Position numbers and translations under genes: made by a program. A stretch of 64,000 nucleotides of DNA from Solanum dulcamara (taxonomy: Eukaryota; Streptophyta; Magnoliopsida; Solanales; Solanaceae), in contig NC_077245.1 in NCBI RefSeq assembly GCF_947179165.1, forward strand, positions 22,481,740 through 22,545,739, read 5' to 3'. This document shows, piece by piece, positions 1 through 64,000 of the stretch (within the stretch, counting starts at the first letter, position 1; each line of letters starts with the position of its first letter). Under the pieces are notes generated by a model. The model saw only the letters and a program-made list of their open reading frames with translations. It made no database searches and was not told the DNA's origin.

Positions 1-129
1 GGGATAGAAGGATAGTAGGAAAGGATTATTTAGCCTATTTGGCTCATCTTCGGGATGCTAGTGCAGAATCTCCTTCCATTGAGTCAATCCAGTAGTTTCA
101 AAATTTCAGAAATATTTTCCTACGAATTT

Positions 130-1430
130 TCCTGGTATGCTTCCGGCTAAGGGTATTGATTTTTATATTGATTTGGAGCTTGACACTCACCCAATATCTA
201 CTCTTCTCTATAAGATGGCTCCAGTAAAGTTGAGAGAACTCAAGACCCAGCTTCAGAAACTATTTAATAAAGACTTTACTCGTTCCAGTGATTTTTCTTA
301 GGTTGCTTCAATTTTATTTGTAAAGAAAAAGGATTTAGCATCAGAATGTACATAGACTACTGATAGTTGAATATGGTTACTATCCGAAATAAATACTTAT
401 TGCCTCGCATAAATGATCTCTTTGACTAGTTGCAAGGTGCTTCAGTTTTCTTATAAATTGACTTAAGGTCAGGGTATTCTCAGCTAAAGATAAGGCCTGA
501 GGATGTACCCAACATAACATTCAGGATTCAATATGGGTATTACAAGTTCTTGGTAATGTCGTTTGGCTTGACTAATGTGCTGATGATTTTCAAAAGCCTA
601 ATGAATGGTGTTTTGAAGCCATTTTTAAATTCTTTTGTGTTCGTGTTTATAGATGATATCTTGATCTACTCCAAGAGTAAGGAGGAGCATGGAGATCATC
701 TTCATCTTGTTCTGATATCCTCAAAAAAGAGAAATTATATGCTAAATTTTCAAAGTGTAAATTCTGGCTATCTTCGATTGATTTTTTAGGGCATGTAATT
801 TTGGAAAAATGAGTGATGGCAGATCCTCAAAAAATTGAGGCAGTTAAGAATTGGGTTCGGCCTAGTTTTGTGATAGAGTTAGAAGTTTTTAGGTCTTTCT
901 AGCTACTATCGCGGGTAGTGCTATGCATCTGACAACATTAACCCAGAAGAAGGTACCTATTGTGTGGACTGACAAGTGTAAGGAGAGATTTCAAAAGATT
1001 AAGTCACTCTTGACCATTACTCTTATTCTGTCATTATCAGTGGAAGGTAAGAACTTCATTATTTATTGTGATGCTTCACATTCAGGATTGGGTGTTGTAT
1101 TGATGTAGGACCAGAATGTCACAGCCTATGCCTCAAGATAGTTGAATATTCATGAGAGGAACTACCTAACACATGACTTGGAGTTAGCGGTAGTGTTTGC
1201 TCTTAAAAATTTGGAGACACTATCTTTATGGTGTCAAGTTTAAAGTGTTCATAGATCATCGCAACTTACAGTTTATGTATACTCATAAGGAATTGAATTT
1301 GAGAGAGATAAGATGGATAGAGTTTCTTAAGGAATATGATGTGACCATTAAGTATCATCTAGGTAAGGCCAATGTGGTCGTAGATGCATTGAGTCGGAAG
1401 ATACTTAGCATGGAAAGTTTGGCTTGCTTA
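130..1430 (+). pseudogene. gypsy RT and RNase H region, broken
   Basis: Reverse transcriptase plus RNase H of the plus-strand gypsy element. Visible signs are the RT active-site stretch FIDDILIYS (about 646-672), preceded by a segment like the SFGLTNA motif (about 559-580), and the RNase H segment YCDASHSGLGVVL (about 1066-1104) followed by a stretch like the HRNLQ/DALSRK part (1255-1400). Stop codons occur near 300, 350, 370, 430 and 456, a frameshift lies near 715, and further stops follow 1108. The residues of the YxDD-type box survive, but the reading frame does not, so no functional enzyme is expected. Confidence 0.85.
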
Positions 1431-1951
1431 AGGGTGCCTAAGCAGCCCTTGGATAGAGAGACTCATACTCTAGTATCCAAGTTTATGCACTTGGTCATCT
1501 TAGAGAAGGATGGGGTGTTAGTAAGTATTAAGTTCAAATCCACATTCATTGAAGATATCAAGGTTAAATTGTTTAAGCATGAGAATTTGAACAGACTTTG
1601 AAATAAGGTTGTAAATGGAAAGGCTCAAGATACCACTCTTGATGCATGTGGAGTGCTTAGTTTCAGAGAATAAAATTTGTGTTCCTCTAATAGGTGACTT
1701 AATCCAGAATATGCTTGCAGAGTTCCATGATTCATGGTATTCATTCATCTGGGTGTGACTAATATATATCAAGATTTGAAGCAGCTTTATTGGTGGTCTA
1801 GAAAAAAAAGGGACATAGCAAAATATGTATCCAAGTGTCAGAATTGTCAATGATAAAATATGAGCACTAAAGGCCTGCAGGTTTTCTCTAGAAGATGTTC
1901 ATTCTTGAGTGGGAGTGGGAAATAATAGCTATGGATTTCATGGTAGATCAC

Positions 1952-4168
1952 TTTCATGCCCCGAACTTATACCCCAACCGTGGCCGGTATTCGAAAATCA
2001 TTTCTACCCCAAGCGAACCACTTGGCCTGGATAACTCACTCAGGGAAGACTTAACTCGAATAAAAAGTAACATCAAGTGGGAAATCATATACATTCTCAT
2101 GAAGCTCTTAAGAAAATAACTCAAAGTATTCATTTAAAATATAAGTCAAATGTCATAACTTCAATAATGAAAATCGTAATTTTAAAATAGACTCTAAATG
2201 ACTCAATATGGCTCCCCTCTACTCAGTCTATGAAGCCCCTACTACTATTAAGAAGGTGTTGACACAAGCCCACGGCTACCTCAAAGGACTAACAAAATGA
2301 AAAATAAACTTAAATGTGAAGGAGCTCCTCTGAATACCAAGAGGTCTCACCAAAAGCTCGGGAAGATAGATCTTCGATGGTACGTATGTTGATGATATCT
2401 AACACATGTATCTATATCATCGAATATTATAGGTTGAATAACGTCAATACATAAAATGTACGAATATGTAAAATGGCTAAATGAAACTTACATCAAGATA
2501 CTCAACTCGAGGAACTCATATTTGAAAAATGACTTGACTCAATTGAATATGCAATGAACTAAAACGGTGCCTTATAAAATAAGAAATAATGGATGCAACT
2601 CAGTATAACAATATATAGTACTTTTACTTCATTAGGGGAGTTTCTCTAATCGACAATCATCACTTATGAGCCAATGACTATACAATGAAGCAATGTTATG
2701 GACACATCCATTCAATACCTTGTAGGGTAAAGGACGTCACAATCATCTCTAGATCCATATAAAAAGTCTTTTTAGGGACTATGAGGAGCTGTCCGAATGA
2801 ACGGAATGATCCTATCCTACGGTGGCTTTATAATTTATGGGGATTGAGTTATCTAAACTCTTACTCAAGTCAGTGCTCAATACTACTCCTAAAACATCAT
2901 TATGATCATATACATTTAGTGAGTGAAATACTCAAAATACATTTCATCTAGTCTCATTGGACTTTTATATCAGTTTACATCAATCTTCTCAACTTATCAT
3001 CTCTTCTTTTAAATATAGGTACGTCTCATCTCAATCATGCATTTGAAAACATCCATTAACTCCTTAAAGTATAATATTTAAAATGTATAAAAACTTATGT
3101 TAGAAAATAGACGTCGATGAACTCCTTCAATCTCAACATCAAGCTTATTTAAATAATGGCAATAGTCCCTTTTTAATATCAATAATGCATAAGATATTTA
3201 ATTCAAATCTCATTTTAGGTTCATGAAAATGCAAGCATGAATCCATGGCCTCAAACATCAACTAATCAAGTATAATATAGTAGTCACGCTAGAACTCAAT
3301 AAGGAAGTAAGTAAATAAATCAAGAATTCACTTTTATGGAATAAGAAAGTCAAACTCAAACTCAATTGACTTAACAAACATGTAGGGAACTATGACGGAC
3401 TTATTTAACATTGTGATAGCCTTACATACCTGTAACAAATATTAACTGAGCAAAATTCAAAGATTTGTCTTGGAACTCTTGAAAGCTAGCTCTTCTCTTT
3501 CTCTCTAATGCGTGTTCTCAAAATTTCTAAGTGTTAATGATAGAAAATACACATTGGGTAATGATAAGAGGTTTAATTTAGTCCCAAATTTTTTTCAAAA
3601 AGGTGGAGAAAAGACTAGAATATTCCTCATTAAAATGGACTAAGCCATCTACGAGCCCCTTCCTATGGACCGTAGGTTCCTCCATGTTGGACTTAAGGTC
3701 CAAATTAGGACTCATTGGAAGTTGCCTAAAGGGCCTACTATTACCTTTCTATGGTCGTAGGCCCATGGATGGGTCATAGGGACAGGGCTCACAGGAAGAT
3801 GAGTCACTTCCTGGATTTCTAAAGTTGGGTCTACAAACCCCTTCCTACGGGTCGTAGGACTACCTATAGGCCATCCTGCTAATTCATAGGTAGGGTCCTA
3901 CACACATCAGATATGCTGAGTCTCTGAGCCTCTCATACAGTCTGTAGGAACTCCTATGGACCATAGAATCCACTCTTAAGGAAGGTTGAAGAAACTCAAA
4001 ATTTTCTAAATGTATAGGTGACCTACGGATAGACCCTATGACCCGTAGATGCTCCTACGAACCATAGGTGCCACTTATGGGTATTGGACAGTCTAATCTT
4101 CTATCTTTTTCTCAAGTTTCTGTTGGTTCTCGGACTTGGTCTAGGCTAGAATTGTACTGAGTGTTACA
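1952..4168 (+). mobile_element. Solo LTR (family A, about 2.2 kb)
   Basis: A 2217-bp insertion in the gypsy integrase. Its ends (TTTCATGCCCCGA at the left, GTGTTACA at the right) match the ends of the 55568-57725 copy (TGTCACTCCCCGA and GTGTTACA), and the interior shares many blocks with it. Flanking 5-mers are ATCAC (1947-1951) and GTCAC (4169-4173), a target duplication with one change. No PBS, PPT or coding sequence is present, so it is a solo LTR left by LTR-LTR recombination. The right part (3650-4080) is packed with short palindromes of the type CCTAYGGNYCGTAGG. Confidence 0.85.
3650..4080. repeat. Array of short palindromes inside solo LTR
   Basis: Within about 430 bp there are repeated imperfect palindromes about 15 bp long, such as CCTATGGACCGTAGG, CCTACGGGTCGTAGG, CTATGACCCGTAG and CCTACGAACCATAGG. 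Spacing is irregular, roughly 30-80 bp. The inverted copy at 6398-8626 shows the same kind of array, while the copy at 55568-57725 does not, so this is a subfamily feature. Confidence 0.7.
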
Positions 4169-5262
4169 GTCACCCTAAGACCTTGGGAAAATATAATTTA
4201 ATTCGGGTCATCATGGATTGTTTGACTTAGCCAGCTCATTTCATTTCGGTCAAAGTGGAATACAACACGCAGTAATTGGTTAAGATCTATATCAAGGCGA
4301 TAGTGAAGTTGCAAGGGGTGCCCCTTTCTATCATTTCAGACATAAGCACATTTTTCTTCAAAATTCTGGGAAAATTACATGAAGAGTTGGACACTCAACT
4401 CATTTTCAACACATCTTTTCACTTTGACTGATGGTCAGTCAGAGAGAACGATTCAAGTATTGACGGACATGCTGAAGTGTAATTGACTTTGAAGGCTATT
4501 GTGATGAGTTCTTACCATTATGAGAGTTCTTTTACAATAACAATTATCATTCCAACATTAATATGGCACCGTTTAAGGAACTTTATGGAAAGGGATGTAG
4601 ATCGCCCATAGGTGGTTTGAATTAAGTGATGTGAAGCTTATATCATTGAGTTGGTAAGAGAAGCTCAAGAAAAGTTAAGAAGTATTCAAACCAAGCTTTT
4701 GGCAGCCTAGAGCAGATAGAAAGAGTATGCAAATTGCAAGGTAAGAGACATGACTTTTCTGGTTGGTAAACAAATCTTCTTGAAGGTATCACCTATGAAA
4801 AAAGTTTTGAGATTTGGCAAAAACGATAAGCTTAGGTATTGTTATATTGGTCTATTTGAGGATTTAACAAAGTAGGGTCAGTAGCTTCTAGGTTAGCTTT
4901 GCTACCTAGCTTGTCCGAGGTCCATCCTATGTTTTATGTATCCATGTTGAAGAGGTACCATGGGATGGAGATTACATTATCGAGTGGGACTCAATACTGT
5001 TGGACAAGGATCTTCTATATGAAGAGGAGTCAGTTGCAATTCTTAATCGGGATATTTGAAAATTAAGGACTAAAGAGATCAGATTAGTGAAAATTCAATG
5101 AAAGAATCATCTGGTTAAGGAAGCCAATTGGAAAATCGAGAAGGACATGCAGGAAAAGTAACCTTACTTATTTGAGGATTCATGTACTAATATATTCTTG
5201 AATTAACCCAACTTTTTTTATTTGATCGCTCGAGGATGAACGATGAGTAAATTGATATCTAT

Positions 5263-6130
5263 TGCAACGATCCCCTCTGATATTAAGATTAAGCCAATGG
5301 TGAAAACAATTAGCCAAAAAACTTTTTAGATAGTAACTTAAAATTTTAAGGCTATGTTAGTCTCAGACGAAAGTTGAATAGGGTAAGATCTAAGGCAATT
5401 CAGGAAAAAATTGAGGTGGATGTCTAAGAGTGAATTGGATTTTCTAATAGCTATGACATGAAGTTTCAGAATTGAAATTGTGTACGTAGAACTTTTTATA
5501 ACAAACTTAGTGTAAAGGAGTTATTATAGAACATCAAAGTTTGAGGATGTGTTACATTGCAAAATGGGGGCCTTGGGAAAGATTTTCGATTTTGTATCCC
5601 ATGCAAAATGCTATAGCGGGTGGAATTTGCTATAGCAGTGCTGCTATAGTGGGTTGGGAGCCGATATCACGGGTTTAGTCAGGTTTTAATGTAGAAAAGT
5701 CCCAAAGTCGATCATTATTTGGCTAACTCATTTTGGGGAACTGCAGAGGCGACCTAAAATATTTTTCATCTATTTTCCATCATTCTCTTCGATAAAGGTA
5801 AGCCTTAATTTATAATTTGATTTTTAAGACTTAGAATCTATGATGGTGATCTTATCATTTTAAACTTGAATTAATGATGGAAAAGCCCTGGTTTGTGTAT
5901 AATGATCATGAAATTAAGCTAGGGTTAGAATTAAGTTATAATTCGGGTTTAATTAGATCATTCTTCATTGATTATTTTTTTTTATAATTATTCTTAGACC
6001 AAGAACAAGTTAGATTTTGTAACAAGGGAAAAGTTCAAATTCAATAGAGTTTTCAAGGCTTGATTCGAGGATTTTCCTATGACATTTATCGTCTAGCTAG
6101 ATATAACAATCATTCATTATACAAATTCAG
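5263..6130 (+). repeat. Truncated 3' LTR of the plus-strand gypsy element
   Basis: The LTR begins TGCAACGATCCCC directly after a block that parallels the PPT side of the minus-strand gypsy element (TATCTAT junction in both). The stretch 5580-5830, with 'gctatagcgggtgg' and 'ggtaagcctt' blocks, resembles 53290-53500 in the solo LTR at 52998-54715. LTR similarity fades near 6130 and the expected ending (...GATCGTGACA) is not found downstream, so the LTR is truncated. Confidence 0.65.
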
Positions 6131-6397
6131 ATATCTCATCCATTGCTAGATTGAAATAAGCATCATTGTATCCATCACAAGAGAATATATCTCCATTTGA
6201 CAATGTCATGACTTTATTGAAAATAGTTTATGCCCCTAGGCACAAACTGTACTTTATTTCTTACGATTATACTTTGGCACAATGATTCATGTACCCCACT
6301 AACATTATGTATTGATTTATGCACTATAAGTTCAAAACTTTTCTAAGTGAAATAAAATATACTTGAATAGTGCATTTTATTTAGGCAATCATTTATC
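6131..6397. other. Unassigned stretch between two LTRs
   Basis: About 270 bp of AT-rich sequence. On the minus strand it has a short open stretch of some 35 codons (about 6115-6230), too short to call. It could be a remnant of the sequence that truncated the gypsy LTR. I see no RNA gene or clear repeat here. Confidence 0.4.
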
Positions 6398-8626
6398 TGT
6401 TCACACTGTATGAAAGATTTGAATTCTCCATATTAATCTATCCTAGACGAAGTTTGGGAACCATGAGAAAGATTGATGAATTGGACTAAACAATGGACTA
6501 TGAGGGAGGTCTAAGAGTCATTTCTATGGCTCGTAGTCATCTATACGGTTCATCCTGTCAACTCGTAGTTAAGTTATTGAGGCTTGTATTTTTAGAATTT
6601 AGGCAAAGGCTCTACGATTCATTCCTACGACTCATAGGAATGATTACGACTCTTAAAATCACTTAACACTTAGTCAAATTTCTGAAGTGGAAGGTCACAT
6701 CTACGAGGGAAGTTGACAATTCATCGAAGTTCCTATGAGTCATAGAAATGACTCGTAGGGAAACTTCGGAGACTCCTTATTGCAGGCTTCTAAGAAACCT
6801 GCAGGACGAGAGGAGTTCACGACTCGTCGAGTCTTCGACAACTCGTAGACACGAGTCGTAGTCCCTAATATTTTCCATCCCAATTTTACGATGGAAGACG
6901 ACAACCCATTGATGTTTCTACGAGTCATAATGATGACTCATAGGCGACTAATTTTAGGTTTTTACGAGGGTAGATTGGTCTTTTCCCGCCTCTCTTAGAT
7001 TAAAACCCTGATATTTTAGGACTAAATTAAATCCCTGATTAGTACCTACAACGCCTAATACCCTTAATAATACTTGGATTATTTGAAATCGAGGATTTGA
7101 GAAGAGGAGAAAGACTAGGGTTCAAGTTATTCAAGCGAGGTCTCCAAGTTCTTGATTGTTCTTCGAGTCCAGGTATGTAAGGCTGAATTAAAATATGGAT
7201 TTTGTTCCTCCATATGTCCATGATTGTGATAGATAGAATATGTACGGATTGAGCCTCCATGATTGTATTCCTTGAGAAGTTCTTGTCTTAAAAATATACA
7301 TGTTTTACTGATTATTGATGGAATATTATTTTTCTGCGAATTAATTCCTCAAACATATGAATTAAACTACTTGTTTTACTTAAACCCTAAAAATATGTTG
7401 ATTGTTGTTGAATTGTATACAACTTAAGATTGAGTCTAGAGCCTTGAATTATGGATGTACGATTGTGATTGGAACGTGAGTATGATGATAGTAATGATAG
7501 TATTGACAAATTGCTAGTCCTGAATGTTCTGAGTGTCTAAAATCTCTTTTAATTACATGATTGAAAATGATTGAGAAATTGATTGGTTGAAGGAATTGAT
7601 TCGATAGAACGAATGAATTGAAAGAGTCCAAAAGAGACTTATTGATTTGGTTTGATTCGGATTGATTGTCTTATGAGCTTGAGTCTTGGGAGGAGTATCG
7701 AGGACTGAATTGGATAAGAGTAAGTAATAACTCGAACCCAATAACTACGTCGCCAAACGTAGGAGAGGATTGAACTATTAAAGTCAGATGTTTTCCAAAT
7801 TACTTTTCTGACATAATAGGACTTGATTGGTTATGGATCCATAATTGTTGATTCGTTCCTACCTTAGCAAGGTATGAACGGATGTGAAAATAATGTTGAT
7901 TTATTATACTATCATTGGCTCATAAGTGATAGTTGTCAGATAAGAGAAACTCCTAGGTCTTGATAGTACTTTGAGTCGGATTGGAATGGATTGGATTGCA
8001 TTGTAGATGATTGGTCTTGTCTAAATCATATTCTTTTTTAGATTTAGGACATCTTGATTGAGTTGTTCCTTCTTCTAAGTTGAGATTCTGAGTTGATTTG
8101 ATTCTACCCCGATGCATGTTTTATTCTACCATTTTACATACTCGTACATTCTACATACTGACGTCCATTTAGGCCTGTATTATTTCATGATGTAGAGACA
8201 GGTACTAGAGATCATCAACAGGTGTATCGTTGAGGATCTATTCGCTTCCAGCTAGTTGGTGAGTCCTCCCTATTTCCAGAGGATACCACAGTTATCTTTT
8301 CAGCTTTGAGTTAGTTTTCCTTTATTTGACTTATAGTAGCCATAAACCTGTCATTGGCACCTCTTAGATTGTTAATAGAGGTTTCATAGGCTAGAGTGTT
8401 GATGATGTCGATTTATTTCATTTTGACTAGTTTCATTCTTACTAGTTGTTGATTGGATAGATGATTGGCCTTTGACCTTATTTATGAGTAGTATTCTTGT
8501 GAGTTGAGTCTTTCTCTTATAGAATATGATTGAATAAAGGTGTGATTGGACCAAGTGGTAAGATTGAAGACCAGCAATGGTCTTCGAGTGCTGGTCATGT
8601 CTAGAGTACCTTCTTGGGGCGTGACA
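6398..8626 (-). mobile_element. Solo LTR (family A), inverted
   Basis: Reading the minus strand, this 2229-bp segment starts TGTCACGCCCC (ends at 8626) and shares blocks with 1952-4168, for example the segment at 7918-7952, which is the complement of 2637-2671. Its length is almost the same as that copy (2217 bp). The ends run TGTTCACAC (6398) to GTGACA (8626). The flanking 5-mers do not match (TTATC and ATTCC), so the duplication has decayed or one boundary is off. The short palindromes occur at 6520-6920. No internal retrotransposon sequence adjoins it. Confidence 0.7.
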
Positions 8627-8630
8627 ATTC

Positions 8631-8832
8631 CTACGAAGCCTTGTAGAGTGAAGGAATGGATGAACTGGCTGACCGAGGCAGAGATAATACCTGAATACGT
8701 GGGCCCAGAGAGGGGGTCGTCACAAAAAAAATATCTTTTTATGACAACCCCCTCTCTAGTCTACATATTCAGGTATTGTCTATGTTAGGGTCAACCAATT
8801 CATCCCTTTCTTCATCCTGCAGGGCTTCGTAG
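8631..8832. repeat. Foldback repeat with arms of about 93 bp
   Basis: The left arm starts CTACGAAGCC (8631) and the right arm ends GGCTTCGTAG (8832). The two arms are imperfect inverted copies along their whole length and meet in a short A/T-rich loop near 8727-8737. A further direct copy of the inner half of the left arm follows at 8833-8901 (ending GGGGTTGTCAC). It sits immediately next to the end of the inverted solo LTR. It could be a small foldback MITE or a palindromic duplication made at the LTR edge. Confidence 0.75.
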
Positions 8833-9039
8833 TGAAAGGCGATTCCCTGATCTTGGCTTAGACAATACCTAAATATGTGGGCCTAGAGAGGGGTTGTCAC
8901 AAAGATACTCTTCACTATTTATAGCATTGACCGCTAATTCATATCAAAGATACTCGGCACAAATTTAATGGGATGAATTTTATGATTTTTTTATCAAAAA
9001 ATATATGTTATTTTTTCCTTAGTCATCATTATATCATCA

Positions 9040-9297
9040 TTATGGTGAATTGAGACTCAAACTCAATGTCTTAACTATATAAGGTGTGTTAGGCCATAAT
9101 TCTATGGGACTCGAACCCAACATCTTATCATCCTGGTGCATCAAAACTCATATTGATGTCTTACCCTCTTGGTGATAGAACTTGAATCTACCATCTTACC
9201 CTCAAACATTTTTCATTATGGTGCATCCAGACTTTAATCTGATGTCTTACTCTTTTGGTGTGATGAAACTTGAATCCACTGTCTTACCCTCTAATAG
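9040..9297 (-). repeat. Array of tRNA box-B-like motifs
   Basis: On the minus strand about five imperfect units of roughly 50 bp follow each other. Each has the pattern GGTAAGATGTTGGGTTCGAG or a decayed version of it, followed by T-C-Y-CATCA-like sequence and CACCAT. The core GGTTCGAGTCC (near 9110) is the consensus of the tRNA T-arm / Pol III box B. This suggests duplicated remnants of a tRNA-derived SINE. No box A or complete cloverleaf is visible. Confidence 0.45.
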
Positions 9298-10103
9298 ATC
9301 GAAATAACATGACTCGCCTTTTGAGTCTTTCGAAATATTTAAATAAAATTCATAAAATATAATCACTTTTGTCAACTAATGTCTTCGACAATATAAGTGA
9401 TTGTAATAAGATAAATATAAAATTTACCCTCAAGATTAACGTAATCAAAATAATACTTTATCAATTATCTTCATTTAAAAGAAAAATAAGAAATGAATAG
9501 AAATGTGGCTCACCATGCTCTCAATGTTATCAGAGAGCTCTCTGTTCTTTATCTACAGTTAAATAAACTTATGCTACCAAAATTTTATACCTTCTCTCAT
9601 TTAAGAAATTTGTGGAGCAAAGAATATTCAACCATTAAGAGTATATGTCTTTGATTCTTGGTCAATGTTAGTGACCAAACACTATTATATTGTAGATTAT
9701 CGATTGAAACTTATTTCTAAATCATAAAAATATTTTAGAAAACACATACCTGCATATAATATTCTTGATTGAAGTAATAAAGATCAACCAGAACATGATC
9801 TGGAGAAAAAAAACTAAAACTCAATTTCAATTGGCTAGAGTCTCGTGTTGATAACGTGTTATAAAAGATGTTCGATATAGACAAGACAATATAGAAAAGA
9901 GATGTGGAGAGTAGAAGTACAATAGATATCATCTTATTCAAATATCTTCAAGTGTCTTACAATGGTGAATGACAACTTTATTTATAGTTGAGAAATTACT
10001 CCAAAAGGCACTATATTAAATGTCCAAATTAATAGATACATTCTTATCCAAATTAGTTCGTAGAATCTAGGGAATATGTATACATGAATGACAGTAGTTT
10101 ATG
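9298..10103. other. Intergenic, nothing recognised
   Basis: AT-rich sequence with only short accidental open frames. I see no gene, RNA or clear repeat. Confidence 0.5.
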
Positions 10104-10364
10104 TACTGCCTCCGTCACATTTTAGTTGTCATGTTGCGCTTTTCAAAAGTCAATTTGACTAATTTTTAAAGTTAAGTTATATTGCTTTAACTCAATATTA
10201 TAAAGTAAAAAAACTAGATATTCAAAAACTATACGAAAAGTACTATAAGTTACATTTTTTTCATATCAATATGATAAAAAAATATATCTTAAAATGTTAG
10301 TCAAAATTAATATAATTTGACTCTCAAAAAAAACCATAACAACTAAAATGGAACGAAGAAAATA
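10104..10364. mobile_element. Stowaway-like MITE
   Basis: A 261-bp element flanked by TA. The left end reads TACTGCCTCCGTCACATTTT and the right end is its imperfect complement (AAAATGGAACGAAGAAAATA). The CTCCGTCxCATTTTA-type terminal repeat and the TA target are typical of Tc1/mariner-derived Stowaway MITEs. The interior is AT-rich and non-coding. Confidence 0.8.
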
Positions 10365-13072
10365 TTAACTAAATGGACAATTCACTCGTTCAATAAATTT
10401 ATATCTAAGATTATATATATAAACCTTTTTTTAAAAAGGCTACAAAATTAATTTACGGGTTTTTGCTTTTTGAGATAACTTTTGATGCTTTCTCGAGACT
10501 AGTAACATTAATTTTTGAGAAATTTCGTAAATAGCATTATTTGTGCTTAGATATACAAAATGAAAATGGCAAAACTACCCCTATTTTGAATAAATATAGA
10601 TTTTAATTTTTTGTGTTGCTGAATTCTTTAGTCTAAACCAAAGGGGCTTGGCAACGTCTCTAGCTCCTACTGACTCCCTTTCCCACCAATATCAATTGTT
10701 TGACTCTCCTTAATTTCTAACTTTATTTATTGAATAAGTTTGATTGTTCAATAGCTTTTGCATCATCACATACGACATAAACCAAAACCACTCAATTTAA
10801 TGATGTTGTACATTTTACATAAGCCTAATTGACCTTTGCTTTATGTGATTGTCATACTAGCCCAAATGGCCTAAACAGACTGCATTATTTGACCAAAATT
10901 TCTACAAATTCAAACTAATTAAGACAAGCATCTCTATGTAATTTTTCTTCCTAGGGCATCTACAAGTATATCTACTTAATTTTTCTATTAGAGTTCGAGT
11001 TTTTGCACCCTAATACTAGTATGAAATAGTTTTTATATTACCAGGTGAACTGAAATATAATTATATTATTATTAGATTTGAACTTCCTAGTGCAAGTAGA
11101 AATCTTTTCAGGAGGCTAGAAGTTGAAAACATGTATACTTCGGAAATTTTAGTAGCATTAGTTGATTGGCTATGGATATCTTAACTTTCACCTTATTGGT
11201 GAGGGTTCAGTTCTCTATCTTGTAATCTCTTCTTCTCCTTATTTTCCTTTCCGCTACCCTAAGTTTTTATTTAAAATAAAAGAATACGTATAAATTTCAT
11301 CAAATGTGTATCGATGAAAAGGACTCTCTTTTTTTTTTCTACAAATACTTTCTTGCACTTGATATTTACACCAAACTAAGCTTATAACTAACATTACTAT
11401 TATAATTTAAATGAAAATACATATGATAAAATGATAGATATATGTATAAAAGACACTTATCTTGCATTTATTTATTTGAGATGTACACAGAGTGTAGATA
11501 ATTTTTTCCCACTTAACTTTAAATTTATGGGATTAAGGCCAAAAGCAAGAAGATTGAGCCAAATCTGGTTGATCCCTTAATAATGTGATTATAATGAAAG
11601 CAATGTAGTGACGATAGCAAAACAAATAATTTGAATGAAACAATAAAGAGAGAGATATTCGTTTTCTTTTTTTTGATTTCTCGTGTCGGTGTTTTAAGTC
11701 CGCATTAAAGTTCTGATTAAATCTTTATCACGCACTACAGGCCCATTCAATAAATGACACTTCTAACAAGATTTTCTCCACACTCAGAACTCAAGAGATA
11801 TTCTCATTCATCGAAACGAACATATCGATATAGTCTGCAAGCAATATATGAACAATGGTCGTGCTACAATATCTTTAATTATGATACTTAGGATCCTATT
11901 TAATCATATCTACATAATTACTGCTGCGTTCTCCACCACGATGATGGATAAGATTCATATGAATAAAGTAAAAGTAAAGTAAATAATTTGATTTTGTGTT
12001 TTTCCAGAACACTTCAACTAAACTCATTTTATTTTATCTTTCCGTTTTTTAACTTTTATATCTTCTAAACATAAATTTATTGTCTGTTTTTATTAATAAA
12101 ATTTCTCATGTTCAAGAATCTGAGTTGACAAAATGTACAAAATATTCTTGGTTTTGACAAAATGTTGGATAACGAATCATAATTAATTGGATAGAATCAT
12201 AGAGGGGATATATTTGATATGGTCTCGACCATTCGTTTGAATTTTCAAAAATATTGAAATGTCATTTCGAATGACTTATTCAATAATAAAATCTAAAAAT
12301 AATAGATGAATAATTTGCCATCAATGAATAAAGAGAATTGTTCTTTCTTCATGAATTTTAATTTTCCACGCTAGAAAAGCAAGGAATTAAAGATACGTTT
12401 TTTTTTTTGTTTTTTTTTTTTTTTTGGCGGGGGGGGGTGGTGGTGTTCTGTAAGGAGTTGTACAAATTAATAAGACCCTTTTTCTTTAATGATTAGACAA
12501 ATATACTTCGATCCAAAAGCTGACATATTTTTCCATTAGTAGACAGTACTAATCTAAGTCACCGTGACAAGCTCATAAAATTATGATTTCATTTCAAATA
12601 ATTTATTGGTAAAATTGATTTTTTTAATTTATTTGGAACGATGATTAGAAAGAAGGATATTTTAAATTTATTTAGACAATTGAAAGATATTTTTGAAAAA
12701 AAATTATAATGATAAGGACAATTTTGATTATTTTGAATAGTTCAAAATATTTTTGGCCATTTTTCCTAAATATAATATATATTTGCATAATATGATTGGA
12801 TTTGATAAAGATAGTTCTTCCAGGCATAATGAAATATTCCCTCCGTTTCAATTCGTTTGTCTTATTTTTCCTTTTAGCCTATTTTAAAAAGAATATTTAT
12901 TTCCTTTTTTACAACTCTTTAATTTTTACTTTTCACATTACATATTTAAGATTACAAATTTAAATATTTACTACTTATAACATTTAATTTACATGTCTTA
13001 ACATATCTATATTTATTTAAAATTAGTTTAAATTAATCCTTTTTAATATAGTTATTTAGAACATAATTAATA
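10365..13072. other. Intergenic, AT-rich, with repeat fragments
   Basis: No gene is supported here. A block at about 11680-11810 (around TCCGCATTAAAGTTCTGATT) resembles an interspersed repeat that I believe is common in Solanaceae but cannot name. A homopolymer region lies at about 12398-12445 (poly-T, then a run of nine G). A single Stowaway-type end (CCCTCCGTTTCAATTCG) occurs near 12840 with no matching right end. Confidence 0.45.
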
Positions 13073-13175
13073 GGATATAATTATATGGAGAGAGATTGTT
13101 ACATTCTGATTTTTACCTTTAATAGGAGATAACTATATCGAGAAAGATTATTACATTCTGACTTTTAACTTTATC
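13073..13175. repeat. Two-copy tandem repeat, about 51 bp
   Basis: Two adjacent imperfect copies of a unit containing GAGAGATTGTTACATTCTGA, at 13073-13124 and 13125-13175. They lie just upstream of the putative small basic gene. Confidence 0.6.
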
Positions 13176-13411
13176 GTGTAATTTTCAGTTTCTCTTTCTC
13201 TTTCTTTTTCTACTTTACCTTTTCTATTCAACTTCATTCAAAACAATTTCCACTCCATTTCAAAACATCTATATTCAACACGATTGTAACGGTTATTCTG
13301 AGAATCCAACTCCTACAAAAATTATACCCAAAAAGAAGAATACACCAAAGAAGAAGAAAACCCAAGTGAAGAACAAAGAAACACAAAGAAGGGGAAAAAA
13401 AGAAAGGGGAA

Positions 13412-14500
13412 GATGTTGGAGTCTCACTCATCCGATTCTCATTCATCCAATTTTTTCAGATTCAGATTTTGATTTTGATTTCGTAATTGAGAATAAAGCA
13501 AAAAAGGCAAAGACCGTGAAAAAAGGTGATCCTTTAAAACCCTCTAAAAAAAGACTCAGTAGTTCAACATTGAAGGATTCAAACATCCTCAAATCAAAAA
13601 AGATCAAATATGTTGTGAAGGTATTTATATTTATGAAAAAATTCTTTTTAATTTTTTTTATGCATACCCCTGTTATGACAATTATAGAAAATTACTACGA
13701 AATTGATATAATTTATGTCTTGATTTTTTTGTGTGTGTGTGAAAATGGAATGATTTTGGTATACATTATGTATATTTTTAGCTTGTTTATTGTTATTACA
13801 GACTACATTTTTTATTGTATGTTTTATAGTTGTATTTTAAATATATAGTATTTTTTTGTCATTGAGTGTGCTCCAGATATGAAATAGCATGAAAGTGAAA
13901 TGAAATTGACATATACCTTTAAATTGAAATCTATACTCTGTCAATCTAAATGACAGGAAAGTGACTTGGCATGTAAGTGGCATGAAATTTGTATAGACTT
14001 GTCATAGTGGTATGGAATGGGTGTATACTGTATATATAAATGACATGTAATTAGTATGAAAGTCGTGTGATTTAGCTATATTGTTTATATATTTGTCATT
14101 AGGTTTGATATTACCTTTCAATTGTGTTGACATTAACTTCCAATGAAATTGGTATGAATTTGTCTTTCATTACTGCATTTGAACTTGTATAATTATGATA
14201 TTTTTTGTAGTTCTATTATGTATATTTTTATTGGATTGTAAATGATATGAAATTGGCATAATATGGTAAGTATATAGTAGTTTTTTTTGTATGAAATTTG
14301 TATATAAAAGACATGTAACTGATATGATTACAGTTTATGTATCATAGTCCTAATTTTATGTTTGTTTTATAATTACCCAAAATTGGGTTAAATTGGACTA
14401 AACTTGATTATTATTTTTTGACATTTGTCATGAAATTGAACAGGTTCCGAACACCACCAAGTATCCCACGCCAAAATCAAGGAAACCTACTCCCAGATAA
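13412..14500 (+). pseudogene. Putative two-exon gene for a small Lys/Ser-rich basic protein, possibly frameshifted
   Basis: An open frame rich in K, S and D/F (around SDSDFDFDF and KKRLSSSTLK) runs to 13620, where AAG|GTATTT looks like a 5' splice site. At 14441-14443 a CAG acceptor is followed by a frame that continues in phase 0 for 18 codons (PKSRKPTPR) to a TAA at 14500. The composition of this end matches exon 1. The intron would be 823 nt. The only good ATG (13412) is in a different frame from most of exon 1, and a T-run at 13452-13457 could hold the one-base slip, so I call it a possible pseudogene. The basic Ser/Lys tail recalls N-terminal regions of transposon-borne Ulp1-like genes, but no catalytic domain is present. 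The function is unknown. Confidence 0.4.
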
Positions 14501-14699
14501 AGGATGGACTCATGTGTTTGATTTTGTATTCTAGTATTAGTACGTTTAAACTAACAAAACAACAACACATATTATGTTTTTTGATTTTATTTCGTGTTTT
14601 TCTAAACAATGTTTATTTAGTTATGGGAATGATTTATGAAAGTGTATTTGTTGTTTTATAACATATGACTTCTAATTTAATACAAATATTTTCTGGTAT

Positions 14700-15305
14700 A
14701 ACATATCTGATTATGATCTTGATATGTAATTCGTATAATTTGAACATTTTTCAACACTGGACTCTTTTTATTGTGTATGATATTGTCATGAAATTTGTAT
14801 ACTTTGATCTTTTCCAACATCATTATGTTTACACATCTGATTATGATTTTGATATGAAATCTGTATATTTTGAATATTTTCACCACTGATCATATTTAAT
14901 AAGCGTGGGTTCAATAGCTAACAATTTTATTGCATAAATGTATATTGAATAATGAATTTTAATAGGATTTCGACTGTATAAACCTGCAAAAATAATTAAA
15001 CAAAATAATAAGTAATTTACAAGTTCGTATACACATTACTTATTAATCAGGGTAATAATTAAGTAGTCTTTATTGAATTTTTAAAGTTTCTATTTATGTG
15101 TACAACATTAGTGTGAAATTTATATATTTTGTACATTTTTTCAATTCTAAATCATTATTATGTGTATGACATTGACATGAAATTTTTATACTTTGATCTT
15201 TTTTTAACATCATTATATTTACACGTGATTATATTTTAAAATCTGATTATGATCTTTGACATGAAATTTGAATATTTTCAATATTGATCATATTTAATAA
15301 GTATG
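14700..15305. repeat. Dispersed direct repeat pair, about 205 bp each
   Basis: The stretches 14700-14905 and 15105-15305 are diverged copies. Both contain 'gaaatttgtatactttgatc' or a close variant, then 'aacatcattat', 'tctgattatgat' and 'gatcatatttaataag' blocks in the same order. Related phrases (TGACATGAAATTGGTATG and similar) also occur through the putative intron at 13900-14330, so this may be one decayed tandem family. Confidence 0.6.
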
Positions 15306-15505
15306 GTTTCATTGAATTTAAAAATTCAGACAACTTTAATACTCAAATTTATTACTTGGATACAAATTTCATTCACTGTTATACATAGGTTTTATACAAA
15401 CACTTCTAAATTTAAATTTTAACTAAATTTCATACAGTAGTGAATAAGAACTTGTACATTCCAAATTCAAATAAATTTCATACACAAAACAGAATGTTTT
15501 GCGCA

Positions 15506-15818
15506 ACTAATTGAGAAAAATTAATGACAGTAAATGCGAATTACTGTTAGAACTAAATCAACTGAATGAGAAAAATAAGGGGTTTAATTCCTGAATTGAT
15601 GGTAATTCCAGATTTTATGGTAACTAAAATTAATTTTTCTTTTTTATTCCATTTTAATTAATTCTTTTAATATTAAAATAATAAATCTCATGAAGGAGTA
15701 TATCTAACCACATCAACTAATTGAGAAAACTAAGGACAGTAAATGCGAATTACTGTTACAACTAAATCAATTAAATGAGAAAAATAAGGAGTTTAACTCC
15801 TGAATTGATGGTAATTAT
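15506..15818. repeat. Direct repeat pair, about 103 bp, 210 bp apart
   Basis: 15506-15608 and 15716-15818 are closely similar along their length. Shared words include GACAGTAAATGCGAATTACT and CCTGAATTGATGGTAATT. The similarity is higher than in the neighbouring repeats, so this duplication is younger. Confidence 0.75.
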
Positions 15819-15916
15819 ATTACTTTACAAAATTTATATAAAAATAAATTAATTTAAAATCATGGATGAAAAAAAAATTGTATTGAAAATAAATAGGGAA
15901 GAAAAAGAAAAAAAAT

Positions 15917-16015
15917 GTGCATGAAAATTTAAAGAAAAAATAACTAATGGGGTATATATTGTCTATAAAAACGTGCATGAAAAATTAAAGAAAAAATAAC
16001 TAATGGGGTATATTA
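15917..16015. repeat. Two-copy tandem repeat, about 56 bp period
   Basis: GTGCATGAAAAxTTAAAGAA followed by AAATAACTAATGGGGTATAT occurs at 15917 and again at 15973. Confidence 0.75.
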
Positions 16016-17001
16016 AGGGAGAAAATTGTGTGAGAATATTAAGTAGAGATTTAAAAAATAAAACATACTTAAGAAATAAGAATGCTAAATTAAAAAAAAA
16101 AAACAATTTTCAAATAAAAAAACAAAGAATGATATTAATTTTTAAAAACAATAAAAAAAATATCGTAGAAAGAAGGAGGAAAGAGAAACTAAAACAAGAG
16201 ATTGATACTATTAATTAGGATATTATTTAGGAGATTAATAACAATCAAAATAGTGCCCAACTAAATGGAGAAAATCAAGGAGTGATATATGTGGTCATTT
16301 ATAAAACACTATATTTAAGGAAAAATATATTGTTATTTAATTACTTCATAAAATATTATTATTTAATTTATAAATTAAAACTAGAGTCCTGATAGTAATT
16401 CGGTATTACCATTAATACATTTATTATATTTTTTTAATCCGTTTATTAATAAATTAATTACTGCATTATATTTTAAAATTTGTTATAACTTAATAGAGTT
16501 TTACTGCTATAATTTGAAACTTATAAAATTCTGTTATAAATCAAAAAATAATATCTTAATAATGACATTTTAAAAAATTTCATATTAAAAAATAGAAGAA
16601 ACAAATTCAAACGGAAAAAACTATTAATTTTGCACTCGCATAACCTACCTACCTTCACCGGCCAGTTGACATAAGTGAAAAGATGAACATTGGAGTAGTC
16701 CTTTTCATAAGTCACTTGAAAATGACTTATATAAATATATTCAGCGGCTAAACATTTTTCAAAAAAGTATTATTAGGATCATAATTACTATAGCTCTAAA
16801 AGAAAGTACTATACTTCAGGTTCCTCAATTTCTTTTTTACCTTTAAGGTAGGAAACAATATCTCCTCCACATTTCGAATGGAAACAACACACATACACAA
16901 TATTTTCGATAGAACTTTTTCCCCTAGATCTAAAAGATGAAAATAACTCACACATATTAATATAAATATATCCCTTTGTATCCAAAATAAGTTTTTCATG
17001 A
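16016..17001. other. Intergenic, very AT-rich
   Basis: Lys/Asn-rich short open frames here reflect base composition only. No gene, RNA or clear repeat is seen. Confidence 0.5.
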
Positions 17002-17006
17002 TTTTA

Positions 17007-18997
17007 TGTCACGATCCAAAATGAGCCATGAGTGGCACCCACCCTTAACCTCTTAGGTGGGAGAACCAACGATATGATCCCCAACTTATAAAGTATAACA
17101 ATAACGCGGTAGCTCAAACTTATAAAGTAAGAATTAACAATCCACAAGAGTTTACTACATAACGTTCCCCAAAATCTGAAAGTCATCACATCAAGGACAT
17201 CTAAAATCTAAAATTAAGTCTTGAAACATCAAGCACCAAAATGAACAAATAACAAAATGTGTCCGAAAACTAAAGATACTATGCCATAACCGAGAGAATC
17301 CATCACGAGCTAGAAGGATAGCTCACCCTGAAATCCGATGATCTTGAGACTGACTAAACCTGAGGTCGAGTCGAAGTCTGTGGAACACTCGCTGCACTCC
17401 ACAAAATTAAACAAGAAAAGATACAAGTAGGGGTCAGTACAGGACAACATGTACTGAGTAGGTATCATCGGCCAACTCAAAATAGAAATTAATATACATA
17501 AAATAATAGTGAAAAATCAACAACAACACTTAACAGGTGGCAACCAATGAACAATTACATAACCAGTCAATAATATAAGGATCACACATAAGGACTCAAG
17601 CATCCACATCACACTCTTTTGAAATATGAGTTTTTGAAAATTGGGTAGTATTAAGTAATTTTAATTTATTTCCCTTTAATATTACCGTGCCGGAACGTGA
17701 CACCCGATCCAAATATACCGTGTCAGAACGTGACACCCGATCCAAATATACCGTGTCGGAACGTGACACCCGATCCAAATATAATTAATTTATCATTCCT
17801 TATGATTACATTCCACCTCATTAACAATATTTCATCAAGCCTTCTTTATTCAAGGCACCATTTTTGATAGGGCAAGTTCAAGATTATGGATTTCATGGCC
17901 TCGGAATTTTAGACCAATCACAACAACATATCAACCATCCAAACCACAACAATTAAATGCGTAGTAAACTTCACACATATTACTCAATGAATATCAATCA
18001 CTATTCAGAGTCTATCTATGATATAGAATAAAATCATAACCTACCTCAATCGAAGAACCAAAATCAAGCAAGCTAATTGACCAACGCTTTTCCTTTCTTC
18101 AATGCCTCAGAACTTTTCCAATCTATCAAATATACAATATTTATAAGTAAACTAGTCCGTAGACACCAATATTATTTATATGTTTAACCTAGATCCCACA
18201 ACAAACCCAACTCTATAATCAATTCTCTAAAATTCAAGTCTAGGGTTAAGTCTTAGTTCCTCCAATATCATAACTCTAATAGTATTTACATAATATGATA
18301 TACCAATTATTTAATTACATATCTCAATATATCAAAATGTGAACCATAATGTGATAATCTGTAAGAAAATTAAAAGATTTATCAAAATCGAAATACAAAA
18401 GAGTACCTCAATTCGCTGGAACAACACCAACTCAATTCATTCCCCCTATATTTCTCTATATTACTTCCAAACAATCCCTGCCCAATTATTATTTATTAGC
18501 CTCTGGCACCATTACTTAACAGTTAACCAACAAACTTGTCACAACAAATTGAACTCATATGACGACACTTGGAATTTCAATTCAACTTTTCTTTAAATTC
18601 ATCCAAGAACTAATGATGACCTGATTTTCCAATATATAATGCATTGTTCAGTTGAAAAGAAGTTTGGTACTTGCTCGTTCTTTCGACGCCGCCTTGATTA
18701 TGCCGTATTTGGGAACTCCTTTTCGGAGGTTACCCTTCTTTTTTTTCTGTTCTAAAAAAATAATATGAACTAAAAGTCACAAATTCACTAACCTATTTTA
18801 ATATATGTGGCCAAGTGGTATAAGGTATTAAATAAATTATAAATTTAGCCCACCAATTAAATTAAATATCTAAAGTTACCCCTCAATTAAATAACCTTAG
18901 TTATCAATTAGTCCAAATACCCATTAAAAGTTTACGGAATGAGTCTTTTATAAAATAAAAAGCTTCAGTTTTCAAAATGACCTAATGGGTCGTTACA
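17007..18997 (-). mobile_element. Solo LTR (family B) with perfect 5-bp duplication
   Basis: A 1991-bp segment with ends TGTCACGATCC (17007) and GGGTCGTTACA (18997), flanked by TTTTA on both sides (17002-17006 and 18998-19002). On the minus strand it begins TGTAACGACCC and ends GGATCGTGACA, as other LTRs of this family do. No PBS, PPT or coding region is inside, so it is a solo LTR. The perfect duplication indicates a cleaner and probably younger event than the neighbouring LTRs. It contains a 33-bp minisatellite at 17686-17785. Confidence 0.9.
17686..17785. repeat. LTR minisatellite, three 33-bp units
   Basis: Three near-identical units with the core GTGTCGGAACGTGACAC followed by CCGATCCAAATATACC. 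The core has GTGTC and GACAC arms, so each unit can form a small hairpin. The same array is found with different unit counts in the other family-B LTRs of the window. Confidence 0.9.
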
Positions 18998-19124
18998 TTT
19001 TAATATAACAATAATAATAAAATATTTATCTAAATAAAAACATATACAATTTGAGATAAAAAATATAAATATTGGTGAACAAAATTACTCGATATTTGTA
19101 TTAACTGAAGATAACCAATACAAA

Positions 19125-21068
19125 TGTCACGATCCTGATTCACCGTGATTGACACCACCACTAACCCTTCGATGGGAGAACCATTACTACAACCCAACTA
19201 AACACTTAAGAAACTAAGCATTTAAAAAATACGAAAACAGGCTTAAATGAACGAAATATAAGATTGAGTTTCCATAAACTCAGAGAAGTACATTAAAACA
19301 AACATTGTGGAAAATACTCCTACAACATGAAAGTCATCGTACCAAAACTTTTAACCAACGAACAAGTCTAAGATTATGGGATGCAATCCCATTACCAAAA
19401 TATGAAAATAGTCTAACAAATAGTCTAAGTCCGAAAAGATGGACTAAGAACTAGGATGAACCCATGGTAGCCAGGAAGAGTTTGCTCACCCTTGAATCCG
19501 GTTGCAATCAACAATCACCTATGCAAGGTCTGTCAATAGCTGCCTAAAGATGACTATACTCAACAAGAAAATAACAAGAGCAGTATTAGTACACATAATA
19601 ATGGTGTACTGGTGGGATCACGCGGCTACTCAAGTAAGAAAATATAAACAAGCAACTACAACACAATAAATACACTTATACATAATATATTTCAGCTATC
19701 GTTTCTTGTCAGTCACATAATAATCATGACCCAACGAAGCAAATATAATAGTCACAAAATGGCCCTAATGGTTTGAATAAGCATTCCTTAGAGAGGGAAT
19801 GTCGGATGAGACACTATTTGGCCTTCTTTCAGAGGAACCCATACCCAAATTGTTAAGTTTCGAAATGTGACATCCGATCCAATATATGTGTTGGAACGTG
19901 ACACCCTATCCAATATTTTATCGGAGTGTGACACCTGGTCCAATATATATATCAAAACATGACACCGAATCCAATATATGTGTCAGAATATGACACTCGG
20001 TCCAATATATGTGTCGAAATGTGACATCTGATCCAATCAACCACAACCGCAATCACAATTACAATTACCAAGATAATGAATAACCACAAAGAGTTACGCA
20101 ATCAAGAACATGTTCATTTTATCTAATTGATCATATTAGTCATTTCATCAAGTTTGGTTCATATTTTCCTATTCACGTACATGTATGCACACAATGAAGC
20201 AGTTGATAAGCATATATATCACAAATGAGAAGTCAAATCATTACCTACCTCGAAACCAAGTCGTGGAAACTCTACAGGACTAGAGCTTTTCCTTTCCGAA
20301 GTCTTTCGACATGTCCTTGGTCTAAAAACAATCATACATATACAAAGGATCAATAAAAGGGCCTAATTTGTCCGAATTATAGAAAAATACCAACCCAACG
20401 CTAAACCCATGATCCTAATGTTCAACTAGGACTTTTTTCACCATTACAATTAAGTCAAAACCCTGCCCTAATGATTTCTATTGCAGATTCTACGTAATAA
20501 AAATCAAAATACAGACTAGGGGAGTGATTTACTTATCTTTAGCATGAAATTTGGTGGAAAACTGATGAAATTTTGCCCTAGATCACCTCCTAGTTCTTAA
20601 GAATGAGTTTTTATAGAAAATAGCATTTCTGGGTTTTTTCTTCGATTTAACTGACGCCTGGCCCACTACAGCGGGACCATCCCACCACAACAGCCTTGCC
20701 ACATCGGCTAAAATCCCTCCAGAGCAAGCTGCACAAAAATAAAGAGCTCGAAACTTGAGTTTTAAGTTCCTTTCACAACATTCTCCCAACTCATGGTGTT
20801 TTAAAAATACTCTTTCACGCCAAGATCAATTTTGAAAGTTTTACTTGCCCGAATTTGATTTCGTAAGGCCGTACAGGCTTCTTAATGTGTTGTCTATCAA
20901 CTTTCATGATCAAATTTGCAAATACAACATCCATACATTACCATATTACCCTAGACCCTACTTGACTCAGATTTTATCTAAGTCTAGTCTAAGCTCAAAA
21001 TTTTTAAATCACTACCACAAAATACTTTCCCATTGGATTTCATATAACGAAGGGAAAAGATCGGTATA
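19125..21068 (-). repeat. 3' LTR of the minus-strand gypsy element
   Basis: Starts TGTCACGATCCTG at 19125 on the plus strand and ends at the GTATCTAT junction that precedes the LTR in both gypsy elements of the window. It aligns with the split LTR at 28460-29276 plus 41031-41672, including a long shared block (19175-19330 against 28510-28665). Length is 1944 bp. It carries about six units of the GTGTCGG-type minisatellite at 19857-20036. Confidence 0.85.
19857..20036. repeat. LTR minisatellite, about six 30-bp units
   Basis: Diverged units of the type TGTGACAYCYGATCCAATAT, the same family as at 17686-17785, 29130-29276 and 53970-54060. The array has drifted more than the one at 17686. Confidence 0.8.
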
Positions 21069-21099
21069 ATAGATACTAATTTACCCTTCACTCGTCTCC

Positions 21100-21948
21100 A
21101 AGTGACAAACTAGAAAAAACTAGGCTAAGGTAGGAATAAAGTAGTGCTTGGGTTGTCAAAAAATGAAGGATATTTATCTCGCATGTTCTTCTCGATTTCT
21201 CAAGTAGCTTCCTCCATCGAATGATGTTTCCATTGCACCTTTACCATGTTGATCTTCTTAGTCCTCATCTTTCAAACATCACGATCAAGGATTGCAACCG
21301 GTTCCTCCTCATACTGAAGGTCTTTGTCTAGCAGAATTATGTCTCACTTTATGATGTAATCACCATCCCCATGATACATCTTCAACGTGGACACATGGAA
21401 TACTGGTGAGCTACAGATAGGCTAGGCGGTAAAGTCAACCTATAATCCACAAACCCTACACAGTTAAGAATCTCAAATAGGCCAATATTTGGAGGACTAA
21501 TTTTATCCTTCTTGCCGAATCTCATCACACCCTTAATGGGTGACACTTTCAGAAAGATCCGTTCACTATCCTGAAATGTCATATCCCTTACTGTACGATT
21601 TACATACTCTTTCTGTCGACTCTAGCTACTAGAAGTTTAGCTTGGATGTTTCTTACCTTATCCTGAGCCTCCTTTACTAAGTAAACCCCTAAGGGATCCA
21701 CTTCTCCAGCTTTAAACCACCCTATGGGAGACCTACATCCCTCCCATATAGGGCTTTGAATGATGTCATCCCAATACTGGAGTGGTAACTATTATTGTAG
21801 GATAACTCACATAGCGGCAAAAATTTATCCCAATGTCCCCCAAAATCCATCACACATGCTCTCAATATGTCTTCCAGTACTTGGATGATCCTCAATGACT
21901 GTCCACCTATCTATAGATAGAAGTTTGTACTGAAAGTGAGTTGAGTGC
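21100..21948 (-). pseudogene. gypsy integrase C-terminus / chromodomain region, decayed
   Basis: The minus-strand frame at 21582-21382 contains IFLKVSPIKGVMRFGKK, the conserved segment between the integrase core and the chromodomain, matching the plus-strand element at about 4755-4820. The rest is broken by stops. It joins the integrase core at 21949-22209. Confidence 0.75.
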
Positions 21949-22708
21949 CTAACTCTTAATGCAACTTTCCCAAAATTTAGAGGTGAACTGCCTACCATGA
22001 TCAGAAATGATAGAAAGGGGCACCCCGTGTAGCCTTACTATCTCTTTCACATAAATCTTTGCCAACTGTTGTCTATTATAGTCCACTCTAACCGAAATGA
22101 AGTGGGCTAACTTAGTTAATTTTTCAACCACCACCCAAATGGAATCATACTTCTCCAAGGTCTTTGGGAATCCCACCACGAACTCCATAGCTATCCTTTC
22201 CCACTTCATTCAGGAATGGGCATCCTTTGGAGCAAATCTGCAGGTCTTTGGTGCATATATTTTACTTGCTGGCAATTTTGTCACTTATCCACATATTCAA
22301 CTATGTATTTCTTTATATCCGTCCACCAATATATATACTTCAAGTCTTAATACATCTTGGTCACTCCTAGATGAATAGAGTACTGCACACCATGAGATTC
22401 AGACAAAACTTTCTAAATTATGCCATCTACCTAGGGAACAAAATCCTTTTCCTAAAGTTGAGCACCCCACCCACATCAAGCACTGCATCTTGAGCCTTGC
22501 CCATCAATACTTTTTCTCTTATCTCATTCAAGTTCGCATCCTCAAATTGCTTAGACTTAATCTCTTCAATAAAGGTGGGTCTTAGATCAACATTGGCCAT
22601 CACCCCACCCCTTTCTGAGATACCTAGCCTCATGAATTTGTCCTCCAAAGACTGAATCTCTCTAGTTAGGGGAAGCTTGTAGGCTCCCAAATAGGCTACA
22701 CTGCCCAT
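21949..22708 (-). pseudogene. gypsy integrase, N-terminal and core parts
   Basis: Two open fragments. 22708-22427 covers the region between RNase H and the integrase zinc domain. 22209-21949 carries the start of the catalytic core (IAMEFVVGFPKTLEKYDSIW, then a stretch ending VPLSIISDHGRQFTSKFW). The Asp of SDHGRQFTS is one of the catalytic acidic residues of the DDE integrase. The normal N at the fourth position of SDRG is altered here, and the frame is interrupted between the fragments. Confidence 0.8.
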
Positions 22709-22739
22709 GCTAACCGGTTTCTAGCTTAATGCGTTTGCC

Positions 22740-24098
22740 ATCACATTAGCTTTACCTGGATGATACTGGATGGTGACATCATAGTCTTTGAGCAACTCCA
22801 TCCATCTTCGCTATCTCAAGTTCAAATCTTTCTAGGTGAATACATATTGCAAACTGTGGTGGTCAGTAAACACCTCACACTTGACACCATAGAGATAATG
22901 CCTCTAGGTTTTCAGAGCAAACACTATCGCTTCTAACTCCAAGTCATAAATCGGGTAATTTCTCTCATGAAACTTCAACTGCCGCGAAGCATAGTCTATA
23001 AAATTCTTATCATATATCAACACAACACCCAAACCTAAATGTGAAGCATCACAATAAGCAATAAAATATTTATCTTCAATCGGCAGGGTCAAGATGGGTG
23101 TTGTGGTCAGAAGAGTCTTGAGCTCATGGAAGCTCTCTTCGCATTTGTCAGTCTACTTGAATGGTAACTCCTTTTGAGTCAACCTTTTTAAATGAGTGGT
23201 AATAGAAATAAAATTCCTCAAGAACCGGCAATAATAACTGGCAAGTCCCACAAAACTCCTCACTTCCGTCACTTAGCTGGGTCAAATCCAGTTCTTAACC
23301 ACTTCAATCTTTTGTGGGTCTATCATTACCCTTTCCTTCAAATAACATGACCTAAGAAGGCAACCAGAATTCACACTTAGAAAATATCACATATTATTTT
23401 TATTTTCCCAAAACACCTAGAATAATGTGAAGATGGTCTGCATGTTCTTGCTCACTCCTCGAATATACCAAAATATCATCTATAAACGCAATTACAAAAA
23501 CGTCTAGGAATGACTTGAAAACTCTATTCATTAAACTTATGAAGGCTGCAAGTGCATTGGTCAGCCCAAAAGATATCACTAAAAACTCATAGTACCCATA
23601 TCTTGTTCTAAAAGTTATTTTGGAAACATCTTCAGGATTAATCTTTAATTGATGGTACCCGAACCTGAGATCAATTTTTAAAAAGACCGACACACCTTGT
23701 AACTGATCAAAAAGGTCATCGATGTGCAGCAACGGGTATTTATTTTGAATGGTGACCTTATTCAGTTGTCAGTAATCTATACACATTATCATGCTACCAT
23801 CATTTTTCTTAATAAACAACACTAGAGCACCCCAAGAAGAAGTGCTAGGATGGATAAATCCCTTATCTAAGAGTTCTTGGATTTGAGCCTTAAGCTCCCT
23901 CAATTCTGCTAGGGCTATGCAGTAGGGAGGCATAGAAATTGGGCGATTTCTTGGCTCCAAATCAATACAAAAATTTATGTCTTTATCGGAAGGCATACTA
24001 GGAAAGTCTGTAGGGAATACATCTGGATATTCACACACCATTGAAATAGACTCGATAGAGGAAATATCTACATCAATATTTCGAATATGGGCCAACAA
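22740..24098 (-). pseudogene. gypsy RT and RNase H
   Basis: 24098-23769 is the N-terminal part of RT, with the LDKGFIHPSTSSWGALVLFI block. 23732-23400 carries the fingers/palm and the active-site box FIDDILVYS. 23092-22904 carries the RNase H segment [14 protein letters not shown] and [13 protein letters not shown]. Gaps between the fragments contain stops or shifts. The FIDD box and the first RNase H Asp are still present, but the chain cannot be read through. Confidence 0.88.
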
Positions 24099-24652
24099 CC
24101 CTGCCCCACCATATTTTTAGCCTGGATAAAGAATATGACCTTAGCTGGCTTAGGCTTGTACACGCCTTCCCACTCTAACCTTTACCTCCTTGAGATCTCT
24201 AGAGTCACAGTCTTAGCATTGCAGTTAAGAACAACATAATAGGGGGACAACTAAGTCATGCTTAAGATCACATCAAAATCAGTCTATTCTAAAATCACTA
24301 AGTCAGCCCAAGTTTGGAATTCCATAAATATTGTTGACACCATATTTTGACCCTCCACAAGTAAATTAGCTACCGATTTTCTTTGAATTTCGAACATTTT
24401 TAAAATAATTGGCTTTTATAAAAATAAAGATATTTTCATGTTATTCTTAACTATTTTTATCTTTTTATAAATTTTAGTATAATATAAATATTTCTATATA
24501 ACTATGTTTTTTATTACTATTTATGTAGTTATTCAAAAATCATCTCAATTTTTTTTTATTTTTAACTAAATACAATGTTAGTTAGGTTAGTTTAATTATA
24601 GTTTGCATTTTTGAAATTTTTAGTTTTTTTCTTAAAAAAAAAATCCTCCAAT

Positions 24653-24704
24653 GTCCCACATCAAAAATCCTCGAGGAATTTGAGGTTTTTGGAGCTTATA
24701 TAAA
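24653..24704 (+). promoter_or_regulatory. USE-like element and TATA box in solo LTR
   Basis: GTCCCACATC (24653-24662) matches the plant upstream sequence element of snRNA genes (RTCCCACATCG) at all but the last base. A TATA box (TATATAA, 24698-24704) follows about 35 bp later. In plant snRNA genes a USE-TATA gap of about 33-34 bp goes with Pol II transcription and about 23-24 bp with Pol III. A transcript would begin near 24725-24735. The resemblance to the snRNA promoter may be convergent. Confidence 0.55.
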
Positions 24705-25744
24705 GACTCATATTCTTATTAAGAAGAGAAAAGAAGTAAGAGGTTTTTTAGACACCCCAAAGTTAGAATTTTTTTTAACTTAGCTAGGATTTTGGACTCT
24801 TGTCCCCAGCCTAAAAGTTATGAAAATTTCTAGCATTCAATCTATATTTTTTTTCAAAGAAAATAGGAGATTGAAGTCAAAATTTAGGCTAAGAACAGTG
24901 TTCTTATAACATCGAAACCACGAAGGTTCGAGTCTAAATTTTCAATTTTTCTTTTTGTGGATTAGAGTTCCATCAAGCTCTTGAGGGTGGTGAAGTTGTC
25001 TTCCGCTCGTCGTCTTCAGTCTCGCTTTCCGGAAAGAGGTAAAATCTTTACTCAGCTTTATTTTATTTAATTATTTTATATTTAGTTGATTCGTAGTCTT
25101 ATTTTTTTATAGTTAGCATGTATTAAGGATAATTAGATTAATGATAGAAATTTCTTATAGTTAACATGTGTTAGGATTAATTAGCTATTATGTTTTAGGA
25201 TTATTTCGTGAAAGCTCTAAGTTTTGTTCATTATTTTTCCAAGTAGTTTTCTTTGTCAATATAGATTTTCATGTTTTCAATTTCTTCTTTTAACATGATT
25301 TAAATAACAAAAATATGCTTAAAATTATTATTTAATTAGAACTCTCATGGCCTAATCGATTTAATTCTTTCTTTAAAATTTGAGTTGTATTTCGTATATA
25401 TTAAATCTGTATTCTTTAGTTACTTGAATATATTTCTTCTTTTCTTTTCTTTGTCTACATATAATATATGGTGTTAGTCACATCTAGGATGTCCATTAAT
25501 TTGATACATTAACATATCATAATATATTTCTTGATTTAGCTTAAAATGGATAGATTATTATGTATTTTTATTTTGGTTCGTGTGATATCGATTCGAGTCC
25601 ATTTTTGGAAACCATCCTTGCATATTATTGAGTTTTAAGTCTACCATCATCTTGCTTAAATTGCTGAAAAGTTGATACATGGAATGGAAGCAAATATACA
25701 TGGTTGGAATATTGATATTGGGCTCTATACACGGAATAGAGGTG

Positions 25745-25985
25745 AAAAACAATGTTGTATGCACTGATATATAGTATATATACAGTCTGATATATAATAA
25801 AATAATATTGTATACACTGATATACAGTGAATATATAGTCTGATATACAAAAGATACAGGGAACAAACAGGTGACATACATTGTGTATATAGTTCGATAT
25901 ACAGAAATAATATTGTATATATTATATATAGTATATATACAATCCGATATACAACTGCGATATACAGTGGAATTGGGCTTAAGGC
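25745..25985. repeat. GATATACA-type repeats in solo LTR
   Basis: Imperfect repeats of CTGATATACAGT and GTATATAGTCTGATATAC, together with AATAATATTGTATA, recur in a pattern of roughly 80-100 bp. The array creates accidental open frames on both strands, which I do not treat as genes. Confidence 0.65.
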
Positions 25986-27297
25986 CCAAAATGCAGATGG
26001 CCCAACAACTTAGTCTAGGCGTACAGAAACTAAGTGTCGGACCATACTTTCATGTGTTATTTATTATTTATTTATATTAATTCGGATTGTAATAATTTAT
26101 TTACTTATGTTATCTATGCTTGCTTATATATGAATTTTAATTTGTTTTAACTTAATTAGATTCCTCTAAAGATAAACCAATTCATGTTAATTTACTCTTT
26201 AAATGATTTTCTATCTTTACTTAGTCATTTGATAAATTTGTACTTTTTTTTATATACATGTATATTATTTTCAATGTTTAAGTTTGATCATTTTTTTTCT
26301 AAAAAATAATTTTAAAGTCTTCGTTTCCTTTTAAATTAATATTTTCAAAAGTTAGTTAAATAATTTTTCAAATCGTCGGATAACCGCGGTTAGCGGCCAC
26401 TTTGAATGCTTAACACCTTCTCAAAGTGGAAATAAGAACCTCGTATCTTTTTCTCTGAATTTTTAAGAATTAAATCTGTTAGAGTCTTTTAAATTAAGTT
26501 TTCTTAATTTCTATAAAAAATTAAGTGACGATTCTTCTTTTCTAAAATTGATTTTTTCTCTAAAAAGTTAAAATTAATTTTAAATTGTCTTTTTTCGAGA
26601 TAACAAACATAATCGAACAAGCACAATAGACATGAGTGACTATGACAGACTCTCCAATAGGGGTAGAAACATGAATGGAGGCATCAAGTATATCACAAAT
26701 TACATCAAAACCCAAGGCATATCTCACTGACATATATGAATAGGTGGAATCGGGATCAAACAAAATAGTGGTCATCAAGTTACAAATAAGAATAGTACAT
26801 CTGATTACTACATCAAACGCCTCAGCCTCGGTCTTGCCCGGAAAGGCATAAAACTGAGCTCTTTAATCTTGAAGGGCAACTTCCCTGCCTAGCTGCACTA
26901 CTCCTCTACCTATATTACAATTTCCTCGGCTCTACAGCCTTTTTGATTTCCTCCTCATCTACCTTGTGGATGTCCTCTGCTATTACCATTGCCACCCGCT
27001 GGTACCATTACTCTGGTCTGCTGCTATGCAGGGTCAGTCATGGGAGGGTGGGGATATTTCCTCCTCATATACCATGGCTCTCCATAATTGTAACATTTTT
27101 GGCCAAAAGATGGCTTGCTGTTGGATGTAGGTGTGACATGACTGATTGAATTGTCAAGACTGTAATTGACGACCTATATGAACCACTGGTGTAAGAACCA
27201 TGAAAATTACCTGGGCTTTTTGGACAAAGCCTTGGCCTGCCCATCGCGCCAAAGTCCTTCCACTTTCTTCACAAAGTCCATCGCCTCTTTGAAGCTT

Positions 27298-28238
27298 TTA
27301 CCTGCAGAGGTCATGTGAACAGACAATACCTGTAACTCGGGTTTCAAACTCTTGAACCTTCTCTTCTTCTGTAGTCACCAACTGTGTAGTATATCTGAAC
27401 AAGGCATGAAACTTCGCCTCATAAGCAGCTACAGTCCTACCACCTTTCTCCAATGCCATAAACTTATCCTTCTTATGATCCCTCAAAGTACGAGGCACAT
27501 TCTTCTCTAAAATTAAATCATGAAACTGCACCCAAGTGAGTGGAGGCAGAACTAGTGATCTGCATTCTACAAAGGCCCCCCAACACTGCTTAACCTCACC
27601 TTGAAGTTGAAAAGTTATGAACTTAACTCCACGCTAATGCATAATCCCTAGATTGTGAAGCCTCTCATAACAATCCATGATGAACTCATAGGCATCCTCA
27701 CTTTCTAGGCCACGGAACACTGGAGGCTTCAACTTTAGAAACTTAATCAGCATCTCATGATCAGTACCAGTCATCATAGGGCCCATAAGTGGACGAAAGA
27801 AGGCATCAATTCTCGATGCTCCATCCACCTTAGGGACTGTGGCAGCAACAGAATGAGCGGCTGGGGCCTGATCAAATGGAATAGTGGGAATGGCTCCAGA
27901 GCCGGCCAACCCACTTAGAAAAGTCAAGAACTGCTGAGTTATTGCTGGGTCCAAAGAGGGAAGACCTGCAATCTTAGTCTGTACATTCTCCTCCACCTCA
28001 ACATCCTTCCCAACCTCAAATTTTTCAGTCTTTTCCACTTCAACCTGAGGCGTGGAAGGGGCCTCCTCTCTAGGTACATTATCAGCCTAGGCCTCATCCA
28101 TGGCGGGTGCTTCTCTCCCTCGGCTCTGGGCCTTCCTCTTCCTTTGTCCCTACCTCGTCCGCGTCCTTTTACAGTTGGCTCCTCCTCTAGCTCAACGGGA
28201 GCTATGCACTGAACACCATTGTAGAGAGTGTTAACCAT
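27298..28238 (-). pseudogene. gypsy gag, frameshifted
   Basis: Gag of the minus-strand element, beginning with the first ATG after the leader (28238). The N-terminal part is basic (GRGRGRDKGRGRPR), then the frame shifts near 28030. The following part (28038-27634) contains PPVFRGLESEDAYEFIMDCY, typical of the region before the Retrotrans_gag domain. 27531-27298 carries the domain itself (around MALEKGGRTVAAYEAKFHAL). It lies about 205 bp downstream of the PBS. Confidence 0.8.
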
Positions 28239-28443
28239 CTGTAGATAGAAGAAAAAAAGATATTTGATATCAATTTGGATTACCAGATACCAATTGGAAT
28301 TAATTCATAGCACGAAAGAAAAGAAGATAGAGAGATTTTTCCTAAAGTCCTATAGCCTCTCAAAGAAAAGTACAGATGTTTCTTTACCGCTTCGCAAGAC
28401 TCTACTAGACTCATTTTAGTACAACGAGATCAACGACATTAGG

Positions 28444-28455
28444 GCTCTAATACCA
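28444..28455 (-). other. Primer binding site (tRNA-iMet type) of gypsy element
   Basis: On the minus strand TGGTATTAGAGC follows the end of the 5' LTR by four bases. It matches the tRNA-iMet PBS TGGTATCAGAGC except for one base. It sets the orientation of the element and the inner edge of the LTR. Confidence 0.85.
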
Positions 28456-28459
28456 ACTT

Positions 28460-29276
28460 TGTCACGACCCTAACCTGTCGTAATTGGCACCCACACTAAC
28501 CCTCCGATTGGAGAACCATTACAACAACCCAACTAAGCACTTAAGAAACTAAGCATTTAAAAAATATGAAAGCAGGCTTAAATGAACGAAATATAAGACT
28601 GAGTTCCCATAAACTCAGAGAAGTACATTAAAACAAACATTGTGGAAAATACTCTCAGGACCTGAAAGTCATCATACCAAAACTTTTAACCAACCAACAA
28701 GTCTAAGATTAGGGGATGCAACCCCATAACAAAAATATGAAAATAGTTTAACAAATAGTCTAAGTTCGAAAAGATGGACTAAGAACTAGGATAAACCCAT
28801 AGTAGCCTAGAAGAGTTGGCTCACCCCCCCTCCCAGTTGCGATCAACAATCACCTATACAAGGTCTGTCAGTAGCCGCTTGAAGATTCCTTATACCCAAC
28901 AATAAAAGAGCAAGTGCAGTATTAGTACACATAACAACGGTGTACCGGTCGGATCACGTGGCTACTTTAGTAAGCAAACTATAATCAGACAACTACAACA
29001 CAGTAAACACACATATACAGAATATATCTTAACTATCATTTCATTTCAATCACATAATAATTATGACCCAATCTAGCAAATATAATAATTACAAAACGGT
29101 CATCGCATGGAACCATATCCAAACTGTTAGTGAGTCAAAATATGACATCCGATCCAATATATGTGTCAAAATGTGACACTCGTTCCAATATGTGTCAAAA
29201 TGTGATACTAGATCTAATATATATGTCGGAATATGACACTCGATCCAATATATGTGTCAAAATATGACACCTGATC
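28460..29276 (-). repeat. 5' LTR of gypsy element, part next to the PBS
   Basis: Starts TGTCACGACCC at 28460 and aligns with 19125-20036 of the other LTR. It ends abruptly at about 29276 inside the minisatellite (29130-29276, about five units), where the LINE begins. The remainder of the LTR is at 41031-41672. Confidence 0.85.
29130..29276. repeat. LTR minisatellite, about five units, cut by the LINE
   Basis: Units of the type TGTCAAAATATGACACxxGA with CCAATATATG, as in the other family-B LTRs. The LINE insertion point is within or at the end of the last unit. One unit supplies the upstream ATG at 29252 that is in frame with LINE ORF1. Confidence 0.8.
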
Positions 29277-29314
29277 CTTATCTCAAAGAAGGGCATTTTA
29301 GTCACAAAAACGAA

Positions 29315-32300
29315 ATGGGGTGGGACCCACCTCCGGACCTCGAAAAATTTCGTTCGAAAGATGGAATCGTAGATTCCGTCGATACGAACACAACGAAAGT
29401 TATCTCACTCTCAGATTCCATCTATAGCTCCTCAAATTTGCAAAAGACTGAAGTGATCACTGTTCATTGTTCGAGTGAGGAGCTGCTGCAAGCTGAAAAA
29501 ATCATATCCTTGAGAAATCGGGGATTGCTAAAGATTATAAACAATATTGGAGATGATTCTTCATCCCATATGCCAAGCACAGTACAAAGTTCACAAAAAA
29601 ATTTAGTCCCAATTGAGAAAAATGCAGAGGCGCATCAGCTCAGCATCGCCGCCAATGCGCCACCACTGCGCCTTCAATTTCCAGCCACCTCCGGCGATAT
29701 TCTAGCCCTCGCACCATCTGGACTTTGTTCGCAAGGACAAGGCGCCCCGATAGGAACAAAAACCTCTGGCGAAATCAACTCCGGCGAACAAATTGTAGTC
29801 GACGCAGGAGCTACGGCAAGCCAAAACGCACAAGATGAATGCCAAAATGTTCCTCAAGCTGTTTTCAATCTCCTCAGTCATGAGAGCCATCTCGAATCAC
29901 TGCCACACTCTTCGAATGTATCCTTGAGCTCTGACAACAATGGAGTCGCCGGAGCTCCGGCCAGCCAATTCAGCCAAGACCAATACCAAAAGGTGAGTAA
30001 CAGTGTGGAGAAGGTTTCTAACTATAACACATGTCTCAAATCTATACAAACAAGTTCAAATTCAAAAAGTCGTCAAGACGACTTTGGTGGTGCCGGAGCT
30101 CCGGCGAACCAATTGGCAAGAGACCAATACCAAAAGACTCATCAAGGAGTCATGAAGCTTCCAAGCTATATAGAGTGTCTCGAATCACCATCAACAAGCT
30201 CAAATTCAAAAAGTCGTCAAGACTTGCATCTCCCTGAAGAACACTGTAACAGTGTTGTTCGAGCTGAAGCTGTGGCTGGTGTATTGGATCATGTTCAAAA
30301 TGACCAACAAGGAAATAGAATGCTAATATTGGAAGGCATTGAAGAAAATGGTCATGCCCCAAAAGAAATTTCGAAGGGGAACTTCACTGATAAGCAATGG
30401 AACAGTGCTCTTGCTGTGGCTCATCCAGGTAAGTCTTCTAACTATTTCAACCAATATCTAGTCAAAAGTGATGACCATATTAACAATGTTGTTCAAATGC
30501 ATAGTGACACTGTCGAACCTCATGAACTTAGCTTGCTTGATAATAATGTACAAAAAGGAAATTTAGCTAATGTTGTTATTGTTAAGCCTACTAATTTGCA
30601 TCTAGCTCTGACCAAGAATAATGAGGAAATTCAGAATGCTACTCACAATGGTGATACTGATCTTGTTGTTAAGCACAAGGAGCAGGGGAACATAATACTT
30701 GGTAATATTGAAAAAAACAAACAACCTGACCAGTTGAACAGGGGGCTCAATGTGAAAACTCAACCTGTCCATAGACCTTATGTTCCTAATAGCAATCCTA
30801 TGAAAGTGTCTAATAATTTTGATGCTATTAAATCTACTAACAAACCTGCTGCTCTGAATACTGGAAGCAACCTAGGTTCCAGAAACTCAAACCAACTTAG
30901 AGCTCCAAGTTTTAATATTCCAACTCCTAATAATCATGTGGTGCTTCCCAATACTAATTTACCTGCAAAACAAACCCAGCACCCCAATACTAATACTCCA
31001 ACCCCTCCTAATCCTGTCATCCACCAAACTCTGGCTACTAAGTTGAGAGCCCAAGAAGCTATGAAAACAGACACTATTGATATTACACCTCCCAAAATTA
31101 CCACAAAGCAAGGCTATCCAGCTGTAGTATTTACAGAAGAAGACTTCCTGGTGAAATTGGCTAGTGATTGTAAGTATACTCTAATAGGAAAATTCACAAA
31201 TACTATGCCTAAGATGGAAACCATTAGAAAGGAATTCATCTTGCAAACAGAACTCAGAGGAGGAGTGAAACTTACCCATTTTAACTCTAGGCATCTGTAC
31301 ATAGACTTGGACAATGAGTATGATCACTCTACTGTTTGGTCCAAAGGAAGAATGTACATAAATGGCCAACTTATGAGACTCCAACTTTGGACCCCCACCT
31401 TCAAGCCTGAAGAAGAAACATCTCTAGTTCCTATATGGGCTATATTACCTGAATTACCTTGGCACTGTTATCGTCTTGCAGTGGTAACTCCATTACTATC
31501 CCCAATTGGAAAGGTGTTGTTCTTGGATTTGGCAACCTACAAGAAAACAAGGGGTAGTGTTGCAAAAGTCAAAGTACAAATTGACCTTACAAAACAAAGA
31601 CCACAACATGTATGGATGGGGTATGGTGAGGATGAAAATGGAGCAGGAAGGTGGCAGTCTATCCAATATGAGGGGGTGCCAGATTACTGTCAACACTGCA
31701 AACATCAAGGTCACACCATTCATGTTTGTACTGTGAAAAGAAGGGATGAAGATAATAAGAAAAAACAAGTTCAAGAAGAAGAAGCAAGAAACAAAGATAA
31801 ATCCAGCAATGAAAAGAACAAGGAACAACAGAACAAGGAGCTAAAACACCAAGAAGACAAACAAAATAAGGAACAACAAAACACTAGCAAAGCTGGAACT
31901 GAAAAAAGAGACCAAGAACATGCAGGTTGGCAAATTCAAAGGAGGAAAGGCAAAAAAGATGGACAACATAACCAACAACAACCACAACAGCATAAAACAC
32001 AAGTATCCATGACAAAAGGGGAAAGTTCAGTACCATCCCAGCATATTATCAGCAGCAGCAAAGAAGGAAAATCTCAACAGCAGGCAGGTATGCTTAATAA
32101 CTCTAACTTTAATACTTGTAATATCCAAACTTGTAATGTAGACTCTGGAGTCCAGAGCCTACTCCCCATTCCCCATACAGTATTGGATCCCAGCCCCCAT
32201 AATCCCATACAGCAGGTATTACATGTTAATGAAGAGAGCAGACCTGCAGACAAACAAAAAGAGCAAAATATTACTGCCAGGTGTGCACCAAATACTGGTT

Positions 32301-33169
32301 TGAATAATGTGGAAAGCAACAAAGCCAATGGAAAAATCCCAGGTATTGACTTAATGCTCCCACAACCCCATGGCTCCCCCAATTACTTTAATATCTTAAA
32401 TAGTATTAATGTTGTGGCTGAAGAAGTCTGTGGAGGTCAGGTTGGAGGAATACAGGAGCAAATCACTAATCTGCAGGAAGGGGAAACCAAGGGGAGGGAA
32501 AATCTATTGGTTGACCATAGGAAAGACCCTAGAGCCCCTGCCACCACTATTCCAGCAGAGATAAGGTCCAACATGCAATTGCAACAAGATGATGGTCAAC
32601 AGCTTTCAGAGGACAGTGATAAGGGAGGTGTTGAATTTCCAAAAAATAGTGAACAAAATACAGGTGCAGTGATTCAGCTACTGAACAATAAATATACTCT
32701 TTCTTTGAGTAAAAAGAAGAGAGAGGCACTGAAGAAAAAGATAGGAAAAAAAAGTAAAAAATCTCTGTCTGAAAAGACACAACACAGAGCAGGGATTTAT
32801 GCTTCACCTCTTCAAATTCAATCCAGCTCTACTGAATTGTATGTGCTTAATAAGAGAGCCATATCAGATGACTTGGAGGATGAATATAGACCTATTCAAT
32901 CTGAAGATGAAGAGGACCTAGATCAAAAGGAACAAACTCATGATGAGGATGAGGAAACTAGTGCCTCTCCCATTAGAGCACTGGATGATATCACAGATTC
33001 TACAACTCAGGATGAAGTGTTGCAAGTCACTGAGAAGCAGGGTTTATCACCCAGGGGTCAGCAAGCAAAGAAGAAGAAGAAAAAACAGAAACAAGACATC
33101 TCCACCAGTTCAGATAATGCTACTTGTAAGAGTGGCATCAACACAAGGTCCAAATCCCTGAAACTTTGA
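29315..33169 (+). CDS. LINE ORF1: nucleic-acid-binding protein (DUF4283-like, CCHC)
   Basis: ORF1 proteins of plant L1 elements bind the element RNA and form the RNP for retrotransposition. I choose the ATG at 29315. The frame is open from an ATG at 29252 in the host LTR, giving 1305 codons, and residue numbers here count from that ATG. Visible parts are a low-complexity N-terminal half with three exact-period 48-residue repeats (29801-30232, AGAPASQ/AGAPANQ type), a DUF4283-like domain at about residues 620-770, and a CCHC knuckle C813-x2-C816-x4-H821-x4-C826. A Lys/Gln/Glu-rich coiled-coil-like stretch (830-900) and a Lys-rich tail (KKKKKKQKQ) that could be a nuclear signal follow. It is about twice the usual length for plant L1 ORF1. 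It ends in TGATG shared with ORF2. Confidence 0.9.
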   Translation: MGWDPPPDLEKFRSKDGIVDSVDTNTTKVISLSDSIYSSSNLQKTEVITVHCSSEELLQAEKIISLRNRGLLKIINNIGDDSSSHMPSTVQSSQKNLVPIEKNAEAHQLSIAANAPPLRLQFPATSGDILALAPSGLCSQGQGAPIGTKTSGEINSGEQIVVDAGATASQNAQDECQNVPQAVFNLLSHESHLESLPHSSNVSLSSDNNGVAGAPASQFSQDQYQKVSNSVEKVSNYNTCLKSIQTSSNSKSRQDDFGGAGAPANQLARDQYQKTHQGVMKLPSYIECLESPSTSSNSKSRQDLHLPEEHCNSVVRAEAVAGVLDHVQNDQQGNRMLILEGIEENGHAPKEISKGNFTDKQWNSALAVAHPGKSSNYFNQYLVKSDDHINNVVQMHSDTVEPHELSLLDNNVQKGNLANVVIVKPTNLHLALTKNNEEIQNATHNGDTDLVVKHKEQGNIILGNIEKNKQPDQLNRGLNVKTQPVHRPYVPNSNPMKVSNNFDAIKSTNKPAALNTGSNLGSRNSNQLRAPSFNIPTPNNHVVLPNTNLPAKQTQHPNTNTPTPPNPVIHQTLATKLRAQEAMKTDTIDITPPKITTKQGYPAVVFTEEDFLVKLASDCKYTLIGKFTNTMPKMETIRKEFILQTELRGGVKLTHFNSRHLYIDLDNEYDHSTVWSKGRMYINGQLMRLQLWTPTFKPEEETSLVPIWAILPELPWHCYRLAVVTPLLSPIGKVLFLDLATYKKTRGSVAKVKVQIDLTKQRPQHVWMGYGEDENGAGRWQSIQYEGVPDYCQHCKHQGHTIHVCTVKRRDEDNKKKQVQEEEARNKDKSSNEKNKEQQNKELKHQEDKQNKEQQNTSKAGTEKRDQEHAGWQIQRRKGKKDGQHNQQQPQQHKTQVSMTKGESSVPSQHIISSSKEGKSQQQAGMLNNSNFNTCNIQTCNVDSGVQSLLPIPHTVLDPSPHNPIQQVLHVNEESRPADKQKEQNITARCAPNTGLNNVESNKANGKIPGIDLMLPQPHGSPNYFNILNSINVVAEEVCGGQVGGIQEQITNLQEGETKGRENLLVDHRKDPRAPATTIPAEIRSNMQLQQDDGQQLSEDSDKGGVEFPKNSEQNTGAVIQLLNNKYTLSLSKKKREALKKKIGKKSKKSLSEKTQHRAGIYASPLQIQSSSTELYVLNKRAISDDLEDEYRPIQSEDEEDLDQKEQTHDEDEETSASPIRALDDITDSTTQDEVLQVTEKQGLSPRGQQAKKKKKKQKQDISTSSDNATCKSGINTRSKSLKL
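29801..30232 (+). repeat. Three 144-bp tandem repeats inside ORF1
   Basis: Units begin at 29801, 29945 and 30089, exactly 144 bp (48 codons) apart. Each starts GxCGGAGCTxCGG or similar and encodes a AGA(P/T)A(S/N)Q...D(Q/E)(Y/C)Q(K/N) pattern. The second and third units are most alike. The period keeps the frame. Confidence 0.85.
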
Positions 33170-36100
33170 TGATGAATACAATATGCTGGAATGCAAGGAG
33201 TATTGATACTCAAAGTGCCTTGGATAGACTCCAAAAACTCAAGGATTATCACAATTTAACTATGCTGGCAATCCTGGAACCATTTGCTAATCAATCACAT
33301 CTTAACCACTACAGAATTCAGCTGAGAATGGACAGTGCCATTCATAATCCCAATAACAAGATTTGGTTGTTTTGGACTAAGGATGTGGACTGCACTATTG
33401 TAGACCAAGATGAACAACAGTGTACTTGTGAAATCAAACATGTGGCTAATCCTAATTCTCATATTATTACATTTGTTTATGCCAAGTGTAAGGATTACCT
33501 GAGAAGAACTCTTTGGGATAAAATGCTGCAGTATGCTGACACAGACAAGCCATGGTGCATTATGGGAGACTTTAATGTGATCACTGATGTTGATGAAAAA
33601 CTAGGAGGACAACCACACAACATGAACAAAAGCTTAGAGTTCATAAGTGTAATTGAGGCATGTGGTCTCACTGATCTGGGATTCCATGGGCAGAAATTTA
33701 CATGGTGCAACAACAGGGACATGGAAGTTAGAATTTGGAAGAGACTGGACAGGGCCATGGTGAATGATAGGTGGTTAGAGATGATGCCCATGACTACTGT
33801 GGCTCATCTTGCTTCAACAGGTTCAGATCACTCCCCCCTATTACTTGAATGTAAGGAGACTCACAGTAATCCTATCAAATACTTCAAGTTCCTCAACTGT
33901 TGGGTGGATAATGAGACTTTCCAGTACACTGTTAGAGTCTGTTGGGAAAGACCAGTAGAGGGTAATCCAATGAGAATATTCCACTTGAAACTTAAGAGGG
34001 TGTCTAACACCCTTAGTAGCTGGTCAAGGCAACAGTATGGGGACATATATGAAGCTGTCAAAGAGTTTGAAGAGAAGGTAAAGCAAGCTGAAGTTGATCT
34101 CATCCAAGACAAGTCTGAGGATAACAAGATCAAGCTGAATCTTGTGAATGCTCAGTACATTAAATACTTAAAGACTGAACAATCCATCCTTAAACAAAAA
34201 ACTAAGCTTCAGTGGTTTAAGGAGGGAGATGCCAATTCCAAGTACTTTCATGCTATTATTAGAGGAAGGAGAAGAAGATTATTCATCCATCAGATTACTG
34301 ATGAACAGGATAATACTATTCAAGGTGATCAGAATATAGCTACTGCTGCATGTGACTACTTTGAGAAGATATTTACTGTTAAGGATGATGCTATCAATGA
34401 AGATATCCTCAGATGTATCCCCAAATCCATCACAGATAATCAAAACCAAGCTCTTAATGCTATGCCAACTAAAGAGGAGCTGAAAGAAGCTGTTTTTTCC
34501 CTCAGTGATGTATCTGCTGCAGGTCCAGATGGTTTTAATGGCAAGTTCTTCCAAACTTGCTGGGATATCATCAGTGAAGACTTATTCAATTTGGTGAAAT
34601 ACTTTTTTTGTGGGCATTCTATTCCCAAGTTCATCTCACATGCTTGTTTGGTTCTACTCCCAAAAGTAGATCATCCTAATAAGTTATCAGATTTCAGGCC
34701 TATATCACTAAGTAACTTCACCAATAAAGTTATTTCAAAGATCCTATGTCTCAGACTTGCTCCTATTCTTCCTCAACTGATCTCTGAAAATCAGTCAGGT
34801 TTTGTTAAGGGAAGAAGTATAGCTGAAAACATAATGTTGGCACAGGAAATCACTCATAGCATTAAAAAACCAAAGATGGGAGATAATGTTGTGATCAAAT
34901 TAGACATGGCCAAAGCCTATGACAGGGTGTCCTGGTCATTTATATGTCTAGTCATGAGAAGGTTTGGATTTGGAGAAGGATTTATTGACATGGTTTGGAG
35001 ACTTATGGCTAATAACTGGTATTCAGTTATTGTGAATGGAGGTAGGCATGGTTTCTTCCACTCTACAAGAGGCCTCAAACAGGGAGATCCATTATCCCCA
35101 GCCCTATTTATTTTAGGTGCTGAGGTACTATCAAGAATGCTCAATAATCTTCATCAACACCATTTGTACAAAGGTTTCCACATGGAGAAGAAAGGTCCAT
35201 TGATTAATCATTTGAGCTTTGCTGATGATATAATCATTTTCACTTCAACATGTAGTAACTCTCTCAAGCTGATCATGAAGACACTGGAAGTGTATGAACA
35301 GACTTCAGGCCAGCTTATTAACACACAAAAGAGTCAGTGCATGATCCCTCTGAATACTGATCCTGAGATCACTGAAAGGGTCACTTCTACCACTGGTTTC
35401 AAAACAACTCATGGCCCTATTACCTACTTGGGTTGCCCCTTATATATTGGAGGTCAAAGGATCATATACTTTACTAGTATGGTGTCCAAAGTAACATCCA
35501 GAATTAGAGGATGGCATACCAAAATTCTCAGTTATGGGGGGAGAGCTGCTCTTGTGAAGTATGTGTTGCAGTCCCTCCCAATTCATCTCTTATCTGCTGT
35601 GATTCCAACTGCCACTACACTCAAACAAATAAAGTCCCTAATAGCAATTTTTTTTTGGGGATGGGACAAAGAAAAAAGAAAATACCATTGGGCATCATGG
35701 GAGACCCTCAGCTACCCAACAGATGAAGGAGGTGTTGGCATGAAAAATCTGAAAGATGTCTGCCTAGCAATGCAATATAAACAATGGTGGAATTTTAGGT
35801 CTAAGAAGACTCTATGGGGGAGCTTTCTGAGGGCCAAGTATTGCCAAAGGGCAAATCCAGTAATCAAGAAATGGGACACTGGTCAATCAATTATGTGGAA
35901 ACACATGATGACAAACAAAGCTGAGATTGAGCCTCATATACAGTGGCACCTTAACTCAGGCTCTTGCAGCTTTTGGTGGGATGATTGGTTAGGAATTGGC
36001 CCCCTAGCTTATCACAAAGACTGTCTACCTAGACTTAACAATACCACTGTCTCCAAGTTCCTGAAGAATGGAGAATGGGATGAAGAGAAGGTGAGGCAAC

Positions 36101-37329
36101 ATGCACCACAGCATCTGATACAGAAGATTCTAAATGTTTCCTTCAAGTACCAACCTGACCTCCCAGATACAGCCTACTGGAAGCTGAATTCAGATGGAAA
36201 CTTTACATGTGCTTCAGCTTGGAACCAAATCAGGCCTAAAAGGAACAAAACCATGACAGACAATAATATATGGCACAAGAATATACCCTTCAAAATATCC
36301 TTTCTTATCTGGAGAGCTCTCAGAAGCAAGTTGCCCACCAATGAAAATATTGAGCACTTTGGTCATGCAGCTGCTCAGTGTTCTTGTTGCTACAGGCCAG
36401 GATGGGATACTATAGATCACATTTTTATCTCTGGACACATGGCTAGTCACATATGGAAGTATTTTTCTGACTGTTGGGGTATACAACACAGCAGCAACCC
36501 AATGAGGAGCAATATGATGAAATGGTGGCTGGCTAAACCAAATAATGAAGTCCATAAACTATTATTGCAAGCTACTCCTATATTTATTTGTTGGAACTTA
36601 TGGAAGAACAGGTGTGCTAGTAAATATGGTGGCAAAAAGTCTAGCAGTACTAGAGTGAAATTCTCAGTCATCAAAGAACTCTACATGCTGATCTTCACAG
36701 ATTTCCCTTACATTAGTTGGCCAAATGACTGGAAGGAGCTAATAGCTATGGTGGAAAGATGCAGCCATGAAATGAAAATCATCCAAGTCAGTTGGCACAA
36801 ACCAGCATACCATGTGGTTAAACTGAATACTGATGGAAGTGCCTTGGATAATCCTGGAAGAATTGGAGCTGGGGGTATCCTAAGAGATCATAAAGGAAAC
36901 ATCCTTTATGCATTTGCTGCACCACTTGGAATTGGTTCTAACAACCAAGCTGAGGTACAAGCTGCAGTCATAGGCATTACTTGGTGTATTCAACATGGCT
37001 ACAGCAGGGTTCTACTGGAGGTTGATTCTGAATTACTTGTGAAATGGTTAAAACAAGAGATCACATCTCCCTGGAACATCAGGAAATACATCACAAACCT
37101 GCAGGAGATGATCATAATGCTGGATCTCTTTCAATGTAAGCACATCTATAGGGAGGCTAATTTTGTTGCTGATACACTCTCCAAGCATAGCCACAGTGTA
37201 GATAGCATGGCTCAATTCTACAGTGTTCAACAGCTTCCTAAGGAAACAAGAGGATATTACATCCTAGACAAGATGGGGATGCCAAATTTTAGGAGGACAA
37301 AACTGAAGAGGATCAAACAACCTCCTTGA
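33169..37329 (+). CDS. LINE ORF2: endonuclease, reverse transcriptase and RNase H
   Basis: ORF2 nicks target DNA and reverse-transcribes the element RNA in the nucleus (target-primed reverse transcription). The ATG overlaps the ORF1 stop (TGATG). The frame is about 1386 codons, without breaks. An APE-type endonuclease is seen at the N-terminus: N9 (CWNARS), E38, D135/N137 (GDFNV) and D221-H222 (SDHSP), counting from the codon at 33166. RT follows at about 490-760, with KLDMAKAYDRVSW, GLKQGDPLSPALF and the FADD box (D687, D688). A zf-RVT-like region lies at about 1003-1110. An RNase H domain at about 1215-1345 has D1223 (LNTDGSA), NNQAEVQA, LEVDSEL and REANFVADTLS. Plant L1 elements with a C-terminal RNase H are known. 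All catalytic residues I can check are present. Confidence 0.95.
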   Translation: MMNTICWNARSIDTQSALDRLQKLKDYHNLTMLAILEPFANQSHLNHYRIQLRMDSAIHNPNNKIWLFWTKDVDCTIVDQDEQQCTCEIKHVANPNSHIITFVYAKCKDYLRRTLWDKMLQYADTDKPWCIMGDFNVITDVDEKLGGQPHNMNKSLEFISVIEACGLTDLGFHGQKFTWCNNRDMEVRIWKRLDRAMVNDRWLEMMPMTTVAHLASTGSDHSPLLLECKETHSNPIKYFKFLNCWVDNETFQYTVRVCWERPVEGNPMRIFHLKLKRVSNTLSSWSRQQYGDIYEAVKEFEEKVKQAEVDLIQDKSEDNKIKLNLVNAQYIKYLKTEQSILKQKTKLQWFKEGDANSKYFHAIIRGRRRRLFIHQITDEQDNTIQGDQNIATAACDYFEKIFTVKDDAINEDILRCIPKSITDNQNQALNAMPTKEELKEAVFSLSDVSAAGPDGFNGKFFQTCWDIISEDLFNLVKYFFCGHSIPKFISHACLVLLPKVDHPNKLSDFRPISLSNFTNKVISKILCLRLAPILPQLISENQSGFVKGRSIAENIMLAQEITHSIKKPKMGDNVVIKLDMAKAYDRVSWSFICLVMRRFGFGEGFIDMVWRLMANNWYSVIVNGGRHGFFHSTRGLKQGDPLSPALFILGAEVLSRMLNNLHQHHLYKGFHMEKKGPLINHLSFADDIIIFTSTCSNSLKLIMKTLEVYEQTSGQLINTQKSQCMIPLNTDPEITERVTSTTGFKTTHGPITYLGCPLYIGGQRIIYFTSMVSKVTSRIRGWHTKILSYGGRAALVKYVLQSLPIHLLSAVIPTATTLKQIKSLIAIFFWGWDKEKRKYHWASWETLSYPTDEGGVGMKNLKDVCLAMQYKQWWNFRSKKTLWGSFLRAKYCQRANPVIKKWDTGQSIMWKHMMTNKAEIEPHIQWHLNSGSCSFWWDDWLGIGPLAYHKDCLPRLNNTTVSKFLKNGEWDEEKVRQHAPQHLIQKILNVSFKYQPDLPDTAYWKLNSDGNFTCASAWNQIRPKRNKTMTDNNIWHKNIPFKISFLIWRALRSKLPTNENIEHFGHAAAQCSCCYRPGWDTIDHIFISGHMASHIWKYFSDCWGIQHSSNPMRSNMMKWWLAKPNNEVHKLLLQATPIFICWNLWKNRCASKYGGKKSSSTRVKFSVIKELYMLIFTDFPYISWPNDWKELIAMVERCSHEMKIIQVSWHKPAYHVVKLNTDGSALDNPGRIGAGGILRDHKGNILYAFAAPLGIGSNNQAEVQAAVIGITWCIQHGYSRVLLEVDSELLVKWLKQEITSPWNIRKYITNLQEMIIMLDLFQCKHIYREANFVADTLSKHSHSVDSMAQFYSVQQLPKETRGYYILDKMGMPNFRRTKLKRIKQPP

Positions 37330-40300
37330 TTTGCATACCAATAATAGTAGTACAGAACTCCCTATGTATAAATTCATAGGTAGGAGTTTTGTAAAGGGGA
37401 CAATCTCCCTTACTTATTGCATTCCTAGAGCAATCAACCTACCCCTAGAGGTAAGGATTAGAATAGATAGCTTCTTTTTTCTTTTCATTCTTGCTTGTGT
37501 AGGTATCAGTAGATTTGGAAAATGGGAACCAACAATTGCAAGCCAGGCAAGGAAAGCTGTAGTGATGCAGCACAGGAACCAGCAATGGGAATCAGCAATC
37601 AGGAACCAACTACAAGTAATTAGAATATTGCAGAATTGCTTGTATGTGTGTTTTTCTGTTGGTGGGTGCAGGTACCATAGGGAGCTGGTTCTGAGTACAA
37701 CTAAGGGTCCTCTCTTGGGAGAAGCCTGCAACAACATGCAATTTAACCTCATTTACTATGGAAGTCACATGGAGCTACAAAAGAGTCTCCAGCAGCCTGT
37801 ACACCTATCCTTCTTGTTTGGCTTCTTGTCACTTGTCTTTACAGGTTCAAAGTATCTCAACAAAAGAGAAGCAACAACCTGGCATGCTAGGACTTCACCA
37901 AATATTCAGCCTCTCACTAATGCTAACACCTTCCCTGCAACACCTGTAACTGAGATTCAGCAGGGTAAGATGTGCAGGGTGAGTTGCAGCAGGTGGACTT
38001 GTTCAATGCCCCCCAAACTTTGCAGGATGTTAGAATATATTATTTTGACAAGCCCCAAGAAGTTTCAGCCCAAACGGATAATTGGAGGCGTTAGGCGAGC
38101 GACATGGAAACATTCAGCTGCCTTAGGCCTAAAGAGAGGGTCTTTAGTAATTTGGACCCTCCAACTTGGGAAACAAGTCTTCAAACTTTTCAGGACTAAA
38201 GGAGAGGATACATATGCTAAATCCATAAAGTTTCAACCCAAATGGACAATTGGAGACGTTAGTCGAGCGACTTGGAAAATGATAACACTCTCCAAAGCTC
38301 TTACTGAGGTCCCTTCTTTATTGCTAGTCTGTGTACATTATTTTTTGTTTGGGCTTGTTTGTTGTATTATTGCAGGTGTCTGGAGTAATATATTAGCATT
38401 CTTCAACAACAAATACATAGACAAGAGCACAAAAACAACTTCCAAACACCCTGCAACCTCTAAGCTTCAGCAGGGCAGCAGGTGCAGGGTGTGGAGTAGC
38501 ATGTGGACTTGTCCAATGCCCCCCAAACTTTGCAGGAAGTTAGAATATATTATTTTGACAAGCCCCAAGAAGTTTCAGCCCAAACGGATAAATGGAGGCG
38601 TTAGGCGAGCGACATGGAAACATTCAGCTGCCTTAAGCCTAAAGAGAGGGTCTTTAGTAATTTGGACCCTCCAACTTGGGAAACAAGTCTTCAAACTTTG
38701 CAGGACTAAAGGAGAGGATATACATGCTAACTCCATAAAGTTTCAATTCAAATGGATAATTGGAGACGTTAGTCGAGCGGCTTGGAAAATGATAACACTC
38801 TCCAAAGCTCTTACTGAGGTCCCCTCTCTATTGATAGTCTGTGTATATTATGTTTTGTTTGGGCTTGTTTGTTGTATTATTGCAGGTGTCTGGAGCAATA
38901 TATTAGCATTCTTCAACAACAAATACATAGACAAGAGCACAACAACATCTTCCAAACCCCCTGCAACCTCTAAGCCTCAGCAGGGCAGTAGGTGCAGGGT
39001 AGGGAGTAACTTGTGGACTTGTCCAAAGTCTCCCAAACTTTGCAGGATGGTAGCATATATATTTTTGATAAGGCCCAAGAAATTTCAGCCAAAACGGATA
39101 ATTTTAGACGTTAGGCGAGCGAGCTTGAAACAATCAGCTGTCTTAAGCTTAAAAAGGAAGAAATTTGCTAAATGGAAGCTCCAACTTGGGAATCAAGCCT
39201 TCAAACTTTGCAAGGCTAAAGTAAAGAATATATATGCAAACCTCATGAAATTTCAGCTCAAACGGATAAGTGGAGACGTTAGTCGAGCGACATGGAAAAT
39301 GCTAACAGGCTCCAAAATCCTATTTGAGATCCATTCCTCTCTACTAACCTGTATATGTCTATGCTTGTCTTTGGTTACTTGCTGTGTATTTGCAGGTTGT
39401 TGGAGACTTACACCAACATGCTTTAACATCAAAATCATAGAGGACAACATCTGCAGCAGCTCAACACCTGCAGCAGCCCAACACCTGCAACACCTGCAGC
39501 AGCTCAACACTTGTTTGCTTTGTTGCTTGTCTTTGGTTGACTTTCTTTGCTTAGAACCTATTTGGCACTGCTATGAGGGCTGCAGTAACCTTGGGCTTAT
39601 ATGGAGTAGCACACTCAGCTGGCCAACCACACTCTCTATTATCAACACACCCCAGCACCAACCTGCAGCAGACAAGGAACAAATCCAATCCACCTATGCC
39701 TTCTCTAATAACTCTAATAACACAACACTTGCAGCAGCTCCTTTCTTGCTGGTTCTTGTTTGTGGTGTAGATGCAGATGTCAGGATGAACTCATCAACAT
39801 GTGTTTCCAACACCTACATAGAGCACAGCACAGATACAACCACCAAAACAAATACCTTCACTAAGAGGCCTACACAAGGACTATGCAGAGCAGCAACTTC
39901 CTTCTGGATTTTGTGGTTGTTTGGTTGCTTGTATTTGGCTGTTTGTCTTGTTGGTTGTGTTTGTCTATGCAGGTACCTCAGCTTCACCCCCCTCCAGGAG
40001 AATGCATTGATCTCCATGACCAGTCATTCTCAGCTTCACCAATGCAGCTGGCAGACTGCTAAAAGGACTGCAGTATCTTGGGGCTGCTTTGGAGCAGCAC
40101 CCTCAGCTTGCCAAACACATTCTCCACTACTAACACACTCCAGCAACAACTCCATCAACCTGCAGCAGACAAGAAACATATACAAGTTTGTTGGTTTTGT
40201 TATTTTGTGCAGGTGCTCCAAGAGGCCTAACCACCTCAAAACAAAGACCAACAAGCAGCCTAGGGAACCTGCAGCCACCTGCAGATTGGCAGCCTTGGAT

Positions 40301-40495
40301 GCATTCCATCAACAGCTGCAACAGCTCCACCAACTTGCAGCAGCCAAGGAACAAATACAAGCTAATGCTACAGCAGCTTGCACACCTCTTTGGTTGAATG
40401 TATTGTTGGTCTTGTTTGGCTGTGCAGGTACAGGTCTGCAGCAACCATACATTTGGACCACCATGCAGCTACTTCCTTCCTTTCAACCTCCATAG
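37307..40495 (+). CDS. LINE third open frame (ORF3), repetitive, hydrophobic segments, unknown function
   Basis: A frame, +1 relative to ORF2, opens at 37307 (23 nt before the ORF2 stop) and stays open to 40495, more than 1050 codons. The other two plus frames are interrupted repeatedly. The first ATG is at 37364. The product would be basic, with W/C-rich repeats: three 170-residue units (about 37940-39470), each with two FQPK-x-x-IGxV-x-RATWK-type half repeats and one strongly hydrophobic segment ending CCIIAGVW or CCVFAGCW. Other hydrophobic segments lie near 37472, 37640, 37806, 39902, 40187 and 40388. The last third is Q/A/T-rich, from CAG/CTGCAG repeats. I recognise no family. It could be a real ORF3, a captured sequence, or an intron-like 3' UTR whose open frame has another cause. 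Confidence 0.5.
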   Translation, partial: RGSNNLLDLHTNNSSTELPMYKFIGRSFVKGTISLTYCIPRAINLPLEVRIRIDSFFFLFILACVGISRFGKWEPTIASQARKAVVMQHRNQQWESAIRNQLQVIRILQNCLYVCFSVGGCRYHRELVLSTTKGPLLGEACNNMQFNLIYYGSHMELQKSLQQPVHLSFLFGFLSLVFTGSKYLNKREATTWHARTSPNIQPLTNANTFPATPVTEIQQGKMCRVSCSRWTCSMPPKLCRMLEYIILTSPKKFQPKRIIGGVRRATWKHSAALGLKRGSLVIWTLQLGKQVFKLFRTKGEDTYAKSIKFQPKWTIGDVSRATWKMITLSKALTEVPSLLLVCVHYFLFGLVCCIIAGVWSNILAFFNNKYIDKSTKTTSKHPATSKLQQGSRCRVWSSMWTCPMPPKLCRKLEYIILTSPKKFQPKRINGGVRRATWKHSAALSLKRGSLVIWTLQLGKQVFKLCRTKGEDIHANSIKFQFKWIIGDVSRAAWKMITLSKALTEVPSLLIVCVYYVLFGLVCCIIAGVWSNILAFFNNKYIDKSTTTSSKPPATSKPQQGSRCRVGSNLWTCPKSPKLCRMVAYIFLIRPKKFQPKRIILDVRRASLKQSAVLSLKRKKFAKWKLQLGNQAFKLCKAKVKNIYANLMKFQLKRISGDVSRATWKMLTGSKILFEIHSSLLTCICLCLSLVTCCVFAGCWRLTPTCFNIKIIEDNICSSSTPAAAQHLQHLQQLNTCLLCCLSLVDFLCLEPIWHCYEGCSNLGLIWSSTLSWPTTLSIINTPQHQPAADKEQIQSTYAFSNNSNNTTLAAAPFLLVLVCGVDADVRMNSSTCVSNTYIEHSTDTTTKTNTFTKRPTQGLCRAATSFWILWLFGCLYLAVCLVGCVCLCRYLSFTPLQENALISMTSHSQLHQCSWQTAKRTAVSWGCFGAAPSACQTHSPLLTHSSNNSINLQQTRNIYKFVGFVILCRCSKRPNHLKTKTNKQPREPAATCRLAALDAFHQQLQQLHQLAAAKEQIQANATAACTPLWLNVLLVLFGCAGTGLQQPYIWTTMQLLPSFQPP
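37940..39470 (+). repeat. Three tandem 510-bp units in LINE ORF3
   Basis: Matching landmarks recur 510 bp apart: TTGCAGG at 38372, 38882 and 39392, and the GCGTTAGGCGAGCGACATGG block at about 38086, 38596 and 39106. The first two units are nearly identical and the third is diverged. The period is a multiple of three, so the frame is kept. Each unit contains two half repeats of about 50 bp (for example near 38059 and 38228). Confidence 0.9.
39451..39512 (+). repeat. CTGCAGCAGCTCAACAC minisatellite
   Basis: About four imperfect copies of a 15-18-bp unit (CTGCAGCAGCxCAACAC). Similar CTGCAGCAGACAAG words recur at 39665, 40160 and 40337, which marks this part as made of repeated modules. Confidence 0.7.
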
Positions 40496-40984
40496 CTGGT
40501 AATCATGATGCTGATACAAAGGCACACTTCACCTGGATTTACTTGGTACGACAAGACTAAAAGGAGCAAAGATGAAAGGAATTTCCCATCCCATGCGAGA
40601 TAGAAGTTTCGTATGCTTGTTCTTCTTCAATGTAGCTATGTCTGGTACGTAGCATAGTTGAATAGGACTAGTGTAGGTTACTTTTCTTTTTTCTCATGGA
40701 AGGGGAGAGTCTCCCTCATTTATGCTTTCATAGTTGAATTGTACCGGGAGGAGTCCTCTCACAGGTTTAATGCTTTCTAGTTATAGTTAGTTTCTTTTTT
40801 GTATCGGGGATGAGTTAGCCGACCTTAATAGGTTAGCCGACTTATGAACCACCATAGGATCGGAGGTAAGGTTTATGTCCCCCTCCTTGTATTTTTATTT
40901 TGATTATTTATGTTAAGGCTTGGGGGTGTTGCTTAACCCCTGACTGTGCACGAGAGGTGGGAGCCTCGTGTAGGGTCTGTTCCC

Positions 40985-41030
<46 letters not shown>
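40496..41030 (+). other. LINE 3' UTR and poly-A tail
   Basis: Non-coding end of the LINE. It closes with a G/T-rich segment (around TTAAGGCTTGGGGGTGTTGC), a short inverted repeat (GAGGTGGGAGCCTC), CCCGT, and then 44 A residues (40987-41030). The tail has no interruption, which is unusual for an old insertion. Confidence 0.85.
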
Positions 41031-41033
<3 letters not shown>

Positions 41034-41672
41034 AGGACTTTTTCCACCATTGCAATTAAGCCAAAACCCTCCCCTAATGATTTCTATTGTAGATTCTACG
41101 TAATAAGAATTAAAATACAGACTAGTGGAGTAATTTATGTACCTTTAGCACGAAATTTGGTGAAAACTGACGGTAGTTTGCCCTAGGTCGCCTCCTAGCA
41201 CTTAAGAACGAGTTTTTGTAGAAAATAACATTTTTAAATTTTTCTTCGATTTATCTCACGCCTGGCCCGCTACAATGGGACCATCCCGCCACAACGGCCA
41301 AAATCCCCAACAGTGGGCTGCACGGAAATAGAGAGCTCGAAACTTGAGTTCTAAGTTCTCCTTTCCCAACACACCCCCAACTCATGGCGTTCTAAAAATA
41401 TTTTTTCATACCAAGATCAATTCCGAAAGTTTTACTTACCCAATTTGATTCCGTAAGGCCGTACATGCTCCTTAATGTCTTGGCTATCAACTCTCATGAT
41501 CAAATTCGTAAATATAACATTCATCCATTATCGTTTACCCTAGACTCCACCTGACTCAGATTTCGTCCAAATCTAGCCTAGGCTTAAATTATTCAAATCA
41601 TTACCACAAAATTTAAAGGCCCAAAATGCTTTTCCAATGACTGTCCTATAATGACGGAAGCAGGTCATTACA
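41031..41672 (-). repeat. Outer part of the gypsy 5' LTR, separated by the LINE
   Basis: Resumes at TTAGGACTTTTTCCACCATT, matching the other LTR at about 20428, and runs to TCATTACA at 41672. The minus strand begins TGTAATGACCTG, the start of the LTR. The part corresponding to about 20037-20428 is absent. Confidence 0.85.
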
Positions 41673-43411
41673 ACCAAGTAAACGTAATCAAGGAGAATAA
41701 AAATTGACTCAAACACTATAGTTATGAAAAAAAATAGAGAGATAGAAAGTTAAGATCAACTTGACAAAGACTTGTGAAGAAAAGAGGTAGTAAAGTGACA
41801 TGAAAAACATCTGCCTAAAAAGTTGCAATACATTTAAATGTGAAATTCAAAGCCTAAGAGCGGGGGTTGTTCTATTTCACTTAACTAATTGTTTTATCTA
41901 ATAGAACTACTTTTTTTTCTTTCAATTTATCTATTTGATTTTTATTTATGACATAAAATTTGAGAAAATAAAAAATACTTTTGATCTTATGGTATTAAAC
42001 TAAACTAAAATATATCAAAATATTCTTAATTTTATGATTTTAAACATGTCATGTGAAAAAATTAAAATTAAAAATTATCAAAAACGGAAGGAAATCTTTC
42101 TTGAATTGAAAGTTGTTGGAAAAGTTTGAATATTTGATAGCGTATGGGATGTCCAAACTAATTGCGACATAGCAAGTAAACCAACTCTTTTAATGTGATA
42201 CGTACAAGTGAATAACCCCAATTTGACCTTAATTGTCAAACGTACTGATCCAAATGAAAGACAACCTTATACCTACTTCACCATAATTTCAAAAAACATA
42301 CTAAACCAAAAGTCGTTGCTTACTCCAAAAATGATTAAGACAAGCATCTCCTGTGCCTGTTTCTTTAATTAACTTGGTATCTACATATATAGCTAATTTA
42401 TCTTGTCTTTTTAAAAATGATCCAAAGAAAGTCCAAATGTCTTTATATTGTTTATACTATTTGAATTTATTTATTTATTTTATTTTTCAATATAAATTTC
42501 TTAAAATAAGGAAAATGATTTTAATTTCTTAACAAAAATAGATAAATAAGTTATATAAGTGACATTCTATAGTAATTGTCTTTTTCTTACCCTCGATCTA
42601 ACACACCTTACCTCCATCCACACTCCCATAGCCCCCATTTCACGCCACCCCCACTCTCATCCTTTATCTCTATAGTATTTATATAGATTATATAAAGTAT
42701 TTTTGAAATAATATTTTCTACTTACTTACAAACACTAAAAGATAAGTAAGATATCACTTATTATATTATTATGAAAAATATTTTCCAAGGCCCAAGCCGT
42801 GTTAATAGAGTATATACGCTTTGAGGTTTCCGTGACCGCGATTTGTAACTTTGTATGTATCGATGACATTGAGAGCTTTCAAATCACCTTATTATTTTTG
42901 TTCACATTTAACTCTTCTTGTTCTCTCCACAATGAAGGGAATGTATGAAATAAAATATAATTGATTAAAAGTGTATGGTAATGTGCAAGAGCTGTTTATA
43001 CACACTTTTACACTGTTATATAATATTATACGAAATAGGATTTTGTCTTCTACGAAACTCCATTCGAAATGGATAAAAAATAACACCAAATAGCTCAAAT
43101 GCTCACCGAATAGATGACATCCCCAACAGCTCTATTTATGTGTTTTTAACCTTTTAGAAACTCAACAATGAAGTTTTTGATTTTTACATTAGTTCACCCA
43201 ATAATATTTAAATTTGTAATAATAAACATAAATATTACTTTCAATCAGCTTTAAAAAACCATGATCACAAATTTAAAATATGTGTCTTCTTCCTAAATAT
43301 TTTAAATTATATACAAAACGAGTTAAATAGGGTAAGATATATGAAAATATGGACTCATAACTTTGATTACAAGCTTGGGCCAAATGATGCAGAAGATAAA
43401 CTTATATTTTT
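41673..43411. other. Intergenic, AT-rich
   Basis: No gene is supported. There is a C/A-rich patch at about 42590-42660 (CCATCCACACTCCCATAGCC) and otherwise AT-rich unique-looking sequence. Confidence 0.5.
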
Positions 43412-43881
43412 AGAGAAAATACATCAAATTTTCCGAAAAAAATTTACTCTAGCACTTTAACTATACGAGTACTTAAATACCTCCTTAATAAATTTCATGT
43501 GAATTAAATATCACCCTAAGATTATAATACCATTTTCATCTGCCACATCATATCACCATTTTCAATCCTTCACTGCTCATTTTTTTTCATCCTCACCATT
43601 CAATTTTAAAAATTAACTTTAGGAAAGAACCATTACAATACCACGTTTTTGAATCCCTCCCCTCCCCCTCGAATCTGCTTAGTGGGAAAATGAATTTTTT
43701 TAAAAGTCAATTTTTTTTCTTGACAACCTAAATAAAAAATGAAGGTTATATACGAAAATTGATAGACTCACATTTTAATTCACTTAAAAGTTGTTAAGAG
43801 GGGTATTTAAACCTCCGTATAGTTAAAGTGTTAAAATAAATTTTGTTGCCAAGTTCAGAAGGAATTTGATGTATTTTCTCT
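43412..43881. mobile_element. MITE with terminal inverted repeats of about 95 bp
   Basis: The left end AGAGAAAATACATCAAATT and the right end AATTTGATGTATTTTCTCT are complementary. The similarity continues inward for about 95 bp through the blocks CACTTTAACTATACG and TTAAATACC. The interior is C-rich on one side (CCCTCCCCTCCCCCTCG). Flanks are AT-rich (TATATTTTT and TATTTTTAT), so the duplication cannot be set with certainty. Long inverted ends without coding capacity fit a MULE-type MITE. Confidence 0.7.
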
Positions 43882-43957
43882 TATTTTTATTATTTCAATC
43901 TAACGTAATTTTTTATGTGACAATTTTTGAATATTTTGATTCATAAGTCATAAGTAT

Positions 43958-44370
43958 TACTCCCTCCGTCAATTTATTTAAAGACGTTTGATCTAGTATA
44001 TAGTTAATTTGTAATCTAAAATAAATTACAGATATTTATATAATTATAAATTATTTTATTAAGAATAATATAAAAATTAAAATCAAATAGTTATTACTAA
44101 ATATAGAAAAATGTCATTCTTCTTTAAACTAAATAAAAAAAAGAATTTTATATTAATTGAGATGAAGAATTATAAATAAATAAAAAATGTAAACAGCAAT
44201 ATAGAGTGTTCTATAATTCACTTCTACTCTAAGAGGGAAAATTATAACTGAAACTTGAGGAAAACTGTGGAATCAGAAAAGGATAGAAGATGATAAAGTG
44301 AACAAAGAGAATAGAGCTGCAACATCGTGGCTTACCTAATTCAGACCTTTAATTACTTTTCCAGTGATAG

Positions 44371-44403
<33 letters not shown>
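43958..44403. repeat. Single Stowaway-type end and (TA)n microsatellite
   Basis: TACTCCCTCCGTCAATTTAT at 43958 is a Stowaway-like terminal repeat without a recognisable partner. At 44377-44403 there is a pure (TA)n tract. Confidence 0.5.
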
Positions 44404-45235
44404 TGAGGTTTTATATTTTATAATAAATACGCATGGATATATATTTATTATTCATGCCTATATAATTAGGAAGAAATATTGCCTACACATAAATACACTT
44501 GTGATGCATGCGAAAACAAAGTATTTCACTTATGCACGGATACAATATATTCCATTATAGAAATATTGTATATATGGGGATACACTTCTTATATGCTCCA
44601 ACAATGTGTATTTCACTATTATTATGTATGCGAATACAATGTATTCAGCTATGTTTTGAAATCAAAATACTATTACATTTTATAACGAAGTAAAATCTCG
44701 CTATTTAGTTTTTAAAATTTGAACACAAATAGCTATATTAACGAAATTTTCTCTGCAAAATAAACCAAACGGCTATTGGGCTGCCTTGACCTTGGGCTCC
44801 TTCGCAGCTGACCTCCACGCCGAGTTCCCAATTGGCCCATTTACATAAATTATAACCCATTTACATAAATAATATAGTATATAACATTAATTGCGAGTTT
44901 TAATATATGTTTTAGCTTTACCAAAAAATGGTAGTATTTTTTTACTCGAAATAACAAAAAAAAAATTAAAACATTTTTTTCTTTCTTCCTTTTTTTTTCT
45001 TTTTCAGTTTTCCCTTTCTCTATCTTTCTCCCCCCCCCCCCCCCCCCGCTCTCCTTCTCTTTTTTTAGTCCGATTTTTCTCTCTCTATCTATCATTTTCT
45101 TTCTCTTTCTCCATTTTTTAAAAATACGTAATAATTAATTATCATAATTTAAACTTAATTTGGGATTTGTTATTATAAAAATGATGATTTTACTATTTTT
45201 TAGATTAAGTAAATTTTTTATGTAAATACATATAT
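44404..45235. other. Intergenic with low-complexity tracts
   Basis: 44488-44690 has loose repeats around ATGCGAATACAATGTATT. 44990-45110 is a pyrimidine-rich tract with a run of 18 C (45030-45047) between T/C-rich arms. Open frames here come from the low complexity. Confidence 0.55.
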
Positions 45236-45467
45236 AATGCATTTCTAACACAATAAAGAAAATAAATATAAATAATAATTGTAATACATTTTGAATTCAA
45301 TATATTATACATATTATAGGCATGTTTCAATACTCGTGGTGAATATATATAACTAAAATATTTTTAATACAATAATATATTTCGTTAACAAAAGAAAAAA
45401 AGAAAAAAAAATTATAATAAATTTTGAATTCAATATATTATATTATAGGCATATTTCAATGCACAGG
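45236..45467. repeat. Minisatellite of about 115-130-bp units, left of the copia element
   Basis: Units share TATTATAGGCATGTTTCAAT, then GTGGTGAATATATA, ACTAAAATATTTTTAATACA and TTTTGAATTCAATATATTA. About two units lie here and three to four more at 50655-51060, on the other side of the copia element, which therefore sits within the array. Confidence 0.75.
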
Positions 45468-45894
45468 ATGGAAGGATATCACTATTAAAATATGGAGTAC
45501 ACTGCTCTCAAATACAAAGAGAAAACAACAATTAACACTTCTCTCTTGTAAAAGGAACAACTACTAAAGAGGACACTCAAGACTAAAATATTTATCTTGG
45601 TGTATAACTCTCTTTGTATTCTTACTCTCACTTTTTCTGAATGAATTAAATGAGGGCATGAGGCCCTCTATTTATAGGAGGATGAAAACGCATAGAAAAT
45701 TTACACGTTAATTTTCTACGCATTTTTCTACGTGTCTGTCAATTTTTGCCTTTGTCAAAAAGATGCTGCAACCATTGTTGACAATTATTGAATAATTTTA
45801 TTCTTAAAAAAAAAACGATGCAGCCATTGTTGACAATTGTTGAAGACTTTTATTCTTCAAAAAATGCTGCAGCCTTTTTTGACCCTTTTTTTCA
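45468..45894 (-). repeat. 3' LTR of copia element, outer end missing
   Basis: 427 bp matching 50167-50583 with few differences. The inner edge reads TTCA|TTCTCTCACTTGAAG. On the minus strand the PPT-like purine stretch is GAAGGAATCTTCAAGTGAGAGAA. The outer end stops in the minisatellite without the TGTTTGGGGC end found at 50059. Confidence 0.85.
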
Positions 45895-45948
45895 TTCTCT
45901 CACTTGAAGATTCCTTCACACCATCCTTTCTACCCAACTATTGCAATG

Positions 45949-47447
45949 TTACATTTCTGTTAGGCCAATAGAAGATCGACACCGTATAAACTTGTTACTG
46001 TTGATTGGCTTTGTAAACATATCTGCTAGGTTGTCATTAGTGTGAATTTTCTGAATATCCACACTGCCTTCTTCCACTTTCTCACGAACAAAGTGATACT
46101 GAACTCCTATGTGTTTTGTCCTTGAATGAAATGTCGGATTCTTTGCAAGATGCAAAGCACTTTGACTCTCACAAAACAGAGCAACCTTCTCTTGTTTGTG
46201 CCCGAGCTCCTCAAATAACATTTGCAACCATATTGCTTCTTTGCTAGCTTGTGTAGCTGCTATATATTCTACTTCCATCGTAGATGTAGCCACGATAGAT
46301 TGCAGTTTTGAAATGCAGCTTACAGCTCCTCCAGCAAGAGTAAACACATAACTTGTGGTGGACTTGCTTTTATCAAGATCACCTGCATAATCTGAATCAA
46401 CATAACCTTTAACAGTAAAGTTTGATCCTCCATAACACATTGCAACATCTGAGGTACCCTTGATGTATCTCAGGATCCTCTTAACAGTATTCCAATGCTC
46501 TCTACCAGGATTATCCATGTATCGACTAACCACTCCCACTGCTTGTGCAATGTCGGGTCTTGTACATACTATGACGAAAATTAAACTTCCCACTTCTGAT
46601 GCATATGATACTCGAGATATATCCATCCTCTCTGCTTCATTGCTAGGACTCATACTTGAGTATAACTTGAAATTAATAGGAAGTGGGGTAGAAATTGACT
46701 TACAATCTCGGATCTTGAAGCGTCTCAAAATTTTCTTCAAGTAATTCTTTTGAGAAAGCCAAATCTTTCTATTATTTCTGTCTCGGTGAATTTGCATCCC
46801 TAGAATCTTGTTTACTAGTCCCAAGTTCTTCATTTCAAACTCCCTAGCCAACTGTGCCTTTAAATTTGTAAGACGATCTTTGTTGGGGCCTGCTACCAAC
46901 ACGTCGTCAACATACAACAGCAAAATAACAAAATCTTCATCATCAAATCTCTTGTAATAAACACAAAGATCTGAACTATGTTTGTTGTATCCAAGGCTTA
47001 TAATGAAGGAATCAAATCTCTTATACCAACACCTGGCGCCTGTTTGAGACCATATAGAGATTTGTTCAACCTGCAAACCAAGTTCTCTTTTCCCTGTTCT
47101 TCAAAACCTTCTGGTTGGAGCATGTAAATTTCTTTCTCAAGTTCTCCAAGAAGAAATATAGTTTTGACATCTAACTACTCCAAGTACAAGTCAAATGTAG
47201 CACACATCGCCAGGACCACTTGAATTGTTGTGAGTCAAACCACCGGAGAAAATATCTCATTGAAGTCTATACCTTCTTTCTGAGCGAATCCTTTCACCAC
47301 CAATCTTGCACGATACTTCTCCACTTGATCATTACCATTGCGTTTGATCTTGTAGACCCATTTGTTTCCAATGGCCTTCCTTCCTTGTGATAATCGAACA
47401 AGATCCCATGTTTTATTTTTATGAAGAGCTTCAATGTTTTCTTGCAT
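45949..47447 (-). pseudogene. copia reverse transcriptase and RNase H, frameshifted
   Basis: 47447-47235 is the RT N-terminus (NKWVYKIKRNGNDQVEKYRA, then LVVKGFAQKEGIDFNEIFSP). After a broken stretch, 47076-45949 reads openly through the active-site box LLYVDDVLVAG and the Tnt1-like connection to RNase H. RNase H has YVDSDYAGDLDKSKSTTSYV and STMEVEYIAATQASKEAIWL. Where copia elements normally have CDSQSA the protein reads CESQSA, so a catalytic Asp appears changed to Glu. The end (DIQKIHTNDNLADMFTKP) is intact. Confidence 0.88.
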
Positions 47448-47471
47448 TGCTACCTTCCACAGAGATGATTC

Positions 47472-48386
47472 TTAGTTTTTCATAGCCTCATGAAAGGTTA
47501 AAGGCTCTCCATTTTCTGTTAATAGACAGTATGCAACATTGCTCTTCATAGAATAATCTGAGTACCAAGATGGTTCTTTTCTCTCCCTAGTTAACCGTCG
47601 AACTTCTGGAGTTTCAATCTCAGCTTGTTCTTGTTCTTCGTACTCTGGTGCTGCTTCAGAAGAAACTAGAACTTCTTCTTCAACTTCAACTGTAGTAGTC
47701 TCTGATTTTTCTTTTGAAGTGCTACTTTTTTTTTGCTTGTATCTTATTTTCAACAAATACAACATCCCTGCTGATTACCACCTTGTGGACAGTGGAATCC
47801 CACAAGCGGTACCACTTGACTCCATCAGTATACCCTAAAAAAATGTATTTCCTGAATTTTGGATCCAATTTTAATTTTTCTTGGGTGTTGTACATAACAT
47901 AAGCAAGGCTTCTGAATATATGTAAGCGAGAATAATCAGCTGGTTTTCCTGTCCATATCTCCATTGGTGTTTTCAGATCAATTGCGGTTGATGATGACCG
48001 ATTGATCACATAACAGGCGGTTTTGACTGCTTCTGCCCAAAATGGTTTTTCCAACCCTGCAGTTGCCAACATAGCTCTTATTCATTCCAATAAGGTTCTG
48101 TTCATCCGCTCTGCTACTCTATTTTGTTGTGGAGTATATGCCACTGTGAACTGTCGTTTAATACCTTCTTGTTTACAGAAGTTATTAAATTCATCACCAG
48201 TGTATTGTCCTCCATTATTGTCCTCAAACACTTAATCTTTTTCTCAGATTCAAGTTCCACCCGTGCTTTGAATTCTTTGAAAACTGAAAAAACATCTGCC
48301 TTCCTCTTGATTGGATACACCCAACTTCTCCTGGAGTAATTATCGATGAATGACATGAAATATTTCGCTCCTCCTAGGGACTCCAT
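47472..48386 (-). pseudogene. copia integrase, frameshifted
   Basis: 48386-48114 begins MESLGGAKYFMSFIDNYSRR, the core of the integrase, and shifts frame where the catalytic D-N-G region is expected. 48072-47722 contains AEAVKTACYVINRSSSTAID and the C-terminal KPADYSRLHIF region. 47765-47472 is the Glu/Arg-rich linker to RT. The breaks make this non-functional. Confidence 0.85.
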
Positions 48387-48418
48387 CGGTGCTTGCCAGA
48401 CATCAGAGTGGACCGGAT

Positions 48419-49525
48419 CTAATATTTCCTTGCTTTAGTAGAGGAACTGCTAAACTTCAGTCTATTTTGCTTACTGGTAACACAATATTCACAAAAGGGT
48501 AGTGAAACCTTTTTGAGCCTTAGAAGAAACTTTTGCTCAGCAAGAATCTTCAAACCTCGTTCTGACATATGGCCAAGTTTATGATGCCACATCATTGTTG
48601 ATTCTTCAAATAAACTTGCTGATGTGGTTGATGTTTCTCCTTCTTGGTGTGTTTCACCTTTAAGCACATATAGATTTGCAGCAAGTTTTTCTGCTTTCAT
48701 AACTACAAGCGCTCCTTTGGATATTTTCATGACTCCACCTTGAGTCTTATATGAACATCCATTATCATCTTGTTGTCCTAAAGACAATAGATTCTTCTTC
48801 AAGTCTTTTACATGTCGTACCTCTTGGATGGTGCGTACCGTGCTATCATATATCTTTATTTTGATAGATCCAATACCAATAACATTCAAAGCATGATCGT
48901 TTCCCATAAATACAGATCCTTCTGAGATAGGATTATATTGATGGAACCATTCTCTCCGAAAAGTCATGGTCCATGTTGCTCTTGTGTCCATGATCCAAAC
49001 ATCAACGAAATATTTTCTTCCTTCATTATTTGATGTTGCCTCACTACATAAAATATCGCCATCATCCGAGGTACATGCAACATTCCTTTGAGCATTTGAT
49101 GGCTCAGGGTGTTCACTTTTCTTTTTGAACCGACAATCTTTCTTGAAGTGCCCTTTCTTGCCATAGTTGTAGCACTTGATATTCTTCTTACTTCTTGATT
49201 GAGATCTACCATGATTGTGACTCCCACTGGGGCCACGTTCCGTTGGTCTTCCTCTCACCATTATCAAAGCTTCAGCTTGCTGCGAACTTGCTTGTCTGTC
49301 TTCCTTATTTTTGCGCTGATTTTCTTCTTCCAAAACAGCGGCTGCAATTTCATCGAAAACTAGACTGTCTATATTGTTCGTCAGGTTGATGATAAGTTGA
49401 TCATACGAGTCAGGCAGACTTTGAAGTAGAAGTTCCGCACGTTCAGTCTCCTCTATTTTGCAACCCATTGTTGTAAGTTGCGAAAATAGAGTATTCAAAG
49501 TATTGATGTGTTCAATAACCGACAT
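48419..49525 (-). pseudogene. copia gag C-terminus, zinc knuckle, protease and pre-integrase domain
   Basis: A 368-codon open stretch. It contains gag (SLPDSYDQLIINLTNNI), a knuckle CYNYGKKGHFKKDC in which the second Cys is Tyr, and the protease active-site region MDTRATW, where D-T-G has become D-T-R. The GAG-pre-integrase zinc domain follows (MMWHHKLGHMSERGLKIL, then CEYCVTSKQ). Two active motifs carry substitutions that should disable them. Confidence 0.88.
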
Positions 49526-49530
49526 GGACT

Positions 49531-49863
49531 CTACATTCGAAGAGTATACAATCTTCTTTTTAAGAAAATTTTATTATTCAAAGACTTGGCCTCATATAAC
49601 CCTGTAAGAGTATTCCATATTTCCTTCGCCGGCCATTTTTCAGCCACACTAGACAATACTTGATCAGCTAGTGCCAAGTGTAGATCAGCAACTGCGTTGC
49701 TGTCTATGTCATTCCACTTGCTGTCATCAGTAAAATTTATGGGTCTGCCTTCAATTGCAGCTAAGCAATTGTCCTTTCTCAATATTGCATTTATTTTCAT
49801 TTTTGACAATGAGAAATTAGTCCCATTGAATTTTTCAACATCAAACTTTATTGTACTCGACAT
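49531..49863 (-). pseudogene. copia gag N-terminus
   Basis: Starts MSSTIKFDVEKFNGTNFSL, the typical Tnt1/Tork gag beginning, and continues with AVADLHLALADQVLSSVAEK and NTLTGLYEAKSLNNKIFLKR. It ends at a stop near 49531, and the gag sequence continues in another frame at 49525. The start ATG is at 49863-49861, about 195 bp downstream of the 5' LTR. Confidence 0.88.
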
Positions 49864-50045
49864 TGTTATTTGCTTCACACCCTTCTAGATCATTTCTGAA
49901 TATTTTTGCGAACAATCGTGACAGACTATACCGTCACTGAAATTTACTATTCATGTAAATAGTACTATTCACCAAATTTTACTATTCATAAAAATTTACT
50001 ATTCACGAATAGTATCTTCGCATAAAATAGACAAAATAACCGAGG

Positions 50046-50057
50046 GCTTTGATACCA
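50046..50057 (-). other. Primer binding site (tRNA-iMet type) of copia element
   Basis: TGGTATCAAAGC on the minus strand, one base inside the LTR end. It differs from the tRNA-iMet PBS TGGTATCAGAGC by one base. Confidence 0.85.
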
Positions 50058-50058
50058 C

Positions 50059-50583
50059 TGTTTGGGGCAGTAAAGACCACAACTAAAGTTTGATATGATG
50101 AAAATAAATTGGACACGAGAATTTTACGTGGAAACCCCTCTAACTAGTAGAGGAGAAAAAACATGGGGTAGAAGGATATCACTATTAAAATATGGAGTAC
50201 ACTGCTCTCAAATACAAGGAGAAAACAACAATTAACATTTCTCTCTTATAAAAGAAACAACTACTAAAGAGGACACTCAAGACTAAAATATTTATCTTGG
50301 TGTATAACTCTCTTTGTATTCTTACTCTCACTTTTTCTGAATGAATTAAATGAGGGCATGAGGCCCTCTATTTATAGAAGGATGAAAACGCATAGAAAAT
50401 TTACGCGTTAATTTTCTACGCGTCTGTCAACTTTTGTCTTTGTCAAAAGGATGTTGCAGCCATTGTTGATGATTGTTGAATACTTTTATTCTTCAAAAAA
50501 AACGTTGCAGCCATTGTTGACAATTGTTGAAGACTTTTATTCTTCAAAAAATGTCGCAGCCTTTTTTGACCCCTTTTTTTTCA
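50059..50583 (-). repeat. 5' LTR of copia element
   Basis: 525 bp. On the minus strand it starts TGAAAAAAAAGGGGTC and ends TTACTGCCCCAAACA. It contains three near-repeats around GCAGCCATTGTTGACAATTG with TTCTTCAAAAAA (50455-50560). In element orientation, TATAAATAGAGGGCC near 50370 is a good TATA-box context for the LTR promoter. Confidence 0.88.
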
Positions 50584-50654
50584 CAAAGGACAAAAAAAAA
50601 GAAGAAGGATGCAGAAAGAGAGGGAAAGAGAAAGAGAGAAAAAAAAGGATAAAT

Positions 50655-51060
50655 ATAATGCATTTCTAACACAAAAATAAAAATTAAAAAATTAATTATA
50701 ATAGATTTCAATATATTATACATATTATAGGCTTGTTTCAATGTACGTGGTGAATATATAACTAAAATATTTTTAATACAATAATATATTTCATTAATAA
50801 GAGAAAAAATAAAAAATAATTATAATAGATTTTGAATTTAATATATCATGGAAATGTTTCGATGCACATGGTTAATATATAACTAAAATATTTATAATAC
50901 AATAATATATTTTAACACCATTAATAAGAGAAAAAATAAACAATAATCATAATAGATTTTGAAATCAACTTATGATACATATTATAAGCATCTTTCAATA
51001 AATGTGGTGAATATATCATTAAAATATTTTTAATACAAATATATTATAGTTTATAATGTG
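50655..51060. repeat. Minisatellite of about 115-130-bp units, right of the copia element
   Basis: Three to four units of the same family as 45236-45467, with blocks such as ATATAACTAAAATATTTTTA and AATAATATATTTCATTAATA. Both flanks also share TATAATGCATTTCTAACACA (45236 and 50655), so the same phase of the array occurs on each side. Confidence 0.75.
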
Positions 51061-51171
51061 AATTTCAAATATTTTGATACTATTTAAATTTGAATAATTA
51101 ATTATTAATCTAAAAAGGGGAGAAAGAGAAAAGAGAAAAAATAGATGAAAAAAAAAGAAGTAGCATGCATA

Positions 51172-51222
51172 GGGGGGAGGGAGGGAGGGAGGGAGAGAGA
51201 GAGAAAGAGAGAGAGGGGGGGT
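51172..51222 (+). repeat. GA-rich tract with G-quadruplex potential
   Basis: Runs of three or more G separated by single A (GGGGGGAGGGAGGGAGGG) followed by (GA)n and a final run of G. The sequence meets the G3+N1-7 pattern for an intramolecular G-quadruplex. Confidence 0.7.
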
Positions 51223-51410
51223 TAATGGGGTGATTTTAGTTATTAAATAAGATAAATATGATAAAATCGTAATAAAAAAAGTACCCTAAAAAGGATAATT
51301 ATTAGTCTAAAAAGAGTTCATTTATGTAAAAAATTCTTCCCAATTCTGAGTAACAGGCTCAATTGCACCTTTAGGATCTGCTGGGGTCATAACATTACGT
51401 CTATTAAGTA

Positions 51411-51500
51411 GGGTTTGGGGAGAGTAGAGCGTACACAAACCTTACCACTACTTCGAGGAGGTGGAGAGACCGTTTTCGAAAAACCTTCGGCTCAAGCACC
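51411..51500 (+). repeat. SINE-like remnant (Au-SINE-like)
   Basis: AGAGTAGAGCGTACACAAAC, followed by CTTACCACTAC, GGTGGAGAGACCGTTTTCG and CTTCGGCTCAAGC. This order (GTACGCAGACCTTACC..., GAGGCTGTTTCC..., CGGCTCAAG) is the layout of a tRNA-derived SINE related to Au and widespread in Solanaceae. The classification is from memory of the family and is not certain. Confidence 0.5.
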
Positions 51501-52997
51501 TCAAACCCAAGTAAAAGAATAAGAAACAATATGTATCTCTCCCTCAATGCCTAGAATTTTACTCACAGATTTCGCGTATAAAACTTTATAAAAATAATAT
51601 GAAATATGTATATAATTGTATAATGTATAAGGTTCATGTAGGTTTCTAGAAAAAAATTATACATCGAATCTCGCTCACGATTCATGTATAAAATCTATAA
51701 AATTATGTGTAAAACATGTATATAATCGTATGAATTTTATATAAAATTCATGTTGGTTTCTGCATATTTAATAGAACTACAACAAATTTGTTATGATTAA
51801 GTATAGGAATAATAGGCAAATATGGAAAACCAATAACACACAAATACAAATATGGACTTTAAATATAGTTTAAATAAGGATAGATTTAAGAAATAAAATT
51901 TTAGTCCATTTAAATTATTAATATTAGAAATTCTTACATCTTATAAAAAATTTACAGATTTAATAGCTATAACTTAATTAATTTCAAAATTCTAAACATT
52001 AGGATAATAATCAAATAATAATTATTTGAGAAAAATAATAAATAACAAGTCTTTCAATGAATGACAAAAAGTTCAAACAATATTTTTAACGATCTTTATG
52101 CTTTTAATATGCTTTAATATAGCTTGGTGTGCGTTTTTTGCGCGTAATCAAAATGTGTATCTTATTTGACAACAAACACTACAGAAAAAATTGATTAACT
52201 TCAAACTCCATCCTTAATCCATTGTTAAATAGGGTTTAGCGATGAATTATATTGTTTAATTTTCTAGAGATAATCATGTTAATATTTGGTAATTAAATAA
52301 CTTAATATATAAAATTAGAATATTTAGAAATTTCATTCAGTCAATCATCAAAAGAATATAGGTAGTAAACAGAGGAGCACTGATGTCTTTCTAATACAAG
52401 TATTACGACATATAATTTGAGTTGGACAATATTCAAATTCATGGTTGATTGACGAAATTTTATGGGGACCGAACTTTAATTGAACTCAAAGTATAATTTG
52501 AATTAGGGACTTTTTGAGTTTCTGTTATAACCAAATAAGGAGTCCTACAATAGTGACAGCTTCATTACCCAAAAATAAAGGCACTTATACTAAACAAGCA
52601 ACGCTGTTTTGTTATTTTTTTCCTATCTATAATTACAATTTTATTGCCAAAATTAATGGCTGAGTGGGATACTTGAAATATTCAAAGCTTTGTATTTAAT
52701 ATTATAACATACACACAATAATTTATGTTATTATATACATTTATTATTAAATATAGAAATATTTGGATTATTCTTTATGCTACATAATTATTTCTATACT
52801 TATTTAGGACTATTGTCCAAATAAATTACGTAACTTTTTGCCTTTTTATGGCATTAGGATCGGATACTCCTCTACAAGTAAAAATTCCTAAATAAAGATA
52901 AAGGAAAGAAAAATAATTACGATAACTTAATAAAATTAAATAATAATTTGAAAAAAATATGAAAAGACGATTTTGCACGTGTATTGCATAGTCTTTT
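51501..52997. other. Intergenic, AT-rich
   Basis: Short repeats around ATGTATATAATCGTATGAAT at 51590-51760. No gene, RNA or transposon end is recognised. Confidence 0.5.
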
Positions 52998-54715
52998 TGT
53001 AACAACCTGCTCCTGTCGTTAGGGATAGGTCAATTGGAAAGGATTTCAGGCCAGAAAGTTTCGAGTAGTAACTTCGAAAAATGTGAGCCTAGGCCAGAAT
53101 TGGACGAATTCTAAGTTAGGTGAGATGTAGGGTGATCACGTGAATGATGGAGGTTAAATTTATAATTTGTTTGGACAGGCTGATACGGAGCATTTACGGC
53201 TTCGCGAAATCGCATTCGGGTGAGTAAAACTCCTGAAATCGAAGTTTGCGTGAGGGGTATATTTTAATACGTATTTGGAAGGGGGGTGTTGTGAAATGGG
53301 GGCTTGGAGCACAAACTCCGAGCTCACTTTTCCTGCATATCCCGCTAGAGCGGGACAATCGCGACTTAAATCGTGAAAAAGATCAGAAACGGTCTTTTCT
53401 GCAAAAACCAGTTTCTAAAACCCCAAAAGGCGACCTAGGACGATTTTCATTGATTTTCCACGGATTTCCACGCTTAAGGTAAGGTTTTTACTCCCTAGAT
53501 TCATACTTTGATTCATAGAAACTAGAAGTATGGGTGATAATCATTGGGGAAGGGTTTGAACTAAAAATCTATGGTGGAAAATAGCCTTAGGGTAAGGTTA
53601 GGATCATGGATTTGCCCTTGGGAATGAAATTGTGTTGTATTTCTTGATAGTTAGGTCATTGTATTGATCATTGATATGTATTTAATGTTTCTAAACCAAG
53701 AACGAGAAGAACAAACCCGAAAAGGGAAGGCTATTGTGTTGTAAGGTTCTAAAAGCTTGAAATTGAGGTAGGTGATGGTCTAGTTTTCCGTATGTGTTTC
53801 ATAAACTTGTTAAATTGCTTTATGATATTTATATGTATATATGAATAGAAAAACATGCTAGATTATGTGTGAAATGATCACTTGCTGGCCTGTTATTGTG
53901 ATGAACTTGTTCTTGGTGGTATAAAACTATAAATGTTGTAAGAATTGAATGTTCTTGTGATTGTGATTTCTTGGAATCGGGTGTCACGTTCGGACATGTA
54001 ATTTGGATCGGATGTCATGTTCTGATAAATATTTGGATCGGGTGTCACGTTCCGACACAAAGTTGATTGTTTGTAGGTCCTTTGTGTGAAATTATAGCAT
54101 GTGAAAGACATTGAGTTGTGATATTGAAATGTTGTTGACTTATTCTGTATATGTATATGCCTATTGTGTTGGAATTTACTTGTCTATGATCCGTTTACTG
54201 GCTAACCACGTGATCCTACTAGTACACCATTGTTATTGTGTACTGATACTACTCTTGCTCTACCTTTTTATTGAGTACATGGCATATTCAGCCGGTTGCA
54301 AAGAGACCTCGGTTGGAAGATTAGCAGGTTGTTCAAAGTCCAAGAGTGAGCTATTCTGTCATGCTGCCGTGGACTTTTCTATTAATCTCAATCCTTCTTT
54401 CGGGACTCAGATATTCAGACAATGTTTCTATTTATTTACTAGTTTCTATTTGGAGTTGTACTCCTATTCTAGACTTATTAGTTAGAGTTTTGGTACGATG
54501 ACTTTCAGTTCCTAGGATGTGACTACTTCCGCATTTCGTTGTTATTAACATGGTTGACTGAGTTTACGGGAACTCAGCATTATTTCTGGTTTATTCCTGC
54601 TTCCGCAAGTCTTTAACTGTTATCTCCTAAAGTTTGATAAGGTGGGCTGTAGAAATGGTTCTCCCACTGGAATAAGTATTGTGGGTGCTAGACACGGCGG
54701 GTTGGGATCGTGACA
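52998..54715 (+). mobile_element. Solo LTR (family B)
   Basis: 1718 bp from TGTAACAACCTGC to GGGATCGTGACA, in plus orientation. Flanking 5-mers are CTTTT (52993-52997) and CTCTT (54716-54720), one change. It shares the 5580-5830 block of the plus-strand gypsy LTR, and its end (GGTTCTCCCAC...GGGTTGGGATCGTGACA) is the complement of the start of the LTRs at 17007 and 19125. The GTGTCGG-type minisatellite is at 53970-54060 (three units). There is no internal region. Confidence 0.85.
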
Positions 54716-55567
54716 CTCTTAATGAACGGCTTAAAGTTCAACCAACTTTTATAAGGACTTTCATACTTTTAATATAGTATATAGATTAACGTAATGCATA
54801 CGTGCAAAGCACATACAATTAGTAGTTTAATATAACTACAACAACATATACAGCTTAACAATTTTCATTCAACTCAATATACAATTATGATACAACTCTA
54901 ATAAAAATTTGATACAATTCATTGTAATTTAGAATTTCAATGAATTAGGACTAAAATTTAATCCAAAACTAGTTCAAATATTACCTAAAAAGACCCAAAT
55001 TTTAGATTTGGGCTCCCTCAAATTTAACCCAAAACTAGCTCAAATCTTACAAAAAAATAAAATTGGTTTGCGGTCAGTCTATTTTTCGAACTAAAATTTG
55101 ATGGGTAGTAGAATTAGTAATTCATCTCTAGTATTTGTTGCTCATGTCCATGGGATTATGGTTATTCAAAGGCCATTCGATGTAGATCTCTCATCACACC
55201 CTCCAAAAATGGTGGCAATGGGAATAAATGAATCATGTTTTGTCCTATTCTGCTCTCTTGACAACATCGATCAAATAGGAAATATTCTATTGATGACAAC
55301 AAAAAGAATAAAAATATATGAAAGGGATAATGAGTTTCATAAAGAATTAAAAAATCAAGGCATGAGGATTGCGGTCTAGCCCTAACTCGTTCATAGAAGA
55401 TATTCAAAAATCATGGAAACGTGCTTGCGTGACGGAATAATGATGCTCCCATACCTATTCTTAGAGTTAGTTTTACATATCTTGTAAATTTCTCCAAATA
55501 CCCAAGAAAAATCTTATCTTGAAAGGAGAAGAACCATAAAATCTTTCTTGAACTAGAAGAAGGATAT
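54716..55567. other. Intergenic, possible short open frame at 55101-55379
   Basis: From the ATG at 55101 a 92-codon frame runs to 55379. It has even composition (HVHGIMVIQRPFDVDLSSHP and MVAMGINESCFVLFCS), unlike the AT-driven frames nearby. It could be an exon fragment of a host gene. I do not recognise it, and there is no clear promoter or splice site. The rest is AT-rich and unassigned. Confidence 0.3.
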
Positions 55568-57725
55568 TGTCACTCCCCGAGAGGGTACTTTAGGCGTGGC
55601 CGGCAATCAGAAACCATCTTTGGCCTCTGAGAGAATCACTTGGTCTCATCACTCATTCGTTTATCAGCGGAAGACTTAAGTGAAAATAAGAATACTTATG
55701 TGGACTCACCATCATCAACATCAAATAAAAAAAATAATCCTTAGAAGAAGTAGTTTCAAAGGAGAACTACTCCAATTACATCATCAAACTCTGTCTATGA
55801 AGCCTCTAACACTATCAGATGGTGCTAATGACATGTCCATGACTACCTCAAAAGAAACATAATACTCAACAATAATAAAAGGATAAAGAGTTCCTTCGAA
55901 TACAAGGACTCACCAAATAGCTGAAAAGTAATGACCTTCAACGATGTGTCTGTTAAGGATCTCTAAGACCTGTATCTATATCATAAAACGATGCAGGTTG
56001 AATGACGTTAGTACAGGGAATGTACTAGTATGTAAAATGGCAGGAAAGTAAGGACATATATCAAGAAACTCCTCTCAGGAAGACTCGTCTCAGAACTCAA
56101 CATCATCTTAACATCAAAATATAATGCAAGTTTAAAAATAATAATAATAAGCAATGCTTACTCAGTTGGGAGTTTCTCTAACCGACAACCATCACTTATG
56201 AGCTAGTGATGATACAACAAAGCGACGTCGTCGCCACATCCATCCAATACCTTGCCAAGGTAAAGGACATCACCATCTTGGATCCAATCATCAAAGTTCT
56301 TTTTTGGGGACTTAAGAGGTATAGCCTCCATCCTACGCTGGCTACGTAGTTGTGGGGTTTGAGTCAATTAAACTCTTACCCAACTCGGTGCTCAATACTA
56401 CTCTCAAAATATGTGCTCATATTAACATCATCATCTAGTCTTATTGGAAAACCATCAAACTCATCTTATTACCTCTTGATTAATCATTACACCTCAAAAC
56501 ATTATTTACATCTCATCAAAACATCTTGCTCAAAACATCATTTACTCAAATTCATTTAAACTCAATTCTTTTGCTGTTTCAAAACTCAATAAAATACATA
56601 TATAGTATTAATTCAAATCACTTTTTTGTCAATAAATATTAAAAGTCAACATCTTTACTCAAAACACGTGTAAAAATATTCATGAACATCAAATCAATTA
56701 GGATTCATGGGAAAGTAGCCACGAACAATAATTCCAATAATATGAGAGATAATAATAATAATAATCTAACTGCATAAATATAGCTAACTCAATAGAAGAA
56801 GATTAGCTCATTTAGAATTCAAGAATTAGGGTAAAACTCAACTATAACTCAATTATGATGAATTTAATTATTGGGCGCATGGACGAACTCAATCCAATGC
56901 TATGAATAGCCTTACATACCTGAAATTCGAAGCTTTACTCCGAATTAAAGAACTCAATGATCACTTTTGACCCCCTAGCCTTTTCTCCTCGCTGGAGCAT
57001 TTTGTGTACTACCCGAAGTATAAGAATCACCACAATAGTATTTCTACACTACTAAAAATTAAAACTATATTTGACAATGAGTAAAGAAGTGTATAGAGAG
57101 AAGAGTTGCTTGAGAAAGCTTGATAATAAAATGAGAAAATAAGGTGGGTATTTATAGGTGTGGAGGAGGGACCTAACAATAAATAAAAATAATTAAAAAA
57201 GATGATCTTGAAAATTGAATGGAGGATTATGATCTCATGGATGATGGCAAATGGAGGACTATTGATGTCGTGGGTGATGTCAAATGGATCTAGATTTTTC
57301 CATGGTTGGTGAGATGAACTTTCTTTTAACAAAATACCCTTTTCCGGAGCTGCGTTTGAACAAGATAACTTCCTAATTAGGATTTGGTGTCTTCATATGA
57401 ATTGTAGATCTAGAAGTATGCTTTGATGTTGTTCAAGAATCAACCAATTTGGAGCATCCTACCGTGAGATATGATTTTTCTTCTACAAATACTCCATTTC
57501 GTTACAGCATCATATCTTGCAAAAATTAATTTATTTGACCTACATGTCCTCCGAATCTTAAGATATGATCTTCATGAAAGTTGTAGGTAATGACGTTGGG
57601 GTTATTCAAAAATTTGAATCACCTAATTTGGACTATTATATGAAAAAATATGCCCAAAATACAAAAGAAATATTATTTTCGTCGAGAATTGAAACACCAC
57701 ATACAACGCTTTAAAGGGTGTTACA
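55568..57725 (+). mobile_element. Solo LTR (family A) with perfect GATAT duplication
   Basis: 2158 bp from TGTCACTCCCCGAG to GGGTGTTACA, flanked by GATAT on both sides (55563-55567 and 57726-57730). It shares many blocks with 1952-4168, for example around CACTTATGAGC (56188) and AATACCTTG (56248). It lacks the short-palindrome array of the other two copies, and its right third differs, so it is another subfamily. No internal region is present. Confidence 0.92.
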
Positions 57726-58497
57726 GATATTCTTGAAAACCTTAGGATTTTTTAACAAAGAATCTTCTTACAATTTCATAACTTTACGTTTGAATCGCTA
57801 AAATTCAATAAGTTGCTCATAATACTGTACCAAAAAGAAGAATGGCATATCTTCTTGCATAAATATCATATTGACAAACGGTTTGTTGCATGCGTTGAAA
57901 ATTAGACTCAAATATCTAGAATTTGATAGGTTACGGATCAAGTATAGAATTATTCATATTTTAGGAGATATGCTTGCTTAATTTAAAGTTGGCCCTAGCT
58001 TGAACTTATACAAAAATTTAATCAATAAAGAAGATTTCAACTTAACTTTGTGCTACAGTTCCTTTTAACCTTAGTTCACATCGAAAATACTTTTCACACT
58101 TAAAACTTGACCTTTATACCTAGGTACAATCAAATTATCAAGTTCGGATCTAATTTCATGCGCCAGACAGTTCAAACCATAGTTTGAAAGCACTTTTCTA
58201 ATTAAATATTTTATTTTTCATAATTTTGTCTTTGTTCTTTTTGATTCATTTTTAAAACCTAGAATTTAGACAAGATCTCAAACAAAAATTCCTTCCTGTG
58301 GAAGTAACCGTTGGAATTTGTTTGATAAAAAAATTTATTGGCAAACATAGCCATGCAGGCCTGATGCTTTTCTTCATAAAGAAGCAGCAAAAAACCTAAC
58401 AAACAAATATAGAATAGCTTCTATGCTCACCAAAAGCCATCCTTTTTCCTCTAATTCCATTCTTGAATGTTTTTCTTTTCTTTTAAAATCATCTTTT
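57726..58497. other. Intergenic, upstream of the RING gene
   Basis: Ordinary AT-rich sequence, probably the promoter-distal region of the RING-H2 gene. I see no repeat or RNA gene. Confidence 0.5.
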
Positions 58498-58510
58498 ACA
58501 TATAAAACTA
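58498..58510 (+). promoter_or_regulatory. TATA box of the RING-H2 gene
   Basis: CATATAAAACTAA, with TATAAAA at 58501-58507, 75 bp before the ATG. A start site would be near 58530, giving a leader of about 50 nt. Confidence 0.6.
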
Positions 58511-58581
58511 ACCCCCAAGTTCCTGTTTCTGTTCGTACAATCACAACATTTCCCTAAACTAATTAATTTTTTTAACCAAAC

Positions 58582-59565
58582 ATGTCCTCAAGATATCAAA
58601 ACCCTAATAATGGGAACAGAAACTTTCAGCGTTACTGGTGTTATCAATGCCATCTCATCGTCAGGGTGTCACCGTCGGAGATCGTCTGTCCCCGTTGTTT
58701 CGGTCACTTCCTTTGCGAAATCAACGAGGCTAACCCTAGACAAATCTTGGACTTCACTGCATTTGATCCTTCTCCAGAAGCTAGAATTTTTGAAGCTCTA
58801 ACTCTCATGCTCGATCCTAATTTGTTCAACAACTCTCAAGGCAATGTGGTCCCTATTTTCCGACGTTCGGACGGAACTGAAACTGTCGAACCACCACCCG
58901 ATTCTCTCAGGACTACAGGTAGACATCAGAGGACTCGAGACTTCTGGTTTAGACCGAGAAGGAGATACTCATTTCTAAACAACGACACGGATGAATGGAC
59001 ACCGGAGAGCGGAATTCTAGCTCGTCCGCGTTCATGGATTATCATCCGACCATCCGGAGAACATTTTCTGGGTGGACCTAACCGCCTACTTGCAGGAGAA
59101 AGACAATTAGGTCCACCCGAAGATTATTTTACAGGTCCGGGGCTTGAAAACCTAATAGAAGAGTTGACTCAAAATGATCGGCCGGGTCCTGCACCAACAC
59201 CCGAGTCGATCATTGGTTCTATTCCGACGGTGGTGATTGCGCCAGCACATTTAAGAGATGATTCGGAATGTCCGGTTTGTAAGGAAAAGTTTAAAGTAGG
59301 TGGAGCAGCAAAAGAGTTGCCATGTAAACATATATATCATTCAGATTGCATTGTCCCTTGGTTAAGGCTTCATAATTCTTGCCCGGTTTGCCGGAATCCA
59401 TTACCGGTTTCTGCCGAAGCTCCGATGGATACTTCCGATGATTGTCTTGAAGAACAAGAAGCAAGCAATAGACAGCGGCGTTGCTTCAGACTTAGACAAA
59501 TGGCAGCTTCTCTTTGGCCATTTCGTTCGAGGTATCGTCCTGTGCGTAACCATGGTGAGATCTAG
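58582..59565 (+). CDS. RING-H2 E3 ubiquitin-protein ligase with N-terminal zinc ribbon (RHC1A/RING1-like)
   Basis: A 327-residue protein encoded in one exon. E3 ligases of this type bring a ubiquitin-charged E2 to the substrate. The N-terminus has a zinc ribbon C20-x2-C23...C36-x2-C39 (YWCYQCHLIVRV, then CPRC). The RING-H2 domain is complete: C230-x2-C233-x14-C248-x-H250-x2-H253-x2-C256-x10-C267-x2-C270, with the E2-contact Trp in IVPWL. The middle is low-complexity and Arg/Pro-rich. The C-terminus SLWPFRSRYRP resembles RHC1A-type ligases. The zinc ribbon plus RING-H2 layout and single exon are usual for that plant family. The ATG at 58582 is the first in frame and sits 75 bp after a TATA box. 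There is no signal peptide or membrane segment, so it is likely soluble. Substrate and exact orthology are unknown. Confidence 0.93.
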   Translation: MSSRYQNPNNGNRNFQRYWCYQCHLIVRVSPSEIVCPRCFGHFLCEINEANPRQILDFTAFDPSPEARIFEALTLMLDPNLFNNSQGNVVPIFRRSDGTETVEPPPDSLRTTGRHQRTRDFWFRPRRRYSFLNNDTDEWTPESGILARPRSWIIIRPSGEHFLGGPNRLLAGERQLGPPEDYFTGPGLENLIEELTQNDRPGPAPTPESIIGSIPTVVIAPAHLRDDSECPVCKEKFKVGGAAKELPCKHIYHSDCIVPWLRLHNSCPVCRNPLPVSAEAPMDTSDDCLEEQEASNRQRRCFRLRQMAASLWPFRSRYRPVRNHGEI

Positions 59566-60137
59566 TTCATATACATGTAATAATCCAAAAGAAAAGGTTG
59601 AGATAAATGAAAGGCAAATATATAGTTAATTAGTACTGTATGCATGGTATTCGAGGATTCCTAATCAAAATCATACTAGTACTCTTAAAGAATTCAAAAC
59701 GAAGAGGAAAATGAATACTTCAATTTAATTGTCTGATTTTATCTTGACATAAAATTTTTAAAAAATAAGAGTATTTTTGAACTTGTCCTTTTCAGCTTAG
59801 TTTATTACTACTATTTTCATTATTACTCTGTGCCTACAGATGAACCATCCGTGGCGTCATGTAATATTCTTTAGCGGATAAAGCTCCGGGGCTAACCTGC
59901 ACTTGAAATAAATTATTATTTGCTGAAGAAAAAGGGTACTACTGCGGCAGGCGGGGCGAAGGGAAGAAGAAATTAAAAGAAAAAAAATGAAGAAATTAAG
60001 AAAAAGAGATCCAAGAATCTGAAAAGATAAACAGATCAAGCATGCACTTTCTTTGTGTTCTTATAAATTGTATGTATAAATTTCATTTTTATGAATCAAG
60101 CTTCAAAAGTTGATCCACCTGCAGACTCGTGAACAAT

Positions 60138-60192
<55 letters not shown>

Positions 60193-61118
60193 CGTATTGG
60201 GCAAAATCAAACTCATTATTGTTAGACCTTTAATTTGAAACATATTAATTGCTGGAACTTGTTTCATATATCCATATAGTTATTTTGGTAAATTTTGTCA
60301 TTATTAAACTTCAATCTATTACCCTATATTTGTATTGATGGTTGGAAATCTTACATAAAATTCTCGATCACATAATCTGCAAAGAATTCTCATTACTTTG
60401 AGATGTATATCAAAGGCACTCTCCACAAAGATATTTCACACGGTGTAATGCTATCTCTTAAAATTCAACAAGATCTTCTAGTATATATGTAAAACTAGGG
60501 AGAGTTGGCTCAATAGCCACTTTCAAAATTTATTTTAACCATTAATCACAAGTCTTGAAAAATTAGCTCAATGCCCACTAATTATGACATCATCATTTTA
60601 ACTTTCAAAACTTACCAACTCAATTCCTAAAGTCTTCCTTATTACATTTTGATCCCCCCTCATCCAAGTGACATGGAACCTTTTATTTCATTATTTAAAA
60701 AAATTGCAAAAAGAAGTCTTCCAAGAACACACCCAAAAGCACTCCTAATTTTGAAGCTGATTTTGATGATTTTGGCGTCCTTTCCCAGCGAGATTTTTTT
60801 TTCATAGGTAAAATTATCATCATCTTACCATGTTTACCCTCATTACTTCCATGTTTACATCCCCATTTTCTTTGAAAATTCTTCAAAAAAATGTTCTTGC
60901 CTCAATTTTTGAAAACTGAAAATCCTTCAATATCACTCACTCAATTAGTCCCATAACTAGTTAATAGACATATTTTAGTAGTTTAGAAGCAGTATTGATG
61001 GTTGTTCTCCATTGCAGGAGCTTGATTTGAACCCATCTTGTTCAATCGCGTTTTGTATGGAATTTGCAGTATCCATCGACCTGTTAAAGACTGATACCTT
61101 AATCTAGTGTAGTCTATA
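59566..61118. other. Intergenic with (AT)n microsatellite
   Basis: 3' flank of the RING gene, then a pure (AT)n tract of about 24 repeats at 60143-60191. From about 60490 the phrase GTTGGCTCAATAGCCACTTT and its variant GAAAAATTAGCTCAATGCCC occur about 65 bp apart. These may be the outer end of the MULE that follows, but I find no inverted partner in the window. Confidence 0.5.
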
Positions 61119-63428
61119 ATGGCAGTAGCTGAATTTGTTGTAACTGATGGTGATTATGTGGGAATATGGGAGGAGACTCCCAAGAGCTGAAACTGAAAAT
61201 CTTTTAGTAAGACGACAGTTCCTATTGTGTTGCGTCACAATACTTCATATAACGATATGATTGCAAGCGTAATTGAGGTCGGTGAGTTAGCATGTGAGCC
61301 AAATGGCTTGGTGATTAGCTATCAAATGAATGGGAATAGAAAAATACATCCCATATTCATAAAGAATGATAGGCATGTCGGCTTGTACATGTTGGATATT
61401 GCTCCTGATGGCTCTAAGCATATATTGAGGATAAATGTCATTGAGAGGCCTCCGATTGGACCAATGAATTCATTGAATGACGACGACGATGATTCAACAA
61501 AAAATGAGAGCTTAAGTGATCATCCAAATGAGATATTCGATGATCATTCAAATGAGAGCTTGGGTGAAGATTCAACAAATATGAATGAGCATTCAATGGA
61601 TATGGCAGATCAGCCAGTGGATGCAGTCGATGTTGAATACCCCAAACTTTTTGAACAAATGCAAGGAGAGCAGGAATTGAGGTCACAACTCAACCATTCC
61701 TTCTCCAATGGAACTAATTTCTACATAAATCAAATATTTAGTAGCAAGAATGAGCTGCAACTATTATTAGCCGAAGCTGCGGCAAAAAAATCATTTGATT
61801 TTGCTACATTGAAGAGTTGTACAAAATACTTAAAGGTAAAATATGTGTATAGTTGTGTGTGGATGTTGCGGGCGAGAAAGTATGAATGTTCAGACAAATT
61901 TTGGATTTATAAATACATTAGCGATCACAGTTGCAGTGTTGAACATGCCATTATTAGCCATAGAAAAGTCTCGAGAAAAGGCATTTCATCGCTTTGTGTG
62001 AATTTATATCGTGATGGCAAGGGTCCAAATGTTAAAGAGATTTAGAGGGTTGCTTTAAAAAAAATTTAATTGTAGTCCAAGCTATTGGAATGTTGGAAGA
62101 GAGGTGTGATTGCCAAGAAAATGGTCCGAGGGACAGCAGAGCACATATATTTGTGCTTATCGGCTTTTTCTTACATGTTCGACACTCTTAATGTTGGTTC
62201 TAGCTATTCTATCATGGTAAATAAAGATGGTCATAGGTTCATGTATTACTTCTTAGCCTTCAGTGCGTGCATTAGGGAATTCACCCACATAAGAAAGGTA
62301 ATTGCGATCGACGACACTCATTCACATGGTAAATACGAGGGCGTGTTGGTGAGTGTTATTGCACAAGACACCGAGAACCATGTTTATCCAATTGCCTTTT
62401 GTGTCGTGGACAAAGAGAATGATGCATCTTGGATGTTCTTCTTTGAGAAGTTGCAGCAAATTGTGGTCGATGAATCAGATTTATGCTTTATCTCTAATAG
62501 ACACAAGAGCATCGCCAACGGCATTGCAGGGGTTTACAATTATGCTCATCACGGATATTGTATGAGGCACCCCTTGGTGAAAATCTCTGGATAAATCAAC
62601 ATTGTGGAGATTCGCTCTACCTATATTACAATACGTCAAAGGCATATTCTTTCGCGAAGTTTAACTATCATTTTGTAGAATTCAAGAACAAATGCTTCGA
62701 GGTTGCCTTCGTTCTTGAGCATGAAATTGATTTTGAGAAGTGGAGTAGGACACATTTTCCAAGCAATAGGTATGATGTGATGACCATAAATATTGTCGAG
62801 TCACTCAATGCTATGTTGATAGACGAAAGAGAGTACCCCGTGGCATCCATATTTAATTCGATTGCTAAGAGATTTGGAGAATTATTTAGGGAGAAGCATG
62901 CATATGTCCTCAAATCAAAGGTTAATAAAAAGGTGCCTTGTGCCGAAAGGATCGCAAGAGAAAATATGATCAAGGGCGAATCTTTGTAAATGGAGAAGAT
63001 AACCGAGGACGGCAATCAATTCACCGTGTTCGGCATAGGTTCTACTGCCAATGTGAATCTTCTGAAAAAGGTGTTCTTGTAGGGAATATGACTTGGTCAA
63101 GATACCATGTGCTCACACAATGACCGTTTTACGTTCAAAGCATGGAGACGAGTATGGTATGAGCATCTATGAGTACTCTTCAACTTTGTATAAAGTCGAA
63201 GTGTACCTCCTTGCATACTCCAAATCTATTAATGTTGTCCCTCTCGAGTCGGAGTGGTGTGTGCCAGAAGAAATACTAGGCGTGACAATTCTTCCATCCC
63301 TTGCCAATACCAAGGTTGGAAGGAAGAGAAGAAAACATGTCAAGGGAGTTGGTGAGAATTTCAAGAGCAAGAGAAGAAATAAATATTCAATTTGCAAGAG
63401 ACCGGACACAAGAGAACCACATGTATGA
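61119..63428 (+). pseudogene. MULE (MuDR-type) transposase, broken
   Basis: Relic of a Mutator-like transposase. From the ATG at 61119 a 23-codon frame stops at TGA. A frame of 272 codons (61227-62045) then carries the N-terminal region, an acidic D/N/S-rich linker and the Mu-type zinc domain (CTKYLKVKYVYSC, then SDHSCSVEH). After a TAG, 62085-62594 holds the DDE core with AIDDTHSHGKYEGVLVSVIA and YPIAFCVVDKENDASWMFFF. The sequence shifts frame near 62570 (62558-62989) and again after 62989, ending with the SWIM-type region (VKIPCAHTMTVL) and a basic tail (GRKRRKH). At least three stops and two shifts disable it. The usual IDGTH is IDDTH here. Confidence 0.88.
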
Positions 63429-64000
63429 ACAACAACAAAGCTTAGATAGGCTTCACTCAATTTATTTTTGTAAACAAGCTACTAGAGCTATTTTTTTTTA
63501 TCCATGGATTTTGATCAATTTGATGTCAGTTGTTATTAACTCTACTTATTATGTATTATCGAAATGTCAAATGATGGCATATATTGTGTACTCTGTCTAT
63601 TAAAGTTTATTATCGATCCTATTTGTTATGTACTAAGGCTGTATTATTAATTGTCCTTAAAATATTTTTCTTTTGCCCTTAAAATATTTCCACATTTTTC
63701 ATGTAATTTAACTTCTAATAGCATGTTATAAGTTGATTATCATCTTTACTAGATTACATCTAATTAAATAATACTTCTCATGAAGATTTCCTTATAATTA
63801 TACTATAAATTAATGATTTGATTGATTAAATTAATTTTTTTTACATTCACAATCATAGAACATAAACTCTTATTGACCAAAAAAAATAAATTCAAACAAA
63901 TTAATAAAAGCATTACTTTAACATACACTCTACCAGACGACTCCTTAAAGAATTGTGGAAAAAAACAAATATTAATCTTTAAAAAATAGTAATTTGTACT
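63429..64000. other. Downstream of MULE, AT-rich, nothing recognised
   Basis: No gene is supported. If the MULE has a right terminal repeat it should lie here or beyond the window, but I cannot identify it. Confidence 0.45.

Follow-up and report, generated by a model that had tools for sequence, protein, structure and literature searches.

A third long open frame behind ORF2 of a nightshade LINE, possibly kept open for its translation rather than its product

Open frames are normally read as evidence for a selected protein. In some viruses, long 3′ UTRs are shielded from nonsense-mediated decay (NMD) by dedicated elements, such as the pyrimidine-rich stability element of Rous sarcoma virus. 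Among plant elements, near described systems are the L1-clade LINEs, for example Celine of poplar, for which the part of its report used here gives a length of 6,114 bp, two ORFs and a 3′ UTR of 189 bp (PMC11288735). Captured extra ORFs are described, in the sections consulted, for bdelloid LTR retrotransposons (PMC5408684) and for insect R1 LINEs with a helicase domain (PMC4686597), and the ORF1 of Jockey elements is described in similar extract as modular and reticulate (PMC4120745). The nightshade LINE treated here resembles Celine, so far as those sections describe it, in its DUF4283 ORF1, its ORF2 with RT and an endonuclease-like part, its poly(A) and its target-site duplications, but differs in having ~11.75 kb and a 3.2-kb third frame; in our literature search, at the level of listings, no third ORF came up for any plant LINE. 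Like the bdelloid and insect elements it is a retroelement with added coding sequence; the additions described in those sections are shared or recognisable proteins, whereas for the nightshade ORF3 relatives were found in these LINEs alone, and its amino acids are not conserved. The reading we favour, tentatively and at somewhat less than even confidence, is that ORF3 is a real third cistron of this LINE clade and that selection keeps it open so that the 3′ region is translated, no particular product being favoured.

The window, a stretch of 64,000 nt from chromosome 9 of Solanum dulcamara, holds one copy of the host LINE of ORF3, a young L1-type element of ~11.75 kb (29278..41030, +), which is without ~28 nt of the 5′ end present in other copies. 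The element start was found in 7 of 12 fetched 5′ flanks, the other five having no match within the fetched piece; six of the seven share the start (A)nTCCTCTCAAACCCTAGTAATCATTATCTCAAAG, and L019 starts with AATCATTATCTC. Poly(A) is present in 8 of 8 LINE copies examined, counting that of the window (40987..41030, +). Target-site duplications were read by eye in L001/L009 and L007/L015; one was looked for at the window copy and not found. ORF1 (29315..33169, +; 1284 codons from the first in-element ATG) contains DUF4283 (Pfam, 1.8e-28), and its stop is overlapped by the ATG of ORF2 (TGATG). ORF2 (33169..37329, +; stop-to-stop frame 33130-37329) has endonuclease-like, RT, zf-RVT and RNase H parts, with Pfam matches to RVT_1 (9e-35), zf-RVT (1e-21) and RVT_3 (5e-23), and an N-terminal endonuclease match (Exo_endo_phos, E 0.0019, 18.4 bits) that lies under the Pfam cut-off of 24.5. 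By these domains and DUF4283 the element can be filed as a putative L1-clade plant LINE; since a third frame of 1062 codons and 3.7 kb after ORF2 depart from the pattern of two ORFs and a short 3′ UTR, we class it as a variant of that clade.

ORF3 occupies 37364..40495 (+) from its first ATG, 35 nt past the ORF2 stop, within a stop-to-stop frame of 1062 codons (37307-40495, +). As the original prediction had it, this third long frame behind ORF2 begins 23 nt before the ORF2 stop codon ends, and the region is open in that frame only, the remaining five holding 63, 54, 45, 25 and 76 stops. The frame is not due to chance: a composition model gives P ~1e-24 for the whole of it and P ~3e-18 once 280 codons are subtracted for repeats, and the longest frame in 2000 first-order simulations had 249 codons. 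The accompanying claim that the frame is open outside its repeats too stood for the non-repeated start (37307-37948) and for the first and third tandem units, all improbably open, less so for 39437-39988 (P 0.009, frame 0), and weakly for the last 504 nt (P 0.07). ORF3 has a weak period-3 signal of 5.1, where ORF1 reaches 32 and ORF2 19; over the final kilobase of ORF3 the signal is absent, at 0.78.

The tandem units, U1 (37949..38458, +, 510 nt), U2 (38459..38968, +, 510 nt) and the diverged, shorter U3 (38969..39441, +), start at a period of 510 nt, a multiple of 3, and U3 differs from U1 and U2 at ~26-28% of sites. A non-coding satellite, an outcome named beforehand as contrary to a coding frame, does not describe them, as there are three in-frame units inside a LINE and no long arrays. 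A further repeat (39567..39688, +) is 76% identical to its partner at 40055..40185 (+), which is read in another codon phase. The 3′ UTR (40496..40986, +) is similar to those of two other lineages, being 97% identical to L041 over 175 nt and 92.5% identical to L044 over 427 nt, with the main ORF3 stretch at 91% and 83%, respectively. Near its start (37385..37450, +), ORF3 partially resembles a second 3′ UTR copy, reading GGGGACAATCTCCC against GGGGAGAGTCTCCC near 40700 (MAFFT and eye). Lineages have swapped modules of ORF3 with one another, which has made the frame a mosaic. Exchange of modules between lineages is likewise described, in the section consulted, for Jockey ORF1; unlike there, the modular part here is the 3′ ORF3, and the joints, in the cases read, lie at T-rich AG|GT tracts.

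ORF3 had been said to resemble nothing known, and indeed it has no Pfam domain above cut-off and no Rfam family (the sole row, at E 0.3, is under the gathering score), and the viral contigs searched held no relative of ORF3 or ORF2. Protein databases returned five matches, all to S. dulcamara gene models, part of this searching having scored the best 7999 candidates. Since those models were all that matched among the candidates scored, and since the first ORF3 codons look like a 3′ UTR copy, capture of a host gene, one of the origins first proposed, is unlikely. Tests led us to discard chance, a satellite, a protein domain or RNA family already known, and capture of a host gene.

We examined amino-acid selection with ORF2 as reference. 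ORF3 omega is 0.74-1.53, scattered round 1, in all 15 lineage pairs, while ORF2 omega is 0.05-0.36 in 13 of the 15 (two ORF2 fits were saturated; L027, L028 and L037, being 5′-truncated copies, were left out of ORF2 figures). In the same-age pair L041-L044, ORF2 has dS 0.14 and omega 0.29 (103 codons), and ORF3 dS 0.15 and dN 0.20. A conserved new protein, as originally proposed, is therefore not supported, dN/dS near 1 having been its own declared counter-evidence. Hydropathy or BLOSUM constraint on ORF3 was found in none of seven pairs, and is clear in the ORF2 control (window-L041, the sole valid one, as the L045-L046 control was set aside for shifted codons in its alignment). Seven hydrophobic segments (from nine stretches listed, the first left out and two adjacent ones merged) were compared with five lineages and keep hydropathy no better than chance; as they also largely coincide with the T-rich (C/T)AG|GT tracts described below, the suggested membrane association is without support. 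The window's own repeat units give pairwise dN/dS of 1.58, 0.90 and 0.76, the same as in wrong frames and too coarse alone. The protein sequence of ORF3 is not what is conserved, and its amino-acid change is near neutral.

It is unlikely, on these figures, that ORF3 encodes a functional protein, for example a membrane- or RNP-associated one, so loosely constrained that its sequence hardly matters. The length of the frame, the nine hydrophobic stretches, the five matching gene models and the similar position of the ATG in five lineages (35 nt past the ORF2 stop in the window, 42 in L041, L043 and L044, and 47 in L046) would fit such a protein, and there are hints of constraint: among young copies N/S stands at 0.79 of its neutral value when read in the true frame (1.01 and 1.36 in wrong frames), and the young pair L042-L048 has omega 0.5 (95% 0.3-0.8). 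Against it stand, besides the overall omega and the hydropathy result, repeats read in two phases, the want of a C-terminus common to the lineages compared (window and L043 excepted, both ending FQPP), and an AlphaFold model of one unit from 3 sequences with a mean pLDDT of 42, exceeding 70 only in a hydrophobic helix region.

Ten T-rich sites ending (C/T)AG|GT lie in ORF3 (37470..40437, +; GT at 37503, 37672, 37845, 38376, 38886, 39396, 39973, 40213, 40428 and 40434, the last two sharing one tract) vs 0.14 expected from 500 first-order shuffles. Elsewhere there is 1 in the 8 kb of ORF1 and ORF2, 5 in the remaining 52 kb of the + strand, and 14 on the whole - strand; each of five other lineages has 7-13 acceptor-like sites. 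These could be real 3′ splice sites, with spliced RNAs joining ORF3 and part of ORF2 and stops avoided because retained introns must be readable, a reading we hold to be rather improbable. In its favour, along with the site counts, in gene model P0001 an endonuclease piece from ORF2 is joined to ORF3 sequence starting at the 38886 site (read from a protein alignment), and P0004 seems by eye to skip T-rich tracts too, but both are predicted models, and in four of five lineages the tracts are conserved little better than the sequence around them (L046 is the exception). Recent deletions do not trace splice junctions, an idea we rejected because none of the seven young deletions examined runs GT..AG.

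ORF3 is shared with relatives of this LINE, behind open ORF2 tails: other S. dulcamara LINE lineages, with ORF2 only 55-64% identical, carry at the same location ORF3 relatives that are 896-1157 codons long. Among the matches listed for the S. dulcamara genome, 24 cover ORF3 in full (22 without a stop), and 20 have the 1062-codon ORF3 (19 without a stop); stops occur in 2 of the 57 rows of that listing and in at least 21 rows of the listing from which the diverged lineages were drawn. Copies riddled with stops beside intact ORF1 and ORF2, which had been named as a contrary outcome, were not seen among those listed or fetched, which are not an unselected set. Fixed ORF3 stops number 0 in eight lineage pairs vs 4.2-14.4 expected in each (summing to 24.7 over three pairs with disjoint members), a zero that is partly built in because the diverged lineages L041-L046 were chosen mainly as long-open-frame members of their groups.

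That choice, with the lack of period-3 signal in the last kilobase and a last 504 nt that could be open by chance, would suit a frame under no selection, open by origin and by our choice of open copies. We consider this distinctly unlikely, since many young copies share one full-length frame, so that their source elements were open (among the matches listed, 1157 codons in 7 rows, 1141 at 5 loci, and 1125 in 3, one with a stop), and since stops occur among young singletons about as often as neutrality predicts (2 of 66 vs 2.9 expected), whereas lineage differences include none. Indels, predicted to preserve the frame, do so in young copies 5′ of 39990 (6 of 6 multiples of 3) but not beyond it (1 of 5), these being the 11 inside ORF3 after removal of rows in the foreign 5′ flank of the 5′-truncated copies L031, L032, L034, L035, L036 and L039. 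Between lineages they are mixed, with gap runs in multiples of 3 in 13 of 16 cases in window pairs and 16 of 33 in other pairs (L041-L046 4 of 10; L041-L044 6 of 16). Diversifying selection on the protein against host factors, making the average omega ~1, is very improbable: module swapping gives fast change and L044-L049 has omega 2.2 (1.3 to the top of the grid), but ratios of 0.52-1.29 along ORF3 in 60-codon windows and a chemistry of change at chance level look neutral, not a mix.

Freedom from stops, while amino acids drift as if unselected, suggests that being translated, and not the product, may be what matters in ORF3. Its translation is inferred. Somewhat short of an even chance, in our judgement, is the fuller form of this reading, in which a transposon frame is selected open regardless of what it encodes, as a translated spacer that shields an over-long RNA and is made of freely swapped modules. 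ORF3 would have arisen in the 3′ UTR and grown by tandem duplication and module swapping, the latter probably through template switching in target-primed reverse transcription, which begins at the 3′ end. Ribosomes ending ORF2 may re-start at the ATG 35-47 nt downstream, much as they probably do at the ORF1/ORF2 overlap, and would then sweep the RNA to ~0.5-0.7 kb from the poly(A), clearing it of UPF1 and of exon-junction complexes, if any; an RNA with 3.7 kb after ORF2 could thereby be spared from NMD. A stop inside ORF3 would re-create the long 3′ UTR and cost the copy its mobility; an amino-acid change would cost nothing. The proposed purpose and the pyrimidine-rich sequence after a stop codon are like those of the Rous sarcoma virus element, but the shield here would be translation of an open frame. 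In plants, the section consulted gives 3′ UTRs over 300-350 nt, and introns more than 50-55 nt after the stop, as NMD triggers (PMC4417159). The ~490-690 nt of 3′ UTR left after ORF3 ends exceed that length, which counts against a translation shield, and because the ORF1 and ORF2 stops are far from the poly(A) anyway, the model needs efficient re-initiation.

The nightshade ORF3 is a kilobase-scale frame that looks as if it were under selection while its product is not, and it sits in a young element with many copies, where gain and loss of stops can be traced within one genome. If the translated-spacer reading is true, translation as RNA protection would become testable, and the tolerance of this LINE for a very long 3′ end would be explained; it would also be a warning to annotators, who may take such frames for genes: five protein models of S. 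dulcamara match this one already.

ORF3 is a single open frame of 1062 codons (37307–40495, + strand) adjoining the 3′ end of ORF2; the predicted third frame of more than 1050 codons downstream of ORF2 is thus borne out, with an analytic chance of such openness of ~1e-24, or 3e-18 with the repeats discounted. The longest frame in 2000 first-order simulations of matched composition was 249 codons, and the remaining frames over the same DNA have 25–76 stops each. Openness is least expected in the ORF3 start and the tandem units, and chance could explain it in the final 504 nt. The three tandem units, spaced at exactly 510 nt, together occupy 37949–39441; each contains a 56-nt repeat, at offsets 168 and 342 nt. 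A further repeat pair (39567–39688 and 40055–40185, 76% identical) lies in differing codon phases, so amino-acid repeats are not a conserved feature there.

The LINE spans roughly 29278–41030 (+ strand). Its start is present in 7 of 12 fetched 5′ flanks of copies, the first bases being common to six and copy L019 starting slightly later. Target-site duplications were seen by eye in copies L001/L009 and L007/L015. ORF1 carries a DUF4283 domain and ORF2 carries RT, zf-RVT and RNase H domains, with an endonuclease match below threshold; ORF1 stop and ORF2 ATG overlap as TGATG. ORF1 (29249–33169) is apparently unusually long, with DUF4283 at residues 654–776 of the 1306 counted from 29249, and 144-nt in-frame repeats at 29789–30136; it seems longer than that of Celine, given as 1,617 bp (PMC11288735). 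Elsewhere in the window, two 383-codon frames on the − strand (45949–47100 and 48419–49570), of the same length but not duplicates, match copia RVT_2 in one case and gag/pre-integrase domains in the other, and are probably pieces of a single copia element. On the + strand, 58576–59565 is a zinc-finger frame of RING type that has a zinc ribbon at the N-terminus and is apparently an ordinary host gene; a MULE transposase domain lies at 62076–62594.

The LINE family of the window is young. A six-frame genome search with ORF3 gave at least 57 matches (44 of 3421 candidates scored); among the matches listed, 24 cover residues 1–1043, 22 of them stop-free, and 10, the window copy included, have the same top score. 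Searching with P0001, an S. dulcamara gene-model protein related to ORF3, gave at least 207 (68 of 3732 candidates scored), the longest frame among those listed having 1354 codons. Locus L048 holds a 1354-codon ORF3 frame (702–4766) with a C-terminal FQPP as in the window. Seven diverged loci were fetched (L041–L047). L047 is decayed; the other ORF3 frames have 1125 (L041), 1157 (L042), 1141 (L043), 978 (L044), 896 (L046) and 661 codons (L045, whose ORF2 is decayed, with 4 stops in 674 codons), and the ORF2 tails upstream are 54–64% identical to that of the window. From ORF2 stop to first ORF3 ATG there are 35 nt in the window, 42 in L041, L043 and L044, and 47 in L046.

No stops separate the lineages in ORF3 in any of eight pairs; were ORF3 unconstrained, changes matching those observed in number and type but placed at random should give 4.2–14.4 per pair, and 24.7 in sum for three pairs with disjoint members, a test whose strength is overstated because the lineages were chosen for openness. 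In favour of the test, the ORF3 search gave, among the matches listed, at least 20 with the 1062-codon frame (19 stop-free), and the P0001 search at least 7 with 1157 codons and at least 5 loci with 1141; since a single full-length frame is thus shared by many copies of a young group, their source copies were open. Dead single copies, by contrast, acquire stops and frameshifts: 19 changes in L047 come with 1 stop and with gaps of 16 and 1 nt, 52 in L049 with 1 stop, 55 in L050 with 2 and 43 in L051 with none.

Twenty variant young copies (L021–L040; flank matches of truncated copies left out) have 11 indels inside ORF3. The frame preservation sought in relatives was found 5′ of 39990, where all six are multiples of 3 (12, 9, 108, 6, 12 and 3 nt), but not beyond it, where one of five is (153 nt; the others are 43, 31, 2 and 67 nt) and little of ORF3 remains at the four out-of-frame sites. 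Gap runs between lineages are mixed in this respect, 13 of 16 being multiples of 3 in pairs including the window and 16 of 33 in six other pairs having gaps. Stops account for 2 of 66 singleton changes in L021–L040, near the neutral expectation of 2.9, and for 0 of 27 changes common to at least two copies (1.2 expected). Over these changes together, the true frame has an N/S ratio 0.79 times the neutral value, against 1.01 and 1.36 times for the wrong frames, a weak hint of constraint.

Codon models were fitted to 15 lineage pairs, ORF2 and ORF3 separately. ORF2 gave omega (dN/dS) of 0.05–0.36 in the 13 of 15 fits that converged, with dS often >2. For ORF3, omega was 0.74–1.53 over the 15 pairs, with dS 0.08–0.25, and the original prediction of dN/dS below 1 across relatives fails. 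Window-L041 differences by codon position are even in ORF3 (91, 81, 82) and skewed to the third in ORF2 (67, 55, 149). Hydropathy/BLOSUM constraint was absent from ORF3 in 7 of 7 pairs, changes being as radical as random ones, unlike the single valid ORF2 control, which differs from random; nor was hydropathy constraint found in seven hydrophobic ORF3 segments compared with five lineages. Ratios scatter over 0.52–1.29 in 60-codon windows. As counter-evidence, ten further fits include omega 0.5 (0.3–0.8) for the young pair L042-L048 and 2.2 for L044-L049. We read amino-acid change in ORF3 overall as neutral with scatter.

Between lineages, ORF3 identity is far above ORF2 identity. Between the window and L041, identity is 91% along 1494 nt of ORF3 and 97% along 175 nt of 3′ UTR but 68% in ORF2; L044 and L045 are 92–94% identical in two main ORF3 stretches, with ORF2 tails at ~59% (48 codons); L041 and L044 have like ORF2 tails (92%), with ORF3 at 81% over 2015 nt. 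These contrasts argue for transfer of 3′ parts between lineages, which template switching from the 3′ end could produce. In individual cases read, the joints lie at T-rich AG|GT tracts, as where L044 1466–1509 (window 37629–37672) runs into window 38481. Ten such sites occur in the window ORF3, in two codon phases, against 0.14 expected, and 7–13 in each of five other lineages.

ORF3-type queries against a protein database of 5.8 billion sequences found five proteins, none outside S. dulcamara models (in part among the best 7999 candidates). These models (LOC129890728, LOC129875815, LOC129893019, LOC129883562 and LOC129896228) are LINE-family pieces, some fusing ORF2 to ORF3, and may either have support from RNA reads or be pure predictions. 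By protein alignment, an endonuclease piece from ORF2 is followed in P0001 by ORF3 sequence starting at the T-rich AG|GT site at 38886; two further model proteins, P0003 and P0004, are ORF2 models extending into ORF3-like sequence.

The first codons of ORF3 (GGGGACAATCTCCC in the window, GGGAGAGTCTCCC in L043, L044 and L046) are similar to the 3′ UTR near 40700, a likeness that points to a duplicated 3′ UTR as the probable origin of ORF3. Plant nonsense-mediated decay (NMD) is triggered by 3′ UTRs >300–350 nt and by introns >50–55 nt downstream of the stop (PMC4417159). The region after ORF2 would breach the length limit if left untranslated, and the intron-position limit if spliced. In the mechanism we propose, ribosomes re-initiating after ORF2 would translate ORF3, and this translation would shield the LINE RNA against NMD. 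The residual 3′ UTR is still above the NMD length in the window (491 nt from ORF3 end to poly(A)) and in four lineages (about 490 nt in L044, 653 in L046, 689 in L041 and 851 in decayed L045, as estimated from homology with the window's own 3′ UTR). The third ORF is real and unusual, and the LINE is a new form among plant L1 LINEs; the likeliest reading of ORF3 is an open frame retained for being translated.
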